Shown here: one piece after another, positions 1 through 64,000 of the stretch | How positions within the stretch are numbered: position 1 is the stretch's first letter | How the letters are laid out: each line of letters opens with the position of its first letter | Assembly (NCBI RefSeq): GCF_016863395.1 | Contig: NZ_BOOU01000067.1 | Span: 62,001-126,000, forward strand | DNA length: 64,000 nt | DNA from: Sphaerisporangium rufum | Lineage (GTDB): Bacteria; Actinomycetota; Actinomycetes; Streptosporangiales; Streptosporangiaceae | Direction: 5' to 3' | Position numbers and translations under genes: made by a program | Notes under the pieces: generated by a model | The model's database searches: none | Seen by the model: the letters and a program-made list of their open reading frames with translations, nothing else | Told to the model about the DNA's origin: nothing

Positions 1-66
1 ATCCCGCTCCTGCTGCTGATGGTCGCCTACACGGTGACCGGCCTGCTGCTGCTCTTCGCCGCCTAG
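1..66 (+). CDS. C-terminal end of a membrane protein (partial)
   Basis: The first 22 codons of frame 1 are open and end in TAG at 64-66. The visible 21 residues are almost entirely Leu, Ala, Val, Met, Thr and Ile, so this is very probably the last transmembrane helix of an integral membrane protein that starts outside the window. A convergent hairpin follows directly. Nothing more can be said about its function. Confidence 0.6.
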   Translation: MPLLLLMVAYTVTGLLLLFAA

Positions 67-90
67 CGCCCGGTCCCCCGTCCGCGGGTC

Positions 91-124
91 CGCCCGCCCG
101 CCACCATGCCGTGGCGGGCGGGCG
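91..124. terminator. Bidirectional hairpin between convergent genes
   Basis: A perfect 14-bp inverted repeat (91-104 and 111-124, arm CGCCCGCCCGCCAC) with a 6-nt loop lies between the end of the partial membrane protein and the end of the leftward GH54 gene. There is no U-tract, as is usual for actinobacterial terminators. Confidence 0.7.
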
Positions 125-135
125 GGGCCGCCGGG

Positions 136-1590
136 TCAGTTGCGCAGGGTCCACTGCTGGTTGCCCTGGCCGTTACAGGTCCAGAGGATGAGCTTGGTGC
201 CGTTGGCCGTGCCCGCGGCGTTGGCGTCCAGGCACTTGCCGGACTGCACGCCGGTGACGGCGCCGCCGGCCGCCAGGTTCCACTGCTGGTTGGCCTGGCC
301 GTTGCAGTCCCAGATGATCACCTGGGTGCCGTTCGCGGTGCCCTGGCCGTTGGCGTCCAGGCACTTGTTGCCGTACACCTGGAGCTGCTTGGCCGCGGTG
401 TAGGTCCAGCGCTGCCCGGCGGCACCGCTGGTGCAGTCCCACAGCTGCACCTGGGTGCCGTTGGCGGTGCTGCCGTTCGGCACGTCGACGCACCGGCCGG
501 ACTGGGCGCCGACGAGTTGGCCGCCCTGCTGCGGAGTGCCACCGCCCGCGCCGTACCCGGCGGCGACGATGTTGGCCTGCACAGCGTCCTCGGTGGCGGC
601 GGTCGGGTAGCCCGTGGTCATCACGCCCTCGTAGAAGGTGCCGGCGCCGCTGACGCTGTTGTCGCCGCCGATGCCGAGCAGGATCGCGCCCTCCTTCTTC
701 ATCGGGTGGTAGCCGTTGGGCCGGCGCCCGTCGTAGACGGTGGACAGCCCGCCGGACTGCGCGTTGCCGCCCCGGATGGCCCAGTGGTTCGACTCGCCCT
801 TGACGATGGCCGTGACGAACCGGTGGTTGACCGGCGGGTTGGGGTTGTAGCCGGCGTTCACCCCGGAGAACAGGCCGAACTCCAGGTCGGCCATGATCCA
901 CGGCCCGTTGCCGTCCCCGTAGCCCCATTGCCGGTCGGCGCCGAAGTAGACGGTCTCCATGGTGCCGGGCCCGTTGGCCTGGTTGTTGGTCTGGGCGTTG
1001 CCGTAGTCGAAGCAGCACCAGTTGTTGTAGTGGACGCCGTCCACGACGGCGTAGATGCCTTCCGGCTGGTCACCCTTGGCGACGCCGTTGGTGGCGTTGT
1101 TGCGGTAGCCGGTTCCGGGTGAGATGTAGACCCCGTACGCCTTGTTCCCACCGACGGTGATCGGGGCGGCGTTCGCCACGGCGAGCTTGTCCCAGCCGCC
1201 CGGCTCCGGGCCCTTCCAGGTGCCGGGCGGTGCCTGGGTGAGGCGGTTGTTGCGGCCGGACTGGTCATAGATGACGGTGATCAGACAGCTCGTGCCGGCG
1301 CAGAACGAGTCCTGCGCGGCAGCGTCGGCGTACCCCCCGGCGCTCAGCACGCCGATGTCCCGGGTGGTGCTGTCCGACGCCCGCCTGACCTGGTAGAGCG
1401 GGCCGCTGTACGCCGCGTACAGCGCCCGGGTGGTGCTGTGCGCCGCGACGCAGGGCGTGCCGCCCGCGGCGTAGATGTCGCACGGCTGGGACGCCGCGGC
1501 CTGGGCCGGGCCGGCGCCGGTGAGCCCGGCGGCGACGGCCAGGGTGATCGCGCCGGCGGCGAGCACCTTCTTGAGGGTTCCTTGGATCAT
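136..1590 (-). CDS. Secreted GH54 alpha-L-arabinofuranosidase with ricin-type lectin domain
   Basis: This 484-residue exported enzyme should release terminal alpha-L-arabinofuranose from arabinan or arabinoxylan. A Sec signal with a hydrophobic core lies at about residues 8-32. The GH54 catalytic domain spans about 36-350 and has the family motif WIMADLEFGLFSG, whose E237 aligns with the nucleophile of fungal AbfB, and GGDNS, whose D310 aligns with the acid/base. A Gly-rich linker leads to a C-terminal beta-trefoil (about 357-484) with three QW-type repeats, i.e. CBM13 rather than the CBM42 of fungal GH54 enzymes. ATG at 1590 is preceded by a purine-rich stretch. A perfect LacI-type palindrome lies about 55 nt upstream and is shared with the GH51 gene at 37.5 kb, pointing to arabinoside-inducible expression. 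Confidence 0.93.
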   Translation of the reverse strand: MIQGTLKKVLAAGAITLAVAAGLTGAGPAQAAASQPCDIYAAGGTPCVAAHSTTRALYAAYSGPLYQVRRASDSTTRDIGVLSAGGYADAAAQDSFCAGTSCLITVIYDQSGRNNRLTQAPPGTWKGPEPGGWDKLAVANAAPITVGGNKAYGVYISPGTGYRNNATNGVAKGDQPEGIYAVVDGVHYNNWCCFDYGNAQTNNQANGPGTMETVYFGADRQWGYGDGNGPWIMADLEFGLFSGVNAGYNPNPPVNHRFVTAIVKGESNHWAIRGGNAQSGGLSTVYDGRRPNGYHPMKKEGAILLGIGGDNSVSGAGTFYEGVMTTGYPTAATEDAVQANIVAAGYGAGGGTPQQGGQLVGAQSGRCVDVPNGSTANGTQVQLWDCTSGAAGQRWTYTAAKQLQVYGNKCLDANGQGTANGTQVIIWDCNGQANQQWNLAAGGAVTGVQSGKCLDANAAGTANGTKLILWTCNGQGNQQWTLRN

Positions 1591-1642
1591 CTGCGACCTG
1601 CCTTCCGAGCGGTCGGGAGCGCGGATGACCCGGACCGGCGAC

Positions 1643-1660
1643 GATTGTTAGCGCTAACAC
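1643..1660 (-). promoter_or_regulatory. LacI-family operator upstream of GH54
   Basis: Read in the direction of the gene the site is GTGTTAGCGCTAACAATC. It contains the perfect 14-bp palindrome TGTTAGCGCTAACA (1646-1659), with the central CG step typical of LacI/GalR operators. It lies 55-70 nt upstream of the GH54 start. The same 18 bases with one change occur upstream of GH51 at 37415-37432. The obvious candidate regulator is the LacI protein at 14698-15726. Confidence 0.75.
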
Positions 1661-2085
1661 TTGTGCTCGCGGAAGGAGCGGGTACCGCGGAACCGATATC
1701 GGCGGCGGTGACGGCGAGCGGTGTCACGCCGGCGTGCTGGTGGTGGAGCAGGCCAGGCATGCGTACTCTCCCTGGAGGTCAGGTGCGCGGATGCGCACCG
1801 GTGACGCGGAGTCTGATTCCGCGGCGCCGCCGGGTCAAGCACCCGCCCGGAATCCCGCCGGCGAGTAAGGCCGATGCGGCACGCGCCGTGCAACTTTCAC
1901 GCCGCGAACCGCGGCCGGCCGGCCCACGCCCGCCGGGCGGGCGCGCTGGAGCGCGCCCCCGGCACCCCCGGCACCGCCTGCCTCCGGCCATGCCGGACAT
2001 GTGCGCGGGACGGCACGACTCGGGGGCCCCGGCGGATAAAGATGAAAATTTCACCACCATGGCCGGGAAAGCTCTCGGCGCCAGC

Positions 2086-2108
2086 ACCGATGAGTAGTAC
2101 TCATCGGT
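2086..2108. promoter_or_regulatory. 23-nt perfect inverted repeat (operator-like)
   Basis: Arms ACCGATGAGTA and TACTCATCGGT are perfectly complementary around a single central G. The 1-nt spacing rules out an RNA hairpin and fits a dimeric DNA-binding protein. It lies about 345 nt upstream of GH127 and 500 nt upstream of GH54, in the AT-rich part of their divergent region. The regulator is unknown. Confidence 0.5.
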
Positions 2109-2289
2109 CGGTGTCGGTGGCAGTAACAACAGGCAGATGGCCATGAACGGTCAGCGGAATGCGAGAAAGTCACCAATAGTGATGATTCTCGGCGGATGAG
2201 TATGAGTCTTACTGCTTGACCGCCCTGTCGGTGTAGGGCTAATTAGTACTAGCTCGCCAAGCCGTCGCGCCAAGAGCGCGCCTAGTACT

Positions 2290-2377
2290 CCCGTCCGCCC
2301 GCCGCGATTCCGGCCGAGGCCGTTACCGCCGATCTCGGCCTCGTCTCCGGAGGTGCCGATCGCGGCGGGCGGACGGG
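2290..2377 (+). promoter_or_regulatory. Long 5'-leader hairpin before GH127
   Basis: A perfect 19-bp inverted repeat pairs 2290-2308 (CCCGTCCGCCCGCCGCGAT) with 2359-2377. Within the 50-nt loop a second stem can form (GGCCGAG 2312-2318 with CTCGGCC 2334-2340). It ends 76 nt before the GH127 start, so it would lie in the mRNA leader or act as a terminator or attenuator for upstream transcription. Confidence 0.5.
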
Positions 2378-2453
2378 TGATCCCTCCGTACGATGGGTCT
2401 TGGCAGAGCCCGGCGCGGGCCGGTAGCGCCGGCGGCCGCCGTCAGGAGGTCCC

Positions 2454-4727
2454 ATGTCGCCCGCAGCGCTCAGCCGTCGCCGCCTCCTGCAGGCCGCCGG
2501 GATCGCCCTCGCCGGCACCGCCGCCGGCCAGGCGCTCGGTGCGCGCGAGGCCGGCGCCGCGGCGGAGATCGGCGTGTCGGCCCACCCGTTCCGGCCGGGA
2601 CAGGTGCGCCTGTCGGCCGGTCGCTGGCTGGACGGCCAGAACCGCACGCTGGCCTATCTGCGGTTCCTCGACGCGGACCGGTTGCTGCACACCTTCCGGC
2701 TCAACGCCGGGATCGCCAGTTCGGCCCGGCCGTGCGGCGGCTGGGAGGCGCCCGGCGTGGAGTTACGCGGGCACACGACGGGCCATGTCCTGTCCGCGCT
2801 GGCCCAGGCGTACGCCATCACCGGCGACCCCGCCTACCAGAGCAAGGGCGCCTACCTGGTCGACGCGCTGGCGGCCTGCCAGGCGGCCGCGCCGGGCCGG
2901 GGATTCCACGCCGGCTACCTGTCGGCGTTCCCGGAGGGCTTCTTCGACCGCCTGGAGAGCGGCCAGGGCGGCTGGGCGCCCTGGTACACCCTGCACAAGA
3001 TCATGGCCGGCCTGCTCGACCAGCACGTGCTGGCCGGGAACTCCCGGGCGCGCACCGTGGCCGTCGCCCTCGCCGGGTGGGTGGACCGGCGGACCGGCCG
3101 GCTGGGCGGGCAGCGGATGCAGTCCGTGCTGGACACCGAGTTCGGCGGGATGGGCGCGGTGCTGACCGACCTCTACCTGCGGACCGGGGACGCCCGATGG
3201 TCGGGGGTGGCGCGGCGCTTCGACCACGCGGCGGCGTTCGATCCGCTGGCGGCCGGCCAGGACCGGCTCGACGGGCTGCACGCCCGGGCCCAGGTGCCCA
3301 AGTGGATCGGCGCGGCCCGCGCGTACCAGGCCACCGGCGTCACCCGCTACCGCGACATCGCGGTCAACGCCTGGAACATCGCCGTCGGCGCGCACACCTA
3401 CGTCATCGGCGGCACCGGCCAGGCCGAGCGCTTCGGGCCGCCCGGCGCCGTCGCCGGCCACCTGACCGGCGACGTCTGCGAGAGCTGCACCACCCACAAC
3501 CTGCTCAAGCTGACCCGGGAACTCTTCACCCTCCACCCCGACCGGGCCGAGCTGTTCGATTACTACGAGCGGGCGCTGCTCAACCAGCTGATCGGCCAGC
3601 AGAACCCCGCCGACGACCATGGCCACGTCTGCCACTTCACCCCGCTGCACCCCGGCGCCCGCCGTACCTACGGCACCGACTACGACACGTTCACCTGCTG
3701 CCAGGGGACCGGCCTGGAGACCCACACCGGGCTGGCGGACTCCATCTACTTCCACCGTGGCACCACGCTGATCGTGAACCTGTTCACGCCGTCGGTGCTG
3801 GACTGGACCGAGCGCGGCATCACCGTCACCCAGACCACGGCGTACCCGGCGAGCGACACCACCACGCTGCGGGTCACCGGGAACGTCGCCGGATCCTGGT
3901 CCATGCGGATCCGCATCCCCGCCTGGGCGGCCGGCGCCACCGTCGGCGTCAACGGCACCCGGCAGCGCGTCGCCACCGACCCCGGCGGCTACGCCATCCT
4001 CACCCGCGCCTGGGCCGACGGCGACACCGTCACCGTCCGGCTGCCCATGCAGGTCACCGTCCGGGCCGCCGGCGACGACCCGAACCTGGCGGCGATCACC
4101 TACGGGCCGGTCGTCCTGGCCGGCGACTACGGCGACACCGCGCTCGGGGCGGTGCCCGGCCTGGCCACCACGTCCGTCATCCGCACCGGGAGCACCACGC
4201 TGGCGTTCACCGCCACCGCCAACGGGGCACCGGTGAGACTGATCCCGTTCTACGACGCGCACGGCGTCAACTACAACGTCTACTGGAACATCGGCGGTGG
4301 CGGCGGCCTGCCGGGCGGCTGGGCGCGGATCGGCAACGCCGTGACCGGGCTGGTGCTGGACGGCGGCGGGGAGGTGGCGCCGGGGTCGGTACTCAAGCAG
4401 TGGGACTGGGACGGCAGCACCAACCTGCAGTGGCAGCCGGTGGACCTGGGCGGCGGGTGGTACCGGATCGTGAACCGGACCAACGGCCTGGTGCTCGACA
4501 GCCGGGGTGACACCGCGGCCGGCGCGGTGTGCCGGCAGGCGGCGTGGCACGGCGGTGACGACCAGCAGTGGTGGCTCAACAGCGTGGGCGGCGGCCGCTA
4601 CCAGATCATCAACCGGGGCACCGGCACCGCGCTGGACGGCATGGGCGGCACCTCCGCCGGCGCCGCCGTCGTGCTGCGGCCGCCGAACTCCGGCGCCGGC
4701 GACCGATGGACCATCACCGCCGCATGA
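2454..4727 (+). CDS. Tat-exported GH127 beta-L-arabinofuranosidase with ricin-type lectin tail
   Basis: The 757-residue protein belongs to GH127 (formerly DUF1680), zinc/cysteine-dependent retaining beta-L-arabinofuranosidases acting on hydroxyproline-linked arabino-oligosaccharides of plant cell walls. The N-terminus SRRRLLQ followed by an Ala-rich core is a Tat signal, unusual because characterised HypBA1 is cytoplasmic. Key residues can be placed: E343 and C345 in VCESC, and the C415-C416 pair in FTCCQG, the first of which aligns with the cysteine nucleophile. The (alpha/alpha)6 barrel and beta-sandwiches span about 40-600. A ricin-type lectin domain follows (about 618-757, QW motifs). ATG at 2454 has the strong site AGGAGG 6 nt upstream. 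The gene is divergent from GH54, so the pair covers alpha- and beta-linked arabinofuranose outside the cell. Confidence 0.92.
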   Translation: MSPAALSRRRLLQAAGIALAGTAAGQALGAREAGAAAEIGVSAHPFRPGQVRLSAGRWLDGQNRTLAYLRFLDADRLLHTFRLNAGIASSARPCGGWEAPGVELRGHTTGHVLSALAQAYAITGDPAYQSKGAYLVDALAACQAAAPGRGFHAGYLSAFPEGFFDRLESGQGGWAPWYTLHKIMAGLLDQHVLAGNSRARTVAVALAGWVDRRTGRLGGQRMQSVLDTEFGGMGAVLTDLYLRTGDARWSGVARRFDHAAAFDPLAAGQDRLDGLHARAQVPKWIGAARAYQATGVTRYRDIAVNAWNIAVGAHTYVIGGTGQAERFGPPGAVAGHLTGDVCESCTTHNLLKLTRELFTLHPDRAELFDYYERALLNQLIGQQNPADDHGHVCHFTPLHPGARRTYGTDYDTFTCCQGTGLETHTGLADSIYFHRGTTLIVNLFTPSVLDWTERGITVTQTTAYPASDTTTLRVTGNVAGSWSMRIRIPAWAAGATVGVNGTRQRVATDPGGYAILTRAWADGDTVTVRLPMQVTVRAAGDDPNLAAITYGPVVLAGDYGDTALGAVPGLATTSVIRTGSTTLAFTATANGAPVRLIPFYDAHGVNYNVYWNIGGGGGLPGGWARIGNAVTGLVLDGGGEVAPGSVLKQWDWDGSTNLQWQPVDLGGGWYRIVNRTNGLVLDSRGDTAAGAVCRQAAWHGGDDQQWWLNSVGGGRYQIINRGTGTALDGMGGTSAGAAVVLRPPNSGAGDRWTITAA

Positions 4728-4881
4728 CCGGGACCGCCGGCCGGCGTCCGGGGATCCATCGGAGTGCCCCGGGGCGGGTCGGGCGCCACCGGCTCGATCT
4801 CGGCTGCCTGCCGTCCGGTGGGATCCATCGGTGAACTCAGGGCCGCGGGTGACCATGGCACGGCCGGCGGGACCGCCCGGC

Positions 4882-4895
4882 CGCGAGCGCTCGCC
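4882..4895. promoter_or_regulatory. CebR/CelR-like palindrome upstream of GH6
   Basis: The 14 bases match 10 of 14 positions of the cellulose-utilisation operator TGGGAGCGCTCCCA, including the whole core GAGCGCTC. It lies about 207 nt upstream of the GH6 cellulase start. The position supports a CebR-type site; the mismatched flanks weaken it. Confidence 0.35.
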
Positions 4896-4942
4896 GCCGC
4901 CGGCCGGGTGAACGTTTCATCGCCGTGCGGCGCGGCGGCACC

Positions 4943-4962
4943 CGATGAACAGGCGTTCATCG
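4943..4962. promoter_or_regulatory. Inverted repeat CGATGAAC-4-GTTCATCG
   Basis: Perfect 8-bp arms flank a 4-nt centre. A related half-site GTTTCATCG occurs 30 nt upstream. It lies 140 nt before the GH6 start and looks like an operator. The binding protein is unknown. Confidence 0.35.
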
Positions 4963-5101
4963 AGATGAGCACGGGCGCCCGCACCGCGGGACGCCGGCCG
5001 TCCGGCCGGCCGCTGTACAAGCCCGCCCCGCTGTGCGAATCGTGGAGGCGGCCTTCCGCCGTCGCGGAGGTCCTCCCACCACGGTCCCAAGGAGGCGCGG
5101 C

Positions 5102-6448
5102 ATGGTGGTCCGACCGGGAAGGCGTCTCGCCGTGCTCATCGCGGCGCTGGTCCTGTCACCGGTGGTCGCGGTCGGTGCCGCGGCCCCGGCGGCCGCGGGC
5201 GCCCGCGCCGGCAATCCGTACGCGGGCGCGCAATGGTACGTCGATTCATCGTGGTCGGCCTGGGCCGCGTCCGAACCCGGCGGCGCGGCGGTGGCCGCCC
5301 AGCCGACCGGCGTCTGGCTGGACCGGGTCTCCCACGTCCGGGACACGCCCGGCGGCCCCGGACTGCTGCGCAGCCGGCTGAACGAGGCGACCCTGCAGGA
5401 CGCGGCGGTCGAACCGGCCCCGCTCACGATCCAGCTCGTGCTGAACGACCTGCCGGACCGCAACTGCACCCACCTGGTGTCCAACGGGGACTTCAGCGTG
5501 GCGGCCGACGGCCTGAACCGCTACCGGTCCGAGTACGTCGATCCGATCGCCGCGATGCTGGCCGAACCCGCCTACCGGCGGCTGCGCATCGTGGCGGTCG
5601 TCGAACCCGACTTCCTGCCCGGGCTGCTGACGCCCGCCACCACCGACCGGTGCGCCGCCGCGCAGGCGAGCGGTGCCCACCTGGAGGCGGTGCGGTACGC
5701 GGTCGCCCGGCTGGCCGCCATCCCCAACGTGTACGTCTACCTCGACGCGGCCGGGTACGGCATCACCGGTTACGCCGACAACTTCGGCCGGGCCGCCGGC
5801 CTGCTGGCGGACGTCGCCGGGGTGACGGCGGGCCGGCCGGCGCCGGTGCAGGGCTTCACGGTGAACGTCGCCGGCTACGGCGGCCTGGTCGAGCCGTACT
5901 ACAACGCCCGCATGGTGATCAACGGCCAGCCGGTGAAGCTCTCCCGGTGGGTCGACTGGAACGACTACGTGGACGAGCTCTCCTTCGCCCAGGATTTCCG
6001 GCAGCGGCTCGTCGCGATCGGGTTCCCGGCCGGCATCGGCATGGTGATCGACACCTCCCGCAACGGCTGGGGCGGCCCGGACCGGCCGTCGCACGCCGGC
6101 CCGGCCACCACCGTGGACGCGTTCGTCGACGGCTCGCGGGTGGACCGCCGGTACCGGACCGGCAACTGGTGCAACCAGGCCGGCGCCGGGCTCGGCGAGC
6201 GGCCCCGGGCCATGCCCGTCCCCGGTGTCGACGCCTACGCCTGGATCAAGCCGCCGGGCGTCTCCGACGGTTCGAGCACCGACGTCACCGGCCCCGAGGG
6301 TGACCGCCACGACCCGATGTGCGATCCCGCGTACTCCCCGGTGATGGGCGGCTACCGGCCGAGCGGGGCGCTGCCGGGCGCCCCGCCCGCGGGGCAGTGG
6401 TTCGGCGCGCAGTTCCGGCAGCTCCTGGCCAACGCCCACCCGAAGTGA
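5102..6448 (+). CDS. Secreted GH6 cellulase / cellobiohydrolase
   Basis: The 448-residue protein has a Sec signal (basic N-terminus, hydrophobic 9-30, AAA cleavage region) and one GH6 domain of about 410 residues, with no cellulose-binding module. GH6 enzymes invert beta-1,4-glucan bonds from the non-reducing end. Family motifs are clear: VVEPD with D170 as catalytic acid, GIGMVIDTSRNGWGG near 312-325, and WIKPPGVSDG with D389. The motif normally read as RDC is RNC here: N121 replaces the Asp that raises the pKa of the catalytic acid (D175 in Trichoderma Cel6A). Activity may therefore be altered. ATG at 5102 was chosen over an upstream frame extension because AAGGAGG lies 6-7 nt before it. 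The gene converges on the CBM2-esterase. Confidence 0.9.
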   Translation: MVVRPGRRLAVLIAALVLSPVVAVGAAAPAAAGARAGNPYAGAQWYVDSSWSAWAASEPGGAAVAAQPTGVWLDRVSHVRDTPGGPGLLRSRLNEATLQDAAVEPAPLTIQLVLNDLPDRNCTHLVSNGDFSVAADGLNRYRSEYVDPIAAMLAEPAYRRLRIVAVVEPDFLPGLLTPATTDRCAAAQASGAHLEAVRYAVARLAAIPNVYVYLDAAGYGITGYADNFGRAAGLLADVAGVTAGRPAPVQGFTVNVAGYGGLVEPYYNARMVINGQPVKLSRWVDWNDYVDELSFAQDFRQRLVAIGFPAGIGMVIDTSRNGWGGPDRPSHAGPATTVDAFVDGSRVDRRYRTGNWCNQAGAGLGERPRAMPVPGVDAYAWIKPPGVSDGSSTDVTGPEGDRHDPMCDPAYSPVMGGYRPSGALPGAPPAGQWFGAQFRQLLANAHPK

Positions 6449-6450
6449 CC

Positions 6451-6489
6451 GTGCCGCCCGGCCCGGCTCGCAGCCGGGCCGGGCGGCAC
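6451..6489. terminator. Bidirectional terminator between GH6 and CBM2-esterase
   Basis: A perfect 18-bp stem (6451-6468 with 6472-6489, arm GTGCCGCCCGGCCCGGCT) with the 3-nt loop CGC lies 2 nt after the GH6 stop and 15 nt beyond the end of the convergent esterase gene. Confidence 0.85.
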
Positions 6490-6503
6490 CGCGGGCGTTC
6501 TGA

Positions 6504-7847
6504 TCAAGGGCTGGCGCAGGTGAGGGCCGGGGTGGCGGGCGTCCCGTTCGCCAGGAAGCCGAAGACGGTGGTCCCGGCGGGCGGGAGCGAGCCGTTGTAG
6601 GAGGCGTTCTTCACCGTCACCGAGGATCCGCTGGTACTGAGCGTGCCGTTCCAGACCTGGCTGACCGTCTGCCCGGCGTTGAGCGTCCACCGCACGGTCC
6701 ACCCGTTGACGGCCGAGGCGCCGGCCTTCACGGTGACCTCACCCTGGTAACCGCCGCCCCACGAGTTGACCGTCCGGTAGGTCGCGGTGCAGGCGCCAGG
6801 CGTGGGAGTGGGCGACGGCGACGGTGACGGTGAGGGGGACGGGGACGGGCTGGGCGAGGGCGTGACGGACGGGGACGGGGTGGCCGACGGCGACGGCGAC
6901 GGCCCGCCGCCCGGGGGCACGTACGGGCACTTGTTGCGGTACATGGAGATGTTGGTGGAGTCCATCAACGGGCACAGGAACTGCGGGTACCGCGTGTCGT
7001 TGTCCAGCCAGATCTTCAACCACGGGATCAGCACCCGCATCTCGGTGTTGTTCGCGCGCGTCGCGAACAGGTGGTCCACTCCGGCGATCTCCACCCACGC
7101 GCTCGGCAGCGCGGCCGGGATCGTGCTGTACAGCCCGTTGAGGTAGGACTGGGTCACCGTCGTGTCGCGCTGGCCGGAGATGAACATCGTCGGCACCTTG
7201 GCGGTGGACAGGTCGTAGTTCCCGACCGGCGAGCCGGGCGCCAGGCCGATGGCGGCCTTCAGCGAGGGCCGCCGGACCACGGCGCTGAGCACGCCGGCGC
7301 CGCCGGCGGAGTGGCCGACCACCGAAAGGCGGTTCGGGTCGACCCGGTCACGCACCGGGCTCCGCTGGGTGAGGTAGTCCAGCGCGGCGAGCAGCTGGGT
7401 GCCCCGGGCGTCCGCGCTGTCGGTGCGGCTGTTGGTCTCGATGCCGATCACGACGAAGCCGAAGGACGCCAGCCAGGGTCCCATCCACGCCTCTTCGTTC
7501 GCGAACAGCGCCGAGTAGCCCGGCACGATCGCGACCGCGCCGAAGGTGCCCTGGGTGGTGTCCGTCGGGTAGTAGATCACCCCGCTGGCGAAGCCGTTGC
7601 CGCCGGGCACGTTGACCTGGGCGGTGGCGAAGGTGCCGCGGCTGGCCGCCACGCTGGCCAGGGTGGGGTCCGGGCCGCGCTGGTAGGGGTTGTCGGCGGC
7701 GGACGCCGGCCGGATCGCCATGGTCACCGAGAGCATTCCCAGGACCGCGACCACCGCGGTGATCGCGGTGCGGACCGCACCGCCGCGGACCCGGGGGCGC
7801 GACCCGGGGTCGTCGGCCGCGGGCGGGCGGCGCTCATCTGGTCGCAT
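6504..7847 (-). CDS. Secreted cutinase/PETase-fold esterase fused to a CBM2
   Basis: The 447-residue protein starts with a long, basic N-region and a Sec helix (about 25-50, ending PASA). It continues with an alpha/beta-hydrolase of the actinobacterial cutinase/polyester hydrolase family: NPYQRGPDPT opening, oxyanion Y111 in PGYSA, nucleophile S180 in GHSAGG, D228, H259, and the terminal LDNDTRYPQFLC with its cysteine pair. A Pro-Ser linker (about 315-350) leads to a C-terminal CBM2 (about 353-447). Thermobifida cutinases have GHSMGG and a Trp in the next loop; here Met is Ala181 and the loop reads APGSPVG, so substrate preference may differ. Cuticle or acetyl/feruloyl ester substrates near cellulose are plausible. 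It is preceded by the CBM2-FnIII gene 95 nt upstream, probably in one transcript. Confidence 0.88.
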   Translation of the reverse strand: MRPDERRPPAADDPGSRPRVRGGAVRTAITAVVAVLGMLSVTMAIRPASAADNPYQRGPDPTLASVAASRGTFATAQVNVPGGNGFASGVIYYPTDTTQGTFGAVAIVPGYSALFANEEAWMGPWLASFGFVVIGIETNSRTDSADARGTQLLAALDYLTQRSPVRDRVDPNRLSVVGHSAGGAGVLSAVVRRPSLKAAIGLAPGSPVGNYDLSTAKVPTMFISGQRDTTVTQSYLNGLYSTIPAALPSAWVEIAGVDHLFATRANNTEMRVLIPWLKIWLDNDTRYPQFLCPLMDSTNISMYRNKCPYVPPGGGPSPSPSATPSPSVTPSPSPSPSPSPSPSPSPTPTPGACTATYRTVNSWGGGYQGEVTVKAGASAVNGWTVRWTLNAGQTVSQVWNGTLSTSGSSVTVKNASYNGSLPPAGTTVFGFLANGTPATPALTCASP

Positions 7848-7942
7848 CGTGGTTTCCCTCTCTGGGGCGTCGACGTCCGTCGAGGACCGTCGAGTCGGTC
7901 GGGGTTCGTCGAGGTTTCGAGGTACGGGAAGGTTCGCGACGC

Positions 7943-9016
7943 TCATCGCACGGCGCATGGCACCCCGTTGAGGGTGAACGCCGCGGGTTCGGGATTCTCG
8001 TCGATGTAGGTGCCGATGAAGCCGATCCGCCGCGACTCGCCCGGCCGGAGGGGGGTGTCCCACGACGGTTTGGCGGCGGTGACCACCGCCTCCGCCTGCG
8101 ACCAGGTGGCCGACCAGCCGTGGACGACCCGCTGGCCGGCCGGGAAGGTGAAGCGGAGCATCCAGCCGTTGAGAACCGCGCTCCCGGTGTTGGTGATCGT
8201 GAGATCGGCGCCGAATCCGCCGCTCCAGGACCGCGCGTCGTACGCCACCTCGCAGCCCGGCACGGGCAGGCCCGGACTCGCCAGGACCGACAGCGGGTCG
8301 GACGGCCGGCTGATGTTGCCGGCGGCGTCCCTGGCGACGACGAAGTAGGTGTAGGTCTTCCCGGTGACCAGGCCGCCCTCGGTGAAGTACGTCATCGAGG
8401 TGCTGCCGGCCCGGATCCAGCCGGTGGCGGTCCGGCGGTAGACGTCGTACGCCGTCACGCCCACGTCGTCGGTGGCGGCGGTCCAGCAGAACTCGGTGCC
8501 GGGGAAGTCGGCGATGCAGCCCTCGCGCAGCCCGGCCGGCCTGCTGGGCGGGGTGATGTCGCCGGGGCGCGGGCTGGGGGTGACGACCACCCCGGTCACC
8601 GCGGTGGCGGTCACCGGCGCGGTCGGCTCGCTGGTGTTGCCGGCCGCGTCCTTGGCCACGATGTAGAAGGTGTACGCCTGGCCGTAGGTGAGTCCGCCCA
8701 TGACGGCCGTCGTCCCGGTCGTGGTCGTGGCCCGGACGAAGCCGCCGGCGTCCAGCCGGTACACCTCGTACCCGGTCACGCCCACGTCGTCGGTGGCGGC
8801 CGACCAGCACAGGCCGACGTAGCCGACGGTGGTTCCGGCGGGCAGCGGCGGCGGGCACAGTTGCACCTGGGCCGGGCTGGACGGCGGGGTCACGTCCGCC
8901 GGCACCGCTGCCGCCCCGGTCAGCGCGGTGACCAGCGCGATCAGTACGGTCGCCCCCGCCGCGGCCGGCACGGCCCGCGCGGCGGCGGCGAAGATCCTGG
9001 CTCCGGGAAGTCTCAT
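7943..9016 (-). CDS. Secreted FnIII-FnIII-CBM2 protein without catalytic domain
   Basis: The 357-residue exported protein has a signal at about 1-38, two fibronectin type III domains with the repeated signature WSAATDDVGVTGYEVYR / WTAATDDVGVTAYDVYR (about 45-145 and 155-245), and a C-terminal CBM2 (about 255-357) with conserved Trp residues and a terminal Cys pair. No glycosidase, esterase or LPMO residues are visible. ATG at 9016 has GGGAG 6 nt upstream. It probably binds cellulose or chitin. It is the promoter-proximal partner of the CBM2-esterase and might help attach cells or enzymes to fibre surfaces. That role is an inference. Confidence 0.85.
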   Translation of the reverse strand: MRLPGARIFAAAARAVPAAAGATVLIALVTALTGAAAVPADVTPPSSPAQVQLCPPPLPAGTTVGYVGLCWSAATDDVGVTGYEVYRLDAGGFVRATTTTGTTAVMGGLTYGQAYTFYIVAKDAAGNTSEPTAPVTATAVTGVVVTPSPRPGDITPPSRPAGLREGCIADFPGTEFCWTAATDDVGVTAYDVYRRTATGWIRAGSTSMTYFTEGGLVTGKTYTYFVVARDAAGNISRPSDPLSVLASPGLPVPGCEVAYDARSWSGGFGADLTITNTGSAVLNGWMLRFTFPAGQRVVHGWSATWSQAEAVVTAAKPSWDTPLRPGESRRIGFIGTYIDENPEPAAFTLNGVPCAVR

Positions 9017-9142
9017 GAACACTCCCACCTCGTCGGCCGGGGAGGTCCCCGCCTGCCTGGTGCTTCGCTGGGATGATCCGGCCGGGCCGGGGCCTCCGTC
9101 AAAGGCGGGCGGTATGTTTCGTACATATCCCGAAATGTTGCC

Positions 9143-9153
9143 TGAAACTTTCA
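9143..9153. promoter_or_regulatory. Palindrome TGAAACTTTCA upstream of the CBM2-FnIII gene
   Basis: The 11-nt site differs only at its outer bases from the CGAAACTTTCG element that I recall being described upstream of actinomycete xylanase genes. It lies 127 nt upstream of the gene, in a short AT-rich stretch. Function is inferred from similarity and position only. Confidence 0.35.
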
Positions 9154-9242
9154 AGTATCCGGCAGCCGTAAGTTACCGGCCGGCGGCCCGCCGGGCCGGA
9201 CGGAACCGGCCGCGCGCTCGGGCCGCCGCCCGGTCCCGGACG

Positions 9243-9284
9243 CCGGACGCCCGGTCCCGTCGGGTGACGGGACCGGGCGTCCGG
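9243..9284 (-). terminator. Terminator of the GlsB/YeaQ-type gene
   Basis: A perfect 19-bp stem (9243-9261 with 9266-9284) with loop GGGT starts 12 nt after the stop codon of the leftward gene 9296-9559. Confidence 0.85.
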
Positions 9285-9295
9285 TAGGGGTACGG

Positions 9296-9559
9296 CTAGG
9301 CGCGCCGTTTCAGGAAGGACAGCAGGGCCACGCCGATCGCGGCCACGATGACCTGGATGACCAGCTCGATCCAGTCGATGCCCCCGGTGTCGGCCACGTT
9401 CATCGCGGCCGCTATGGCGGTGCCGATCAGCGCGGCGACGATGCCGACCAGGATGGTCAGCAGGATGCCGATCCGCTGCCGTCCCGGCACGACCAGCCGG
9501 CCGAGAACGCCGATGACGATGCCCACGAGGATGGCGGAGATGATTCCGTCTACTTCCAT
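9296..9559 (-). CDS. GlsB/YeaQ/YmgE-type small membrane protein
   Basis: The 87-residue protein has three hydrophobic helices and the family pattern GIISAILVGIVIGVLGRLVVPG near its start, followed by a charged turn and GILLTILVGIVAALIG. The family (transglycosylase-associated, PF04226) is a stress-linked inner membrane protein of unknown biochemical role. ATG at 9559 has GAAGGAG 7 nt upstream. A 6-bp inverted repeat GCCACG-ATGA-CGTGGC (9641-9656) sits 80-95 nt upstream of the start and may be a regulatory site. It is a single-gene unit with its own terminator. Confidence 0.85.
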   Translation of the reverse strand: MEVDGIISAILVGIVIGVLGRLVVPGRQRIGILLTILVGIVAALIGTAIAAAMNVADTGGIDWIELVIQVIVAAIGVALLSFLKRRA

Positions 9560-9666
9560 GGTCACGCTCCTTCCCGCGGCCGCTCCGGCCGCTGCCGCCG
9601 TCGAGACACCGCGCCGCGTTCGGTCACGGCCGGCGCGAATGCCACGATGACGTGGCGTTTCGACGG

Positions 9667-10923
9667 CTAATGTCCATCCTCGCTCACGAAAGCGCGATGT
9701 GGCGGGGTGGAGATGGTAAAACGCCGCCCGAGCCGCAGACCGGGGCGCTCGACGAAGCGGTACGCCAGCGCGGCGGCCGCCAGGATGAGGGCGACGAAGG
9801 CCACGGCGGCCGGGATCTGCACGTACCACGGCGACCAGCGCAGGTCTCCGGTGATCCAGGTGAACAGCTTGAGCAGCGGGTGGTGCAGCAGGTACAGGGA
9901 GTAGCTGATCAGCCCGGTCCAGACGAGGAAGCGCGGCAGCCGGCGGCGCCGCAGCGCCATCGCCGCGGCGAACGTCACGGCGGCCAGGCACAGCGTGGTG
10001 ATCCAGACATCCGGTTCGACCCACCACCAGCCGGACTGCAGCGCCCATATCGGGGACAGCGCCACCAGGACGGCGGTGACCGGGATCGGCCAGAACGGCC
10101 CCGTCCCCCGCTCCCACCGGTGCACGGCGGTACCGGTGAACATCACCGCGAGGATCACCGCGCCGAACCAGGGGGTCCGGCTGCTCAGCGGGATCAGGGC
10201 GAGCGCCAGGACGCCGAGGGCGCGGGCGGCGGCCACCGGGAACCGGTTCGCCAGCACGCAGGCCAGCCCGGCCAGGAAGGCGGCGCAGGAGATCCAGGCG
10301 ACCCGGCGGTCCACCAGCGGCGCGGCCGGGAGCAGCAGTCCCATGACCACCGCGGCCAGGCCGAACAGCACGGCGGGCCCGCCACCGGCCGGACGGGTCC
10401 TGGTGGTGTACAGCGCGGCCACCAGCAGGTAGAACACCATCTCGTAGGAGAGCGTCCACATGGTGTCGGCGACGCCGCCGAGCCCGACCACGTCCAGCAG
10501 CATGGTCGCGTGCGCGGCCACCGCCGAGCCGTCCCGCGGCACGGTCCGCGGAATCGAGATCCAACCGGCCATGGCCAGGACCAGGCCGATGACCACCAGG
10601 TACAGCGGGTACAGCCGGAAGATCCGGCCGATCCAGAAGGCCCGCAGGTCGCCCCGGCGCTCCAGCGACCTGGGGATGATGTAACCGCTGACCAGGAAGA
10701 ACACCATCACGCCGTAGATGCCGAGGTTGAACCAGTACGGCCGAAGCGAGGGGACGACCCAGGGCAGCAGATGTTCGGCCAGCACCGCCGTCGCGCCGAC
10801 CCCGCGCAGCGCGTCCAGCCAGTCCAGCCGGCCGGGCGTCACCGGCACCGGCGCCCGGGCGGGCCCGGGCGGCGCGGGGCGACCTGCGGGTCCCGGTCCC
10901 CCGGGATGGCCACCGGGAACCAC
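9667..10923 (-). CDS. Acyltransferase 3 family membrane protein (OafA/YrhL type)
   Basis: This 418-residue protein has about ten transmembrane helices. Near its N-terminus are the acyltransferase-3 signature LDWLDALRGVGATAVLAEH, with the catalytic-type His at its end, and FFLVSGYIIPRSL. Such proteins transfer acyl groups to cell-surface sugars, glycans or secondary metabolites. The GTG at 10923 is the first in-frame start. Later GTG codons near the conserved LDWL are also possible, because the first 30 residues are Pro/Gly-rich and unconserved in appearance. The gene is divergent from the DUF4142 lipoprotein. Nothing in the context fixes the substrate. Confidence 0.8.
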   Translation of the reverse strand: MVPGGHPGGPGPAGRPAPPGPARAPVPVTPGRLDWLDALRGVGATAVLAEHLLPWVVPSLRPYWFNLGIYGVMVFFLVSGYIIPRSLERRGDLRAFWIGRIFRLYPLYLVVIGLVLAMAGWISIPRTVPRDGSAVAAHATMLLDVVGLGGVADTMWTLSYEMVFYLLVAALYTTRTRPAGGGPAVLFGLAAVVMGLLLPAAPLVDRRVAWISCAAFLAGLACVLANRFPVAAARALGVLALALIPLSSRTPWFGAVILAVMFTGTAVHRWERGTGPFWPIPVTAVLVALSPIWALQSGWWWVEPDVWITTLCLAAVTFAAAMALRRRRLPRFLVWTGLISYSLYLLHHPLLKLFTWITGDLRWSPWYVQIPAAVAFVALILAAAALAYRFVERPGLRLGRRFTISTPPHRAFVSEDGH

Positions 10924-11087
10924 GGCCGAGCCGGTGCACGGCCCGACAACGGTGCGAAATCCGGCACTGCATGACGACTCACCATGATTCGCACTTTAGC
11001 TGGGCAAAGGTCGGCTGCTCGCCGGGCGTCCGTCCAGCTTCCGCCTGGTTCACCGGCCGAGTGGCGCGGATCGCTCACGTATCTCGT

Positions 11088-11142
11088 CCTGGAATCGAAC
11101 CAGGAGCGCCGATCGCCCGTACCTCTGCCCGAAGGGCGATCG
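11088..11142 (-). other. tRNA T-arm-like hairpin plus adjacent stem (possible tRNA remnant)
   Basis: On the minus strand, 11104-11088 reads CCTGGTTCGATTCCAGG, a perfect tRNA T-arm: 5-bp stem with a TTCGATT loop. Just 5' of it is a 9-bp stem (CGATCGCCC...GGGCGATCG, 11142-11110) with a 15-nt loop. I find no matching 5' acceptor strand, D-arm or anticodon arm, so this is not a complete tRNA. It lies in the divergent region before the lipoprotein gene and could be a decayed tRNA 3' end or a chance structure. Confidence 0.3.
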
Positions 11143-11205
11143 TCGTGACGACGACGGGGCGGCCGGCCGGCCGCGATCCCCTGGGACGAAGGGATTCGGG
11201 CGAGT

Positions 11206-12177
11206 ATGAGAAGCCGACACTCCACCACCGCGGCCGTCGTGGCGGGCGGCCTCCTCGCACTTCAGCTGACCACGGCGTGCTCCGCGGCGCCCGATCAGCA
11301 GGCGGTGAGCGCTTACGGGGGTCCGGTGCCGATGGCCCCGCCCGCCGAACAACTGATCGAAAAGCAGCAACCTCCCGCCCAGGAACCGCAGGCCGACCCC
11401 GCGGCGGCGGACCCGGCCGCGCAGGACCCGGCCGCGCAGGACCCGGCCGCGCAGGACCCGGCGGCGGACCCGGCCGCCCAGGCGGGCGCGGGCGACCCGG
11501 CCGCGGCGGCCCCGGCGGCCGATCCGGGCCAGCAGGGCCAGAACTACCCCACCACCCAGCCCTCCGGGGACAACGGCGGCGTGGTCACCGAGGCGGTGGG
11601 CCAGGAGACCGTGTCCACCCCGTGGGGGCCGCTGACCGCGGCCGACCGGGATCTGGTGGCCAAGGTCCGGCTGGCCGGCCTGTGGGAGATCCCGGTCGGG
11701 CGGGAGGCCGCCAAGCGCGCCTCACGCGCCGCCACCCGCAAGAACCTGGGCGAGATCGCCCGCCAGCACGTCCTGCTGGATGCGGAGGACCGGCAGGTGG
11801 CGGCCAAGCTGCGCATCCCGCTGCCGGACGAACCGAACGCCGACCAGCAGGCCTGGATCGCCGAGATCTCCAGCAAGAAGGGGCTCGAGTACGACAAGAC
11901 GGCGGTCCTGCGGCTGCGGCTGGCGCACGGGAAGATCTTCCCGGCGATCGGCGCGGTCCGCGCCAGCACCCGAAACACCCTGATCCGGGAGTTCGCGCAG
12001 AGTTGCGCCAATTTCGTGAACACCCACATGGGCCTGCTGGAGGGCACCGGCCTGGCCGGGTCCATGGCGATGCCGCCCGCCCCTACGGTCAGCGGCGCGC
12101 CCGACACCGTCCCGTCCGGCGAGCCGGCGCCGAGCGCCCCGCCTGCCACCACCCTGGACCACATCGTCAATCACTGA
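11206..12177 (+). CDS. DUF4142 lipoprotein with Pro-Ala-Asp repeat linker
   Basis: The 323-residue protein has a lipoprotein signal ending LQLTTAC (lipobox Cys at about residue 25). A low-complexity linker rich in Ala, Pro, Asp and Gln (about 50-110, with PAAQD repeats) probably spans the peptidoglycan. An all-helical DUF4142 domain follows (about 140-285), with the pairs of His, Asp and Glu typical of this ferritin-like-looking family, and a Pro-rich tail. The family's function is unknown. A paralogue carrying two such domains lies at 39650-41044, also in this window. ATG at 11206 follows GGGATTCGGGCGAGT, a moderate binding site. A strong terminator follows the stop codon. Confidence 0.85.
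   Translation: MRSRHSTTAAVVAGGLLALQLTTACSAAPDQQAVSAYGGPVPMAPPAEQLIEKQQPPAQEPQADPAAADPAAQDPAAQDPAAQDPAADPAAQAGAGDPAAAAPAADPGQQGQNYPTTQPSGDNGGVVTEAVGQETVSTPWGPLTAADRDLVAKVRLAGLWEIPVGREAAKRASRAATRKNLGEIARQHVLLDAEDRQVAAKLRIPLPDEPNADQQAWIAEISSKKGLEYDKTAVLRLRLAHGKIFPAIGAVRASTRNTLIREFAQSCANFVNTHMGLLEGTGLAGSMAMPPAPTVSGAPDTVPSGEPAPSAPPATTLDHIVNH
11410..11454 (+). repeat. Three perfect 15-nt tandem repeats inside the lipoprotein linker
   Basis: GACCCGGCCGCGCAG is repeated three times in phase with the reading frame, followed by a partial copy. It encodes the DPAAQ linker units and is a likely slippage-variable tract. Confidence 0.85.
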
Positions 12178-12215
12178 AGCCCACCGGCCGGCCCCGCACG
12201 GGCCGGCCGTGCGCT

Positions 12216-12260
12216 CGGCACGCCGGCCCGGTGGCGATACGCCACCGGGCCGGCGTGCCG
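12216..12260 (+). terminator. Terminator of the DUF4142 lipoprotein gene
   Basis: A perfect 20-bp stem (12216-12235 with 12241-12260) closes the loop GATAC 39 nt after the stop codon. Confidence 0.85.
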
Positions 12261-12832
12261 TGCGGGGCGACGACCACCGAAGGCCGGTGACGCCGCCGGT
12301 GGCCGCCGATCTGCAACTGCCCGCAAGTTGCGGAAGAAGTTTCAGTCATATTACGCAGGAAGCTCGCCAGGATTCGCCTATTAAAGCCGAGCGGGGCGCA
12401 TGAAACCGGACGAATAGCTATTAACTTCACATAACTCCGGATCGGCATCTGGAATCGATTGGAAATATCTGCAAACTCTTGCTAACAAGATGGCCGCCGA
12501 GTAACTTCCAGGAAACACCCGAACCCTGGACCGGGAGCCTCGATGGTGCGCCCTCCGCTCACCGCCGCACGCGCGCCGCCACCTGACGCCGCCCTTCCGG
12601 CCGCACCCCGCCCGGACCGCCCGGACCGGCGACCCGCGGCCACCCGATCCCCGCCCACCACCCGATCTCTTCACCCGAATATCCAGACATATCCGGATAT
12701 CGGGCTACCGGGCGGGCGACGCCGCGGCCAGGCCGTCGCGCAGCCCACCGGCGACGTACAGAAATCGGGCCGGGTGTCATCACCACCCGGCCCGCTGACG
12801 GGATCCCATTCGCAGGCTTCTGGAGACCCCAC
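12261..12832. other. Upstream region of the GH13 amylase
   Basis: There are 572 nt without a gene, AT-rich at about 12330-12510. It contains GCAACT-7-AGTTGC (12313-12331), CTTGCTAACAAG (12478-12489), which includes the half-site GCTAACA of the LacI operator seen before GH54 and GH51, and the palindrome ATATCCGGATAT (12689-12700). Any of these may take part in control of the amylase. None is a convincing match to a known operator. Confidence 0.4.
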
Positions 12833-14554
12833 ATGCGACTCTATCGAACCATCACCAGGGGCGCGCCGGCCGCGGCCCTGGTCGCGGGCATCGCGATGGC
12901 GGCGCCCGTACTCGGCACGACCGCCGCGCACGCCGCGGCCGACCCCGGCGTGACCGTCAACCTGTGGAACTGGAACTGGCGGTCGGTGGCCAGGGAGTGC
13001 ACCGAGGTCCTCGGACCGGCCGGGTACGGCTCGGTCCAGGTGTCCCCGCCCACCGATTCGATGTCCAAGGGCGGCTCGGTCTGGTGGGACGTCTACCAGC
13101 CCGCCCGCTACACCCTCACCAGCAAGTTCGGCGACGAGACCGCCTTTCGGAACATGGTGTCCGCCTGCCACGCCGCCGGGGTGAAGGTGCAGGTGGACGT
13201 GGTCGTCAACCACATGACCGGGCAGGGGTCCACCAGCTACGGCGGCTACGGCTTCAGCAAGTACAACTACCCCGGGCTCTACTCCTCCTGGGACTTCCAC
13301 TCCCCCTGCGCGATCAACGACTCCGACTACGCCGGCGACGCCTGGCGGGTGCGCAACTGCGAGCTGGTGGGGCTGTCCGACCTGAACACCGGCTCCGACT
13401 ACGTGCGCGGCCAGATCGCCGGCTACCTGAACCGGCTGACCGGCCTGGGCGTGGACGGCTTCCGCGTCGACGCCGCCAAGCACATCGACCCCGGCGACCT
13501 GGCGGCCATCCGGTCCCGGCTCCAGGGCTCGCCCTACATCCACCAGGAGGTGATCCACGGCGCCGGCGAGGCGGTGCGGCCGGACCAGTACACCGGCGTG
13601 GGCGACGTGGACGAGTTCGTGTACGGCCGCAAGCTCAAAGAGCAGTTCACCGGCCAGATCAAGTACCTGCGGAGCTTCGGCGAGAGCTGGGGGCTGTCGG
13701 TCTCCGGCGACAAGGCGATGGTCTTCGTCGACAACCACGACACCGAGCGCAAGGACGCGTCCGCCGGGGACGCCACCCTCACCTACAAGTACGGCGCCAC
13801 CTACAAGCTGGCCAACGTCTTCATGCTGGCCTGGCCGTTCGGCAAGCCGAACGTCTACTCCTCCTTCACCTGGAGCGACAAGGAGGGCGGGCCGCCGTCG
13901 GCCGGCGGCGGGTTCGTCACCGACGCCGACTGCGCGAACGGCCGGTGGACCTGCTTCCACCGGCAGCTGGCGGGCATGGCCGGCTTCCATGAGGCGGTGG
14001 CCGGCACCCCGGTCGGCAACTGGACCGACAACGGGGGCAACCTGATCGCCTTCAGCCGCGGCGACCGGGGATGGGTGGCCATCAACAACGAGAACGCCGC
14101 CGTCACCCGGACGTTCACCACCGGCCTGCCCGCCGGCACCTACCCCAACGTGGCGGGAAGCGGCTCGGTCACCGTGGGCGCGGGCGGGACGGCGACCGTC
14201 ACCGTGCCGGCCAAGAGCGCCGTGGCCATCCGGACCGGCTCGGCCACCCCGCCGACGAACCCGCCCGGCGACGGCACCGCCACCGTCTACTACCAGACGG
14301 GCTGGAACCCCGCCTACATCCACTACGGCGTCAACGGCACCTGGACCACGGTGCCGGGTGCGGTCATGGACACCGCCTGCGCCGGCTGGAAGAAGAAGAC
14401 CGTCGCCCTCGGCACCGCCGCCACCTTCCAGGTCACCTTCAACAACGGCTCGGGAAGCTGGGACAACAACGGCGGCCGCGACTACACCATCGGCACCGGT
14501 GTCAGCACCGTGACCGACGGCGTGGTCACCGGCAACGCGACCGCTCCGTGCTGA
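12833..14554 (+). CDS. Secreted GH13 alpha-amylase with C-terminal starch-binding domain
   Basis: The 573-residue protein has a Sec signal (about 1-36, ending AAHAAA). The GH13 alpha-amylase core (about 38-385) is of the short bacterial/animal type: VNHM, GFRVDAAKHI with nucleophile D213, HQEV with acid/base E239 and FVDNHD with D303. An all-beta domain C (about 385-470) follows. A Thr/Pro linker leads to a CBM25-like starch-binding domain (about 482-573: VYYQTGWNPAYIHYGVNG, then a terminal Cys). It cleaves internal alpha-1,4 bonds of starch outside the cell. ATG at 12833 has GGAG 8 nt upstream. It converges on the LacI-type regulator, a common arrangement for a carbohydrase and its own repressor. 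Confidence 0.93.
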   Translation: MRLYRTITRGAPAAALVAGIAMAAPVLGTTAAHAAADPGVTVNLWNWNWRSVARECTEVLGPAGYGSVQVSPPTDSMSKGGSVWWDVYQPARYTLTSKFGDETAFRNMVSACHAAGVKVQVDVVVNHMTGQGSTSYGGYGFSKYNYPGLYSSWDFHSPCAINDSDYAGDAWRVRNCELVGLSDLNTGSDYVRGQIAGYLNRLTGLGVDGFRVDAAKHIDPGDLAAIRSRLQGSPYIHQEVIHGAGEAVRPDQYTGVGDVDEFVYGRKLKEQFTGQIKYLRSFGESWGLSVSGDKAMVFVDNHDTERKDASAGDATLTYKYGATYKLANVFMLAWPFGKPNVYSSFTWSDKEGGPPSAGGGFVTDADCANGRWTCFHRQLAGMAGFHEAVAGTPVGNWTDNGGNLIAFSRGDRGWVAINNENAAVTRTFTTGLPAGTYPNVAGSGSVTVGAGGTATVTVPAKSAVAIRTGSATPPTNPPGDGTATVYYQTGWNPAYIHYGVNGTWTTVPGAVMDTACAGWKKKTVALGTAATFQVTFNNGSGSWDNNGGRDYTIGTGVSTVTDGVVTGNATAPC

Positions 14555-14697
14555 CCACGGGCGTCGTCGGCGCCGCCGCCTGATCGATGAAGGCCTCCGG
14601 TGTGGCGCGGGTGCCGGCTCCCGCGGCACCCGGAGGTCTCGGGTCCGTCCGGGACGCCGGCCGGCCGTTCATGGCCCCCGGGCGGCCGGCGGCGTGG

Positions 14698-15726
14698 TCA
14701 GCCGGCCGCCGACAGCCTGGCCGGCATCGGACCGGTCGAGCGGCGGACGACCAGCTCGGGCCGGTGGAGCAGCTCGGTGCGCGGCGCGGGCAGCCCGCGG
14801 ATCTCGTCCAGCAGGCTCGCCACCGCGGCGAGCCCCATGTCGCGCACCGGCTGGCGCAGCGTGGTGAGCGGCGGATCGAGGTAGGCCGTCATCGGCGAGT
14901 CGTCGAACCCGACGACGGACACGTCCTCCGGCACCCGCAGCCCGGCCTGGCGGACCCCGCGGATCGCGCCGATCGCCATGATGTCGCTGCCGCAGCAGAT
15001 GGCCGTGCACCCGCGGTCGAGCAGCTGCCGGGCGGCCGACTGCCCGCCCTCGACCGTGTAGAGCGTGTTGACGACCAGCTCCGCGGGGTCGGCGATCCCC
15101 GCGTACTGCGCCAGCGCGCGGCCGAAGCCGTCGGTCTTGCGGATCGTCGGGACGAAGCGCTCCTGCCCGACCGCGAGCCCGATGCGGCGGTGGCCGAGCG
15201 AGACCAGGTGGTTGACGGCCATGTCGAGCGCGGCGGCGTCGTCGTTGGAGATGAAGTGGGCGTCGATGTCGGCCCGGTAGCCGTTGATCAGGACCATCGG
15301 CAGGCCCATCTCGATCAGCCGGGCGTAGCGCCGGCGGTCCGACCGCGAGTCGGCGTGCAGCCCGTTGACGAAGATGATGCCGGCGACACCGCGCTCCAGC
15401 AGGAGATTGGTGTAGTCGTCCTCGGTGATGCCGCCCGGAGTCTGCGTGCACAGCACGGCGGTGTAGCCGGACAGCACCAGCGCGCTCTCGATGACCTGGG
15501 CGAACGCCGGGAAGATGGGGTTGGTCAGCTCCGGGAGGATCATGCCGATGAGACCGGTGCTCTGCTGCCGCAGCTTCGCCGGGCGCTCGTAGCCGAGCAC
15601 GTCGAGGGCCGTGAGGACCGCCTGGCGGGTGCCCGCGGCCACTCCCGGCCGGCCGTTGAGCACCCGGCTCACGGTCGCCTCACTCACGCCCGCTTGGGCG
15701 GCGATGTCGGCGAGGCGCATTGTCAT
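14698..15726 (-). CDS. LacI-family transcriptional regulator
   Basis: The 342-residue protein has the LacI helix-turn-helix and hinge at its N-terminus (MRLADIAAQAGVSEATVSRV then LNGRPGV). A periplasmic-binding-protein-like sugar-sensing domain follows from about 60 to 335 and includes the typical ICCGSDIMAIGAIRG segment. I take ATG at 15726 as start: GGAAAGG lies about 11 nt upstream, and the longer frame adds a Pro/Arg-rich tail. No copy of the GH54/GH51 palindrome lies upstream of it, so autoregulation by that site is not seen. It is the only LacI-type gene in the window, hence the best local candidate for the TGTTAGCGCTAACA operators. The adjacent amylase is another possible target. Confidence 0.88.
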   Translation of the reverse strand: MTMRLADIAAQAGVSEATVSRVLNGRPGVAAGTRQAVLTALDVLGYERPAKLRQQSTGLIGMILPELTNPIFPAFAQVIESALVLSGYTAVLCTQTPGGITEDDYTNLLLERGVAGIIFVNGLHADSRSDRRRYARLIEMGLPMVLINGYRADIDAHFISNDDAAALDMAVNHLVSLGHRRIGLAVGQERFVPTIRKTDGFGRALAQYAGIADPAELVVNTLYTVEGGQSAARQLLDRGCTAICCGSDIMAIGAIRGVRQAGLRVPEDVSVVGFDDSPMTAYLDPPLTTLRQPVRDMGLAAVASLLDEIRGLPAPRTELLHRPELVVRRSTGPMPARLSAAG

Positions 15727-15947
15727 GGTGGCCAACTTACCTTTCCGGCCCGGCAGCGCCCGCCCGCCGTGCGGCCGGGCGCGCGCTCGGCCGGTGGGGC
15801 GGTCGGGCGGCCGGGCGGGCACCGTACCGGCGGGGCGGGGCGGGGTCGCGCCGGCCGCGGGGCGCCGCGGCCCCCTGGCGCGGCGGCGGAGTAGCCTGAT
15901 CCTCGCCGGCCGAAGGCCCGCCGGCGACGGGGAGCGAGGCGGCCGCC

Positions 15948-16361
15948 ATGAGCGTCGAGACCGATGACCTGCCGTACGTGGACGAGCACCGGACCACGGT
16001 CGACGCGCCGCGCGCCGCCGTCTGGACGGCCCTGCGCCGCTACGCGGCGTCCCTGGGCGTCGGCGCGGGCAACCCGCTGGCCCTGCTGCTCGGCACGGTG
16101 CCGCCGACCGGCTTCGCCGAGGTGGAGCGGGTGCCGAACGAGCGGCTCGGCCTGGCCGGGCGGCACCGGTTCAGCCGCTACCTGCTGGTCTTCGAGCTCG
16201 CCGACGCGGCGAACGGCTCGACGACGGTGCGCGCCCGGTCGTACGCCGCCTTTCCCGGCCCGCACGGCCGCCTCTACCGCGCCCTGGTGATCGGTTCGGG
16301 CGGGCACGTCGTCGCCGTGCGGGGCATGTTGCGGGAGATCCGCCGCCGCAGCCTGCGCTGA
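15948..16361 (+). CDS. Small SRPBCC-type protein of unknown function
   Basis: The 137-residue protein begins DEHRTTVDAPRAAVWTALRRY, the usual opening of the Bet v 1-like START/SRPBCC fold. It ends in a basic helix (LREIRRRSLR) and contains RARSYAAFPGPHGRLYRALVIGSG, a pattern seen in DUF2867-like proteins. It probably binds a hydrophobic ligand. ATG at 15948 has GGGGAGCGAGG upstream. It stands alone between the LacI gene and the dehydrogenase genes, 230 nt before the latter. Confidence 0.7.
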   Translation: MSVETDDLPYVDEHRTTVDAPRAAVWTALRRYAASLGVGAGNPLALLLGTVPPTGFAEVERVPNERLGLAGRHRFSRYLLVFELADAANGSTTVRARSYAAFPGPHGRLYRALVIGSGGHVVAVRGMLREIRRRSLR

Positions 16362-16594
16362 TCGCATCGGCGCGCCGTCCCTGGTGCGGGCGTAAAGCCC
16401 TGTTCAGGCGGTGACCGATCGCCGGGCCCCGGTCGTTTCCCGCTCCGGGCGACGGGTACGGCCGCCGCATGGGCCGGGGGATCGCGTCCAGATGACGGAA
16501 GGGGGACCGCCGGCTCGACGGTGTCACCGATCTCCTGCCGCGCCCGGCGGCGACCGCCGCCGCGTCGCACGAGATGCCACCGGAGGTACCCACC

Positions 16595-17740
16595 GTGAAA
16601 GCAGTCATCTATAAGGGCCCGCGCCGGATCGCCGTCGAGGAGGTCCCCGACCCGGTGATCCAGGCGCCGACCGACGCGATCGTCCGCATCACCACCACCA
16701 ACATCTGCGGGTCCGACCTGCACATGTACGAGGGCCGCACGACCGTGGAGGAGGGGAAGGTCCTCGGCCACGAGAACATGGGCGTCGTCGAGGCGGTCGG
16801 CGACGCGGTCGACCGGATCAAGGTCGGCGACCGGGTCTCGGTGCCGTTCAACATCGCCTGCGGCGCCTGCCGCAACTGCCTGGACGGCTGGACCAGCTTC
16901 TGCCTGCGGACCAACCCCACCGAGGGGGTGGACGGAGCCGCGTACGGCTACGCCAACATGGGGCCGTACGACGGCGGCCAGGCGGAGTACCTGCGGGTGC
17001 CTTACGCCGACGTGAACCTGCTGGAGTTGCCGCCGGGCACCGAGCACGAGAACGACTTCACCATGCTGTCGGACATCTTCCCGACCGGCTGGCACGGCAC
17101 GGAGCTGGCGGGCATGCGGGCGGGCGACCGGGTCGCGGTGTTCGGCGCCGGCCCGGTGGGCCTGCTCGCGGCGCACAGCGCGATGATCCGCGGCGCCGCG
17201 CAGGTCTTCGTGGTGGACAAGGAGAAGGACCGCCTCGACCTGGCCGGCAAGATCGGCGCGACGCCGGTGGACTTCGCCCGGGCGGACCCGGTCGAGCAGA
17301 TCATGTACGCCACCGGCGGCCGGGGCGCCGACTGCGGCGTCGAGGCGGTCGGCTACCAGGCCCACGACGGCACCGGTCAGGAACACCCGGAGCTGGTGCT
17401 GGACAACCTGGTGAAGTCGGTGCGCTCCACCGGCGGCATCGGCGTGGTCGGGGTGTACGTCCCGCAGGACCCGCAGGCCGCCACCGACGCCGCCAGGCAG
17501 GGCCGGATCGGCTTCGACTACGGCACATTCTTCACCAAGGGGCAGCGGATGGGGACCGGCCAGTGCCCGGTCATGCGGTACAACCGCCGGCTGCGCGACC
17601 TGATCATCACCGGGCGGGCCCAGCCGTCGTTCCTGGTCTCGCACGAGCTGTCGCTGGACGAGGCGCCGGACGGCTACGAGCGGTTCGACCGCCGGGAGAG
17701 CGGGTGGACCAAGGTCCTGCTGCACCCGGCCGCCGCGTGA
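16595..17740 (+). CDS. Zinc-dependent alcohol/formaldehyde dehydrogenase (FdhA-like)
   Basis: This 381-residue medium-chain dehydrogenase has catalytic-zinc motifs NICGSDLHMYEG and GHENMG, the structural zinc cysteines CGACRNC...C at about 89-103, and the Rossmann motif GAGPVGLLAAHS. The long insertion, with NDFTMLSDIFPTGWHG and a terminal RRLRDLI segment, places it with glutathione-independent formaldehyde dehydrogenase-like enzymes. It oxidises or reduces alcohol/aldehyde with NAD(P). GTG at 16595 is chosen because GGAGG lies 8 nt before it; the earlier ATG at 16574 has no site. The next gene overlaps its stop (GTGA), so the two are translationally coupled. With AdhE downstream it suggests fermentative or low-oxygen metabolism. 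Confidence 0.88.
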   Translation: MKAVIYKGPRRIAVEEVPDPVIQAPTDAIVRITTTNICGSDLHMYEGRTTVEEGKVLGHENMGVVEAVGDAVDRIKVGDRVSVPFNIACGACRNCLDGWTSFCLRTNPTEGVDGAAYGYANMGPYDGGQAEYLRVPYADVNLLELPPGTEHENDFTMLSDIFPTGWHGTELAGMRAGDRVAVFGAGPVGLLAAHSAMIRGAAQVFVVDKEKDRLDLAGKIGATPVDFARADPVEQIMYATGGRGADCGVEAVGYQAHDGTGQEHPELVLDNLVKSVRSTGGIGVVGVYVPQDPQAATDAARQGRIGFDYGTFFTKGQRMGTGQCPVMRYNRRLRDLIITGRAQPSFLVSHELSLDEAPDGYERFDRRESGWTKVLLHPAAA

Positions 17741-18207
17741 GCCCGGGGATCCTGGCCGGCGCCGCCGCGGGCGCGGCCGGCACCACGGCGCTCAACGCGT
17801 TGACCTACCTCGACATGTCGGTCCGCGGCCGCCCGTCGAGCGATTCGCCGGAACGGCTGGTCGAGGCGGTCGAGGCGCGCACGCCGCTGTCGGTCCCCGG
17901 CGCGGCGGAGACCCGGCGCAACCGGCTCGGCGGGCTGGGCGCGCTGGCCGGCATCGCCACCGGGATCGGGGTCGGCGCCGCGTTCGGCGCGCTGCGCCGG
18001 GCCGGCGTCCACCCGCCGCCCGCCGTGGAGGCCGCGCTGATCGGCCTGGCGGCGATGGCGGCCACCGACCTGTCCATGGCGGCGCTCGGCGTGTCCGATC
18101 CGCGTACCTGGCAGCCGGCCGACTGGGCGGCCGACCTGCTGCCGCACCTCGGTTACGGGGCGGTGACCGCCGCCACGCTGTCCGCCCTGGACGGCCGGGG
18201 GCGTTGA
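17737..18207 (+). CDS. Small membrane protein coupled to the dehydrogenase
   Basis: The 156-residue protein starts at a GTG overlapping the stop of the upstream dehydrogenase. Hydrophobic, Gly/Ala-rich segments at about 3-20, 62-83 and 92-115, plus a weak terminal one, suggest three or four membrane spans. A short conserved-looking segment, DSPERLVEAVEARTPLSVPGAAETRRNRLGG is only partly informative (residues about 30-60). I do not recognise the family. The coupling suggests co-expression with the alcohol dehydrogenase. Confidence 0.65.
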   Translation: MSPGILAGAAAGAAGTTALNALTYLDMSVRGRPSSDSPERLVEAVEARTPLSVPGAAETRRNRLGGLGALAGIATGIGVGAAFGALRRAGVHPPPAVEAALIGLAAMAATDLSMAALGVSDPRTWQPADWAADLLPHLGYGAVTAATLSALDGRGR

Positions 18208-18250
18208 CACCCGGCGCGGGAAGGTCCTGAAAGATCGGGTCCTTGGTCCT
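18204..18250 (+). promoter_or_regulatory. Candidate promoter/operator region of adhE
   Basis: TTGACA (18204-18209) is a consensus -35 box, though no good -10 follows at 17-18 nt. Three copies of GGTCCT lie at 18223, 18238 and 18245. The reverse complement of the last two, AGGACCAAGGACCC, resembles DevR/DosR-type hypoxia boxes (GGGACnnnnGnCCC). Function is uncertain. Confidence 0.3.
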
Positions 18251-18343
18251 GGTGATCCGGGGACGGAACGCTCCGGCGGGAAGATCGGGGAGGGCGGATG
18301 CTGAAGGTGATCGCAGCAGCCGAGACACCCCGAGGTGATCCGC

Positions 18344-20980
18344 ATGGCCGGTCCGGCCGTGAACGTCCCGACCCCCGTCACCGAGATGATCGACACCCTG
18401 GTGGGTGCCGCGCTCAAGGCCCTGGACGAGTACGCGGCCTTCGACCAGGACCGGATCGACCACATCGTGAAGAAGGCATCGGTGGCCGCGCTGGACGAGC
18501 ACGCCTCGCTCGCCGAGGCGGCGGTGCGCGAGACCGGCCGCGGCGTGTTCGAGGACAAGGCGGTGAAGAACATCTTCGCCTGCGAGCACGTGACCAACAG
18601 CATGGCGACGCTCAAGACGGTGGGGGTGGTCTCCCGGGACGAGATCAGCGGGATCGTGGAGATCGCCGAGCCGGTCGGCGTCGTCTGCGGGATCACCCCG
18701 GTGACCAACCCGACCTCCACCACCATCTTCAAGGCGCTCATCGCGCTGAAGACCCGCAACCCGATCGTGTTCGCCTTCCACCCGGCCGCCCAGGAGTGCA
18801 GTGCCGCCGCGGCGCGCGTCGTCCGGGACGCGGCGGTGGCCGCCGGCGCGCCGGAGCACTGCGTGCAGTGGATCACCGAGCCGTCGCTCGCCACCACCAC
18901 GGCGCTGATGCGCCACGAGGGGGTGGCGACCATCCTGGCGACCGGTGGCAACGGCATGGTCCGCGCGGCGTACTCGGCCGGCAAGCCGGCGCTCGGCGTC
19001 GGGGCGGGCAACGTCCCGGCCTACGTGGACGCCACCGCCGACCTGCGCCGGGCGGTCAACGACATCGTGCTGTCCAAGGCGTTCGACAACGGGATGGTGT
19101 GCGCCTCCGAGCAGGCGGCGATCATCGACGCGGCGGTGTACGAGGCGGCGCTCGCCGAGTTCGCCACGCTGCACGCCTACCGGGCCACCCCGGAGGAGAA
19201 GCGGCTGCTGGAGGAGTTCCTGTTCGGTCCGGGCGCGGGGAGCGAGTCGTGCGGCGAGGCGCGGATCAACGCCGACGCCGTCGGCCGGCCGGCGGCATGG
19301 ATCGCCGAGCGGGCCGGTTTCACCGTCCCGGCCGGCACCTCGCTGATCCTTGCCGAGGTCGGCCAGGTGGGGCCGGCCGAACCGCTGACCCGGGAGAAGC
19401 TGTGCCCGGTGCTCGCGGTGCTGCGCGCCGGCGGCCGCGAGGAGGGGATCGTGCTGGCCGAGCGGATGGTCGAGTTCGGCGGGCTCGGGCACAGCGCCGC
19501 CGTCCACACCCGCGACGCCACGCTGGCCGAGGAGTTCGGCCGCCGGGTCAAGGCGGTGCGGATCATCTGGAACGCCCCGTCCTCGCAGGGCGGCCTCGGC
19601 GACATCTACAACGCCTTCACCCCGTCGCTGACGCTGGGCTGCGGCAGCTACGGCCGCAACTCGGTCTCGCACAACGTCTCGGCGGTCGACCTGCTCAACA
19701 TCAAGCGGATCGGGCGGCGCACCAACAACCTGCAGTGGTTCAAGGTGCCGGCCAAGGTGTATTTCGAGCCGCACGCGATCCGCTACCTGGCCGACCTGCC
19801 GGACGTGCGGCGGGTGACGATCGTCACCGAACCGACGATGACCCGGCTCGGCTACGTGGACCGCGTGCTGACCGTGCTGGGCCGCCGCCCCGAGCGGGTC
19901 GCACTGCAGATCATCGACGACGTGGAGCCGGAGCCCAGCGTGGCCACCGTGGATCGCGGCGCCGAGCAGATGCGGCACTTCCGGCCGGACACCATCATCG
20001 CGCTCGGCGGCGGCTCGGCGATGGACGCCGCCAAGGTCATGTGGCTGCGCTACGAGCACCCGGAGGTCGTCTTCGCCGACATGCGGCAGAAGTTCTTCGA
20101 CATCCGCAAGCGCGCCTTCCGGTTCCCGCCGCTCGGCGCGCTGGCCCGGCTGGTCTGCGTGCCGACCACGTCGGGCACCGGCGCCGAGGTGACGCCGTTC
20201 GCGGTGATCACTGACACCGTGACCGGCAAGAAGTACCCGCTGGCCGACTACGCCCTGACCCCGAGCGTCGCGATCGTCGACCCGGCGCTGGCCGCCGACC
20301 TGCCCGCCGTCGTCACCGCCGACAGCGGCTTCGACGCGCTCACCCACGCGATCGAGGCGTACGTCTCGGTCTACGCCAGCGACTTCACCGACGGCCTGGC
20401 GCTGCACGCGGTCAAGCTGGTCTTCGGCAACCTGGAGCGGGCGGTGCGGCACGGCGCCGCCGATCCGCGGGCGCGGGAGGCGATGCACAACGCGGGCACC
20501 ATCGCCGGGATGGCCTTCGGCAACGCCTTCCTCGGCATCGTGCACGCCATGTCGCACACCCTGGGGGCCACCTTCCACCTTGCGCACGGGCGGGTCAACG
20601 CGGTGCTGCTCCCGCACGTTATCCGCTACAACGGCACCGTCCCGGGCAAGCCGTCCGGCTGGCCCAAATACGAGCACTACCGCGCTCCGGAGCGGTTCCA
20701 GGAGATCGCGCGGGCGCTCGGCCTGCCCGCCGCCGACCCGGCGGAAGGGGTGGCGTCCCTGGCGTCCGCGGTCGAGCGGCTGCGGGCGGCCGCCGGGATC
20801 GAGCCGTCCTTCCAGGCCCTGGGCGTGGACGAGCGGGAGTTCCTGGCCGCGCTCCCCGGGCAGGCCCGCAACGCCTACGAGGACCAGTGCGCGCCGGCCA
20901 ACCCGCGGATGCCGATGCTCGACGACATGCGCGAGCTGATGCGGGCCGCCTACTACGGCCCGGCGGACGCCGACCGCTGA
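18344..20980 (+). CDS. adhE: Bifunctional acetaldehyde-CoA / alcohol dehydrogenase
   Basis: This 878-residue protein converts acetyl-CoA to acetaldehyde and then ethanol (or the reverse), using NADH. The N-terminal CoA-acylating aldehyde dehydrogenase domain (about 10-450) has the catalytic Cys in FDNGMVCASEQ. The C-terminal iron alcohol dehydrogenase domain (about 465-870) has the GGGSAMDAAK nucleotide motif and iron ligands in DALTHAIEAYVS and HAMSHTLGATFHLAHGR. Full length and intact. I take ATG at 18344, with GAGGTG just upstream; GTG at 18335 is possible. AdhE is oxygen-sensitive in known cases, so its presence in an aerobe suggests use under microaerobic conditions, in line with the neighbouring zinc dehydrogenase. 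Confidence 0.95.
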   Translation: MAGPAVNVPTPVTEMIDTLVGAALKALDEYAAFDQDRIDHIVKKASVAALDEHASLAEAAVRETGRGVFEDKAVKNIFACEHVTNSMATLKTVGVVSRDEISGIVEIAEPVGVVCGITPVTNPTSTTIFKALIALKTRNPIVFAFHPAAQECSAAAARVVRDAAVAAGAPEHCVQWITEPSLATTTALMRHEGVATILATGGNGMVRAAYSAGKPALGVGAGNVPAYVDATADLRRAVNDIVLSKAFDNGMVCASEQAAIIDAAVYEAALAEFATLHAYRATPEEKRLLEEFLFGPGAGSESCGEARINADAVGRPAAWIAERAGFTVPAGTSLILAEVGQVGPAEPLTREKLCPVLAVLRAGGREEGIVLAERMVEFGGLGHSAAVHTRDATLAEEFGRRVKAVRIIWNAPSSQGGLGDIYNAFTPSLTLGCGSYGRNSVSHNVSAVDLLNIKRIGRRTNNLQWFKVPAKVYFEPHAIRYLADLPDVRRVTIVTEPTMTRLGYVDRVLTVLGRRPERVALQIIDDVEPEPSVATVDRGAEQMRHFRPDTIIALGGGSAMDAAKVMWLRYEHPEVVFADMRQKFFDIRKRAFRFPPLGALARLVCVPTTSGTGAEVTPFAVITDTVTGKKYPLADYALTPSVAIVDPALAADLPAVVTADSGFDALTHAIEAYVSVYASDFTDGLALHAVKLVFGNLERAVRHGAADPRAREAMHNAGTIAGMAFGNAFLGIVHAMSHTLGATFHLAHGRVNAVLLPHVIRYNGTVPGKPSGWPKYEHYRAPERFQEIARALGLPAADPAEGVASLASAVERLRAAAGIEPSFQALGVDEREFLAALPGQARNAYEDQCAPANPRMPMLDDMRELMRAAYYGPADADR

Positions 20981-21011
20981 CCTGGGACGAGACCAGGCGC
21001 CTCCGCCATCC

Positions 21012-21030
21012 CGGAGGGCCGAGCCCTCCG
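21012..21030. terminator. Hairpin between convergent adhE and catalase-like genes
   Basis: An 8-bp stem CGGAGGGC / GCCCTCCG with a 3-nt loop lies 32 nt after adhE, in the 128-nt convergent gap. Confidence 0.55.
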
Positions 21031-21108
21031 CCGTGGCGGGGTGACCGCGCCACCGCGCTCGCCGTCGCGACGGGTCGGCCGCGCCACCGCGCCCGCCGCC
21101 CCGGCGGG

Positions 21109-21828
21109 TCACCCCTTCCGGCCGGCGGCGGACCGCCCCTGCTGCGAGCCGGCGTAGGCGGCGGCCCGGGCCCGCTGGACGGCGCCGGTCGGCCGCAACC
21201 CGGGATGGGCGTTGCGGATCGGGTCGAAGGCGGCGACCTCCTCGCCCGGCGGCACCGGGCCGTGCAGCCGCAGCCGGGCCAGCGGGGCGCGCACCGCGCC
21301 GTCCAGGCCGAGGACGAACTCCAGCGGCCCGGCGGGCGCCGCGCCCGCCGGCACAGCGGCCGGCACGGCGGCCACCCGGCCGGGGTCGCCGGACAGCCGG
21401 CGTCGCCGGTCCACCGGCACCGCGAGCAGCCGGACGCGGCCGAGCCGGCTCCGGTAGGGCAGCAGCGTGGAGTAGAAACCGGCGGCGAAGTCCAGGACCG
21501 GATAGGGCAGCCAGGGCGGCGCCGGCGGCCGGCCGCCGGTGGTGAACAGCAGGTCCAGGTCGCCCGGGTCGCCGCCGCCGGGTATTCGGAGCGCCAGGCC
21601 GAGCCCGTCCGGCAGCGGCGGCGGCAGGGACAGCGCCCGGGACAGCCGGACCACCACCGGCCGGCCGGCCGGCCCGTCCAGTGCCGGCACGCCCAGCCGA
21701 GGGGCGCCCGGCAGCGGGTCGAGGGTGGCGGTGAAGGTCCGGCCCGCCGGGTGCAGCGCCCGGCCGTGGCGGGCGGCGGCGACCGCGCGGGCCAGCGAGC
21801 TCACCAGCCGGTAGGCGAAGGGGTCCAT
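21109..21828 (-). CDS. Catalase-like (SrpA-type) protein, function unknown
   Basis: The 239-residue protein has a C-terminal segment FDPIRNAHPGLRPTGAVQRARAAAYAGSQQGR (residues about 200-231) that resembles the end of haem-catalase-like proteins (H-P-x-G-x-x-x-R-A-R-x-x-x-Y-x-x-S). An N-terminal stretch could match the barrel opening (GRALHPAGRTFTATL). It is half the length of a true catalase, and I cannot find the active-site His-Ser-Asn set. It ends a run of leftward genes 57 nt after a subtilase-like gene and may be co-transcribed with it. The assignment is by pattern only. Confidence 0.5.
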   Translation of the reverse strand: MDPFAYRLVSSLARAVAAARHGRALHPAGRTFTATLDPLPGAPRLGVPALDGPAGRPVVVRLSRALSLPPPLPDGLGLALRIPGGGDPGDLDLLFTTGGRPPAPPWLPYPVLDFAAGFYSTLLPYRSRLGRVRLLAVPVDRRRRLSGDPGRVAAVPAAVPAGAAPAGPLEFVLGLDGAVRAPLARLRLHGPVPPGEEVAAFDPIRNAHPGLRPTGAVQRARAAAYAGSQQGRSAAGRKG

Positions 21829-21885
21829 GGCGCCTCCCTACCCGCCCGGCGCGGTTCGCACCTTCGCCGCCGCCGCGCCGGGGGG

Positions 21886-23145
21886 TCAGAGGCCGCCGGT
21901 GTACAGCAGGCGGGCCGGGGTGCCGGCCGGGACCGGCGCCGGCACGCCGCGGGTGGCGGACTGCCGCATCCAGTTGATGATCGTCACGGCGGTGGCGTCC
22001 CCGTTGGCCTGCTTGAACAACGCGCCCACGCCCGCGGCGTAGGCCGCGGCCAGCGCGGTGCCGCTGCCGCGGCGGGTGGCGCCGCCGGGGACGGCCGAGA
22101 CGACGTCGGCCCCCGGCGCGTAGATGTCGACGCACGGCCCGCCCGCGCTGAAGGCGGCCGGCCGGTCCCGGACGGTGGACGCGGCCACCGTCAGCACGCC
22201 CGGCGCCGAGGCGGGCGAGACGTCGCAGGCGTTCCCCCCGTGGTCGCCGGCCGCCGTGGCGAGGAAGATCTGCCTGCTGTTCAGCTCGTTCACCGCGTCG
22301 TCGAGCGAGGGCGACTTGAGCGTGCCCAGCGAGACGCTGGCCACCGCGGGGCGGACCAGGTGGTCGCCGACCCAGTCGAGCCCGGCGATGGCCGCCGAGT
22401 TGGAGCCCGCGCCCTGGCAGTTGAGCACGCGGATCGGCACGAGCCGCACCTTGGGCGCCACCCCGAAGGTCCGGCCGCCGACCAGGCCGGCGGCGAACGT
22501 GCCCCGGCCCAGGCAGTCGCCGGTGCCGCGGCCGTCGCCGACGGCGTCGAAGCCGGGCACGACCCGTCCGGCCAGGTCGGAGTTGCGCGGGTCGATGCCG
22601 CTGTCGACGATGTAGGCGGTGATCCCGGTCCCGTCGTGCCGGACGTCGTAGCGGCCGTTCAACCTGCCGCCGTGCTGGTCGATCCGGTCCAGCCCCCAGG
22701 ATGTGGTGGGGGCGCCCCGCGGCCGGCCGGCCGGGCGGGCGGCGGAGTCGGCGGCGCCGGGCATGCCGAGGCCGCCGCCGGGCACGCCGCCGACCAACGC
22801 GTCCTGCTCTACCGAGGTGACCGTGGGCTCCCGGAGCAGGATGGTGAGCTGCTGCGGGGTCATCCGGGCGCAGAAGCCGTTGAGCACCGTCGTGTAGATG
22901 AAGATCGGCTTCACCCCGATCAGCTTGATCACCGTTTCCGGCCTGACGCCGGGGCGGAGCACGACGATGTAGCGATTGGGCAGCGGCTGGCCCACCGGCG
23001 GGACGACCACCCGCCGGGCCTCGCCGCCCGCCACCGCCGGGGCTCCGGTCATGGCGGGCAGCACGGCCAGGAGGAACGCCACGGACAGCGCCTGCCCGCG
23101 CCACCGGCGGCGCCGCCGGTACGGGACGGCGGGGCGGAGGGTCAT
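21886..23145 (-). CDS. Subtilase-like (S8) secreted pseudoprotease, His and Ser lost
   Basis: The 419-residue protein has a signal (about 16-40), an inhibitor-I9-like propeptide (about 58-118, NRYIVVLRPG) and an S8 domain (about 150-419). Comparison with the paralogue at 24506 shows Asp kept (D181 in AYIVDSGID), but the active His is R214 (LGRGTFAAG for GHGTSVAG), the oxyanion Asn is D301 (AAGDHGG) and the nucleophile Ser is A364 (GTALAAAY for GTSFAAPY). It should have no peptidase activity, yet the frame is intact with good codon use, so it is probably retained for another role such as binding, chaperoning or protection. ATG at 23145 has GAGGGGGA before it. Its promoter region duplicates that of the active paralogue. 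Confidence 0.88.
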   Translation of the reverse strand: MTLRPAVPYRRRRRWRGQALSVAFLLAVLPAMTGAPAVAGGEARRVVVPPVGQPLPNRYIVVLRPGVRPETVIKLIGVKPIFIYTTVLNGFCARMTPQQLTILLREPTVTSVEQDALVGGVPGGGLGMPGAADSAARPAGRPRGAPTTSWGLDRIDQHGGRLNGRYDVRHDGTGITAYIVDSGIDPRNSDLAGRVVPGFDAVGDGRGTGDCLGRGTFAAGLVGGRTFGVAPKVRLVPIRVLNCQGAGSNSAAIAGLDWVGDHLVRPAVASVSLGTLKSPSLDDAVNELNSRQIFLATAAGDHGGNACDVSPASAPGVLTVAASTVRDRPAAFSAGGPCVDIYAPGADVVSAVPGGATRRGSGTALAAAYAAGVGALFKQANGDATAVTIINWMRQSATRGVPAPVPAGTPARLLYTGGL

Positions 23146-23213
23146 CGCGTCCCCCTCGTGGTCGTCGCCGGGGCCGGGAGATCGGCCACCGGCCAGAGTC
23201 GGCATCAGTCGAT

Positions 23214-23254
23214 GATCAATTACCCGGCCGTCCTGTCGATTACGCTCGGTGACC
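23214..23254 (-). promoter_or_regulatory. Promoter element shared by two subtilase genes (copy 1)
   Basis: These 41 nt match 25832-25872 at about two thirds of positions without gaps. Conserved blocks on the gene strand are TCAC-GAG-GTAAT and, 13 nt on, GGGTA-TTGATC. The block ends 69 nt before the subtilase start. It is AT-rich for this genome and probably contains the promoter. Confidence 0.5.
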
Positions 23255-23277
23255 GGCCCGGCCGGGTCAAGATCAGG

Positions 23278-24504
23278 TCAGCCGGGCGGGGCCGGGCCGG
23301 CCAGCCCGGCGGTGCAGAGCAGCCGGTCGGTGGTGTCGGCCGGGACGCCGCGCACCGCGCCCGGCGTCGCGTCGGCGATGATCTGGGCGAGCAGGGTCAC
23401 CGAGTCGGTGTCACCGCGCGCCTGCTTGTACAGTGCGGCCACTCCGGTCGCGTACCCGGCCGCGTAGGCGGTGCCGCTGACCCGGCGGGTGCCGCCGCCC
23501 GCCGACGCCGTGACGACGTCCACCCCGGGCGCGAACAGGTCGACGCACGGGCCGGTGTCGGTGAACGCGGCCGGCCGGTCGGCGGACGTGGCGGCCGCGA
23601 CCGCCAGCGAGGTCGCGACGGCCGCCGGTGACACCAGGCAGGCCGTCGTGGCGTGGTCGCCGGCGGCCACCGACAGGAACACCCCCAGCCGGCTCAGCTC
23701 GTGCGACGCCAGGTTCAGCGCCGGGGACGCCGCGGCTCCCAGCGAGATGCCGGCGACCGCCGGCCGCACGGCGTTGCGGGCCACCCAGTCGAGCCCGGCG
23801 ATCGCCGAGGAGTACGAGCCGGTGCCGCCGCAGTCCATCACCCGCACCGGGGCCAGCCGGATCTTCGGCGCCACCCCCCAGGTGGTGCCGCCGGCCAGCG
23901 CGGCGACGGAGGTGCCGTGCCCGGCGCAGTCGTCGGTGCCGTGGTTGTCGTCGATGGCGGTGTAGCCGGGCGCGATCCGCCCGGTGAACTGCGGATGGCG
24001 CGGGTCGATGCCGGTGTCGATGATGTAGGCGGTCACCCCCCGGCCGTCGTACCGGCTGTCGAACCGCCCGTTCAGCGGCGGCCACCGCTGGTCGAGCCGG
24101 TCCAGCCCCCAGGAGGTGGTGGGCCGGGCGGCCGGCGTCCGGGCCGGCCCCGGCCGCACCGTCCCCTCGTAGGCCTGGATGACCGCGTCCCGCTCCACCG
24201 CGGCGACCCCGGGGTCGCCCAGCAGCCGGACGACCTGGGCCTCGGTCAGCCGGGCGGCGAACCCGTTGATCACTTTGGTGTACACGTAGATCGGCCGGGC
24301 GCCGGCCAGCGCGGCGAGGCGGGCGGGCCGCTGGCCGGGCCGGAGTAGGACCACGTACCGGCCGGGGATGAACCTCGGCACGGGCGGCGGGCCCGGGGCG
24401 GGCGCGCGGGCCACGACGCCCGCCGCCGGCCCGCCGGCCGCCGGCGGCACCGGCACGACGGGCGCGGCCAGCAGGCACGCCGTGGCGCACAGGACCCGCA
24501 GCAC
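23278..24504 (-). CDS. Subtilase-like (S8) secreted pseudoprotease, Ser lost
   Basis: The 408-residue protein has a signal (1-25), an I9-like propeptide (about 48-110) and an S8 domain. Asp D163 (AYIIDTGID) and His H196 (CAGHGTSVA) are kept, but the nucleophile position is A346 (SGTAYAAGY) and the oxyanion Asn position is D283 (AAGDHATT). The same two changes occur in the neighbouring paralogue at 21886, so they were either inherited from an inactive ancestor or selected in parallel. GTG at 24504 is one base from the stop of the upstream, apparently active subtilase (TGAGGTG), implying coupled translation and a fixed ratio of active and inactive forms. Confidence 0.88.
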   Translation of the reverse strand: MLRVLCATACLLAAPVVPVPPAAGGPAAGVVARAPAPGPPPVPRFIPGRYVVLLRPGQRPARLAALAGARPIYVYTKVINGFAARLTEAQVVRLLGDPGVAAVERDAVIQAYEGTVRPGPARTPAARPTTSWGLDRLDQRWPPLNGRFDSRYDGRGVTAYIIDTGIDPRHPQFTGRIAPGYTAIDDNHGTDDCAGHGTSVAALAGGTTWGVAPKIRLAPVRVMDCGGTGSYSSAIAGLDWVARNAVRPAVAGISLGAAASPALNLASHELSRLGVFLSVAAGDHATTACLVSPAAVATSLAVAAATSADRPAAFTDTGPCVDLFAPGVDVVTASAGGGTRRVSGTAYAAGYATGVAALYKQARGDTDSVTLLAQIIADATPGAVRGVPADTTDRLLCTAGLAGPAPPG

Positions 24505-24505
24505 C

Positions 24506-25774
24506 TCAGAGCCCGCCGGTGTACAGCAGCTTGTTGGAGGTGTTCTCGGGGATGCCCTTGAGCTCGTCGGACGTCGCCTCGCGCACCAGCCAGTTCTCCA
24601 GGACGGCGCTCTGCGCGTCCCCGCGGGCCTGCTTATAGAGCGCGGCCACCCCGGTGGCGTAGGGGGCGGCGAACGAGGTCCCGTTGCCGACCCGGCTGCC
24701 GCCGCCGGCCTTGCTCGTGGTGACGGCGAGGCCGGGCGCGAACACGTCCACGCACGGCCCGGTGTTGCTGAAGATCGCCTGCCCGTCCACCCGGGTGGAG
24801 GCGCCGACGGTGAGGATCCCCGGGGCGGACGCCGGCGAGACGTCGCAGGCGTTGCTGAAGGCGTTGCCCGCCGCCGCGGCGACGAAGATCCCCTCCCGGG
24901 CCAGCCCGTTGGCCGCCTCGTTCACCGACGGCGACTTGGGCCCGCCGAGGGAGACGTTCACGACCGCCGGGCGGGCGGCGTTCTTGGCGATCCAGTCCAG
25001 GCCGGCGATGACCCCGGAATAGGCACCGCTGCCGTCGCAGCCCAGCACCCGCACCGGGGCGAGCTTCACCTTGCGCGCGACGCCCCAGCTGGTGCCGCCG
25101 ACGATGCCGGCGACCGAGGTGCCGTGCCCCAGGCAGTCGCCGGTGCCGCGCTGGTCGGTGACGGCGCTGAACCCGGGGACCAGCCGGCCGGTGAAGTCCT
25201 TGTTCGCCGGGTCGATGCCGCTGTCCACGATGTAGGCGGTGACCCCGGCACCGGTGTGCGTGACGTCGTACCGGCCGTTGAGCGGCAGGCTGCGCTGGTC
25301 GATGCGGTCCAGGCCCCAGGAGGTGGTCAGGTCCGGGGCCCCGCGGCCCGCGACGGGCGCCGGGCCGGGGCCGAAGGCGCGGACCACGCCGTCCTCCTCC
25401 ACCGCGGCCACCTCCGGGTGGCTGAGCACCTCGCCGATCTGTTCCGGGCTCATGTTCGCGGTGAAGCCGCTGATCACCTGCTGGTAGACGAAGTCGGGCC
25501 GCACGTCGAGGGGGATCACCACGTCGGCCGTCAGCCCGCCGGGCCGCAGCCGCACGATGTACCGGTTCGGGATCGCGGTGCCCGCCGGCGCCCGGATCAC
25601 CTCCAGCGGGCGCCGGCCGGCGGCGGCCGCGTCGACCCGGGCGGCCGGCCCGGCCGGCGGCGCGACCGGCGGCGCCACTGCCGACAGCAGCATGACCGCC
25701 GGCAGGACGATCGACAGCACCCGGCCGCCGCGCCGCACACCGCCGGGAACCCTGATGGTGGGGCTGGTCGTCAT
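24506..25774 (-). CDS. Subtilisin-like S8 serine protease, apparently active; candidate lanthipeptide leader protease
   Basis: The 422-residue protein has a signal (about 18-40), an I9-like propeptide (about 70-135, NRYIVRLRPGG) and a complete S8 set: D184 (AYIVDSGID), H217 (CLGHGTSVAG), oxyanion N304 (AAAGNAFS) and S367 (NGTSFAAPYATG). A proteinase-K-like fold with Cys pairs is likely. In class I lanthipeptide systems a secreted subtilase (LanP) removes the leader after export, and the exporter 137 nt upstream has no peptidase domain. This protein is therefore the natural candidate. ATG at 25774 has AGGAGAGGG upstream. Two inactive-looking paralogues follow on the same strand. Role in leader removal is inferred from context. 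Confidence 0.88.
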   Translation of the reverse strand: MTTSPTIRVPGGVRRGGRVLSIVLPAVMLLSAVAPPVAPPAGPAARVDAAAAGRRPLEVIRAPAGTAIPNRYIVRLRPGGLTADVVIPLDVRPDFVYQQVISGFTANMSPEQIGEVLSHPEVAAVEEDGVVRAFGPGPAPVAGRGAPDLTTSWGLDRIDQRSLPLNGRYDVTHTGAGVTAYIVDSGIDPANKDFTGRLVPGFSAVTDQRGTGDCLGHGTSVAGIVGGTSWGVARKVKLAPVRVLGCDGSGAYSGVIAGLDWIAKNAARPAVVNVSLGGPKSPSVNEAANGLAREGIFVAAAAGNAFSNACDVSPASAPGILTVGASTRVDGQAIFSNTGPCVDVFAPGLAVTTSKAGGGSRVGNGTSFAAPYATGVAALYKQARGDAQSAVLENWLVREATSDELKGIPENTSNKLLYTGGL

Positions 25775-25831
25775 CGCGTCCCTCTCCTGATCGGCCGGCG
25801 TGCCCGGGCGGCGGCTGCGCGGGAAGACAGT

Positions 25832-25872
25832 GATCAACTACCCCTGGATGATCAATATTACTCTCCGTGAGC
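25832..25872 (-). promoter_or_regulatory. Promoter element shared by two subtilase genes (copy 2)
   Basis: This is the second copy of the 41-nt element described at 23214-23254. It ends 58 nt before the start of the active subtilase, between it and the exporter gene. Confidence 0.5.
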
Positions 25873-25910
25873 ATTCGTGATCGGCAAAGCCCGGCCGCGG
25901 GCGCGCGGCG

Positions 25911-27884
25911 TCAGCGCCGGTGCGCCACCCGGCCGCGCGCGGCGGGCCGGTGCCGGTCCGGGGGCGCGGCGGCGGCCCGGTCGAACTGGGCGGCCTGCAG
26001 CCGGTACATCTCGGCGTACGGACCGCCCGCCCGCATGAGCTCGTCATGGGTGCCGTGCTCGGCGACCCGGCCGGAGTCCAGCACGTAGATGCGGTCCGCC
26101 CGCGCCACCGAGGCCAGCCGGTGCGTGACCAGGATGACCGTCCGGCCGTGGGCGGCCAGCGAGGCGACCTTCTCGAAGACCTCCACCTCCGCGCGCGGAT
26201 CGAGCGCGGAGGTGGGCTCGTCGAACACCAGCACCGGCGCGTTGCGGAACCACGCCCGGCCCAGGCCGATCCGCTGCCACTGGCCGCCGGACAGGTCGGT
26301 GCCGCCGAGGAACTGCATGGCCAGCAGGGTGTCCCAGCCATGCGGCAGCCCGGACACCACCGCGTCGGTGCCGCTCTCGAACCCCGCCCACCACAGGCGG
26401 TCGCGGTCCGCCGCCTGCTCGGCCCGGCCGATGGTCAGGTTCACCCGGGCCGTGGTGGGCCAGCGGGCGAAGTCCTGCGTCATCAGCGCGACGCGGTCGA
26501 ACACCCCCTGCCGGTTCAACCGCCCGATCGGCACGCCGCCCCACCGCACCTCGCCCGAGGTCGGCAGGTAGAGGCCGGTCAGCAGCTTGGCGAGCGTGCT
26601 CTTGCCCGAACCGTTCGCGCCCACCAGCGCGACGATCTCGCCCGGCCGGATCCGCACGTCCACCCCGTCGAGCGCCAAGCGCTCCTGGCCCGGGTAGGCG
26701 AACGTCAGCCGGTCGGCCCGGATCTCCACCGGCCGCGCGGGCAGCAGCACGTCCCCGCTGCGCAGCGCCCGGCCGGCGGCCTCCCGGCACGCCTTCTCCC
26801 AGTCGAGGACGAACAACCCCTGCTCGTACACCTGGTTGACGGACATGACGAGGTTCAGCAACCCCGCCTTCGCGGTGCGGATGGCGATGACCGCGGTGCC
26901 GGCCACCGCGAGCGGCACCGTCCCGGCCAGCAGCAGCCAGCCGAGCGTGACGTAGGTCAGCACGACGGCCGTCCCGGACACCGCGTCCCCGGCCAGGGCG
27001 AGCCGGGCCTCGCCGCGGCCGAGCCGGGCCTGCTCCCGCTCGGCCGTCCCCGACAGCCGCTCGTAGTGCCCGAGCAGGAAACGGCCGGCGCCGTGCGCGC
27101 GCACCTCCGGCGCCACGTCCGGCCGGGTGAGCAGGCCGCTCAGCACCTCCAACTGGCGGGTCAGCTCGATGTTGCGCTTGGCGGAGGTGAACCTGGCGCG
27201 GGCCGCGCGGACCGCGCTCCAGCCCTTCGGGACCACCGTGGCGGCCAGCAGCGGCAGCAGCAGCGGGTGCAGCACGCCGAGCACCCCGGCCACCGCGACC
27301 AGCCCGGTCAGCCCGCCGAGCAGTTGCACCGCCCCGGTGACCACCAGGCGGGTGGCCCGGGTGCCCTGGCGCGCGGACTCCACCAGGTCGTGGAATCCGG
27401 GTTCCTCCAGGGCGGCCAGCTCGGTCCCGGCCGCGTGCTCCAGCAGCCGGGTGTAGGCCCGGCGCTCGATCGCCGGCCCGAGCCGGCTCACCGCCGCCGT
27501 GCCCGCGGCCCGGGCCGCACTGGCGGCCGCCGCGGCGGCCGACAGCACGGCGATGGCGGGCCCGGCGGCGAGCAACCCCGCCGCCGACGGCCCGCCCGCC
27601 AGCAGCGGGGTGAGCACGTGGTAGGTCGACAGCAAAGTCACCGCGGTCGCCGCGCCGGCGACGACCTCGGCGGCCACCACGGCGGCCAGCGGACCCGGCG
27701 CCGCCTCGCGGCCCAGCCGGGCCGTCACCGCGACCAGGGCGGGCAGCTCGCGGGCCATGGTGAGGAAGCCGGTGCGCGTCCCCGCGCCCTCGTGCCGCGT
27801 CCGGCCGCCCTCAAGGCGGATGCCCCGTCCGAACAGCTCGTCGTGCCCGGCGGAGGCCGGCCCCCCCGTGGCGTGCCGCCCCAC
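25911..27884 (-). CDS. ABC exporter (TMD-NBD fusion) of the lanthipeptide locus
   Basis: Up to 657 residues: six transmembrane helices (about 55-350) fused to one ATPase domain with Walker A GANGSGKST (422-430), signature LSGGQ (531-535), Walker B VLVFDE and the H-loop THRLAS. There is no N-terminal C39 peptidase, so it is a LanT-like exporter without leader cleavage. It probably secretes the modified peptide encoded just upstream, acting as a homodimer. The GTG at 27884 lies 10 nt after the precursor stop; ATG at 27758 (MARELPAL) is an alternative that removes 42 hydrophilic residues. Neither has a strong binding site, and coupling to the precursor gene may explain this. Confidence 0.85.
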   Translation of the reverse strand: MGRHATGGPASAGHDELFGRGIRLEGGRTRHEGAGTRTGFLTMARELPALVAVTARLGREAAPGPLAAVVAAEVVAGAATAVTLLSTYHVLTPLLAGGPSAAGLLAAGPAIAVLSAAAAAASAARAAGTAAVSRLGPAIERRAYTRLLEHAAGTELAALEEPGFHDLVESARQGTRATRLVVTGAVQLLGGLTGLVAVAGVLGVLHPLLLPLLAATVVPKGWSAVRAARARFTSAKRNIELTRQLEVLSGLLTRPDVAPEVRAHGAGRFLLGHYERLSGTAEREQARLGRGEARLALAGDAVSGTAVVLTYVTLGWLLLAGTVPLAVAGTAVIAIRTAKAGLLNLVMSVNQVYEQGLFVLDWEKACREAAGRALRSGDVLLPARPVEIRADRLTFAYPGQERLALDGVDVRIRPGEIVALVGANGSGKSTLAKLLTGLYLPTSGEVRWGGVPIGRLNRQGVFDRVALMTQDFARWPTTARVNLTIGRAEQAADRDRLWWAGFESGTDAVVSGLPHGWDTLLAMQFLGGTDLSGGQWQRIGLGRAWFRNAPVLVFDEPTSALDPRAEVEVFEKVASLAAHGRTVILVTHRLASVARADRIYVLDSGRVAEHGTHDELMRAGGPYAEMYRLQAAQFDRAAAAPPDRHRPAARGRVAHRR

Positions 27885-27894
27885 CGGTCGGCCG

Positions 27895-28113
27895 TCAGTA
27901 GCACATGCCGGGGGCCTGCCGCCCGTAGGTCGGGGTGCACCCCCCGCAGTTCTGCGTCGCGGCGCAGGTGCCGCTGTACGACACGTTGGTGGTGCAGGTG
28001 TAGTCGCTGCCGCTGCACGCCTGGATGGCGGCCGGGAGCTCGGCCTCCAGCACGAACTCCAGGTCCAGATCGAAGATGTCCGCGTCCAGGTCCAGCTGCG
28101 CTACCGGGCTCAT
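27895..28113 (-). CDS. Class I lanthipeptide precursor (FDLD leader, six Cys core)
   Basis: The 72-residue peptide has an acidic leader with the box FDLD at 14-17 (compare FNLD of nisin-type leaders and the actinobacterial FxLD family), ending near ELPAAIQ. The core, from about residue 31 or 33, has Cys at 33, 40, 50, 56, 59 and 71 and eleven Ser/Thr, enough for up to six (methyl)lanthionine rings. It ends GMCY rather than in an AviCys-type SxxxC. The flanking LanB, LanC and exporter make the assignment firm. ATG at 28113 has GGAAGGA and GGGGA upstream. I do not recognise the core as any known lantibiotic; the exact cleavage site cannot be read from sequence. Confidence 0.85.
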   Translation of the reverse strand: MSPVAQLDLDADIFDLDLEFVLEAELPAAIQACSGSDYTCTTNVSYSGTCAATQNCGGCTPTYGRQAPGMCY

Positions 28114-28185
28114 ATGTCCCCGTCCTTCCGTTGCTCGGTTTCATCACCACCGATCGGCCGGTCATCCGGCATCGGCGGTGGAAAG

Positions 28186-28271
28186 GAACCTACGGGCCAT
28201 GACGGGAGGCACGGCGAAACTTCCAACAATCTTGAACCATGGCCCCCTCGCCCGCCCGGCCTCGTAGGTTC
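28186..28271. promoter_or_regulatory. Divergent promoter pair with mirrored CGTAGGTTC elements
   Basis: CGTAGGTTC occurs at 28263-28271 on the plus strand (43 nt before lanB) and at 28194-28186 on the minus strand (73 nt before the precursor), in mirror orientation. TAGGTT fits the TANNNT form of a -10 box, or the pair may be two half-sites of one operator. A TTG(G/A)A motif lies about 25 nt upstream of each, too far for a normal -35. Confidence 0.45.
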
Positions 28272-28313
28272 GCGGTGCCGGAAAGGGCAGGTCACCGGAG
28301 ACGGGGGAAGACG

Positions 28314-31298
28314 ATGGAACAGTTCGGTGCCGCCGGCCACGCGCTGCTGCGGATCGCCACACTGCCGGCCGGCCGGGTGGCGGCCACCCGGGACGACGGC
28401 GGCGACCCGGCCGCCCATCTTCGCGCGCTCACCGCCGACCCGATGGTCCGGGAGGCGATCACCGTGTCCAGCCCGGCGCTGGCGCACGTCCTGGACGCGG
28501 TGCACGACGGCCGGCCGGTCGAGGAGCGGCGGCTGCGGCGGGCCGTCCGGTCCACCACCCGGTACGTGCTGCGCATGGCCACCCGGCCCACGCCGTTCGG
28601 GCTGATGGCCGGGGTGGCGGCCGCCGGGTTCGACGACGCCGCCAAGATCCGGCTCGGCGACCGGCCGGCCAAGGGCGTGCGCCCCGACGCCGGGTGGCTG
28701 CTGGCCGTCGTCCGCGACCTGGAAGGCGACCCGGCGGTGCTGCGCACGCTGCGCGTGGTCCGCAACGATCTGTGCGCGGTGCGCGGCGACCGGCTGGTGC
28801 TCGCGCACCTGCCGCGCAACGTCGACTCCTCGGCGGCCCGCGAACTGTCCATCCGGATGACCCCGCTGGTCGGCGTGGCGCTGGCCGGCGCCGACCGGCC
28901 GGTCCGGTTCGCCGACCTGGCCGCCTCGCTGGCCGAGGCGTTCCCCGGCGCGGCCGCGGCCAAGATCGAGAATGTCCTCGCGCAGCTCGTCGAGCGGTCG
29001 GTGCTGCTGACCGAGCTGGTGCCGCCGGACGATGCCGCCGACCCGCTCGCCCATGTCATCGGCCTGCTGCCCCCGGACGCGGCGGCCGGGCTGCGCGAGG
29101 TGGCCGCCGCGGTGGACGCCTACGCCGCGGCGCCGGCCGGGGGCGGGCTGCCCGCCTGGCGGGAGCTGACCGCCGCCACCTCCCGGCTGCGCGCCGAACA
29201 CCGCTCGCCGCACGTCGACCTGCGATGCGACGCCGACGTCCGGCTGCCGGACGCGGTCGCCGCCGAGTTCGCCGCCCTCGGCGCCCTGCTGGCCCGCCTC
29301 ACCCCGCCGGGCACCGGCACCGCCGCCCTGCGCGCCTACCACGACGAATTCCTGGAACGTTACGGCACCGCCCGGCTCGTCCCGGTACGCGAGCTCCTCG
29401 ACCCGGAGCTGGGGCTCGGACTTCCCGCGGGGTACCAAGGGTCGGAACGCCCGGAGGTGGACGACGAGCCGGACCGCTTCCGCGACCGGGTGCTCGGCGA
29501 GCTGGTACAGGGCGCGCTGCTCGACGGGGCGCGCGAGATCGAGCTGGACGACACCGCGGTGGACCGGCTCGCCCACCGGGACGACGGCCGGCTGCCGCCG
29601 GTGGTGGAGATCGGCGCGCATCTGATCGCCGCTTCGACCGAGGCCCTGGACGCCGGCGACTTCCGGCTCGTGCTGGCCAACATGCCGATGCCCCGCCGGG
29701 CCGGCGCGCTGAGCGGCCGGGTCGCCTACCTGCTGGACGACCTGCGCGACCAGGCCGCCGCGCTGTGGCGGGAGGCCGCCGCCGCGGTGCCCGCCCAGGT
29801 GACGTTCGAGACGAACTGGAGCCGGAACGCCAACGTGGCCCGGGCGCCGATCGTGGCCGCCCATCGGCTGCCGGTGGGCGGCTTCGCCGACCGGGGCGAT
29901 CCGGCGGTACTGTCCCTGGACGACCTGACCATCGGCTCGACCGGCGACCGGATGTTCGTCTACGCCCCCCGGATCGGCGCGGAGGTCGCACCGGCCGTGC
30001 TGCACATGCTCGTCCTGCGGTACAACTCCCCCGCCCCCGCCCGGTTCCTGTGCGAGGTGGCCTCGGCCGCCCGCCGCGCGATCCACCCCTGGGACTGGGG
30101 GAGCGTCGCCGCGACGCTCCCCTACCTGCCCCGGGTTCGCCGCGGCCGGCTGGTGCTCTCCCCGGCCTCCTGGCGGATCGCCGCCGAGCTCAACGACCTG
30201 GAGCTGCCGCAGGACACCTGGAACCGGCTGTTCGACCGGTGGCGCGAGCGGTGGGGGGTACCGCGCGAGGCGTATCTGACCAGCGGCGACAACCGGGTCG
30301 GCCTGGACCTGGACGCCCCGGTGCACCGGGAGCTGCTGCGGCACGAGCTGGCGCGCCGGCCGGGCTCGCTGCTGGTGGAGCCGCCCGGCGGCGCCGGTTT
30401 CGGCACCGGCTGGCTGGACGGCCGGGCCGGCGAGCTGGTCGTCACGCTGCGCTCGGCGCAACCGCCCGCCCCGGCGGTCCGCGGGCCGGTCCGGCTGCCG
30501 GTCCGCACCCGGGCCCGGGCGGTCCGGCACCATCCCGGCGGCGAGTGGCTGTTCGCCAAGCTCTACGCCGCGGCCGGCCGGCAGACCGAACTGCTGCGGG
30601 ACCGGCTGCCGGTGCTGACCGACGCGTTGCCCGAATGTGTGGATCGATGGTTCTTCATCCGCTACTTCGACCCCGCCCCGCACCTGCGCCTGCGCTTCCA
30701 CGGCGACCCGGCGCGGCTCGCCGCCGAGGTGCTGCCGCTGGTGCACGACTGGTCGGCGGACCTGTGCCGGGCCGGCCTGGCCCGGGCGATGCTGCTGGAC
30801 GCCTACGAGCCGGAGGTCGACCGCTACGGCGGCCCGGCGGCGCTGGAGGCGGCCGAGCGGGTGTTCCACGCCGACAGCGTGGCGGTGCTCGCGCAGCTGC
30901 GGCTGCGGCTGGACCTGCCCACCGGCCTGCTCGCCGCCGCCAACCACGTCGACCTGGTCCGGGCGTTCGACCCCGAGCACGGTGACGACTGGACGGCGGC
31001 GCGCGGCTCCGCCGAGCACCACGCGGCGTTCCAGGCGATCCGGCGGACGGCGATCGGTTTCATCGGCGGCGCGGACCTGGACCCGCGGGTCGCGGAGATC
31101 TGGCGGGCCCGCCGGCCGGCCGTCGCCCGATACGGCGAGCTGGTGCGCGCGCTCAGCCGGGGGGCGTCCCCGGCCGCGCTGCTCCACATGCACCACAACC
31201 GGCTGGTCGGGGTGTCGGAGTCGTCGGAGGGCGCCTCCTACGCCATCGCGCGCGGCGCCGTCCGGGCGCTGCGCGACCGCGCGAGGCACGGCCGGTGA
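28314..31298 (+). CDS. lanB: Lantibiotic dehydratase LanB (class I, full length)
   Basis: The 994-residue enzyme dehydrates Ser/Thr of the precursor using glutamyl-tRNA. The N-terminal glutamylation domain opens with the conserved RMATRPTPFGLMAGVA at about 91-106. The C-terminal SpaB_C/elimination domain (about 740-990) has EWLFAKLYAAAGRQTELLRDRL, VDRWFFIRYFDPAPHLRLRFHG and AYEPEVDRYGGP. One polypeptide carries both domains, unlike the split enzymes of thiopeptide clusters. ATG at 28314 with GGGGGAAG upstream is preferred over the earlier in-frame start at 28239. Its stop overlaps the lanC start (GTGA). It is transcribed away from the precursor gene. Confidence 0.93.
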   Translation: MEQFGAAGHALLRIATLPAGRVAATRDDGGDPAAHLRALTADPMVREAITVSSPALAHVLDAVHDGRPVEERRLRRAVRSTTRYVLRMATRPTPFGLMAGVAAAGFDDAAKIRLGDRPAKGVRPDAGWLLAVVRDLEGDPAVLRTLRVVRNDLCAVRGDRLVLAHLPRNVDSSAARELSIRMTPLVGVALAGADRPVRFADLAASLAEAFPGAAAAKIENVLAQLVERSVLLTELVPPDDAADPLAHVIGLLPPDAAAGLREVAAAVDAYAAAPAGGGLPAWRELTAATSRLRAEHRSPHVDLRCDADVRLPDAVAAEFAALGALLARLTPPGTGTAALRAYHDEFLERYGTARLVPVRELLDPELGLGLPAGYQGSERPEVDDEPDRFRDRVLGELVQGALLDGAREIELDDTAVDRLAHRDDGRLPPVVEIGAHLIAASTEALDAGDFRLVLANMPMPRRAGALSGRVAYLLDDLRDQAAALWREAAAAVPAQVTFETNWSRNANVARAPIVAAHRLPVGGFADRGDPAVLSLDDLTIGSTGDRMFVYAPRIGAEVAPAVLHMLVLRYNSPAPARFLCEVASAARRAIHPWDWGSVAATLPYLPRVRRGRLVLSPASWRIAAELNDLELPQDTWNRLFDRWRERWGVPREAYLTSGDNRVGLDLDAPVHRELLRHELARRPGSLLVEPPGGAGFGTGWLDGRAGELVVTLRSAQPPAPAVRGPVRLPVRTRARAVRHHPGGEWLFAKLYAAAGRQTELLRDRLPVLTDALPECVDRWFFIRYFDPAPHLRLRFHGDPARLAAEVLPLVHDWSADLCRAGLARAMLLDAYEPEVDRYGGPAALEAAERVFHADSVAVLAQLRLRLDLPTGLLAAANHVDLVRAFDPEHGDDWTAARGSAEHHAAFQAIRRTAIGFIGGADLDPRVAEIWRARRPAVARYGELVRALSRGASPAALLHMHHNRLVGVSESSEGASYAIARGAVRALRDRARHGR

Positions 31299-32587
31299 GC
31301 GCGACGCTCTCACCTGCCGCCCTGGCGGCGCGGGCGGCGGAGATCGTGGCGCGGGTCGCCCGCGGCCTCGCCGACCCCGGCGAGGTCACCGCGATCACCG
31401 GGGCCGCCGTGGACGTCTTCCCCGACGGCGAGGTGCCGATCTGGTATCCCGGCTCGCTGAACGAGGGGCCGCTCGGCGTCGCGCTGCTGCACGCCGAGCT
31501 GGGCGACCGCGCGGCGGCGCACGCCCATCTGAGCGGCGCGGCCCGGTTCCTGGCCGGCCCGGAGGGCGCCCGGGGCCGCTCGCTGCTGACCGGCCTGCCG
31601 GCCCTGCTGTTCGCCACCCGCGCGGCGGTCACCCGGCCGGGCGACTACGCGTCCCTGCTGGCCCGCATCGAGCCCCAGGTGCGCGCGATGACCCGCGGCC
31701 GGGCCGCCGAGGAGCGGGAACTGCCGGCGGCCGGGCCGCCCGGGACCCGGTTCACCGCCTACGACGTCATCGAGGGCCTCACCGGACTCGGCCGCCTGGT
31801 GCTGCCGTACGGCGACACCGAGGCCCTGACGTACCTGGTCGCCCTCACCGAGCCGATCGAGCTGAACGGCGCCCGCGTCCCGGGATGGTGGGTGCGGCAC
31901 GCGCCGATCCAGGGCCGCCCGGACGGCGGCGGCCACTTCAACCTGGGCCTGGCCCACGGCATCGCCGGCCCGCTCGCGCTGCTCGCCCTCGCCCACCGCG
32001 ACGGCGCGCGCCCGCCCGGCCTGGTCACCGCGGTCGAGCGGATCGCCGGCTGGCTGCTCGGCTGGGAATCGGCCGGCGGGTGGCCGTTCACCGTGACACC
32101 GTGCCGGCAGGCCGCCGGACCGCCGGCGCCCGGACCGCCCGCCCGGCCCGGCTGGTGCTACGGCACCGGCGGCATCGCCCGCGCGCTGTATCTCGCCGGG
32201 ACCGCGCTGGACCGGCCGGACTGGCGCGCCGCCGCCGTGCTCGCGCTGCGCCGGGCGCTGGAGCAGCCCCTGGACGAGTGGGGCATGACCGACGCCGGCC
32301 TGTGCCACGGCTGGGCCGGCATCTTGCACGTCACCTGCCTGATCGCCCGGGAGAGCGGCGACCCGCTGCTCGCGGCGGGGGCCGACGCGCTGGCCGGGCG
32401 GCTCATGGAGTGCTTCGAACCGGACGCGCCGTTCGGCTTCCGCTACGCCGTGGCGGGCGAGGCGCGGATGGCGCCGGACCGCGCCGGGCTGCTGGACGGG
32501 GCCACTGGCATCGCGCTCGCCCTGCACCACTACGCGACCGGCACCGCCCCGGCGACCGGCTGGGACGCCGCGCTGCTGCTGAACTAG
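31295..32587 (+). CDS. lanC: Lanthionine cyclase LanC
   Basis: The 430-residue zinc enzyme adds Cys thiols to the dehydro residues made by LanB. The double alpha-barrel repeats each carry a GxxG pattern. Zinc ligands C288 (GWCYGTGG), C337 and H338 (LCHGWAG) are present, as are residues matching NisC D141 (D157 in AYDVIEG), H212 (H221 in LAHGIAG) and R280 (about R284). The start GTG overlaps the lanB stop by 4 nt, so the two are coupled. It has no terminator hairpin of note but is followed by a hexanucleotide repeat. Confidence 0.93.
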   Translation: MSATLSPAALAARAAEIVARVARGLADPGEVTAITGAAVDVFPDGEVPIWYPGSLNEGPLGVALLHAELGDRAAAHAHLSGAARFLAGPEGARGRSLLTGLPALLFATRAAVTRPGDYASLLARIEPQVRAMTRGRAAEERELPAAGPPGTRFTAYDVIEGLTGLGRLVLPYGDTEALTYLVALTEPIELNGARVPGWWVRHAPIQGRPDGGGHFNLGLAHGIAGPLALLALAHRDGARPPGLVTAVERIAGWLLGWESAGGWPFTVTPCRQAAGPPAPGPPARPGWCYGTGGIARALYLAGTALDRPDWRAAAVLALRRALEQPLDEWGMTDAGLCHGWAGILHVTCLIARESGDPLLAAGADALAGRLMECFEPDAPFGFRYAVAGEARMAPDRAGLLDGATGIALALHHYATGTAPATGWDAALLLN

Positions 32588-32610
32588 CCACCGGCCGTGA
32601 CGGCCATCTG

Positions 32611-32652
32611 TCCGTCTCCGTCTCTGTCTCCGTCTCTGTCGCCGTCGCCGTG
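32611..32652 (+). repeat. Degenerate hexanucleotide microsatellite after lanC
   Basis: Seven tandem hexamers of the form (T/G)C(C/T)GTC run from 24 nt after the lanC stop. The tract is noncoding and probably prone to slippage. The rest of the 266-nt gap to the next gene shows nothing recognisable. Confidence 0.8.
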
Positions 32653-32853
32653 ACCGCTGACCGGCGACCGGCGACCGGAAGGCGTCCTGCTCCGACTCAC
32701 CCGGGACGGCCGGCTCCAGACGCCACCGAGGGAGTGCGCGGCCACGCCGTCCTCGGTGCTCGGGATGTGCGTGATGTTCAGGATGTCGCCTTTCAGGGTT
32801 TCGGGGGTGCGGCGGCGGGTCCACCCGGCCGCTGCATGGGGGTACGAGCCCGG

Positions 32854-33723
32854 TCAGGGGCTCATCGCGTTGAGGATGGGGACGAGCCGCTCCTCCTCGT
32901 GGTCCAGGTGTGCGGTGAGCTCGGCGACCAGCCGGTCCACCTCGGCCAGCACCGTTGCGCGGTCACCGGCGCCGCCTTCGGAGACGACCTCCCGCAGCCG
33001 GCCGACCAGCCAGGCGACGACCTCGTGCTCCTCGCGCAGCCGGGCCATCGTGCCGGCCAGCTCGGGGTGCCGGGCGTCCATCGTGGGGAACATCGCCGCG
33101 TCCTCGTGCCCGTGGTGCATCTCCAGCCCCTGGCACAGCGTCAGGCAGTTGACCCGCAGCTGCGCGCCGAGGCCGCCGGGCCCGGACTCGGCGACCTCCC
33201 GGCGGATCAGTTCCAGCTCGCGGCGGAACGCCCCGTGGATCGCGATCAGCGCGTCGCCGAACCGTCCCGGCGGCGGCCCGACGTCCGCCCGGACCAGCGC
33301 GACCACCGGGATGACCCGCTCGGTCTTCGCCTGGTAGGCCCCCCAGCCGGGGTCGGCCTCCACCGCCCGGGCGAACGCCCGGTCACGCTCGGCACCGCCG
33401 AGCACCGTCGCGTCCGCCTGGTAGGTGAAGGCGCCGTCCTCCACGGTGACCCGTGGCCGGGCCACCAGGTTGTGGTACCAGGCCGGGTGCCGCGGCCCGC
33501 CGCCGGCCGAGGCGATGATCAGGCGCCGGTCGCCGTCCGGCAGGTAACCCACCGGCACGGTGTGCGGCCGGCCGGTGCGGGCGCCGACGGTGGTCAGCAA
33601 CAGCAGCCGGGCGTTCTCGAACGGGCCGGCGACCCGGCCGGCGTTGGCGCGGAACTCGTCGATGATCCGCTGGTTGAAGTCGTGGAACTCGTTCAGATCG
33701 GGCAATGCACTGCTCCAGGGCAT
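32854..33723 (-). CDS. F420-type nitroreductase (DDN) fused to hemerythrin domain
   Basis: The 289-residue protein has two parts. Residues about 8-145 form a deazaflavin-dependent nitroreductase-like barrel of the Ddn family: NARLLLLTTVGARTGRPHTVPVGYL, then PAWYHNLVARPRVTVE. Residues about 150-289 are a hemerythrin HHE helical bundle with the iron ligand pattern HHGHEDAAMFP, EEHE and HLDHEEERLVP. Ddn enzymes reduce quinones or nitro compounds with F420H2; hemerythrin domains bind a di-iron centre, oxygen or NO. The fusion suggests redox or oxygen sensing. ATG at 33723 is chosen because it begins the conserved region, although no clear binding site precedes it. Confidence 0.85.
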   Translation of the reverse strand: MPWSSALPDLNEFHDFNQRIIDEFRANAGRVAGPFENARLLLLTTVGARTGRPHTVPVGYLPDGDRRLIIASAGGGPRHPAWYHNLVARPRVTVEDGAFTYQADATVLGGAERDRAFARAVEADPGWGAYQAKTERVIPVVALVRADVGPPPGRFGDALIAIHGAFRRELELIRREVAESGPGGLGAQLRVNCLTLCQGLEMHHGHEDAAMFPTMDARHPELAGTMARLREEHEVVAWLVGRLREVVSEGGAGDRATVLAEVDRLVAELTAHLDHEEERLVPILNAMSP

Positions 33724-34207
33724 GGTGGCGGCCGCGCCGGCGCGGGCCGCGGAATGGATCGGTCGGCAGACCAGGGCCGGGCACCCGGTACGGCCCCACG
33801 CGACCGCCGCGCCGGACGCCGGCGCGGAGAGAACGGCGCATGGCGAACCGGCGGGGCGGCAACGAAAGGGCCGGGAAGGCGTGCCCGGGGGGCGGCCATC
33901 GCAGGGGCGATGGCCGTCGAAGGGACGGCGGCGCGCGACGTCCCCGGACACCGGCGGGCCGGACCGAGGCGACGATGCCGACCGGGGCCGGTGGACGGCC
34001 GGTCAGCTCCAGGGAAGGGGTGTCACCACGGCGAACGGCGGCCGGGCGCGGGAACGGCGCGCGGGCGCGGTGCGATCAGGCGTGGTCCGTGATGTAAACG
34101 CTCACGACATCATCCCCTTGTGATCGGGGTGCCGCCCGCCGGCGGGGTGATGTCCACCGCGGCAGCTCGGCACCGCTGATCATTACAGCCCGCCGTCCCC
34201 CCGCCTG
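33724..34207. other. Intergenic region, 484 nt
   Basis: No convincing gene. GC-rich in most parts, with a slightly AT-richer stretch at about 34085-34130 and 34178-34190. It lies upstream of the nitroreductase-hemerythrin gene and downstream of the NACHT gene, so it should contain the promoter of the former. I see no clear operator or hairpin. Confidence 0.4.
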
Positions 34208-36403
34208 TCAACGCCGCCGGGACCGCGGCCGCCCGGACCGCCGGCCGCCCGGCGTCGCCCGCCCGGCCGAAGGGCCGGTGACCGGCGGTCGCGCCGGCGG
34301 GGTGGTCACCGGCGGTTCCGCCGGTGGGGCGAGGAAGTCCTGCAGCTCCCGGTGCCGGAACTGGTAGGCCACCCCGGCCACCCGGAGCAGCCCCGCCCGG
34401 CGGCCCCAGTGCAGGAACCGGCCGAGCCGCCACGGCAGCCACCGGTCCGTCCACCGCCGGGTACAGGCCAGCATCGCCAGGTAGCGGAACCCCGCGAAGC
34501 CGCCCAGCAACGTCACCGGGATCGCGAACGCGGCACCGGTGCCGACCGCGGCCACCGGACCGTTGACCAGCAGGTCGGGCAGCCCGAACCAGGCGCCGGC
34601 GAAGATCCCGCCCACCACGCCGAAGACCGCGTCGGTGCGCAGCACGTGCCGGGGATCGCGGGCCTGTCCGGTGGCGGGCGCGTGGAAGGCGGCCATCACG
34701 CCGAACAGCAGCCCCGCCAGGGCGAGGTAACCGGCCAGCGAGGCGGCCCCCTGCGGATTCCAGACCACCACCTTCCCGCCATAGAACACCAAACCGGCCA
34801 TCGTCCCCAGAACGCCGATCGCACCGAAGACGAACCCGATCACTGTGCAGGACAGGATGGTGTGCCGCAGCGCCCGGCGCCCGGCGGCACTGCGCAGCCG
34901 GCGCGCGTCGAAACGGCTGGGCGGCGTCGACGTCCGCCAGAAGCCCATGGTCACCGAGACGAGTGCGGACACTCCGAGCATGGCCTGATCCGTGAGGTCG
35001 GGCGTCGACGACCGCCGCACGACGACGAGCAGCGCGGCGTAGCCGGCCGCCACGCCCGCGGCGGTGACCAGTCGGGGGGACAGCGCGCCGGCCAGCGGCC
35101 ACAGCGCGTGCGGCGCCAGGTCGGTCGCCGAGAGCCGCCGGCCGCCGAGCGCGCGGCCGGCGGCGTTGGCGTTCAGATAGGCGGCCAGCGTGGCGAGCCA
35201 GCGCCGTACCCGCTCCGGGTCCGGGTCGCCCGGTGCGGGCGTCCGGGCCAGTACGGACGGGATGAGCAGCTCCAGCAGGTGATCGCGGACCGCCTCGGGC
35301 GTCCGGGCGGCCAGGCGCACCAGGTCGGCCGGGTCGCGCAGGAAGGTGAGGTCCGCGGCCCGCTCCTCGTAGACGATGGCGGCCAGCGTGAGCCGCCACG
35401 GGGTGGCGAGCCCGGCGGCGAGCGGCCCGCGCGGCGCCCGCTCGATCTCGGCCAGCACCGGTTCCCACCGGTCCGGGTCCTGCGCGCGGCGGGCCAGGAA
35501 CGTGCGGGCGGCCCGCCCGGCGACCGGACGGATCTCCACCTGGGCGGCGTCGCGCACCCAGATCTTCAGTTCCTTGACCCGCCGGTACTGCTCGGTGCGG
35601 CAGGTCAGCACGACCGGCGCCCGGCCTTCGACGTCCTGGTAGGCGTTGACGGCCATGATGACCCGGGCGATCCGGTCGGCCGGCGGCTCGGCCCCGTCCT
35701 CCGCCGGGTCGTGCCGCTCGTCCAGCTCGTCCAGCCCGTCCAGCACCGGCATGACCAGTCGCGCGGCGATCAGGGCCTCGGCCTCGGCCCGCGGCGTCCG
35801 GAATACCTCGGTGAGGTGGCGGAACAGCCACTGCCGCACCGCGACCGCTGCGGGCGGCGTCGTGTCCAGCGACGCCGCGGAAATACGCACCGGCACGGGC
35901 TCGCCCGGTGCGCGGCCGTCCAGCAGCCCGAGGATCAGCTCGACGGCCAGCACGGTCTTGCCCGCCCCGGGCGCCCCGGTGATCACCATGCGGCGCGGGT
36001 CCAGCTTGCGGTGGTACGCCACGATCTCGGTCAGCCGGCCCTCGGGCTCGGCACCGGCCACCCGGTCCACCGGCCTGCCGTCCAGCGCGTAGTCCAGGTC
36101 GATCCGGCCGGCGTCGGTACCCAGCATCTGGACGCGCGCGGCACTTTCACCCGTCAGCACCGCCAGCCGCAGCCGGGCCGCGGCCGCCTCGATGTCCGAC
36201 TCCTGCCAGCGGGCGGCCCGGACGGCCATCCAGCAGGAGAACAGGCTCAAGCACAGCCCCGCGGCGCCGATGACCAGCCCCGCCGGGTCGATGTCGCCGG
36301 CCCGCAGGTCGTATCGGACCACTATCGCCACGGCACCGGCGAAGATGATCACGGCCATCGCCGCCCATAAGCCGGCCATCCGGCGTCCGATCCACAGCTG
36401 CAT
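34208..36403 (-). CDS. Membrane-anchored NACHT-domain ATPase (STAND protein)
   Basis: The 731-residue protein has two N-terminal membrane helices (about 10-29 and 41-62), then a NACHT NTPase with Walker A GAPGAGKT (143-150) and Walker B/Mg site PVLDGLDELDE (about 210-220). A winged-helix-like region and about six further membrane segments (about 445-640) follow, then a basic tail. No LRR, TPR or WD40 sensor repeats are visible. NACHT STAND proteins are signal-transducing switches; many actinobacterial ones are uncharacterised and some relatives act in antiphage defence. No effector gene lies beside it. The ATG at 36403 lacks a clear binding site and could be translated from a leaderless message. 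Confidence 0.85.
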   Translation of the reverse strand: MQLWIGRRMAGLWAAMAVIIFAGAVAIVVRYDLRAGDIDPAGLVIGAAGLCLSLFSCWMAVRAARWQESDIEAAAARLRLAVLTGESAARVQMLGTDAGRIDLDYALDGRPVDRVAGAEPEGRLTEIVAYHRKLDPRRMVITGAPGAGKTVLAVELILGLLDGRAPGEPVPVRISAASLDTTPPAAVAVRQWLFRHLTEVFRTPRAEAEALIAARLVMPVLDGLDELDERHDPAEDGAEPPADRIARVIMAVNAYQDVEGRAPVVLTCRTEQYRRVKELKIWVRDAAQVEIRPVAGRAARTFLARRAQDPDRWEPVLAEIERAPRGPLAAGLATPWRLTLAAIVYEERAADLTFLRDPADLVRLAARTPEAVRDHLLELLIPSVLARTPAPGDPDPERVRRWLATLAAYLNANAAGRALGGRRLSATDLAPHALWPLAGALSPRLVTAAGVAAGYAALLVVVRRSSTPDLTDQAMLGVSALVSVTMGFWRTSTPPSRFDARRLRSAAGRRALRHTILSCTVIGFVFGAIGVLGTMAGLVFYGGKVVVWNPQGAASLAGYLALAGLLFGVMAAFHAPATGQARDPRHVLRTDAVFGVVGGIFAGAWFGLPDLLVNGPVAAVGTGAAFAIPVTLLGGFAGFRYLAMLACTRRWTDRWLPWRLGRFLHWGRRAGLLRVAGVAYQFRHRELQDFLAPPAEPPVTTPPARPPVTGPSAGRATPGGRRSGRPRSRRR

Positions 36404-36495
36404 GAACCAGATGATGGCTGGATGATCCGCTCATCCGCCAAAAATCCGACGCCCTGTCACCAAGGCGTGACGATCCGCACGCCCGGCGGCCGGGG

Positions 36496-37320
36496 TCAGC
36501 GCATCCGGATGATCTGGCCGGTGAGCCAACGGGCCTGGTGGGAGGCCAGGTAGGTGACCACCTCGGCCACCTCCTCGGGGGTCCCGACGTGCCGCAGCGG
36601 GCTGGAGGACTCGACGTGCGCGGCGATCTCCGGCGTGACCCAGCCGGTGTCGGTCGCCGGCGGCACCACGATGTTGGCGGTGATGCCGTACCGGCCCAGC
36701 TCGTGCGCGGCCGACATCGTGTAGTTCTCCTGGGCGGCCTTGGCGGCACCGTAGGAGACCTCCTCGGGGAAGCCGTCCGGGCCGCCGGAGCTCAGGCCGA
36801 TGACGCGTCCCCAGCCGGCGCCGCGGGCGACGTGCCGGCGGGCCAGCTCGGCGATCAGCAGCGCGGGCGCCCGGACGTCCACCGCGAACAGCCGCTCGTG
36901 GCCGGCCGCGTCCACCGGGCGCAGCGGGCGGCCGAACCGGTCGCGCGCGTCGGGCAGGAAGGTGTCGCCCAGCCAGCCGCTGGCGTTGTTGACCAGGATC
37001 TCCACCGGGCCCAGCTCCGCCTCGGCCCGGTCGAACAGCCGGGCCGGCGCGGCCGGGTCGGCCAGGTCCTCCTCCACCGCGACGGCCTGCCCGCCGGCCG
37101 CGCGGACGCGCGCCACCACCTCGCCGGCGCCGGCGGCGCGCAGCCGGCCGTACTGCTCGGGAAAGGCCGGGTCGCCGGCGTACTCGGCGGCATCCAGCCG
37201 CTTGTAGGTGATCAGGACGCGCGCGCCCTGCCCGGCCAGTGCCACCGCGATCGCGGCGCCGATCCCGTGGTTCGCCCCGGTGACCAGCGCCACCCGCCCG
37301 TCCAGCCTCGGATCGATCAT
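36496..37320 (-). CDS. Short-chain dehydrogenase/reductase
   Basis: This 274-residue SDR has TGANHGIG for NAD(P) binding (14-21), NNAS (111-114), and catalytic Ser in GLSSGG (177-178) with Y190 and K194 (YGAAK). An insertion of about 20 residues after beta-2 (RLDAAEYAGDPAFPEQYGRL) is unusual for FabG-like enzymes. The chain stops at TGQIIRMR, lacking the usual DGG end that closes the cofactor site. Substrate unknown. ATG at 37320. It is divergent from GH51 and separated from it by 186 nt that contain the GH51 operator. Confidence 0.85.
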   Translation of the reverse strand: MIDPRLDGRVALVTGANHGIGAAIAVALAGQGARVLITYKRLDAAEYAGDPAFPEQYGRLRAAGAGEVVARVRAAGGQAVAVEEDLADPAAPARLFDRAEAELGPVEILVNNASGWLGDTFLPDARDRFGRPLRPVDAAGHERLFAVDVRAPALLIAELARRHVARGAGWGRVIGLSSGGPDGFPEEVSYGAAKAAQENYTMSAAHELGRYGITANIVVPPATDTGWVTPEIAAHVESSSPLRHVGTPEEVAEVVTYLASHQARWLTGQIIRMR

Positions 37321-37414
37321 TCGGCCACCCTGCCTGCCCGCGCCCGGCGGGCGCCACCGGTTTTCGCCGCCGGCGCGTGCGCCACCACCCGGGTGAGAGG
37401 TCTTGACCTGCGGA

Positions 37415-37432
37415 GTGGTAGCGCTAACAATC
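37415..37432 (+). promoter_or_regulatory. LacI-family operator upstream of GH51
   Basis: GTGGTAGCGCTAACAATC differs in one base from the site before GH54 (1643-1660). The palindrome TGGTAGCGCTAACA (37416-37429) has one mismatch. A TTGACC hexamer ends 6 nt upstream (37403-37408) and could be the -35 box, so a bound repressor would cover the promoter. It lies 75 nt before the GH51 start. Confidence 0.75.
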
Positions 37433-37506
37433 CTAATGATCCCGCACGTCCCCCGCGGCGGGCGGGAAGCGCTCCGGCCGCGCGGGCACCCCTGAGGAGT
37501 CCCACG

Positions 37507-38997
37507 GTGCATCAGGCTCAGGTGACCATCGACCCGGCCTTCCGCGTCGGGCCGGTCCGGCGCCGGACGTTCGGCGCGTTCATCGAGCATCTCGGGCGGT
37601 GCGTCTACACCGGCGTCCACGAGCCGGGGCATCCGGCGGCCGGCGAGGACGGCCTGCGCCAGGACGTGCTGGCGCTGACCCGGGAGCTCGGCGTGTCCAC
37701 GGTGCGCTACCCGGGCGGCAACTTCGTGTCCGGCTACCGCTGGGAGGACGGGATCGGGCCGGTGGCCGAGCGCCCGCGCCGCCGCGACCTGGCCTGGCAC
37801 ACCACCGAGACCAACGAGTTCGGCGTGGACGAGTTCATGCGCTGGTGCCGGCGGGCCGAGGTCGAGCCGATGATGGCCGTCAACCTCGGCACCCGGGGCA
37901 TCGAGGAGGCGCTGGACCTGCTGGAGTACTGCAACCACCCGTCCGGCACCGCGCTGTCGGACCTGCGGATCGCCAACGGCGCCAAGGATCCGCACGACAT
38001 CCGCATGTGGTGCCTCGGCAACGAGATGGACGGGCCCTGGCAGCTCGGGCACCGCCCGGCCCGCGAGTACGGGCGGCTGGCCGCCGCGACCGGGCGGGCC
38101 ATGCGGATGGCCGACCCCGGCCTGGAACTGGTCGCCTGCGGCAGTTCCGGCACCGGCATGCCGACCTTCGGCGCCTGGGAGGCCACCGTGCTGGAGGAGA
38201 CCTACGACGTCGTCGACCTCATCTCCGCCCACGCCTACTACGAGGAGAAGGACGGCGACCTCGGCGGGTTCCTGGCCTGCGCGGCCGACATGGAGCACTA
38301 CATCGACACGGTGGTGGCCACCGCCGACCACGTCGGTGCCCGGCTCCGCTCCCGCAAGAAGATCGACATCTCGTTCGACGAGTGGAACGTCTGGTACATG
38401 AGCCGTTCCATGGCGGCCGGCCCGCCCGAGGGGTGGCCGGTGGCGCCGCCGCTGCTGGAGGACCACTACCATCTGGCCGACGCGGTGGCCGTCGGCAGCA
38501 TGCTGATCACCCTGCTCCGCCACACCGACCGGGTGGCCGCCGCGTCGCTGGCCCAGCTGGTGAACGTGATCGCGCCGATCATGACCGAGCCGGGCGGGCG
38601 GGCGTGGCGGCAGACCACCTTCCATCCGTTCGCCCAGGCCTCCCGGTACGCGGCCGGCGAGGTGCTGCGGCTCGCGGCGGTGTCGCCGGTGTACGAGACC
38701 GCCGCCTACGGTGAGGTCCCGCTGCTGCACGCGGTGGCCACCCACTCCGCCGAGGGCACCACGCTGTTCGCCGTCAACCGGGCGACCGACCGGCCGCTGG
38801 TACTGGACATCGACGCCCGGGCCCTGGGGGACGTGCGGATCGTCGAGGCCGTCACGCTCGCCGACGACGACTTCTACGCGGCCAACACCGCCGACGACCC
38901 GGACCGGATCGCCCCCCGGGCCAACCCGGACGTGCGGCACGACCCGGCGCGGGTGGTGCTGCCGCCGGTCTCCTGGAACGTCATCCGGCTGGGCTGA
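37507..38997 (+). CDS. abfA: Intracellular GH51 alpha-L-arabinofuranosidase
   Basis: The 496-residue enzyme has no signal peptide and hydrolyses imported arabino-oligosaccharides. The (beta/alpha)8 core carries acid/base E173 (CLGNEMDGPWQ) and nucleophile E292 (SFDEWNVWY), with RYPGGNFVSGY near 67-77. A C-terminal beta domain (about 385-496) completes the family's usual length of about 500. GTG at 37507 is chosen because TGAGGAG lies 8 nt before it; the long upstream frame crosses the divergent SDR gene. The operator shared with secreted GH54 implies that outer and inner steps of arabinan use are induced together. Confidence 0.93.
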   Translation: MHQAQVTIDPAFRVGPVRRRTFGAFIEHLGRCVYTGVHEPGHPAAGEDGLRQDVLALTRELGVSTVRYPGGNFVSGYRWEDGIGPVAERPRRRDLAWHTTETNEFGVDEFMRWCRRAEVEPMMAVNLGTRGIEEALDLLEYCNHPSGTALSDLRIANGAKDPHDIRMWCLGNEMDGPWQLGHRPAREYGRLAAATGRAMRMADPGLELVACGSSGTGMPTFGAWEATVLEETYDVVDLISAHAYYEEKDGDLGGFLACAADMEHYIDTVVATADHVGARLRSRKKIDISFDEWNVWYMSRSMAAGPPEGWPVAPPLLEDHYHLADAVAVGSMLITLLRHTDRVAAASLAQLVNVIAPIMTEPGGRAWRQTTFHPFAQASRYAAGEVLRLAAVSPVYETAAYGEVPLLHAVATHSAEGTTLFAVNRATDRPLVLDIDARALGDVRIVEAVTLADDDFYAANTADDPDRIAPRANPDVRHDPARVVLPPVSWNVIRLG

Positions 38998-39035
38998 CCC
39001 TCCGGCGGCGGCGCCGAACGTGTAGAACACCTTTC

Positions 39036-39533
39036 ATGCAACATGACGACACCGCCGCCGACGACCTGGCGGCGGTGACCTCCGCCGTGCTGACCGCCTC
39101 CCGGCTGCTCGTGGGGATCTCGGCCCGGTCGCTGGCCGCCGCCGAGGACCGGGTCACGGTGCCGCAGTTCCGCATGCTGGTGGTCGTCGGGCAGGGCGAG
39201 ACCAAGCTGGTCGCGCTCGCCGACCGCCTGGGGGTCAATCCCTCGACCGCCATGCGCATGATCGACCGGCTGGAGGCGGCCGGCCTGGTCAGCCGGGAGG
39301 TCAACCCGCGCAACCGTCGGGAGACCGTGCTGCGGCTGACCGGCGAGGGCCGCCGCATCGTCCAGGACGTGACCGACCGGCGGCTGGCCGAGATCTCCGC
39401 GATCGTCGCGCGGATGGCGCCGGACCAGCGGCGGGCACTGGTGACCGCCATGCGCGCCTTCACCGAGGCCGGTGGCGAGCCGCCGGCCGGCGCATCCTTC
39501 CCGCTCGGCTGGCCCGAGGCGCCACCGGCCTGA
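39036..39533 (+). CDS. MarR-family transcriptional regulator
   Basis: The 165-residue protein has the winged-helix core of MarR: VTVPQFRMLVVVG, LADRLGVNPSTAMRMIDRLEAAGLVSRE and the wing RRETVLRLTGEG. Dimerisation helices lie at both ends. ATG at 39036 lies 38 nt after GH51 and has no Shine-Dalgarno site. A TAGAAC hexamer ends 7 nt before it, so a leaderless message is possible. The MarR gene may act on its own promoter or on GH51; the target is unknown. Confidence 0.85.
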   Translation: MQHDDTAADDLAAVTSAVLTASRLLVGISARSLAAAEDRVTVPQFRMLVVVGQGETKLVALADRLGVNPSTAMRMIDRLEAAGLVSREVNPRNRRETVLRLTGEGRRIVQDVTDRRLAEISAIVARMAPDQRRALVTAMRAFTEAGGEPPAGASFPLGWPEAPPA

Positions 39534-39550
39534 CCACCGCCCGGCCCACC

Positions 39551-39606
39551 GGGCGCGGACCGGCGGGCGCGGACCGGCGGGCGCGGACCGGCGGGCGCGG
39601 ACCGGC
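39551..39606. repeat. Four perfect 14-nt tandem repeats
   Basis: GGGCGCGGACCGGC is repeated four times without change in the gap between MarR and the convergent lipoprotein gene. It is noncoding. Related GCCGGG-rich sequence follows to about 39640. Confidence 0.9.
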
Positions 39607-39649
39607 GGGCCGAGTCGCCGGGCCGGGTCGCCGGGCCGGTTCCGGTGCC

Positions 39650-41044
39650 TCACATACCGTGGCCGTTCATTGCGTACTCGTCCGAATCGCCGGACAGGGG
39701 CAGGCCGGACAGGGGCAGGGATGTGGCCGGAGGCGCGCTCGGCGCCGGGCCGCCGGGCGGCGCCGGCCGCGGCGCGGAGGTCACCGGCGGCGCGGAGGGC
39801 AGAGCCATCGGGCCGACCAGACCGGTACCCTCCAGCAGCGCCATGTGCGTTCCGACGAACCGCTGGGCGCGGTCGGCGAAGGCCCGGACGAGGGTGTTGC
39901 GGGTGGTGGCCCGGACCTGGGCGATCACCGGGAACACCTTGCCGTGCGCCAGCCGCAGCCGCTTCACCGCGGTGCGGTCGTAGTCGAGACCGGACTTCCC
40001 GGAGATCTCGGCGATCCAGCCCCGCTGCTCCTCGGTGGCCTCGTCCGGCAGCGGCACCCGCAGCCGGGCCGCCACCGAACGGACGTCGGCGTCCAGCCGC
40101 ACGTGCTGCCGGGAGATCTCGCCGAGGTTCCGCCGCGTCCTGGACCGCGACGCCCGCCGCTCCGCCTGCCGGCCGACCGGGATCTCCCACAGTCCCGCCT
40201 GGCGGACCTTCACCAGCAGGTCCAGGTCCGCGCCGCTGAGCGGGCCGTACCCGGTGGCGGCCGGTCCGTCCACCCGGATCCGGTCGGCCGCCGGATGGCC
40301 GTTGCCGAGCCGCGCGTTCAGTTCCTCGACCGGCGGCGCGACCGGTGCGGGCTCGCCGGAGGGCACCACGTCCGGGGCGGTGAGCACCGGCGGCGGAGGC
40401 GGTATCGCCGACGGGCCGGCCAGGCCGGTGGCCTCCAGCATGTCCATGTGGTCGTTGACGAAGCGGGCGGCGCGCTCGGCGAAGTCGCGGATCAGCGTGT
40501 TACGGCTGGTGGCCCGGACCTGCGCGATCACCGGGAACACCTTGCCGTGCGCCAGCCGCAGCCGCTTCACCGCGGTGCGGTCGTAGTCGAGACCGGACTT
40601 CCCGGAGATCTCCGCGATCCAGCCCCGCTGCTCCTCGGTGGCCTCGTCCGGCAGCGGCACCCGCAGCCTGGTGGCCACCGAACGGACGTCGGCGTCGAGT
40701 TTGCGGTGCTGGCGGGCGATCTCGCCCAGGTGCTCGCGGGTCTTCGCCCGGGACGCCCGGGTCCTGGCCTCGTCGCCGACCCGGGTCTCCCACAGCCCGG
40801 CCTGCCGGACCTTGACCAGCAGGTCACGGTCGGCGCCGCTCAGCGGGCCGCCGCGGGCCGGCGCGAGCGGCACGCCGCCGGCGGGGGTCGCCGTGGGCGC
40901 GGCGAAGGCCGGGGCGCCGGCCGCCGTGGCGCCGTCGGTCCCCTGGTCGCCGGCGCATCCACCGGTGAACTGGATCGCGGCGAGACCGCTCGCCGCGGCG
41001 AGCGCCACCCGGGTCTGCTGAAGTCGCATGTTCCGTCGTCCCAT
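39650..41044 (-). CDS. Lipoprotein with two tandem DUF4142 domains
   Basis: Up to 464 residues. A lipoprotein signal ends IQFTGGC (Cys about 30). Two DUF4142 helical domains follow (about 60-205 and 262-406), then a Pro-rich tail. The domains share runs of identical residues, for example LRLAHGKVFPVIAQVRATSRNTLI versus ATTRNTLV, and the DNA repeat unit is 603 nt (see the repeat entries). The family function is unknown. A single-domain paralogue is at 11206-12177. ATG at 41029 (MRLQQT) is an equally good start and resembles the paralogue's N-terminus. The gene lies 115 nt downstream of the polyketide operon on the same strand but is probably unrelated to it. Confidence 0.85.
   Translation of the reverse strand: MGRRNMRLQQTRVALAAASGLAAIQFTGGCAGDQGTDGATAAGAPAFAAPTATPAGGVPLAPARGGPLSGADRDLLVKVRQAGLWETRVGDEARTRASRAKTREHLGEIARQHRKLDADVRSVATRLRVPLPDEATEEQRGWIAEISGKSGLDYDRTAVKRLRLAHGKVFPVIAQVRATSRNTLIRDFAERAARFVNDHMDMLEATGLAGPSAIPPPPPVLTAPDVVPSGEPAPVAPPVEELNARLGNGHPAADRIRVDGPAATGYGPLSGADLDLLVKVRQAGLWEIPVGRQAERRASRSRTRRNLGEISRQHVRLDADVRSVAARLRVPLPDEATEEQRGWIAEISGKSGLDYDRTAVKRLRLAHGKVFPVIAQVRATTRNTLVRAFADRAQRFVGTHMALLEGTGLVGPMALPSAPPVTSAPRPAPPGGPAPSAPPATSLPLSGLPLSGDSDEYAMNGHGM
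39907..40070 (-). repeat. Intragenic direct repeat, copy B (second DUF4142 domain)
   Basis: About 164 nt here match 40510-40673 with only a handful of differences, including an unbroken run of roughly 90 nt. The offset is exactly 603 nt (201 codons). Identity also holds at silent positions, which indicates recent duplication or gene conversion rather than protein-level constraint. Confidence 0.85.
40510..40673 (-). repeat. Intragenic direct repeat, copy A (first DUF4142 domain)
   Basis: Partner of the copy at 39907-40070. Differences include single-base changes near the start and middle and a small cluster at the distal end where the protein reads LRVPLP after RLRV. Confidence 0.85.
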
Positions 41045-41159
41045 CTGCGCGGCCGAAGGCCGAGGATCCTCCCGGCGTCATCGGGAGGTACGGGACGCGG
41101 CCGCCGACGGTTCGGCATGATGCAAAATTTGCCTCAGAGCAATTGTTATGGCTGATGGG

Positions 41160-42443
41160 TCACCCGGGGCTGCGCAGCACCAGCGCGCAGTTGATGCCGC
41201 TGAAGGCGACGCTGTTGGACACCGCGGTGCGGATCGTGGCCGGCGTCGCCGACCGCCCGGCCAGCGGCAGCTCCGGGTCCAGCGGCTCGGCCAGGTTCGG
41301 GTTGGGATGCACGAAGCCGTCGCGCATCTGCAGCACGGTGGCGACCAGCTCCAGCAGCCCGGACGCGCCCATACAGTGGCCGGTCAGCGGCTTGGTGGAG
41401 TTGATCAGCGGCGCCGGGCCGGCGCCGAAGACCGACAGCAGCGCCTGGGCCTCGACCGCGTCCCCGACCACCGAGCCGGTGCCGTGCGCGTTCACGTAGT
41501 CCACCTCGCCCGGGTCCACCCCCGCGGCGGCCAGCGCGGCGCGCAGCGCGGCGACCTGTCCCGCCGGATCCGGCCGGGTGCCGCGGCGCCCGTCGAGCCG
41601 CTGGCCGTACCCGGCGACCAGCGCCAGCGGCTTGGCACCGCGGGCCGCCGCCGCGCCCGCCTCCTCCAGCAGGACCGCCGCCGCGCCCTTTCCGTACACG
41701 AACCCCTGGCGGTGCCGGTCGAACGGCCGGCACGCCTGCCACGGCCGCTCCGGATCCGCGTGCGAGACCATCGCACCGGTGGCGTGGAAGGCCCGCAGCT
41801 CGGCGGCGGACAGCTCGGTGACCGGCGCCACCACCAGGCAGCGGTCCAGATCGCCGGCGGCGATCATCCGGGCGGCGAGGATCACCGCCAGCGTGCCGGC
41901 CGCGGACGCGCCGCCCGCCTGCCATCCCTCGCCCACCACCCCGGTCGCCTCGCTGACCGCGCCGATCACGTCGGTGTCGAGATGGGTGAGGGCGTGCGAG
42001 GGCCGCACGCCGCCCGGGCGGCTGATGAAACCGCGCCAGACCTCCGCCTGGTAGGCCAGCGCCAGGTTGTTGCCCGCGACGATCAGGCCGGCCGCCGCCC
42101 GCTCCTGCGGTCCGAGTCCGGCGTCGTGCAGGGCGGCGGCGGCGACGCGGGCCGCGCCGCGGGCGGGTGGCGCGGTGCGGCTCACCGCCCGGACCAGCCG
42201 GGCGGCGGCCTCGGTGTCGCCGGCCAACCGGCGGGCCGCCCACCCCGTCAGGTCCGGCTCGGCCGGCCAGGCGGCCACCGGGGTCCGCGCCTCGGCCGCC
42301 ATCTCGTCCCCGGTGACCCGGACGCCGCTGCGCCCCGCACGCAACGCGGCGGAGAAACCGTCCAGATCCTCGGCCACCGCGGTGCTCACCGCCGCGGCGG
42401 TGAGGACGACCTGCGCGCGGTGAAGAGGGCGAGGCGCCCCCAT
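41160..42443 (-). CDS. Ketosynthase-like protein with active-site Cys replaced by Ser (beta-branching decarboxylase type)
   Basis: The 427-residue protein has a KAS I/II thiolase fold. Aligned with FabF through AARIIA-GD, the nucleophile falls on S180 (GGASAAGTLAV, where FabF has ATACTSGV). Both His are kept (YVNAHGTGS and STKPLTGHCMGASG). Free-standing KS proteins with Cys-to-Ser changes decarboxylate malonyl-ACP to acetyl-ACP in HMG-CoA-synthase-type beta-branching cassettes (for example PksF). The HCS, ECH and ACP genes upstream in the same operon support that role. Its ATG shares one base with the stop of the preceding KS gene (TGATG). It is the last gene of the operon. A chain-length-factor role is less likely. 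Confidence 0.8.
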   Translation of the reverse strand: MGAPRPLHRAQVVLTAAAVSTAVAEDLDGFSAALRAGRSGVRVTGDEMAAEARTPVAAWPAEPDLTGWAARRLAGDTEAAARLVRAVSRTAPPARGAARVAAAALHDAGLGPQERAAAGLIVAGNNLALAYQAEVWRGFISRPGGVRPSHALTHLDTDVIGAVSEATGVVGEGWQAGGASAAGTLAVILAARMIAAGDLDRCLVVAPVTELSAAELRAFHATGAMVSHADPERPWQACRPFDRHRQGFVYGKGAAAVLLEEAGAAAARGAKPLALVAGYGQRLDGRRGTRPDPAGQVAALRAALAAAGVDPGEVDYVNAHGTGSVVGDAVEAQALLSVFGAGPAPLINSTKPLTGHCMGASGLLELVATVLQMRDGFVHPNPNLAEPLDPELPLAGRSATPATIRTAVSNSVAFSGINCALVLRSPG

Positions 42444-44362
42444 CACCGGGCGGCCGTGGCGGGCCGCGGGCCGGGCACGAACCCGAGCGGCACCCGGGCG
42501 AAGGGGTAGCCGGGCAGCCGCACCCGGGCCGGCGGCCGGTCCCACAGCGCGGCCCAGTCCGGGGCGCCGCCCGCCTGCCACTCCCGCGCGGCGGCCGCCG
42601 CCCGCTCCGGCAGGCCGGAGCCGTCCGGCTCGGGCGGCCCGCCGCCCGCGGCCAGGGCGCGCAGCCCGGCGACCAGCTCGGGCACCGAGGCGGCCGGGAC
42701 GACGGCCCGCGCGGCCAGATGATCGCGACCGGTCTGCAGGGTCCACGCGGTGGCGGGCAGCGCGGGGGCCGCCGGGCCGGCCAGGAACTCCGCCAGCCGG
42801 GCGGCCACCGCGCGCAGCCCGTCGGGTCCGGTACCGCTCACCGGCACCGGGTACCGGCCGCCGTCACCCGCGGCGGCCGGCCCGCCGGGCTCCGGCGCCT
42901 CGGCCAGCACCACGTGCGCGTTCGACCCGCCGATGCCGAACGAGCTGACGCCGAGCAGCCGCGGCCGTCCGGGGACGCGCGGCCAGGGGACGACGTCGCC
43001 CCCGGTGACCGCGGTCGCGGCCGGCTCGGCGCCGCCGTCGAACCTGAGCACTCCGGTGCTCACCGGGATGGCCTGGTTGACCAGCACCAGCACGGCCTTG
43101 GCCAGGCTGGCCAGCCCGGCGGCCGCCTCCAGGTGGCCGACGACCGCCTTCGCCGAGCCCATCCACAGCCCGCCCCCGGGGCCGCCGAAGCGGGCCGGCG
43201 CGCCGCCGGCGGCGAGCAGCCGGCGCACCGCCTCGACCTCCAGCACGTCCGCCCGGGTACCGGGGGCGTGCGCCTCCAGGTAGCCGAGATCGGCGGGCGC
43301 CAGCCCGGCCTGGTCCAGGGCGCGGCGCAGCAGCCGGGCCTGCGACTCGGTGTCGGTCCGGGTGAGGCCGCCCGCCCGGCCGTCGTGGTTCAGCGCGACG
43401 CCGCGGATCACCGCGAGCACCGGGTCGCCCGCGGCGAGCGCGTCGTCCAGCCGGCGCAGTACGAGGCACAGCGCGCCCTCGCCGCGCACGTAACCGTCGG
43501 CGTCGGCGGAGAACGGCCGGCACACCCCGGACGGCGACAGCGCTCCCATCATGGACATCGCGGCGAAGTACCAGCCTTCGGCGCACAGGTTGGCGGCGCC
43601 GACCAGCGCGGTGCCGAACTCCCCGGCGCGCAGCCCGGAGACGGCGAGCGCGAGCGCGCTCAGCCCGCTGGAGCAGGCGGTGTCCAGCGTGACGCTGGGC
43701 CCGCGCAGGTCGTAGTGATGGGACAGCCGGTTGGCCAGGTAGGTCGACAGCGACCCCACCGCCGCGTAGCGGTCCACCGTGCCGGTGCGGATCATCCGCT
43801 CGCGGAAGTCCGCGGTCGCCGCGGCGGCGAACACCGCGGTGTCGGTGCCGGCCAGCGACGACGGCGGGATGCCCGCCGATTCCAGCGCGTGCCAGCTGGT
43901 CTCCAGCAGCATCCGCTGCTGCGGGTCCATCCAGACGGCCATCCGGCGGCCGATGCGGAAGAAGTCCAGGTCGAAGGAGCCCGGGTCGGCGAGCAGCGCC
44001 GCACGCCCCCCGCCGGTGCCGGCGATGTCCGGGTCGTAGCCGTCCAGGCGGTCGGCCGGGACCGGCCCGGTGCGCAGCCGGCCGGCGACCAGGGTGCGCC
44101 ACAGCTCGTCCGGGCCGTCGCCGCCGGGCACCCGGCAGGCCAGGCCGACGACGGCCACCGGCGGCGGGCCGGACGCGCCGCGGCCCGCGGCCCGCGGGGC
44201 CGCCGCACGGGCCAGGCCCTGCGCCGGGTCGGACGCCGGGCGAGGTGCCGCGTCGGACGCCGGGCCGGGTGCCGGGTCGGACGCCGGGCCGGGTGCCGGG
44301 TCGGACGCCGGGCGTGATGTCGCGTTGGACGCCGGGTCGGGAGCCGGATGGGGTGCGGTCAC
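42443..44362 (-). CDS. Stand-alone PKS-type ketosynthase
   Basis: The 639-residue protein resembles a single KS excised from a modular PKS. An N-terminal linker of PASDPAPG repeats (about 10-48) is followed by PPVAVVGLACRVPGGDGPDELW and a KS core with C230 (DTACSSGLS), H365 and H410 (KAVVGHLEAAAG). The usual EAHGTGT motif is EAHAPGT here. A KS-to-AT linker remnant ends RVRLPGYPFARVPLGF, but there is no AT, KR or ACP. It would condense ACP-bound units, with malonyl supplied in trans. GTG at 44362 overlaps the stop of the ECH gene, and AAGGAGG lies about 9 nt upstream. It is central to the discrete-enzyme polyketide operon. Confidence 0.85.
   Translation of the reverse strand: MTAPHPAPDPASNATSRPASDPAPGPASDPAPGPASDAAPRPASDPAQGLARAAAPRAAGRGASGPPPVAVVGLACRVPGGDGPDELWRTLVAGRLRTGPVPADRLDGYDPDIAGTGGGRAALLADPGSFDLDFFRIGRRMAVWMDPQQRMLLETSWHALESAGIPPSSLAGTDTAVFAAAATADFRERMIRTGTVDRYAAVGSLSTYLANRLSHHYDLRGPSVTLDTACSSGLSALALAVSGLRAGEFGTALVGAANLCAEGWYFAAMSMMGALSPSGVCRPFSADADGYVRGEGALCLVLRRLDDALAAGDPVLAVIRGVALNHDGRAGGLTRTDTESQARLLRRALDQAGLAPADLGYLEAHAPGTRADVLEVEAVRRLLAAGGAPARFGGPGGGLWMGSAKAVVGHLEAAAGLASLAKAVLVLVNQAIPVSTGVLRFDGGAEPAATAVTGGDVVPWPRVPGRPRLLGVSSFGIGGSNAHVVLAEAPEPGGPAAAGDGGRYPVPVSGTGPDGLRAVAARLAEFLAGPAAPALPATAWTLQTGRDHLAARAVVPAASVPELVAGLRALAAGGGPPEPDGSGLPERAAAAAREWQAGGAPDWAALWDRPPARVRLPGYPFARVPLGFVPGPRPATAAR
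44228..44347 (-). repeat. Five 24-nt tandem repeats in the KS N-terminal linker
   Basis: The unit GTCGGACGCCGGGCCGGGTG plus CCGG (plus strand) occurs five times, two of them identical, in frame. It encodes the eight-residue PASDPAPG-type linker units and is likely to vary in copy number. Confidence 0.85.
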
Positions 44363-45162
44363 GTCGCGGTCTCCTCCTTCTCGCCGGGGCCGCCATTCCC
44401 GGTGCCGCGGGCGCCGGCCGGTTCCGGGCGCCAGATCTCCTCCGGGCGCCCGTACCGCTCGGCGACCAGGCGCCCGCGGTCGGCGGACGCCCAGGCCTCC
44501 TCGTGCGGGCCGATCTCCACGGCGGTGGCCGCGTCGGCGGCCGCCAGCAGCTGGGTGGCCAGTTGCCGCTTGAGCAGCAGCAGGGTGTGCCGCGGCGCCC
44601 GGGCGATGCCCTCGGCCAGCGCCAGCGACACCGGCAGCACCTGCTCGTGCGGCACGATCCGGACCGGGGCGCGCCGGTCGCGCAGTTCGGCGCCGCGGTA
44701 GCCGCGTGCGGTCAGCAGCATCTCGGTGCCCAGGGTCGAGCCGAGCCGCTCCCGCAGCAGCCAGGTCGTCCCGTACTCGGGGACCAGCGCGTAGTTGGCG
44801 AAGTTCGCCGCGTACACCGACCGCTCGCTCAGCACCGGCACGTCCGCATAGAGCCCCTGGGTCAGCCCGCCGCCGAAGGCGTGCCCCTGCATGGCGGCCA
44901 CCACCGGCAGCGCGCACCGGGCGAAGGCCCGGACGAACGGCTCCACCGCCGCCCGTTCCGGGCGCAGCAGGTGATCGCGGTCGGCCCCGCCGGCGAACAC
45001 GTTCGGCAGGCCGGTCACCACGACGACGTGCGCGGCCGGATCGCCGGCCACCGCGGCCAGCGCGGCGGCCAGGCCGGCGGCCAGCTCCGGGCCGATCGCG
45101 TTGCCGCGCGCGGCGTCCGCCATCCGTACCAGCGCCACCCGGCCGATCGACTCCACCGACAC
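44359..45162 (-). CDS. Enoyl-CoA hydratase-like protein of the beta-branching cassette
   Basis: The crotonase-fold protein of about 267 residues has ARGNAIGPELAAGL near the start, the oxyanion segment HAFGGGLTQGLYAD and ANYALVPEYGTTWLLRERLG, resembling PksH/CurE-type ECH1 dehydratases that act on the HMG-like intermediate. A second ECH (ECH2 decarboxylase) is not present in the operon. The start is uncertain: GTG at 45162 (VSVESIG) leaves a 29-nt gap after the HCS stop, and GTG at 45156 is also possible. Its stop overlaps the KS start. It probably dehydrates 3-hydroxy-3-methylglutaryl-ACP to the 3-methylglutaconyl form. Confidence 0.78.
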   Translation of the reverse strand: MSVESIGRVALVRMADAARGNAIGPELAAGLAAALAAVAGDPAAHVVVVTGLPNVFAGGADRDHLLRPERAAVEPFVRAFARCALPVVAAMQGHAFGGGLTQGLYADVPVLSERSVYAANFANYALVPEYGTTWLLRERLGSTLGTEMLLTARGYRGAELRDRRAPVRIVPHEQVLPVSLALAEGIARAPRHTLLLLKRQLATQLLAAADAATAVEIGPHEEAWASADRGRLVAERYGRPEEIWRPEPAGARGTGNGGPGEKEETAT

Positions 45163-45191
45163 CGGCCCGGCCGCGGCCGCCCGGCCGCGGG

Positions 45192-46514
45192 CTAGCGGGG
45201 CGGCAGCCACGTGTACTCCCGGTGGTGGTCGCGGATCGCGGTCAGCACGGCCCGGGGACGCGGGGCGCCCACCCCGGCGAGCCCGGCCGGGTCGAACTTC
45301 GCCTCCGCCGCGCCGAACGCCATGTCGGGCAGCGCCGCGGTGGCCGCGTCGTACTCCGCCACCGTCAGCCGCCGCCGGGCCGCCAGCTCGGCGGCCAGGC
45401 CGGTCCCGGCGACCAGCCGGGCCGCGCCCGCCGGGACGTGGCAGGCGAAGAACTCCGACGAGCACCCCGACCCGTAGCCGAACACGCCCAGCGACAGCGG
45501 CCCCGGGGACGGCGCGTGGGCGATCGCCCCGGCCATCGCGAGCAGCGCGGTGCCGGCGTAGATGTTGCCGACGTCGCGCGGGAACACCAGGGACGGTGCC
45601 ACCCGGCGGTCGAAGTCCTCCTGCTCCCGGTCGCGGGCCAGGCCGCCGAGCCGGCGCAGGGCGTGGCGGTGCGCGCCGCGCACCATGCCGGGGAACGGCG
45701 TGTGCATCGCCAGCAGGTCGTAGGTGCCGGCGAAGTCGGTGCCCGGCCGCCGGGCCGCGTGGTCGGTGAACGCGCCGAGCAGGCACTCCAGGTACGCCAG
45801 CAGCGACAGGTCGGTGTCCACCACGTCCAGGTCGGCGCGGGGACGGGCGAAGTCGGCCACCTCGTAGCCGTAGACCCCCGCGGTGCCGAGCTCCAGCCGG
45901 GCCACCGCGGGCCGCGGGCCGACCAGCATCGCGACCGCGCCGGCGCCCTGGGACGGCTCTGCGTAGGTACCCCGGTTCGGCACCGGCAGGTCGGTGGCCA
46001 CCACCAGCACCCGGCTGCCCGGTTCCACCGCGACCAGCGCCGCCGCGGCCCGCAGCGCGGCGACGCCGCCGTAACAGGCCTGCTTGATCTCCAGCAGCCG
46101 GCACTGGCGGGGCAGGCCGAGCAGCCGGTGCACATGGGTGCTCGCCGACTTCGACAGGTCGAACGCCGACTCGGTGGCGACGATCAGGGTCCGCACGCTC
46201 GCCCGTTCCGCCTCGGTGAGCGCGTCGGCCAGCGGGCGCGCGGCGGTCGCCGCCATCGCCACCACGTCCTCGCCGGGCAGGGCCACGCTCTTGCGGCGCA
46301 TGCCGAGGTTCCCCATCCGGGCCGGGTCCAGCCCCCGGGCCTGGAACAGGTCCGCCACGTCCACGTACGCGCTGCCGCAGTAGGCGGCGACCGCCTCGAT
46401 GCCCACCTGCGGCCCGCCGGGCTCGCCGCCGCCCCGCGGCGTCCCGGGCTCGGTGCTCCTCCACGGCCCCCCGGGCTCGCCGCCCGTCGCCGGCCCGCCG
46501 GTCGCGGCGGTCAC
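45192..46514 (-). CDS. HMG-CoA synthase-like (HCS) beta-branching enzyme
   Basis: The 440-residue protein is a 3-hydroxy-3-methylglutaryl synthase homologue with nucleophile C147 in EIKQACYGGVAAL, YAEPSQGAGAVAMLVG, the MHTPFPGM His segment and GVFGYGSGCSSEFF. In polyketide clusters such enzymes add an acetyl carbanion to a beta-keto-acyl-ACP, giving a beta-methyl or related branch. GTG at 46514 overlaps the stop of the first ACP gene by the GTGA rule; the first about 37 residues are Gly/Pro-rich. A mevalonate-pathway role is unlikely, because neighbours are ACPs and ketosynthases and no mevalonate genes are seen. Confidence 0.87.
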   Translation of the reverse strand: MTAATGGPATGGEPGGPWRSTEPGTPRGGGEPGGPQVGIEAVAAYCGSAYVDVADLFQARGLDPARMGNLGMRRKSVALPGEDVVAMAATAARPLADALTEAERASVRTLIVATESAFDLSKSASTHVHRLLGLPRQCRLLEIKQACYGGVAALRAAAALVAVEPGSRVLVVATDLPVPNRGTYAEPSQGAGAVAMLVGPRPAVARLELGTAGVYGYEVADFARPRADLDVVDTDLSLLAYLECLLGAFTDHAARRPGTDFAGTYDLLAMHTPFPGMVRGAHRHALRRLGGLARDREQEDFDRRVAPSLVFPRDVGNIYAGTALLAMAGAIAHAPSPGPLSLGVFGYGSGCSSEFFACHVPAGAARLVAGTGLAAELAARRRLTVAEYDAATAALPDMAFGAAEAKFDPAGLAGVGAPRPRAVLTAIRDHHREYTWLPPR

Positions 46515-46762
46515 GCCGGCCCGCCGATGCCGTGCCACAGCACGTCGACCAGGCCGCCGATGTCGCGGACCTTCGCCAGCCGGTCGGTGCCCAGTTCGAG
46601 GCCGATCTCGTCCAGCGCGCCGGAGACCACGTCCATCCGGTCCAGCGAGTCGCAGCCCAGCTCGGTCATGCTGCGGTCCTCCCGGATCTCCGCCGGGTCC
46701 AGCCCGGGCCGGACCGCGAGGATGTTGTCGCGGACCACCGCGAATACCTGGTCCCTGCCCAT
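46511..46762 (-). CDS. Acyl carrier protein 1
   Basis: The 83-residue protein has the phosphopantetheine site LGCDSLDRMDVV with S39 and an acidic four-helix profile. The DSLDRMD pattern is typical of free-standing ACPs that serve HCS cassettes. ATG at 46762 has GGGGGAGGGGG upstream. It overlaps the HCS start by 4 nt and may carry the acetyl unit that HCS delivers. Confidence 0.88.
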   Translation of the reverse strand: MGRDQVFAVVRDNILAVRPGLDPAEIREDRSMTELGCDSLDRMDVVSGALDEIGLELGTDRLAKVRDIGGLVDVLWHGIGGPA

Positions 46763-46778
46763 GCCCCCTCCCCCTCGG

Positions 46779-47048
46779 TCAGCCGGCGAGCGTCCGGTGG
46801 CGCAGCCGCTCGGCCAGGGCCCTGGGCGTGCCGAGGTCGAGCAGCGACTCGACGGTCTCGGTCGCGCCGAGCTCCCGCTTGAGCTGCGCCAGGTACTCGA
46901 CAGCGAGGATCGAGTCCAGCCCGAGGTCGGCGAAGCCGGTGTCCAGGGAGAGCGTCTCCGGCTCGACGTAGAGGATCTCGGCGAGCAGCCGCATCACGAC
47001 CGGCTCGACCGGCTCCGGTGGCACGCGGGTGCCGGGTTCGGTGGTCAT
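46779..47048 (-). CDS. Acyl carrier protein 2
   Basis: The 89-residue protein has the site LGLDSILAVEY with S46 and the later ESLLDLGTPRALAE. The sequence differs strongly from ACP1, so the two probably carry different substrates (growing chain versus branch donor). ATG at 47048 has AGGAGGA upstream and overlaps the KAS III-like stop (ATGA). Confidence 0.88.
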   Translation of the reverse strand: MTTEPGTRVPPEPVEPVVMRLLAEILYVEPETLSLDTGFADLGLDSILAVEYLAQLKRELGATETVESLLDLGTPRALAERLRHRTLAG

Positions 47049-48091
47049 CGTGGTCCTCCTGTCGTGGGGGTGGCCGGCCGGTCCGGGCCGGGCAGGCGGA
47101 CGGCCGCCGCCGCGGCCAGCTCGCCGGCGCCGGCGAACCCGGCCATCACGACCAGCCCGCCGCCGGCCGGCCGGCCGGCGCGCAGCGCGTGGTCCAGGTT
47201 CACCGGCACGCCGGCGCCGAAGAGGTTGCCGTAGGAGTCGAAGGTGTCGAAGTGCCGGGGCGCCTCGATGCCGAGCGCCGCCCCCCAGTTGCGCAGCAGC
47301 AGCCGGTTGGGCTGGTTGGTCACCAGCAGGTCGATGTCCTTGGGGGTGGCGCCGATGCGCTCGCAGACCCGGGTGACGACCTCCGGGACGATCTCGCTGC
47401 CCCGCTCGATGATGTTGTAGGCCTTGGAGTTGTCGAAGGCGACGTCGAACTCGGAGGTGCCCGGCTCCCAGTACAGCCGCCCGTCGTCCAGCTTCAGCGC
47501 GACGTCGGGGGCGTGGTCGGGATAGTGGCGGACCTCGGTGGCCAGGATCGGGGACTCGCCGGAGGCGCGCAGCAGGCCCACCGCCGCGCCGTCCCCGGGA
47601 ACGGCGGCGTGCGCCGACCGGCGCACCCCGGGCTGGGTGAAGATCCGCCCGGCGGTCTGCGCGGTGCACAGCAGCGCGGTCCGGGCACCGGTGTCGCGCA
47701 TCAGCGACCGCGCCAGGCCGAGCATGTACGGGAACACCGCGCAGTGGCCGTTGTGCAGGTCGACGATCTGCGCCGGCCGGCAGCCGAGCCGGCGGGCGAT
47801 CTCCGCGCCCGAGCCGAGGAACGGCACGTCCGGCAGCGCGTTGTGCGTGACCAGCAGGTCGATCTCGCCGGCCAGGTCGCTCCCGTGCCGCTCGAACAGC
47901 ACCGCGGCGGCCCGTTCCACCAGGTCGGCGCCGGTGTCCTCCCGGGCGGCGTACCGGCGGTACTCGGGGGCGCGGAACATCGGGTTGCGCAGCAGAGGAT
48001 CGTCCGGACGGGAGTACCGCTCGAAGTACTCGCGTCCCACCCGCTCCGGCGGCAGGTGGCTCGCCACGTCGACCAGGCTGACGGCGGTCAC
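47045..48091 (-). CDS. KAS III-like condensing/acyl-transfer enzyme with altered triad
   Basis: The 348-residue protein has a FabH/CerJ-type thiolase fold. The nucleophile C117 is in LHNGHCAVFPYML. The position of the FabH His is N259 (LVTNQPNRLL versus VPHQAN), and the Asn is N289 (SYGNLFGAGVP). Loss of His argues against ordinary decarboxylative Claisen condensation and for acyl transfer or another condensation. Its place between the ThDP/PLP genes and two ACPs suggests that it loads a starter. GTG at 48091 overlaps the SRPBCC stop, and its stop overlaps the ACP2 start. Confidence 0.83.
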   Translation of the reverse strand: MTAVSLVDVASHLPPERVGREYFERYSRPDDPLLRNPMFRAPEYRRYAAREDTGADLVERAAAVLFERHGSDLAGEIDLLVTHNALPDVPFLGSGAEIARRLGCRPAQIVDLHNGHCAVFPYMLGLARSLMRDTGARTALLCTAQTAGRIFTQPGVRRSAHAAVPGDGAAVGLLRASGESPILATEVRHYPDHAPDVALKLDDGRLYWEPGTSEFDVAFDNSKAYNIIERGSEIVPEVVTRVCERIGATPKDIDLLVTNQPNRLLLRNWGAALGIEAPRHFDTFDSYGNLFGAGVPVNLDHALRAGRPAGGGLVVMAGFAGAGELAAAAAVRLPGPDRPATPTTGGPR

Positions 48092-48732
48092 GGCCGCGCC
48101 CCGCCCGCGGTGATCGGGATGCCCATCCGGTGCCGGTACTCCAGGATGGCCTTGAGGTTCTCCAGCTCCAGCAGGTGTCCGCCGTAGAACTGGTGCCAGA
48201 AGTCGCCGACCCAGCGGCGGTCCGGGCTGGGCGCCAGCTCCGGGTAGGGGTTCTTCTCGTAGTACGGATGGTGGCAGTTCGTCCACAACACCACCGACCC
48301 GGGCCGCTTGAGCACGGTCTGCGCGTCGACCACCCGGAACAGGTAGATCATCCACAGGTCGTGGCCCTGGTCCCAGGCCGCGTGGTAGTCGACGGTGAGC
48401 GCGTCGGGGTTGGCGTCGATCCGCACGTAGATGCGGGTGGTGCCCGACAGCCGGTCCCACCCGACGTGCAGGCCGGTGTCGTCCACCGGTTCCAGGTCGC
48501 GGACGCTGTAGGTGTACTCCTCCTGGCTGAACATGTCCGCCAGGTAGTCGTACACCTGCCGCGGCGGGCAGTCGATGTACCCCTGCAGCGTGCAGAAGTC
48601 CCCATAGACCTCCTGGTGGGAGTAGAACTCCTTGGTGTGCTCGCCCACCAGCTTGAACGCCTCCGGCAGCGGCATGTTCTCGAACCGCGCCAGCCCCGGG
48701 ATCTCGGCCAGCTCTTCCTCGGACACCCTCAT
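48088..48732 (-). CDS. SRPBCC/START-type protein in the polyketide operon
   Basis: The 214-residue protein begins with about 45 residues rich in acidic and aromatic positions and continues with a START-like domain (CTLQGYIDCPPRQVYDYLADMFS, WDRLSGTTRIYVRID, then HAAWDQGHDLWMIYLFRVVDAQ). It may be a cyclase/aromatase-like or ligand-binding helper; I cannot assign a reaction. ATG at 48732 overlaps the upstream stop (ATGA). The same overlap style on both sides shows that it is a fixed member of the operon. Confidence 0.7.
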   Translation of the reverse strand: MRVSEEELAEIPGLARFENMPLPEAFKLVGEHTKEFYSHQEVYGDFCTLQGYIDCPPRQVYDYLADMFSQEEYTYSVRDLEPVDDTGLHVGWDRLSGTTRIYVRIDANPDALTVDYHAAWDQGHDLWMIYLFRVVDAQTVLKRPGSVVLWTNCHHPYYEKNPYPELAPSPDRRWVGDFWHQFYGGHLLELENLKAILEYRHRMGIPITAGGARP

Positions 48733-50468
48733 GTCGCCATGGTCCTTTCGACGGGTCGCGGCCGGTCGGCCGGTCGCAGCAGGGGCAGGTAGGGGGGCGG
48801 CTCCTCCGGCCGCACCTCGACCGAGACCAGCGACGGCGACCCGCTCGCGCCGCCGTCGGCCAGGAAGTCGCGCAGCTCGTCCAGTCGATGGACGGTCGCG
48901 GACCTGATCGAGGGGAACATGCGCGCGACGCCGGTACCGAGATCGCTCGGCCGGAAGGCGCTGTAGGAGGTGTCACCGCCGTAGAACAGCTCCTCGCGGG
49001 ACAGGCAGGCCGCGTGCGCGTTGTTGTTGAAGATCACGAAGGTGATGGGCAGGTCGTACTCGACGGCGGTGTGCACCTCCAGGCCGTGCATGAGGAACGA
49101 TCCGTCCCCGGCCAGCAGGAAGGTGCGCCGGCCGGTGGCGAACGCGGCGCCGATGGCGGCGCCGAAGCTGAACCCCATGCCGCCCATGCCGAGGGCCAGC
49201 AGGCTGCGGCCGCGGCGCGGCGCGGGCAGGAAGTGCAGGACGCCGCAGCCGGTGTTGCCCGCGTCCGACACCACGTTGGCGTCCTCGGGGACGAATCCGG
49301 CCACCGTCTCGATCACCTCGCGGACGGCGATCCGCCCGTCCCGGCTGCGCTCGTGCGGCAGGTACGACAGGCCCGGGTGCGGCGGGCAGCCGTCCGGCCC
49401 GTGCGGCGCCGGCCCGGTGAACGCGCGGGTCACCGCCCGCAGCTCGGCGCGCAGCTCGCCGTCCACCCGCAGCACCGGCACCCCGGCGTCCACGTGCGGG
49501 GGCCGCCGGTCGAAGCAGATGAGCACCTTGCCGGCCAGGCCGTCCTCCAGCCCGGCCCGGGCGACCTGCGGGAACCGGGTGCCGACCAGCAGGCAGGCGG
49601 CGGCCCGGTCCAGCGCCAGGCGCACGCTCGGGTGGCCGCTCGCGCCGGCCACCCCAACGAAGCGCCGGTGGTGATTGTCGAAGACGTCCTTGGCGTCCGG
49701 TTCGACGGCGACCCAGGCGCCGAGTCCCTCGGCCAGCGCCGCCAGCTCGGCGCGGGCGTCCGCGCGGGCCACCCCGGCCCCGGCGATGATCAGCACGGCG
49801 GCCTGGTCGCGGCGCAGCCCGGCCAGCACCGTGCCCGCCGCGGGGTCGGCGCGGACCTCGGCCGGCTCCGGCCGGGCCGGCCCCGCCGGCGGCCAGGGCC
49901 CGGTGGCCGGAGCCTGCTGGACGTCCTTGGGCAGCAGCAGGACGGCCGGGCCGCCCGGATCGCCGAGGGCCGCCCGGATCGCCCGGTCCAGCGCCTGGCC
50001 GATGGCGTCCGGATGGTTGACGCGCGCGCAGAACCGGGAGATCGGCGCGAACAGCGCCGGACCGTCCAGCGAGCCGGCCAGCCCGCTCTGGTCCTGGAAG
50101 GCGCCGTGGCCCTCCAGGGCGATGGGCGGCTGCCCGATCAGCGCCAGCACCGGGACCCCCGAGGCGTAGGCCTCGCCGAGTCCGGGCACCAGGTTGAGCG
50201 CGCCGCCGCCGGAGGTGGCCATCACCACGGCCAGGCCGTTGCCGGCCCGGTGGTAGCCGTCCGCCATCGCCGCCGCGGAGAACTCGTGCTTGGCGACGAC
50301 CGCCTGGACCGGCTCGGCGGACCGGAACACCGCGTCGAAGAGGTCCTCGACGTTGGCGCCGTGCACGCCGAACAGGTGCCGGACCCCGGCCGCCCGGCTG
50401 AGGTGCGCGACGATCTGGTCGGCGACCCGGCCCGGCGTGCCCGGAGGCACCGGCTCAGCCATGCTCAT
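48729..50468 (-). CDS. ThDP-dependent enzyme (acetolactate synthase-like)
   Basis: The 579-residue protein has the full three-domain layout of the acetolactate synthase/decarboxylase family. The PYR domain has the activating E62 (VVAKHEFSAAAMADGY). The middle domain lies at about 195-330. The PP domain has the ThDP-Mg motif GDGSFLMHGLEVHTAVEYD ending in FNNN. It could join or decarboxylate a 2-oxo acid, for example one made by the aminotransferase encoded upstream. No regulatory subunit or other branched-chain amino acid gene is nearby, so housekeeping acetolactate synthesis is unlikely. ATG at 50468 (or 50462) overlaps the aminotransferase gene by 14 or 8 nt. Confidence 0.85.
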   Translation of the reverse strand: MSMAEPVPPGTPGRVADQIVAHLSRAAGVRHLFGVHGANVEDLFDAVFRSAEPVQAVVAKHEFSAAAMADGYHRAGNGLAVVMATSGGGALNLVPGLGEAYASGVPVLALIGQPPIALEGHGAFQDQSGLAGSLDGPALFAPISRFCARVNHPDAIGQALDRAIRAALGDPGGPAVLLLPKDVQQAPATGPWPPAGPARPEPAEVRADPAAGTVLAGLRRDQAAVLIIAGAGVARADARAELAALAEGLGAWVAVEPDAKDVFDNHHRRFVGVAGASGHPSVRLALDRAAACLLVGTRFPQVARAGLEDGLAGKVLICFDRRPPHVDAGVPVLRVDGELRAELRAVTRAFTGPAPHGPDGCPPHPGLSYLPHERSRDGRIAVREVIETVAGFVPEDANVVSDAGNTGCGVLHFLPAPRRGRSLLALGMGGMGFSFGAAIGAAFATGRRTFLLAGDGSFLMHGLEVHTAVEYDLPITFVIFNNNAHAACLSREELFYGGDTSYSAFRPSDLGTGVARMFPSIRSATVHRLDELRDFLADGGASGSPSLVSVEVRPEEPPPYLPLLRPADRPRPVERTMAT

Positions 50469-51645
50469 TGACCACCTCGGTGAATATGTCCAGACCGGCG
50501 ATGATGGCCTCGGCCGGGGCGGTCACCCCGATGCGGACGCACTGCCGGGCATGCGGGTCGTCGTGCAGGTGCGGCAGATAGAAGGGCGCGGCCGGCGCCA
50601 CGAGCACGCCGCGGTCGAGCAGGGTGAAGAACAGCTCGGCCGTGCGACCGGCCAGCCCGGGCAGCCGCACCCAGGCGAACTGGCCGCCGTCCACCGCGTG
50701 CACCCGGTACGGCACGGTCAGGCCGGCGGCCAGCCGGTCCCGGACCAGCCGGTGCCGCTCCTGATAGGCGTCGCGCAGCTCGCCCCCGCACAGCTCGACG
50801 TACCGCCCGTCGCGCAGCAGGATGGCCGCGGCGAACTGGACCAGCTGCGGCGGGAAGGTGGCCACCCGCGCCTGCAGCTCGCCGAGCTCGCGCACCACCG
50901 GCGCCGGGGCCAGCACGAAGCCGAGCCGCTCGCCGGCCAGCGCCCCCTTGGAGAAGCTCTGCACGCAGACGACGTTGTCGCCCCAGGGCAGCCCCATGTC
51001 GCGGTAGGCCAGCCCCGGGATCGGCGGGCCGTAGGCGTTGTCGACGACCAGCAGCGCGCCCACCGACGCGCATTCGCCGGCCAGCGCGGCCAGCGCCGCG
51101 TCCCCGATGACGTTGCCGGACGGGTTGGCCGGCCGGGAGACGATGACCGCGCCGACGTCCGGATCGAGCCGGCCGGCCGGCGGCAGGTAGCGGAACTCCC
51201 GGTCGCCCTGCTCGACCACCTCGGGCAGCAGCATGTCGTACCGCACCTCGGGGTGGGTGCGGTAGCCCGGGTACTCGGGGGCGAAGAACACCACCCGCCG
51301 GCCGCGCGCCGCCGCCAGCGCCGACACCGCGTGGAACGCGGCCTGCGCGCCCGGGGTGATCAGCACCTCCTCGGCGGTCACCGGCAGCGCGTAGTGCTCG
51401 CCGTACAGCCGGGCCAGCCGCTCGCGCAGCTCGGGGTCGCCGAGCACGCCGTGGTAGAGGCTCACCCGCCGGGTGAAGCTCGCGTCCTCGACGGCGCGGC
51501 GGAACGCCGAGCGGACCAGCTCGGCGACCGGCGGATGCACGAGCGGCATGCCGGTGGCCAGGTTGTGCCCCTGGCCGGACCCGGCCAGCAGGTAGGGCAC
51601 CAGATCCGGCCACTCCTCGACGGCGCGCAGCCCGGTACGGGTCAT
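50455..51645 (-). CDS. PLP-dependent class I/II aminotransferase
   Basis: The 396-residue fold-type I enzyme has SRPANPSGNVI (about 170-180), DNAYGPP for the PLP ring Asp, and K233 in QSFSKGALAGERLGF. The later RIG segment supplies the carboxylate Arg. The pattern fits alanine/valine-type or 2-aminoadipate-like aminotransferases. It could provide the 2-oxo acid for the ThDP enzyme or add an amino group to the polyketide. ATG at 51645 overlaps the radical SAM stop (ATGA). Confidence 0.87.
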   Translation of the reverse strand: MTRTGLRAVEEWPDLVPYLLAGSGQGHNLATGMPLVHPPVAELVRSAFRRAVEDASFTRRVSLYHGVLGDPELRERLARLYGEHYALPVTAEEVLITPGAQAAFHAVSALAAARGRRVVFFAPEYPGYRTHPEVRYDMLLPEVVEQGDREFRYLPPAGRLDPDVGAVIVSRPANPSGNVIGDAALAALAGECASVGALLVVDNAYGPPIPGLAYRDMGLPWGDNVVCVQSFSKGALAGERLGFVLAPAPVVRELGELQARVATFPPQLVQFAAAILLRDGRYVELCGGELRDAYQERHRLVRDRLAAGLTVPYRVHAVDGGQFAWVRLPGLAGRTAELFFTLLDRGVLVAPAAPFYLPHLHDDPHARQCVRIGVTAPAEAIIAGLDIFTEVVNEHG

Positions 51646-53183
51646 CGGACCGCCCGGTCCCGGTGCCGGTCCTCGATGCCGCCCGGCAGGTCGAGCCGGC
51701 CGATCGGCGAGTAGTCGTGCCGGTCCACCGGGTCGGAGGCGGGCGACTCGATGCGCTCGTTGGCCTCGGCCACCCGCGCGCGGACCTCGTCGCTGGCGAA
51801 CAGGTGCCCGATGCCGTCCACGAAGGCGCCGCCGAGGTCGGTGAGCGCCAGGTGCGCGCCGTCCACCTCGACCAGGCCGAGGGCGCGCAGCCGGCGCAGC
51901 TCGGCGGCGAACAGCTCGGTGCCGTCGACGCCGAAGGCGTCCCGCAGCGCGCCGAAGTCCACGCCGCCGGACCGGATGCCGAACATCACCGCGCGCCGCA
52001 CCCGCTCCTCGGCCGACAGGGTGTGGCCGCGCCACACCCCGGTCCGGCCGGCGGCGACCGCGGCCATATAGGCGGAGTTGTCGCACAGGTTGTAGTACTG
52101 GGTGCCGCCGATGTAGCCGAAGCTGCTCACGCCGAGTCCGACGAGGTTGTCCGCCTCGATGGAGTCGAACTTGTTGCGCTGCTGGCGCGAGTGCTCCCCG
52201 CGCCGCGAGTAGTAGAAGACCGGCCCGCGGGTGAAACCGGCGTGTCCGAGCACGTACTCGGCCATGTAGTGCATGACCAGCCGCTCGCGCTCGTCCGGGA
52301 ACTCCTGGGGGGCGCGGATGTAGTGCCGGGTGATCGGGTCGGATCGCTTGAACATCAGCGGGAAGATGTTGAACTTCTCGATGCCCGCCGCCAGCAGCTC
52401 GACCAGGGTGGCGTACCAGTTCTCCACGGTCTGCGAGGGCAGGCCGAAGATCAGGTCGACGTTCAGGTCGCGGACGTCGCGGGCGGCCAGCAGCTCCAGC
52501 AGCCGGTACACCTCGGCGCGCCCGTGCCCGCGGTTCAGCGTGGCGAGGACCTGCTCGTCCATGGATTGGATGCCGAACACCCAGCGGTTCACCCCGCCGG
52601 CGGCGATGGCGTCCAGCCGGTCCTCGTAGTCGGGGCGGCGGACCACGCCGGGGTGGAGTTCGAAGGTGATCTCGGTGTCGCCGCCGGTCCGGACGTGCCG
52701 CCACAGGTGGGCGAACAGCCCGTCGAGCTGGGCGGCGTCCAGGTAGGAGGGGGTGCCGCCGCCGAAGTAGACCGAGGAGGCGGTGAATCCGCCGGGCGCG
52801 CGGGCGGCGGCGAGGGTGATCTCCTCGCGCAGGGCGGCCAGGTAGCGGTCCACCCGGCCGGCGTCGGCCCGGATCTCCTTGTAGAAGTGGCAGAAGGTGC
52901 AGTACTGCTCGCAGAACGGCAGATGCAGGTAGAGATTCTGCGAGGGGGTGAGGCCGGCGTAGACCTCGTCCTCCTCGATGTCGCGCAGGTATTTCAGCGG
53001 CGGGTAGGTGCCCACCAGGTAGTACTCCAGGGGCGTCCGGTGCACGCCGGCGGCGCGCAACTCGCCCAGTGGTAACTCGCCGACCTTCGTCTGAGCGTAT
53101 TCCAGTGTTTCGCCCAGCCCGGGCGGTACGGACGGGCGGATGTTCCCCGCCGGATCCGATACCTGTCCTCGCTGCGATAACAC
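51642..53183 (-). CDS. HemN-like radical SAM enzyme
   Basis: The 513-residue protein has the CX3CX2C cluster ligands C91, C95 and C98 (FCEQYCTFCHFY), YFGGGTPSYL for SAM binding, and the C-terminal HemN-like winged domain. It is the first gene of the operon. In secondary metabolism HemN-like proteins act as class C methylases or cyclopropanases rather than haem enzymes, which fits its place here. GTG at 53183 is preferred since GGGGAGG lies 8 nt upstream; ATG at 53216 is an alternative with a weaker site. The about 45 residues before the barrel (GETLEYAQTKVGELPLG) are not typical of HemN. Confidence 0.87.
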   Translation of the reverse strand: MLSQRGQVSDPAGNIRPSVPPGLGETLEYAQTKVGELPLGELRAAGVHRTPLEYYLVGTYPPLKYLRDIEEDEVYAGLTPSQNLYLHLPFCEQYCTFCHFYKEIRADAGRVDRYLAALREEITLAAARAPGGFTASSVYFGGGTPSYLDAAQLDGLFAHLWRHVRTGGDTEITFELHPGVVRRPDYEDRLDAIAAGGVNRWVFGIQSMDEQVLATLNRGHGRAEVYRLLELLAARDVRDLNVDLIFGLPSQTVENWYATLVELLAAGIEKFNIFPLMFKRSDPITRHYIRAPQEFPDERERLVMHYMAEYVLGHAGFTRGPVFYYSRRGEHSRQQRNKFDSIEADNLVGLGVSSFGYIGGTQYYNLCDNSAYMAAVAAGRTGVWRGHTLSAEERVRRAVMFGIRSGGVDFGALRDAFGVDGTELFAAELRRLRALGLVEVDGAHLALTDLGGAFVDGIGHLFASDEVRARVAEANERIESPASDPVDRHDYSPIGRLDLPGGIEDRHRDRAVR

Positions 53184-53647
53184 GAGCCTCGCCTCCCCGC
53201 ACCCCGTCCGCCCCATCACAGATGTCGCCCATGGCTACTGGCCAATAATGACCGAAATAGGGGGTGATAGGGGCGTGATGGGGGCAACCGTAAGTTAGGG
53301 CGCTGAATCCCGTCAAGCCATTACTTTGCGCGACCGAAGGTGCGCTTTCCGAGATGTGAGGTACGTCAAGAAAAGCCGGGCGGAACGTTAGGCGACCGCT
53401 CGGCGAACCTCCGCCATACCGACAATTCTTGGCATCCATGCAGGTCAGCTCGATGTTCTGTCAATGTCTTGACAAATCCGCCAATCGTGGTCAACCATGC
53501 GGTGATGGCCGCCTCGGCTGATTTGTCCGCAGCGTGAAGGTTGAAATTTAACGCGCCCTGCCGAGCCGGCGGCCACCGGGGGAATGAGCGGCTTTTGGCA
53601 CGTCCCGGCATGCCCGGGCGGCCAACGGGGGTGCGGAGGTATCAGCG
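53184..53647. other. Divergent promoter region of the polyketide operon and P450
   Basis: There are 464 nt clearly poorer in GC than the surroundings, especially 53220-53560. It holds TGTCAA-TGTC-TTGACA (53459-53474). Short open frames on both strands lack the codon bias of the neighbours. Two divergent promoters are expected here, but I could not place full -35/-10 pairs. Confidence 0.5.
53459..53474. promoter_or_regulatory. Inverted repeat TGTCAA-4-TTGACA
   Basis: A 16-nt operator-like element with perfect 6-bp arms. The right arm is also a consensus -35 hexamer for rightward transcription toward the P450, 174 nt before its start. A regulator bound here could control the cluster; no regulator gene is present within it. 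Confidence 0.4.
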
Positions 53648-54946
53648 GTGAACATCGGTATTCCGGCTGCCCGAAATCCGGCCGGCGAATGCCCGGCCCG
53701 CGCGGCGTCGCGGATCGCGGCGGACTTCGACCCGTTCGGCGCGGATTACCAGCTCGACCCGGCCGGGGCGCTCAGCGAGGCCCGGGCCTGCGAGCCGGTC
53801 TTCTACAGCCCGCGGCTGGACTACTGGGTCGTCACCCGTTACCAGGACGTCCGGAGCGTCTTCCGCGACACGCGGAGCTTCTCCGCCTCGATCGCGCTGG
53901 ATCCCATCACCCCGCTCGCCGAGCCCGCCCGCGAGTGCCTGCGCGGCTACGGCTTCGCCGCCGGCCCGGTGCTGGTCAACGAGGACGAGCCCCTGCACAT
54001 GCGCCGCCGCCGCCGGCTCGCCCCGCCGCTCGCCGCCGGCCGGGTCGCCCGGCTGGAGGACCGCATCCGCGCCCTGGTCGCCCGGTACGTCGAGCGGTTC
54101 GCGGCGCGCGGCCACGCCGACCTGGTGGACGACCTGCTGTGGGAGGTGCCCGCGATCGTCGGGCTGCTCGTCATGGGATTGCCCGACGAGGACATCGAGC
54201 GGGCCCGGCACTACGCCATCAAGATGGGATTGTTCACCTGGGGCCGGCCCACCGCCGAGCACCAGGTCGAGATCGCCGACCAGGTGGGCCGGTGGTGGCG
54301 GCTGTCCGGCGAGCTGGTGGCGCGCCTCAAGCGGGACGGCGGCGAGGGCTGGCTGCCGCATGCCATCGCCGTGCACCGCGAGCAGCCGGACCTGGTGAAC
54401 GACAACCACCTGCAGAACATGATGATGAGCGGCCTGGTCGCGGCGCACGAGACCACCACCAACGCCACGGCCGGCGCGATGAAGAACCTGCTGTCGGACC
54501 CGGCGTCCTGGCGCGAGCTGTGCGCCGACCCGGCCCTGGTGCCCGGCGCGGTGGAGGAGTCGCTGCGCTACTCCTCCTCCGTGCTGTGCTGGCGGCGCCG
54601 AGCGGTGACCGACGTCGTGGTGGGCGGGGTGCCGATCCCGGCGGGCGGGCGGCTGCTGCTGATGATCGGCTCGGCCAACCACGACGAGCGGGTGTTCCCC
54701 GACCCCGGGCGCTTCGACATCCGCCGCCCGAACGCGCGCCGCCATCTGGCGTTCGGCATCGGCGCGCACGCGTGCATCGGGGCCCCGCTGGCCCGGCTGG
54801 AGATGCGGGTCATCCTGGAGGAGCTGGCCCGGCGGCTGCCCGGCCTGCGGCTGGTCCCCGGCCAGGACTTCGCCTACCTGCCGAACGCGTCCTTCCACGG
54901 CCCCCGGCACGTCCGCGTCGAATGGGACACCTCCCCCGCGGGCTGA
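53648..54946 (+). CDS. Cytochrome P450, divergent from the polyketide operon
   Basis: The 432-residue soluble bacterial P450 has the haem motif FGIGAHACIGA with C376, EESLR (EXXR, E304-R307) in helix K, and the I-helix oxygen-activation site AAHETTTN (about 265-272). GTG at 53648 has GGAGG 9 nt upstream. It probably hydroxylates or epoxidises the cluster product, with ferredoxin and reductase encoded elsewhere. The shared promoter region and the lack of other nearby targets support membership of the cluster. Confidence 0.9.
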   Translation: MNIGIPAARNPAGECPARAASRIAADFDPFGADYQLDPAGALSEARACEPVFYSPRLDYWVVTRYQDVRSVFRDTRSFSASIALDPITPLAEPARECLRGYGFAAGPVLVNEDEPLHMRRRRRLAPPLAAGRVARLEDRIRALVARYVERFAARGHADLVDDLLWEVPAIVGLLVMGLPDEDIERARHYAIKMGLFTWGRPTAEHQVEIADQVGRWWRLSGELVARLKRDGGEGWLPHAIAVHREQPDLVNDNHLQNMMMSGLVAAHETTTNATAGAMKNLLSDPASWRELCADPALVPGAVEESLRYSSSVLCWRRRAVTDVVVGGVPIPAGGRLLLMIGSANHDERVFPDPGRFDIRRPNARRHLAFGIGAHACIGAPLARLEMRVILEELARRLPGLRLVPGQDFAYLPNASFHGPRHVRVEWDTSPAG

Positions 54947-54951
54947 GGCAC

Positions 54952-54975
54952 GGCACCGCGGCCCCCGGCGGTGCC
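54952..54975 (+). terminator. Hairpin after the P450 gene
   Basis: An 8-bp stem GGCACCGC / GCGGTGCC with an 8-nt loop begins 6 nt after the stop codon. Confidence 0.5.
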
Positions 54976-55085
54976 CGGCGTTCAGGTGATGACGTCCGCG
55001 CGATGACGTCCGGCGTTCACCGGCGCGCCACCGAGGTCGGCAAGGCTACCGGGCGTCCCCCCGCCTGATCGTCCCGGGAGTGCCC

Positions 55086-56780
55086 GTGCCGAACCTCGAC
55101 CGCCGATCGTTCCTCTACACCGGGCTCACCGGGCTCACCGGGCTCGCCGCCGGCGCCGTCGCCACCGGACCGGCGACCGCCGCGGCCGCCGATCCGGCGC
55201 CCGCCGGTGCCCCGGCCGCCGCCGGCCGCGACCCGAGCGCCGACCCCTTCACCCTGGGCGTGGCCTCCGGCGACCCCGATCACGAGGGCTTCGTCATCTG
55301 GACCCGGCTGGCCCCGCAGCCGCTCGCCGAGGACGGCATGGGCGGGATGCCCGGCCGGCCGTTCCAGGTCCGGTGGCAGGTGTACGCGGACGAGCGCTGC
55401 CGGCGGGTCGTGCGGGCCGGGGTCGCCACCGCCGCCCCGGAATGGGGGCACAGCGTGCACGTGGAGGTCGCCGGGCTGGCCGCCGACCGCGACTACTGGT
55501 ACCGCTTCCGGGCCGGCCGATACGTCTCGCCGGCCGGCCGGGCGCGGACCGCACCGCACCCGCTGGCGGCCGGTGGCGCGCTGGCCATGGCGTTCGTCTC
55601 GTGCGCGCAGTACGAGCACGGCTACTTCACGTCCTACCGGCGGCTGGCCGAGGACCACCCCGACCTGGTGCTGCACCTCGGCGACTACCAGTACGAGTAC
55701 GCCCCCGACACCTACACCATCCCGGGCGGGAACGTCCGCGACCACCAGGGTCCGGAGACAGAGACGCTGGCCGGGTACCGGCAGCGGCACGCCCAGTACA
55801 AGGCCGACCCCGACCTGCAGGCGGCGCACGCGGCGGCGCCGTGGCTGGTCGTCTGGGACGACCACGAGCTGGACAACAACTGGGCCGACGAGGTGCCGGA
55901 GAAGCCCGAGGTGCCGCAGCCGGACTTCCTCGCCCGCCGGGCGGCGGCCTTCCGCGCCTACTACGAGAACATGCCGCTGCGCCGGACCTCGGTGCCGCGC
56001 GGCATCGACATGCAGCTCTACCGCCGGATCCGCTGGGGGCGGCTGGCCACCTTCCACATGCTCGACACCCGCCAGTACCGCGACGACCAGGGATGCGGGG
56101 ACGGCTACCACGACTGCCCGGCCGCCGTGGACCCGGCCCGGTCGATCACCGGCCCGGCGCAGGAGGAGTGGCTGCTGGACGGGTTCCGCACCAGCAGGGC
56201 GCGGTGGGACATCATCGGGCAGCAGGTCTTCTTCGCCCAGCGTGACAACAACGCCGGTCCGGCCAAGGTGACCAGCCAGGACGCCTGGGACGGGTACGTC
56301 GCCTCGCGGCGGCGCATCACCCAGGGCTGGGTGGACGCCCGGGTGCGCAACGCGGTGGTGCTCACCGGCGACGTGCACGCGCACTGGGCGAGCGACCTCA
56401 AGCTCGACTACGACGACCCCACCGGGCCCAGCGTCGGCGCCGAGCTGGTCGCCACCTCGGTCAGCACCGGCGGGGACGGCGCGGACAGCGACCCGGCCCG
56501 GCACCCCTACCTGGCGATCAACCCGCACCTGAAGTTTTACAACAACCAGAGAGGCTACGTGCTGACCAAGATCGAATCGGAGCTGATGACCGCCGACTTC
56601 AAGGTGGTGCCGCACGTCCAGCAGCCCGGCGCCGAGGCCTACACCCGGGCCACCTTCGTGGTGGAGGACCGGGTGCCGGGAGTGCGGCAGACCTACCTGC
56701 GCCCGATGGACCCGGCGCTGCGCAGCGCGCGGGACGTCACCGTCGAGGAGACCGTCGAGCTGGAGACCCGCCGCCCCTGA
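55086..56780 (+). CDS. phoD: Tat-exported PhoD-family alkaline phosphatase/phosphodiesterase
   Basis: The 564-residue protein has a Tat signal with DRRSFLYTG at about 4-12 and an Ala-rich core. A PhoD N-terminal domain (FTLGVASGDPDHEGFVIWTRL) is followed by the metallophosphatase core with the metal-binding motifs FVSCAQYEHGYFTSY, HLGDYQYEY, VWDDHELDNNW and LTGDVHAHWA. PhoD uses Ca and Fe to release phosphate from phosphodiesters such as teichoic acids. GTG at 55086 has GGGAG 5 nt upstream and is preferred to GTG at 55080. A three-copy 9-nt repeat in the signal (GGGCTCACC) gives the residues LTGLTGL. Pho control would be expected, but I found no PhoP box. Confidence 0.92.
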   Translation: MPNLDRRSFLYTGLTGLTGLAAGAVATGPATAAAADPAPAGAPAAAGRDPSADPFTLGVASGDPDHEGFVIWTRLAPQPLAEDGMGGMPGRPFQVRWQVYADERCRRVVRAGVATAAPEWGHSVHVEVAGLAADRDYWYRFRAGRYVSPAGRARTAPHPLAAGGALAMAFVSCAQYEHGYFTSYRRLAEDHPDLVLHLGDYQYEYAPDTYTIPGGNVRDHQGPETETLAGYRQRHAQYKADPDLQAAHAAAPWLVVWDDHELDNNWADEVPEKPEVPQPDFLARRAAAFRAYYENMPLRRTSVPRGIDMQLYRRIRWGRLATFHMLDTRQYRDDQGCGDGYHDCPAAVDPARSITGPAQEEWLLDGFRTSRARWDIIGQQVFFAQRDNNAGPAKVTSQDAWDGYVASRRRITQGWVDARVRNAVVLTGDVHAHWASDLKLDYDDPTGPSVGAELVATSVSTGGDGADSDPARHPYLAINPHLKFYNNQRGYVLTKIESELMTADFKVVPHVQQPGAEAYTRATFVVEDRVPGVRQTYLRPMDPALRSARDVTVEETVELETRRP

Positions 56781-56800
56781 CCGGGCGCTGATCGCCGAGA

Positions 56801-56834
56801 CGGCGCCGCCGGCGGGTGTTCTCGGGCGGCGCCG
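56801..56834 (+). terminator. Terminator after phoD
   Basis: A perfect 10-bp stem CGGCGCCGCC / GGCGGCGCCG with a 14-nt loop starts 20 nt after the phoD stop. Confidence 0.65.
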
Positions 56835-57090
56835 CGCCGGACGTGCCCGGGCCGGAACCGTCGTGGCGACCGGACCGGTCCGGCCCGTGGGATGGACCGG
56901 TCCGGCGGCGACCGGCTCGCCGCGCTGGATGTGACGAAGGTCACACTGCGCTGCGGGGACCTGAGCGGAGCGACCGCACCTTGATCGAATAACGGTTGCA
57001 CGGGCGGAGATCTCCGACAAACCTGACTAGAAGGTCATTCATCGCAATCAGCTACCAACCAATCGCGAGCCGACATTCGCCCCGTTTCAT

Positions 57091-57114
57091 GTGTCTTTCT
57101 GGCGCCTCGGGTAA
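57091..57114 (+). promoter_or_regulatory. Candidate SigB-type stress promoter
   Basis: GTGT, then 14 nt, then GGGTAA fits the actinomycete SigB-like pattern GNNT-N14-16-GGGTAY except for the last base. It would start transcription about 20 nt before the GGGAGG site of the stress operon. Confidence 0.3.
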
Positions 57115-57151
57115 CAGCCCGCAATCGGCAACCGAACCCCGGGAGGACGCA

Positions 57152-57970
57152 GTGGCTGAATATTCGACCGGCCACCAGACCGGAACACCCCAGTACCAGG
57201 ACGTGCCGGAGAGCACCACCGGCCACGCCCGCGAGGCGGCCGGCCAGGTGGCCGGCACCGCGCGGGACCAGGCGGCCACCGTCGCCGGCGAGGCCAAGGT
57301 CCAGGCCGGCCAGGCGGTGGGCCGGCTACGGGACCGGGCGTCCCGCGAGGCCCACTCCCAGGCGCAGAAGGCGGCCCAGGGCATCCGCCAGTGGGCGGAC
57401 GACCTGCACAGCATGTCGGAGAACGGCAAGCCGGACTCCCCGGTGGCCTCGGTGACCCAGCAGGTGGCCCAGCGCGGCCGGCGCGCCGCCGACTACCTGG
57501 ACGAGAACGGCTTCGCCGGCATCGCCGACGAGGTGCAGCGGTTCGCCCGCCGCCGTCCGGGCCTGTTCCTGGCCGGCGCGGTCGCCGCCGGGTTCCTGGT
57601 CGGCCGGGTCGCCAAGTCGGGCGTCCAGGAGCACCGGGACGGCGACAACGGCCGCACCGGATGGCAGGACACCGGCCAGGGCCAGGGCTACACCCAGGGT
57701 TACGCCGACACCTACCCGGCCGCGGACACCTACCCGGCCGCCACCACCGGCGGCACCGCCGGCTACCAGACCGGGCAGTACCCCGCCGACCAGGCCGGCT
57801 ACTCGGCCACCGGCCCGACCGGCACGTACCCGACCGGCGGCGCCACCGGCGCGGGCGGAGCCTACGAGGAGTACGCCACGCCGGCCACCGGCGAGCCGGC
57901 CGCGCCGGGCACCGCCCGGCCCTACACCCAGGGCACCGCGGACGACGAGACGGGGTGGACGCAGAGATGA
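57152..57970 (+). CDS. Envelope-associated protein with low-complexity C-terminus
   Basis: The 272-residue protein has an Ala/Gln/Arg-rich helical N-terminal half (about 20-125) resembling LEA-like or DUF3618-operon proteins. One hydrophobic segment follows (about 138-155, GLFLAGAVAAGFLVGRVA), then a Gly/Tyr/Thr/Pro-rich tail with repeated TYPAADTYPAA and GYTQGY units. GTG at 57152 has GGGAGG 5 nt upstream. It overlaps the Holin-X gene (ATGA). Function unknown; the operon context points to membrane stress. Confidence 0.75.
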   Translation: MAEYSTGHQTGTPQYQDVPESTTGHAREAAGQVAGTARDQAATVAGEAKVQAGQAVGRLRDRASREAHSQAQKAAQGIRQWADDLHSMSENGKPDSPVASVTQQVAQRGRRAADYLDENGFAGIADEVQRFARRRPGLFLAGAVAAGFLVGRVAKSGVQEHRDGDNGRTGWQDTGQGQGYTQGYADTYPAADTYPAATTGGTAGYQTGQYPADQAGYSATGPTGTYPTGGATGAGGAYEEYATPATGEPAAPGTARPYTQGTADDETGWTQR

Positions 57971-58368
57971 CCATCCCGCCACCGCACGATCCCGAGCCGT
58001 CGCTCGGCCAGCTCGTCGGCGACATCGGCAAGGACCTGTCGACGCTGTTCCGCCAGGAGGTGGAACTCGCCAAGACGGAGATCCGCGAGGAGGCCGGGAA
58101 GGCGTCCAAGGCGGCCGGGATGCTGGGCGGGGCCGGCTTCGCCGGCGCGATCTCCGCGGTGCTGCTCAGCCTGGCCCTGGTTTTCGCCCTGGCGAACGTG
58201 ATGGACGCCGGCTGGGCGGCGCTGATCGTCGGCGTGCTGTGGGCCATCGCCGGCGCCGTGCTCTACAACACCGGTCGCTCCCGCATGCGGGAGGTGTCCC
58301 CCAAGCCGGAGCAGACGGTTCAGACGCTCAAGGAGGACGCCCGATGGGCGCAGAATCTGACGAAATAA
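57967..58368 (+). CDS. Actinobacterial Holin-X family membrane protein
   Basis: The 133-residue protein has a charged N-terminal amphipathic part with the family pattern LSTLFRQEVELAKTEIREEA (residues about 24-43), two membrane helices (about 60-78 and 82-100) and a short basic tail. The family (PF07332) is named for resemblance to phage holins but is encoded in chromosomal stress operons. ATG at 57967 overlaps the upstream stop; its own stop lies within the next gene. Confidence 0.85.
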   Translation: MTIPPPHDPEPSLGQLVGDIGKDLSTLFRQEVELAKTEIREEAGKASKAAGMLGGAGFAGAISAVLLSLALVFALANVMDAGWAALIVGVLWAIAGAVLYNTGRSRMREVSPKPEQTVQTLKEDARWAQNLTK

Positions 58369-59069
58369 GGCGGGAGATAGCCCGGACCCGGGCAGAACTC
58401 ACCAACGACGTGGAACGCCTCGCCGACCGCACCAGCCCGTCGCGGATCGTCCGCCGCCGCACCGAAAGGGTCCGTTCGGTGGCCCGCGACATCCGAGAGC
58501 GAGTGATGGGAACGCCTATGGACACCTACCAGCAGGACCCCTACGGGACATACGGCTACCAGGACGGCGGCCACGAGGCCCACCAGGTCGCCGACCGCAC
58601 GCGCGAGGGCGCGCACGCGGTGGCCGACCGGACCAAGGAGGGCGCCCACCAGGCGGCGCACGCCGTGGGCCAGGCCGGCGAGACCGTCAAGCAGCAGGCG
58701 CAGAGCGCCGCGCAGGCGGTCAAGTCGGTACCGCAGCAGGCCGCCCGGACCACCCGGGGCAACCCGATGGCGGCCGGCCTGATCGCCTTCGGCGCCGGGC
58801 TGCTCGCCGCGACGGTCATCCCGGAGACCCGGGCCGAGCGCCAGGCCGCGCGGCAGCTCAAGGAGCAGGCGCGCGAGGTGGCGCAGCCGGTGGCCGAATC
58901 GCTCAAGGAGTCGGTGGGCAACCTCGGCCAGGAGGCGAAGGAGACGGCCAGGGAGGCCGTCCAGGAGGTCAAGTCCACCGCCGCCGACGCGGCCAAGACC
59001 ACCGGGCAGCAGACCGGCGAGCAGGCGCAGCAGGTCAGGCAGACCGCGACCGGCGGCGACGGCCGCTGA
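58344..59069 (+). CDS. DUF3618 protein
   Basis: The 241-residue protein opens with the DUF3618 signature EIRREIARTRAELTNDVERLA and RTSPSRIVRRRTERVR. A long Ala/Gln-rich helical repeat region follows (VADRTREGAHAVADRTKEGAH), then a hydrophobic segment (about 150-168) and a coiled LEA-like tail. ATG at 58344 has AAGGAGG 7 nt upstream and overlaps the Holin-X gene by 25 nt. It is the third member of the conserved envelope-stress operon. Function unknown. Confidence 0.85.
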   Translation: MGAESDEIRREIARTRAELTNDVERLADRTSPSRIVRRRTERVRSVARDIRERVMGTPMDTYQQDPYGTYGYQDGGHEAHQVADRTREGAHAVADRTKEGAHQAAHAVGQAGETVKQQAQSAAQAVKSVPQQAARTTRGNPMAAGLIAFGAGLLAATVIPETRAERQAARQLKEQAREVAQPVAESLKESVGNLGQEAKETAREAVQEVKSTAADAAKTTGQQTGEQAQQVRQTATGGDGR

Positions 59070-59082
59070 AGGTCCCGGTCAT

Positions 59083-59105
59083 GGGCCCCGGCACGGCCGG
59101 GGCCC
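59083..59105 (+). terminator. Terminator of the stress operon
   Basis: A perfect 10-bp stem GGGCCCCGGC / GCCGGGGCCC with loop ACG begins 14 nt after the DUF3618 stop. Confidence 0.8.
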
Positions 59106-59106
59106 T

Positions 59107-59142
59107 GCCCATGTCCGGGCCCATGTCCGGGCCCATGCCGGG
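59107..59142. repeat. Three 12-nt tandem repeats after the terminator
   Basis: GCCCATGTCCGG occurs twice exactly and a third time with one base lost. It is noncoding, between convergent terminators. Confidence 0.75.
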
Positions 59143-59205
59143 CGCCAGGCGGCCGACCGACCGGGCCCGCGGGTGGCGGCAGGACGCTCTTGTACCCGCC
59201 GCGGA

Positions 59206-59250
59206 CACGGGTGGAGCCCCGGCCCGCCGGGGCCCGGGGCTCCACCCGTG
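59206..59250. terminator. Terminator of the CBS-domain gene
   Basis: A perfect 17-bp stem (59206-59222 CACGGGTGGAGCCCCGG with 59234-59250) and an 11-nt loop lie 14 nt after the leftward CBS gene. Confidence 0.8.
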
Positions 59251-59263
59251 ACGAGCGGACGGG

Positions 59264-59680
59264 TCAGTCGGTGGTGACCGCGTCCATCAGGTCGCCCACC
59301 GGCGCGTCCGGCAGTGCCTTGGCCACGTCGGCCAGCGCCACCATGCCGATCAGGTCGTGCCCGTCGATCACCGGCAGCCGGCGCACCTTGTGCGACGCCA
59401 TGGTGCGCAGGATCTCGCGGGCGTCGTCGTCGGCGCCGATGGTGACCGCCTCGCCCTGGGCCAGCTCACCGGCCGTGCAGTCCTTCGGGTCCCGCCCCTG
59501 GGCCAGCACCTTGACCACGATGTCGCGGTCGGTCAGCATGCCCTTGAGGCGGTTGTCGGTGCCACAGATCGGCAGCGACCCGACGTCCAGGCGCGCCATC
59601 TTCTGGGCGGCGTCCACCAGGGTCTCGTCGGCGTTCACACACTCGGCGTTCGGGGTCATGATCTCGCGAGCGGTAGGCAT
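59264..59680 (-). CDS. Paired CBS-domain protein (Hrp1-like)
   Basis: The 138-residue protein consists of two CBS motifs: TAREIMTPNAECVNADETL through LPICGTDNRLKGMLTDRDIV, and TIGADDDAREILRTMASHKVRRLPVID through IGMVALADVA. Such pairs bind adenosyl nucleotides. It is similar in layout to mycobacterial hypoxic response protein 1. ATG at 59680 has AAGGAGA upstream. A gapped inverted repeat GGGGA-8-TCCCC (59696-59713) just before the start is reminiscent of a hypoxia box but is weak. Confidence 0.85.
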   Translation of the reverse strand: MPTAREIMTPNAECVNADETLVDAAQKMARLDVGSLPICGTDNRLKGMLTDRDIVVKVLAQGRDPKDCTAGELAQGEAVTIGADDDAREILRTMASHKVRRLPVIDGHDLIGMVALADVAKALPDAPVGDLMDAVTTD

Positions 59681-59803
59681 CCTGTCTCCTTTCGTGGGGA
59701 TTCGGATGTCCCCCGCGTGCCCTGGCGTTCCGGCCCGAAACACCTTTCGAGGGGTGACCGCGCAGGTCACGGAGATGTCACCCCGGCCGTCATCGGTCCC
59801 GCC

Positions 59804-60010
59804 TCAGGCCGAGGTCGGCCGGTCGTAGCCCTCCGACTCCCCGTACGCGCGGCGGCCGGGATCGTCCTCCGGCTGGTTGGCCGGATCGGTGTGCGAGGGC
59901 TCGAACTCGGCGGCGAAGTCGTCCTCGCCGGCCGCCTCCCGCTCCTGCGCCGTCCGGCGGTCGGCCAGCGGCACGTTCTCGTCGTCGGATCGCGGTCCGG
60001 TGGGCGCCAC
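59804..60010 (-). CDS. Small acidic hypothetical protein
   Basis: This 68-residue hydrophilic protein is rich in Asp, Glu, Arg and Pro (DDENVPLADRRTAQEREA, EFEPSHTDPANQPEDD) with no membrane segment. GTG at 60010 has GGGGAGG 6-7 nt upstream, which supports translation. Family not recognised. Probably intrinsically disordered. Confidence 0.6.
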   Translation of the reverse strand: MAPTGPRSDDENVPLADRRTAQEREAAGEDDFAAEFEPSHTDPANQPEDDPGRRAYGESEGYDRPTSA

Positions 60011-60129
60011 GGTGCCCTCCCCATCGGTCGGCCGGCCCGCTGAGCAGGCCGGACATCATCATGAACCGCGTGCCTACCCTCCCGGCGGCCGGTCAACCCC
60101 GGCCCGCCCGGCGGCCGGTCGACCACCGG

Positions 60130-60345
60130 TCAGCGGCGCCGGAAGGGGCGCACCGAGTCGTCGCCGCGGGTGGTCCGCCACCATTCGCCCACGACGATCG
60201 CGTACGCCGCGCTGCCCGCGGCCAGCGCGAGCGCCCCGGCGAACAGCCACCAGCGCTGGAAGATGCCGCCGTACAGGGACAGGGCCAGGAAGGCGATCAA
60301 CCCGAAGCAGGCCACGAGCAGTCTGACGTTCAGCGGTCGGTCCAT
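60130..60345 (-). CDS. Small two-helix membrane protein
   Basis: The 71-residue protein has two hydrophobic helices (about 8-26 and 33-50) and a basic tail (RTTRGDDSVRPFRRR). DUF3099-like in layout, but I cannot confirm a family. ATG at 60345 has AGGTG upstream; GTG at 60354 is an alternative start. It ends in the gap before the small acidic protein and begins 31 nt before the end of the epimerase gene. Confidence 0.65.
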   Translation of the reverse strand: MDRPLNVRLLVACFGLIAFLALSLYGGIFQRWWLFAGALALAAGSAAYAIVVGEWWRTTRGDDSVRPFRRR

Positions 60346-60375
60346 GCTCCGCACCTACCCGGCGGTGGTGGGCCG

Positions 60376-61332
60376 TCACGCCGCCGCGCTCGGCCGCCCC
60401 AGCTCGCGCCGGAACCAGCCGATGGTGCGGCGCAGGCCGGTGCCGGGGTCGACGCGGGCGTGCCAGCCGAGGAGTTCGCCGGCGAGGGTGGTGTCCGGGC
60501 GGCGGACCGCCGGGTCGTCGGCGGGGCGGTCGATGTGCTGGATGGGCGAGGCCGAACCGGTGAGCTCCCGAATGGTGCCGGCCAGCTCCAGCATGGTCAT
60601 CTCCACCGGGTTGCCGATGTTGACCGGACCGGAGTGGACCGAACCGGCCAGCGCCAGGATGCCGGTGACGGTGTCGTCCACGTAGCAGATGGACCGGGTC
60701 TGGGTGCCGTCGCCGGTGACGGTGATCGGCTGCCCGGTGAGGGCCTGCCGGATGAAGGTCGGGATGGCCCGGCCGTCATTGGGGCGCATCCGCGGACCGT
60801 AGGTGTTGAAGATGCGGACGATGGCGGTGTCCAGGCCGTGGGTGGTGCGGTAGGCGGTGGTGAGCGATTCGGCGAAGCGTTTGGCCTCGTCGTACACGCT
60901 GCGCGGGCCGACCGGGTTGACGTTGCCCCAGTAGGTCTCGCGCTGCGGATGCTCCAGCGGGTCGCCGTACACCTCGCTGGTGGAGGCGAGCAGGAACCGG
61001 GCGCCCTTCTCCCGGGCCAGGCCGAGCATGTGCGAGGTCCCCTCGCTGCCCACCCGGAGGGTCTCGATGGGGTGGTCCAGGTAGTCGGCCGGCGAGGCGG
61101 CGGAGGCCAGGTGGAGCACCAGGTCCACCTCCCCCGGCACGTGCACGAACCCGGTGACGTCGCACTCCAGCAGCCGGAACCGCCGCTCGCCCATCAGGTG
61201 CGCCACGTTCTCCGGCGACCCGGTCAGGAAGTTGTCCAGGCAGATCACCTCGTCCCCCCGGGCCAGCAGGCGCTCGCACAGGTGCGAGCCGAGGAAGCCC
61301 GCGCCTCCGGTCACGACGACTCTTTTCGGCAT
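60376..61332 (-). CDS. NAD-dependent sugar epimerase/decarboxylase (UXS-like)
   Basis: The 318-residue extended SDR has [10 protein letters not shown] (9-18), [11 protein letters not shown] and the catalytic pair Y147/K151 (YDEAKRFAE), with [12 protein letters not shown] and RSICYVDD. This set of motifs is that of UDP-glucuronate decarboxylase (UDP-xylose synthase) and close relatives. It makes a nucleotide-activated sugar for a surface glycan. Its ATG overlaps the end of the GT9 gene by 22 nt, so the two are co-transcribed. Confidence 0.85.
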
Positions 61333-62312
61333 CGCTCGTCCTCCCTTTCCAGCCGATCCAGTAGATCGGTCACCGCGTCCAGGACCTCCTGGACCTCGAT
61401 CCGCAGCAGCCCGGGGTCCGACGCGTCCCCGTGCGGATCACCGGACCGGCCCTTCCACAGCGCGACGTGCCGGACGTCCGGCGGCGGTCCCCACAGCGCC
61501 GGCGAGACCGGCCCGAACAGCACGACCGACGGGGTGCCCAGCGCGGTCGCCAGGTGCGCCACCCCGGTGTCGCCGCACACCAGCAGCCGCGCGGACCGCA
61601 GCAGGTCCACCAGCTCGGGCAGGCCGGTCCGGCCGGCCAGCACGCTCGCCGCCGGCAGGCCGGCCCGAGCGGCCACCTGCTCGGCGATCGCCCGCTCGGC
61701 GGCACCGCCGGTGACCAGCACCCGGTGCCCGCCGGCGGCGAGCGCCGCGGCGACCCGGCCGAACCGGTCCGGCGGCCACCGCCGGGCCGGATGGGCGGCA
61801 CCGGGATGCACGACCACCGGGCCCGGGCCGGCCGGCCGCGGTCCCGGCACCCGCAGCAGCAGGTCGCCGGGGTCGGCGGGCACGCCGTGCCACTCCAGCA
61901 GATCGCACCAGCGCCGCACCTCGTGCACGCCTTCGCGCCAGGGCGGCCCGGCGGCGGGCAGGTCCGGATGAGCGTGGGTGATCAGCCGGCCCGGCCGGGT
62001 GGCCAGCAGCGCGGCGGTGCTCTGTGGGCCGCGGCCGTGCAGGTTGACCGCGACGTCCGGCCGGTCGACCGGCACCGGCCCGGGCCCGGCCACGTCGACC
62101 AGGCCGTCCACCGCGCCGATCGCCGGCAGCAGGCCGGCCAGCGGCGCGGGCGCGGCGAGCAGCACGCGGTGGCCGGGGTGGGCCCGGCGCAGCGCGCGCA
62201 GCGCCGGCACGGCGGCCAGCAGGTCGCCGAGCCCCAGCCCGCGCAGGGCGAGGAGGACCGGGGACGTCCCGTCCCGGCGGCGCGGCGGCGCGGGCCGCTC
62301 ACGGCCGCTCAT
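61311..62312 (-). CDS. GT9 heptosyltransferase-like glycosyltransferase
   Basis: The 333-residue protein belongs to the ADP-heptose:LPS heptosyltransferase family: [26 protein letters not shown] at the start, [19 protein letters not shown], and [34 protein letters not shown] in the nucleotide-binding half. Members in Gram-positive actinomycetes transfer heptose or related sugars to unknown acceptors. The neighbouring HldE-like gene makes ADP-heptose, which supports the substrate. ATG at 62312. Confidence 0.87.
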
Positions 62313-62383
62313 GGACGCTCACCGTCGCTCATGAACGGTCACGGGCGCGCACGGTCGCAGCACGGGCGTGCTCACGGGCGTGC

Positions 62384-63064
62384 TCACGGCCATGAGGTCT
62401 CGGTGGAGGAGCAGACGACCAGCTCGCGCAGCTCACAGCCCGGCGGCTGGGACAGCGCGAAGACGACGGCGGCGGCGACGTCCTCCGGCTGGTTGAGCCG
62501 GGCGTCCGGGCCGGGCTTGTACTGCGGCTCGCGGTCGTCGAAGAACGCGGTCCGCATGCCGCCGGGGATCAGCAGCGTCACGCCGATCCGGCCGGCCAGC
62601 TCCGCCGCCAGCGCCCGGGTGAGGCCGACCACGCCGAACTTGGAGGCGCAGTAGGCCGTGGCGTCGCTCACCGCGCGCACCCCCAGGGTGGAGGCGCAGG
62701 TCACGATGCGTCCGCGCCCCTCGGGCAGGTACGGCAGCGCGGCCCGGATGACCGAGGCGGTGCCGAGCAGGTTGACCGCCACGACCCGCTCCCACCGGTC
62801 GGCCGGGACGTCGGACAGCGTGCCGCAGGCGTCGATGCCGGCCGCGGTGACCACGGCGTCCAGGCCGCCGGCCCGCTCGGCCAGCTCGGTGACGGCCCGC
62901 TCGGCCTGCTCGCGGTCGGCCAGGTCGGCGAGCGCGTGGTCCACCTCGTCGGCGGGCGCCCGGAGGTCGACGACCAGGGGCCGGCCGCCCTGCTTGGCGA
63001 CCGCGGCGGCCGTCGCCCGGCCCAGGCCGGACGCGCCACCGGTGATCAGGACGTTTCCCAGCAT
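62384..63064 (-). CDS. Short-chain dehydrogenase in the heptose cluster
   Basis: The 226-residue SDR has TGGASGLG (8-15), a catalytic triad of S125 (TCASTLG), Y138 and K142 (YCASK), and a short N-terminus. Only about 71 nt separate it from GT9. ATG at 63064 has GAGGAG 7 nt upstream. It may modify the sugar or a lipid carrier. The exact substrate is unknown. Confidence 0.85.
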   Translation of the reverse strand: MLGNVLITGGASGLGRATAAAVAKQGGRPLVVDLRAPADEVDHALADLADREQAERAVTELAERAGGLDAVVTAAGIDACGTLSDVPADRWERVVAVNLLGTASVIRAALPYLPEGRGRIVTCASTLGVRAVSDATAYCASKFGVVGLTRALAAELAGRIGVTLLIPGGMRTAFFDDREPQYKPGPDARLNQPEDVAAAVVFALSQPPGCELRELVVCSSTETSWP

Positions 63065-63101
63065 GTGCGGCTCCTCGTGCGGAAGGTGGTCCGGCCGGCG
63101 G

Positions 63102-64000
63102 TCAGCCGGCGGATCGGGCGGCGGCGATGATGTTCGTGGTGGACCGGCCGGGCAGCGTGGGCAGGATGACGACCTCGCCGCCGGCCCGGCGGACCGCCTC
63201 GGCCTCGGGGAGGTCACGCCCGGTGTAGTCGCCGCCCTTGACCCAGACGTCCGGGCGCAGCCGCTCGATCAGCGCGGCGGGCGTGTCCTCGTCGAACACC
63301 ACCACCGCGTCCACGCAGCCGAGCGCGCTCAGCACCTCGACCCGGTCCGGCTCGGCGACCACCGGCCGGCCGGGACCCTTGAGCCGGCGGATCGAGGCGT
63401 CGGAGTTGACGCAGACGACGAGCGCGTCACCGAGCGCCCTGGCCTGCCGCAGCAGGCTGACGTGCCCGGCGTGCAGCAGGTCGAAGCAGCCGCCGGTGGC
63501 GACCAGTCGCCCGCCGGCCGGCCGCAGCCGGGCGACCGGGTCCGGCGCCCGCTCGCCCGCCGCGGCGGCCGCCGGCCGGACGGCGGACGCGGCGCCCGCG
63601 GCGACGAAGCGGCCGGACACCGCGACCGCCTCGCGGACCGCCTCCTCGGCGCCCGCCCCGTGGGCCAGCGCGACCGCCGCCGCGGCGGCGAACCGGTCGC
63701 CGGCCCCGCAGGTGTCCCGGACCGGCCCCGGGTCGGGCGGCGCGATCAGGATCGGGTCCCGGTCGCGGCGGGCCAGAACCGCGCCGCGCTCGCCCAGGGT
63801 GACCGCGACCGCCTCGGCGCGCAGCCCGCCGACCAGCCCGCGGGCCGCCTCCCGCGGGTCGGCGGCCGGGGCGGCGGCCAGCAGTCCCGCCTCGGCCTCG
63901 TTCGGGGTGACGAGCGAGCAGCCCGGCACCGGCGCGGCGCCGCGCGGGTGCGGGTCCCAGACCAGCGGCGCGCGGACCTCGCCGAGGAGGTCGCGGTACA
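63102..64000 (-). CDS. hldE: HldE-like bifunctional heptose kinase/adenylyltransferase (partial)
   Basis: The gene continues beyond the right end; about 299 codons are seen. First comes the C-terminal half of a PfkB-type kinase ([25 protein letters not shown] with the catalytic Asp). A nucleotidyltransferase follows with [31 protein letters not shown] and WVKGGDY. The fusion matches HldE (RfaE), which makes ADP-glycero-manno-heptose from heptose 7-phosphate. Together with GT9 it indicates heptose-containing surface polymers in this Gram-positive organism. Confidence 0.87.

Follow-up and report, generated by a model that had tools for sequence, protein, structure and literature searches.

The window, by which we mean the entire 64,000-nucleotide stretch of DNA analyzed here, contains eleven tightly packed leftward genes (positions 41160–53219) and a divergently oriented cytochrome P450 gene, all listed in Table 1. 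Re-examination of the open reading frames placed every gene where the original prediction had described it, and the assignments made there were backed by profile searches. Neighboring genes of the leftward block overlap by 1–14 bases at eight of the ten junctions and are separated by gaps of 16 and 29 bases at the other two, lengths that depend on the chosen gene starts. It had also been noted that no AT, KR, TE or NRPS gene is in view, which agrees with profile searches in which PF00698 (AT), PF00975 (TE) and PF00668 (NRPS condensation) found no match on the window's contig; the only KR-like match seen was an SDR at 62384–63217, within a separate sugar-gene block. The idea of β-branching carried out by discrete enzymes without a modular PKS is likewise supported.

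Table 1. Genes of the cluster with their positions in the window, assigned or presumed roles and supporting matches
Gene product	Position	Strand	Length (aa)	Assigned or presumed role	Profile or structure match
Ser-type ketosynthase, PksF-like	41160..42443	-		presumed malonyl-ACP2 decarboxylase	NF005490 (PRK07103), 427.5 bits vs cut-off 445
PKS-type ketosynthase without AT	42443..44362	-	639		PF00109, PF02801, PF16197, PF22336
ECH	44359..45162	-		ECH2 (PksI/CurF decarboxylase) type	NF005496 (PRK07110), over cut-off
HMG-CoA-synthase-like protein (HCS)	45192..46514	-	440	prokaryotic type	TIGR01835, 5.6e-68 (below cut-off); PF01154, PF08540
ACP2	46511..46762	-		AcpK-like donor ACP of HCS cassette	best NCBIfam NF005502 (PRK07117), 50 bits vs cut-off 79
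ACP1, PKS-type carrier	46779..47048	-		presumed acceptor of growing acyl chain	PF00550
KAS III-like condensing enzyme	47045..48091	-	348	putative CqsB1/NzsJ role	PF08541/PF08545
Carbazole synthase homologue, SRPBCC	48088..48732	-	214	CqsB2/NzsI role	CqsB2 (6ipv)
ThDP-dependent carboligase	48729..50468	-	579	putative CqsB3/NzsH role	PF02776/PF00205/PF02775
PLP aminotransferase, AvtA-like	50455..51645	-	396	putative CqsB7 role, Trp to indole-3-pyruvate	NF006967, 373 bits vs cut-off 402
HemN-like radical SAM protein, CxxxCxxC	51642..53219	-	525	putative class C methylase for indole ring	PF04055, PF06969
Cytochrome P450, no fused reductase	53648..54946	+			PF00067

The original prediction knew of no described pathway with this gene set. 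The same gene order does occur elsewhere, namely in one genome each of Actinomadura and Streptomyces and in two of Saccharopolyspora (hereafter the four relatives). Since the order recurs in four other genomes of three genera, the arrangement of the eleven genes and the P450 gene is evidently not due to chance. Nine loci in total were found in the genome collection, and four of them hold the set of the window in the same order. All twelve genes of the cluster are open and 58–81% identical to their counterparts in the relatives (51–66% for ACP1), and the overlaps between them have been kept; none of the 12 flanking window genes tested was matched in the four relative loci. A genus search around Actinomadura sp. 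DC4 found the cluster in one of eight genomes, DC4 itself, and an order-level search found the gene in two of 297 genomes, one of which is the window's own.

What had been labeled an SRPBCC protein is indeed present and could be identified more specifically. Profile searches against Pfam and NCBIfam gave no match for it, and its sole PDB match was the carbazole synthase CqsB2 (6ipv, E = 2.9e-47). Four of the five proposed CqsB2 catalytic residues (Tyr144, Tyr172, His206 and Glu209) are identical and are kept in all 16 aligned rows, and the fifth, Glu105, is replaced by Asp93. By sequence, the protein is a homologue of CqsB2. This match displaced an acyloin or starter-loading role that had been considered for the ThDP enzyme. 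The carbazole synthases of the HCS-type clusters form one clade in a tree (support 97/95).

The published carbazole pathway comprises an aminotransferase, a ThDP enzyme, CqsB2, the KAS III-like CqsB1 and an ACP. In the window, genes for a ThDP enzyme, a KAS III-like enzyme and an aminotransferase lie beside the synthase gene, and the aminotransferase, ThDP enzyme, SRPBCC protein, KAS III-like enzyme and ACP are seen to match CqsB7, CqsB3, CqsB2, CqsB1 and CqsB6 in kind. Because of this match, the KAS III-like enzyme should couple an indole keto acid with an acyl chain that is already complete, and not load a starter. Of the pathway originally envisaged, the amino-acid-derived 2-oxo acid handled by PLP and ThDP chemistry thus stands, whereas the ThDP product as a KAS III-loaded starter that is then extended is not supported in view of the carbazole precedent and the CqsB2 match; similarly, the absence of a described pathway holds for the whole set within the literature searched, but not for its core, which is known from carbazole pathways. 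Although KAS III enzymes often prime chains and the KAS III gene adjoins that of ACP1, we therefore regard it as very improbable that the ThDP product serves as a starter unit which the KAS III-like enzyme loads for subsequent extension and branching. The same neighboring trio has its precedent in carbazole formation, such a route would leave the carbazole synthase homologue without a role, and the KAS III-like enzyme lacks the histidine used in malonyl decarboxylation. Moreover, the ThDP/SRPBCC/KAS III core also occurs at other loci without an HCS match, where the ACPs, KSs and HCS of the window were unmatched in the stretch covered, the Embleya stretch having an ACP of its own.

Homologues of the ThDP enzyme and of the KAS III-like enzyme are present at 14 and 13, respectively, of the 15 loci with an SRPBCC gene. 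By profile, the ThDP enzyme is ALS-like (best PDB matches BbmA and CsmA), and the aminotransferase is a valine-pyruvate-transaminase-like PLP enzyme with 63–74% identity in all four relatives. The KAS III-like enzyme retains Cys and Asn, and the histidine of HQ.N is replaced by Asn, which leaves incomplete the Cys-His-Asn triad assumed here from KAS III enzymes in general. This replacement is found in 12 of 13 sequences of the window subfamily, the thirteenth (L016) being disrupted at the site; the KAS III of the CqsB2-like Embleya locus retains the histidine. Judged by these positions, the carbazole synthase and the KAS III of the window belong to a separate subfamily, with Asp for Glu105 and Asn for His. 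Since both residues differ, chemistry identical to that of CqsB1 and CqsB2 is not assured. The separate subfamily would also fit a core that uses phenylpyruvate or 4-hydroxyphenylpyruvate and yields another fused aromatic or an acyloin, the more so as related ThDP enzymes (ScyA and the sattazolin enzymes) use varied 2-oxo acids and the aminotransferase is AvtA-like and no known tryptophan enzyme. We consider such a substrate quite unlikely, as four of the five residues proposed to act in CqsB2 catalysis show no variation, the nucleophile in CqsB2 chemistry is the indole C2–C3 π bond, and TrpB-type genes lie within ~12 kb of the core at one Tsukamurella and one Nocardia locus.

As expected for an HCS cassette, the window encodes a donor ACP, a Ser-type KS (KS0) and an HCS, each matched by its model below the cut-off, together with the optional ECH2 decarboxylase, which is matched by PRK07110 over the cut-off and has CurF (2.3e-44) and PksI (1.4e-40) as its closest PDB entries. 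The donor ACP owes its name to the PRK07117 model, which we take to represent the AcpK-like type. The HCS has its Cys in KQACYGG, the PKS-type KS retains Cys-His-His, and ASA replaces ACS in the Ser-type KS. In all five HCS-type clusters ACP1 shows the motif GLDSILAVEY and carries Tyr at a position where many β-branching acceptor ACPs bear Trp. The PKS-type KS, the second ACP, the HCS, the ECH and the Ser-type KS replace the simple acyl supply of the carbazole pathway, which is a new feature, and the chain should therefore be β-methylated. An altered ECH decarboxylase was also considered, as the window ECH has no counterpart of Lys86, presumably the catalytic residue of CurF, and was dropped since all seven control ECH2 proteins are without this Lys as well.

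The ECH1 dehydratase is a component of the minimal HCS cassette, and its absence had been overlooked in the original prediction. ECH1 was not found in the window, and the best match of a genome search reached only 41% over a part of the protein (E = 3.3e-13). All four relatives possess ECH1, and in all seven control cassettes, chosen from 22 records, an ECH gene lies directly upstream of ECH2. The gap between the HCS and ECH genes of the window measures 29 bases, so ECH1 is cleanly missing. A flavin enzyme common to all four relatives was likewise found neither in the window cluster nor by genome search. These absences, together with the merely distant other ECHs of the genome, suggest that the carbazole set and the cassette may cooperate in a pathway that is altered or decaying in this strain, leading to another compound (e.g. 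a tertiary alcohol with the carboxylate retained), to little or nothing, or to the use of an ECH borrowed from other metabolism. We hold this to be rather unlikely, given that the twelve genes are open and conserved with their overlaps kept, and that ECH1 may sit on sequence missing from the genome, a draft of 173 contigs.

The HemN-like protein contains both the CxxxCxxC radical SAM domain and the HemN_C domain of class C methylases such as NosN/NocN and CoeI, whose target is indole C4 or an aromatic carbon. NocN adds a one-carbon unit to indole C4, an aromatic hydroxymethyl group depends on the HemN-like CoeI, and for NosN a shunt product with a hydroxymethyl group has been cited. The only PDB matches of the window protein at E ≤ 0.001 are HemN (1olt, 1.7e-36) and NocN (9p2u, 7.8e-18), and of the two it resembles HemN more closely in sequence. 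Its structure model is of moderate confidence, with a mean pLDDT of 60, and gave HemN as the top Foldseek match, with NocN absent among the 50 matches listed. The SAM-II stacking Tyr is present (LYLHLPFC), and in the alignment as printed Arg and Asp fall at matching positions; the equivalent of NocN Tyr276 is alignment-dependent. A homologue of the HemN-like protein exists in all four other HCS-type clusters. The P450 (PDB matches 6kbh, 1.4e-144, and P450 RhF 6ro8, 2.3e-120) is nearest to P450 RhF-like heme domains, which we take to be of the CYP116B type, and is kept in all four relatives at 74–77%.

When compared with the review text available for them, the carquinostatin (cqs) and neocarazostatin (nzs) clusters share with the window the aminotransferase, the ThDP carboligase, the KAS III-like enzyme, the CqsB2/NzsI-type synthase and a free-standing ACP, and nzs also shares P450 tailoring. 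According to that text, however, their acyl chain stems from a classical KAS III (CqsB5/NzsF) and FabG, and they carry a prenyltransferase and an IPP isomerase; an HCS cassette, a PKS-type KS and a radical SAM enzyme, all of which the window has, are not mentioned there. The chlocarbazomycin cluster (chlCz) of Streptomyces tubbatahanensis, for which a mono-hydroxylated intermediate has been proposed, likewise contains an aminotransferase, a ThDP enzyme, a KAS III, an ACP and an SRPBCC carbazole synthase, but differs in having oxidoreductases of the FAD and SDR kinds as well as a halogenase encoded at a distance, and its description refers to neither HMG nor radical SAM enzymes. The AcpK-like donor ACP, Ser-type KS, HCS and ECH2-type crotonase resemble known HCS (HMGS) cassettes (pksF-I, curacin and bongkrekic acid), whereas the window lacks a modular PKS to serve, uses a free ACP as acceptor and misses the ECH1 found in the relatives. 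Literature searches for HCS, KAS III and HemN together found no such pathway, although papers on a ketosynthase classifier and on aurantinin biosynthesis were listed, and the literature searched did not join carbazoles with HMG-CoA synthase, HCS/HMGS cassettes, β-branching or radical SAM enzymes.

We consider it likely that the locus is a carbazole alkaloid cluster in which a discrete HCS β-branching cassette makes the acyl side chain. From the gene identities, their conservation and the catalytic residues, we infer the chemical steps and the product as follows. The aminotransferase would convert tryptophan to indole-3-pyruvate. The PKS-type KS would carry out a single extension, with malonyl-ACP1, of a fatty acyl starter that is short and probably branched, malonyl groups being presumably supplied by an acyltransferase of primary metabolism, and the β-ketone should be retained because the operon has no KR. 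The Ser-type KS would decarboxylate malonyl-ACP2 to acetyl-ACP2, whose acetyl unit the HCS would add to the β-ketone, and ECH enzymes would dehydrate and decarboxylate the branch to R-C(CH3)=CH-CO-ACP1, although the usual ECH1 is absent from the window genome. The KAS III-like enzyme may then condense this chain with the indolyl keto acid, a step that already frees it from ACP1, so no thioesterase would be needed. Ring A would be closed and aromatized by the SRPBCC carbazole synthase, the HemN-like enzyme may transfer a one-carbon unit from SAM onto the benzo ring of the indole, and hydroxylation would fall to the P450. Our best guess for the product is a carbazomadurin/epocarbazolin-like 1-(2-methylalkenyl)-2-methyl-3-hydroxycarbazole with a SAM-derived one-carbon group. 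Several observations speak against this proposal, namely the missing ECH1 and flavin enzyme, the Tyr instead of Trp in ACP1, the closer similarity of the HemN-like protein to HemN than to NocN, and the enoyl chain, which differs from the β-hydroxyacyl substrates that the characterized CqsB1 and CqsB2 exclusively take.

Carbazomadurins come from Actinomadura and are 3-oxygenated, and a carbazole from carbazomadurin synthesis work bears a 2-methyl, a 3-oxy, an 8-oxy and a C5 one-carbon group. The side chain of carbazomadurin A is presumably (E)-2,5-dimethylhex-1-enyl, as HCS branching would yield. No gene cluster for carbazomadurin or epocarbazolin was found in the portions of the literature searched. 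We tentatively propose, as a joint claim that falls somewhat short of probable, that the five clusters represent this missing pathway, in which the HCS cassette would furnish the 2-methylalkenyl chain, the HemN-like enzyme the C5 hydroxymethyl group on the benzo ring, and the Asp-type synthase together with the Asn-type KAS III the 3-mono-oxygenated carbazoles, a relative on a Tsukamurella plasmid giving rise to lipocarbazoles. The loci would thereby offer candidate genes for carbazoles with neuroprotective or lipoxygenase-inhibiting activity, for which the literature searched gave no description of a pathway. The formation of mono-oxygenated carbazoles is called unsolved in PMC7466098; the two named positions at which the subfamily departs from CqsB2 and from the KAS III of the CqsB2-like locus make this question amenable to a direct test. 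If our reading is true, polyketide β-branching and cofactor-free carbazole ring closure would be joined in one discrete-enzyme pathway, and a β-branching cassette would serve alkaloid assembly without a modular PKS.

The eleven leftward genes and divergent P450 of the original prediction were borne out in the draft genome of Sphaerisporangium rufum (7.8 Mb; window C67:62001-126000), where the leftward run extends from 53219 down to 41160 and profile searches support the assigned families. At eight of its ten junctions the neighbouring genes overlap by 1-14 bases, and at the other two they stand 16 and 29 bases apart, lengths that depend on the chosen start codons; the frames and starts of several genes were set by homology and not by the GC3 gene finder. 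The predicted lack of AT, TE and NRPS condensation domains likewise held in a profile search of the whole contig. A protein with two DUF4142 stretches (39650-41044) adjoins the cluster and apparently lies outside it. The window also contains lanthipeptide-like genes (21886-32587), in which the LanB- and LanC-like genes are preceded by an ABC transporter and two subtilisin-like proteases, and heptose/sugar-type genes in this actinobacterium (60376-63929; epimerase, glycosyltransferase family 9, SDR and HldE-like kinase/adenylyltransferase).

Genes of the cluster and of the lanthipeptide-like block
Feature	Position	Location	Basis or remark
P450	53648-54946		facing away from leftward operon
HemN-type radical SAM protein		leftward operon	profile match
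AvtA-like PLP enzyme		leftward operon	profile match
ALS-like ThDP enzyme		leftward operon	profile match
SRPBCC protein		leftward operon	CqsB2 match in PDB; no family match
KAS III-like enzyme		leftward operon	profile match
PKS-type ACP (ACP1)		leftward operon	profile match
AcpK-like ACP (ACP2)		leftward operon	profile match
HMG-CoA-synthase-like protein (HCS)		leftward operon	profile match
ECH2-type crotonase		leftward operon	profile match
PKS-type KS		leftward operon	profile match
PksF-like KS, Ser replacing Cys		leftward operon	profile match and residue comparison
LanB-type dehydratase	28239-31298	lanthipeptide-like block	
LanC-like cyclase	31295-32587	lanthipeptide-like block	

The SRPBCC protein, which matched no family in the profile search, has as its sole match in the PDB CqsB2 (6ipv, E 2.9e-47), which serves as carbazole synthase in the making of carquinostatin (PMC7466098). 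The CqsB2 sequence numbering places Glu105, Tyr144, Tyr172, His206 and Glu209 where that paper names them; the last four correspond to Tyr130, Tyr158, His186 and Glu189 of the window protein and are identical in all 16 rows compared, and Glu105 is replaced by Asp93. In the carquinostatin pathway, tryptophan is transaminated by CqsB7, indole-3-pyruvate and pyruvate are joined by the ThDP enzyme CqsB3, the KAS III-like CqsB1 condenses acyl-ACP with the keto acid made by CqsB3, and CqsB2 closes ring A (PMC7466098). The same four enzyme kinds adjoin one another in the window, together with an ACP. This core is a known module of carbazole biosynthesis, and the carbazole reading of the cluster is very likely. 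The earlier statement that no described pathway with this gene set was known does not hold for this carquinostatin-type core but stands for the set as a whole so far as the open-licence literature goes, where we found no paper joining an HCS cassette or a radical SAM enzyme to carbazole formation (subscription papers could exist). The available text on the related chlocarbazomycin cluster names neither HMG nor radical SAM (PMC10100901).

The proposed search for the gene set in other genomes recovered it whole and in the same order in four of nine genome loci, namely Actinomadura sp. DC4 (L005), Streptomyces longwoodensis DSM 41677 (L006), Saccharopolyspora oryzae (L007) and S. indica (L008), with per-gene identities to the window of 51-81%. 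The five SRPBCC proteins form one clade (97/95). The P450 gene comes after the operon in Actinomadura, reading in the same direction, and is divergent in the other three, as in the window. None of twelve flanking window genes had a match in L005-L008, nor in a wider stretch of the Actinomadura genome, which sets the cluster boundary. The dehydratase crotonase ECH1 lies between HCS and ECH2 in all four relatives (best model for the Actinomadura protein PRK07112, score under cut-off) and is absent from the window. Since ECH1 is also counted among the minimal cassette parts (PMC12560621) and an ECH gene lies directly upstream of ECH2 in all seven control cassettes, picked from 22 plasmid records, the window cassette lacks one defining feature of HCS beta-branching cassettes. 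A flavin monooxygenase-like gene stands beside the P450 in all four relatives (the S. indica copy shares 52-93% identity with the others) and has no match in the window; a homology search of the window's own genome found no close homologue of it or of ECH1.

In carquinostatin and neocarazostatin biosynthesis the acyl chain for the KAS III-like enzyme comes from a classical KAS III and FabG (PMC7466098), whereas the window instead has the PKS-type KS, ACP1, ACP2, Ser-type KS, HCS and ECH2. Judging from these families, a beta-ketone would be kept, because the operon contains no KR, and would then be the target of HCS; dehydration and decarboxylation would yield R-C(CH3)=CH-CO-ACP1. The KAS III-like enzyme would remove the acyl group from ACP1, so that a thioesterase would be unneeded for release, and, with no AT on the contig, malonyl loading would come from elsewhere, e.g. 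a 322-aa AT-family frame on contig C64. A beta-branched side chain is likely. Several results argue against carrying over the known functions unchanged: KAS III has Asn in place of His, ACP1 has Tyr rather than Trp, ECH1 and the flavin enzyme are missing, CqsB1 and CqsB2 reportedly prefer beta-hydroxyacyl substrates (PMC7466098), and the radical SAM protein resembles HemN more closely than NocN.

This radical SAM protein retains CxxxCxxC and the SAM-II-stacking Tyr, and NocN is its sole match besides HemN among PDB sequences. NocN is a class C methylase placing a one-carbon unit on indole C4 (PMC12871812). In the carbazole skeleton this position is C5. Introduction of a hydroxymethyl group at an aromatic carbon depends on the HemN-like CoeI; in vitro the authors of that study observed methylation only and no hydroxymethyl product, and a hydroxymethylated shunt product of NosN is cited (PMC9714029). 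Ring oxygen or an epoxide could come from the P450, or from the flavin enzyme missing here. Carbazomadurins are Actinomadura products (PMC10951976) with a 3-oxygenated skeleton (PMC7466098), and 3-ethoxy-1-hydroxy-8-methoxy-2-methylcarbazole-5-carbaldehyde (PMC6479671), prepared as in the carbazomadurin synthesis paper, is consistent with a one-carbon substituent at C5 and oxygen at C8. We put the chance of a carbazomadurin/epocarbazolin-type product at slightly below even. Carbazomadurin A carries an (E)-2,5-dimethylhex-1-enyl group at C1, a side chain that is an HCS-type branch.

The SRPBCC gene was compared across 15 other loci (nine from the genome scan, six from plasmids), which include Rhodococcus, Nocardia, Tsukamurella, Embleya, Bdellovibrionota MAGs and one Legionella MAG. 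A ThDP homologue is present in 14 and a KAS III homologue in 13; both are lacking from L010, and the contig of L012 stops just past the SRPBCC gene. The window HCS had no match in the stretches compared around loci other than L005-L008. Asp occupies the Glu105 position in 15 of the 16 rows (the window clade and ten other relatives), the sole exception being Embleya sp. NBC_00896, with Glu as in CqsB2. In the KAS III comparison, drawn between this subfamily and Embleya without CqsB1, the motif TNQPN is found in 12 of 13 subfamily sequences, the 13th (L016) being disrupted at that site, and Embleya has THQPN. The Embleya genes for KAS III, carbazole synthase and ThDP enzyme (L019:12738-16425) are very near the CqsB2 type and form a locus like that for carquinostatin or neocarazostatin; its record carries almost no annotation. 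On Rhodococcus oxybenzonivorans pRB29 (L016:13971-15700), the KAS III gene beside the ThDP and SRPBCC genes seems disrupted, with a partial match only and no CDS annotated.

The machinery for mono-oxygenated carbazoles has been called unidentified (PMC7466098), and we propose that the Asp-type subfamily makes these compounds. Because the 3-oxygenated lipocarbazoles come from Tsukamurella pseudospumae (PMC7466098), the Asp-type ThDP-SRPBCC-KAS III module on a Tsukamurella tyrosinosolvens plasmid (NZ_LR134449.1, L015:12343-15646) is a candidate for lipocarbazole-type genes. A TrpB-like gene lies nearby, and the SRPBCC protein weakly matches ScyC, a model for the scytonemin cyclase (E 0.00066). 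For chlocarbazomycin a route through a mono-hydroxylated intermediate has been put forward (PMC10100901), and its synthase chlCz5 is a possible counter-case. Carbazole-type cores also occur in Bdellovibrionota and Legionella MAGs (L009:8199-11652, L011:7300-12826, L012:1704-5116, L013:5942-8771), with aminotransferase, ThDP, SRPBCC, KAS III and P450 genes consecutive on the Bacteriovoracaceae contig L011; these cores suggest that carbazole-like compounds extend beyond the actinobacteria.
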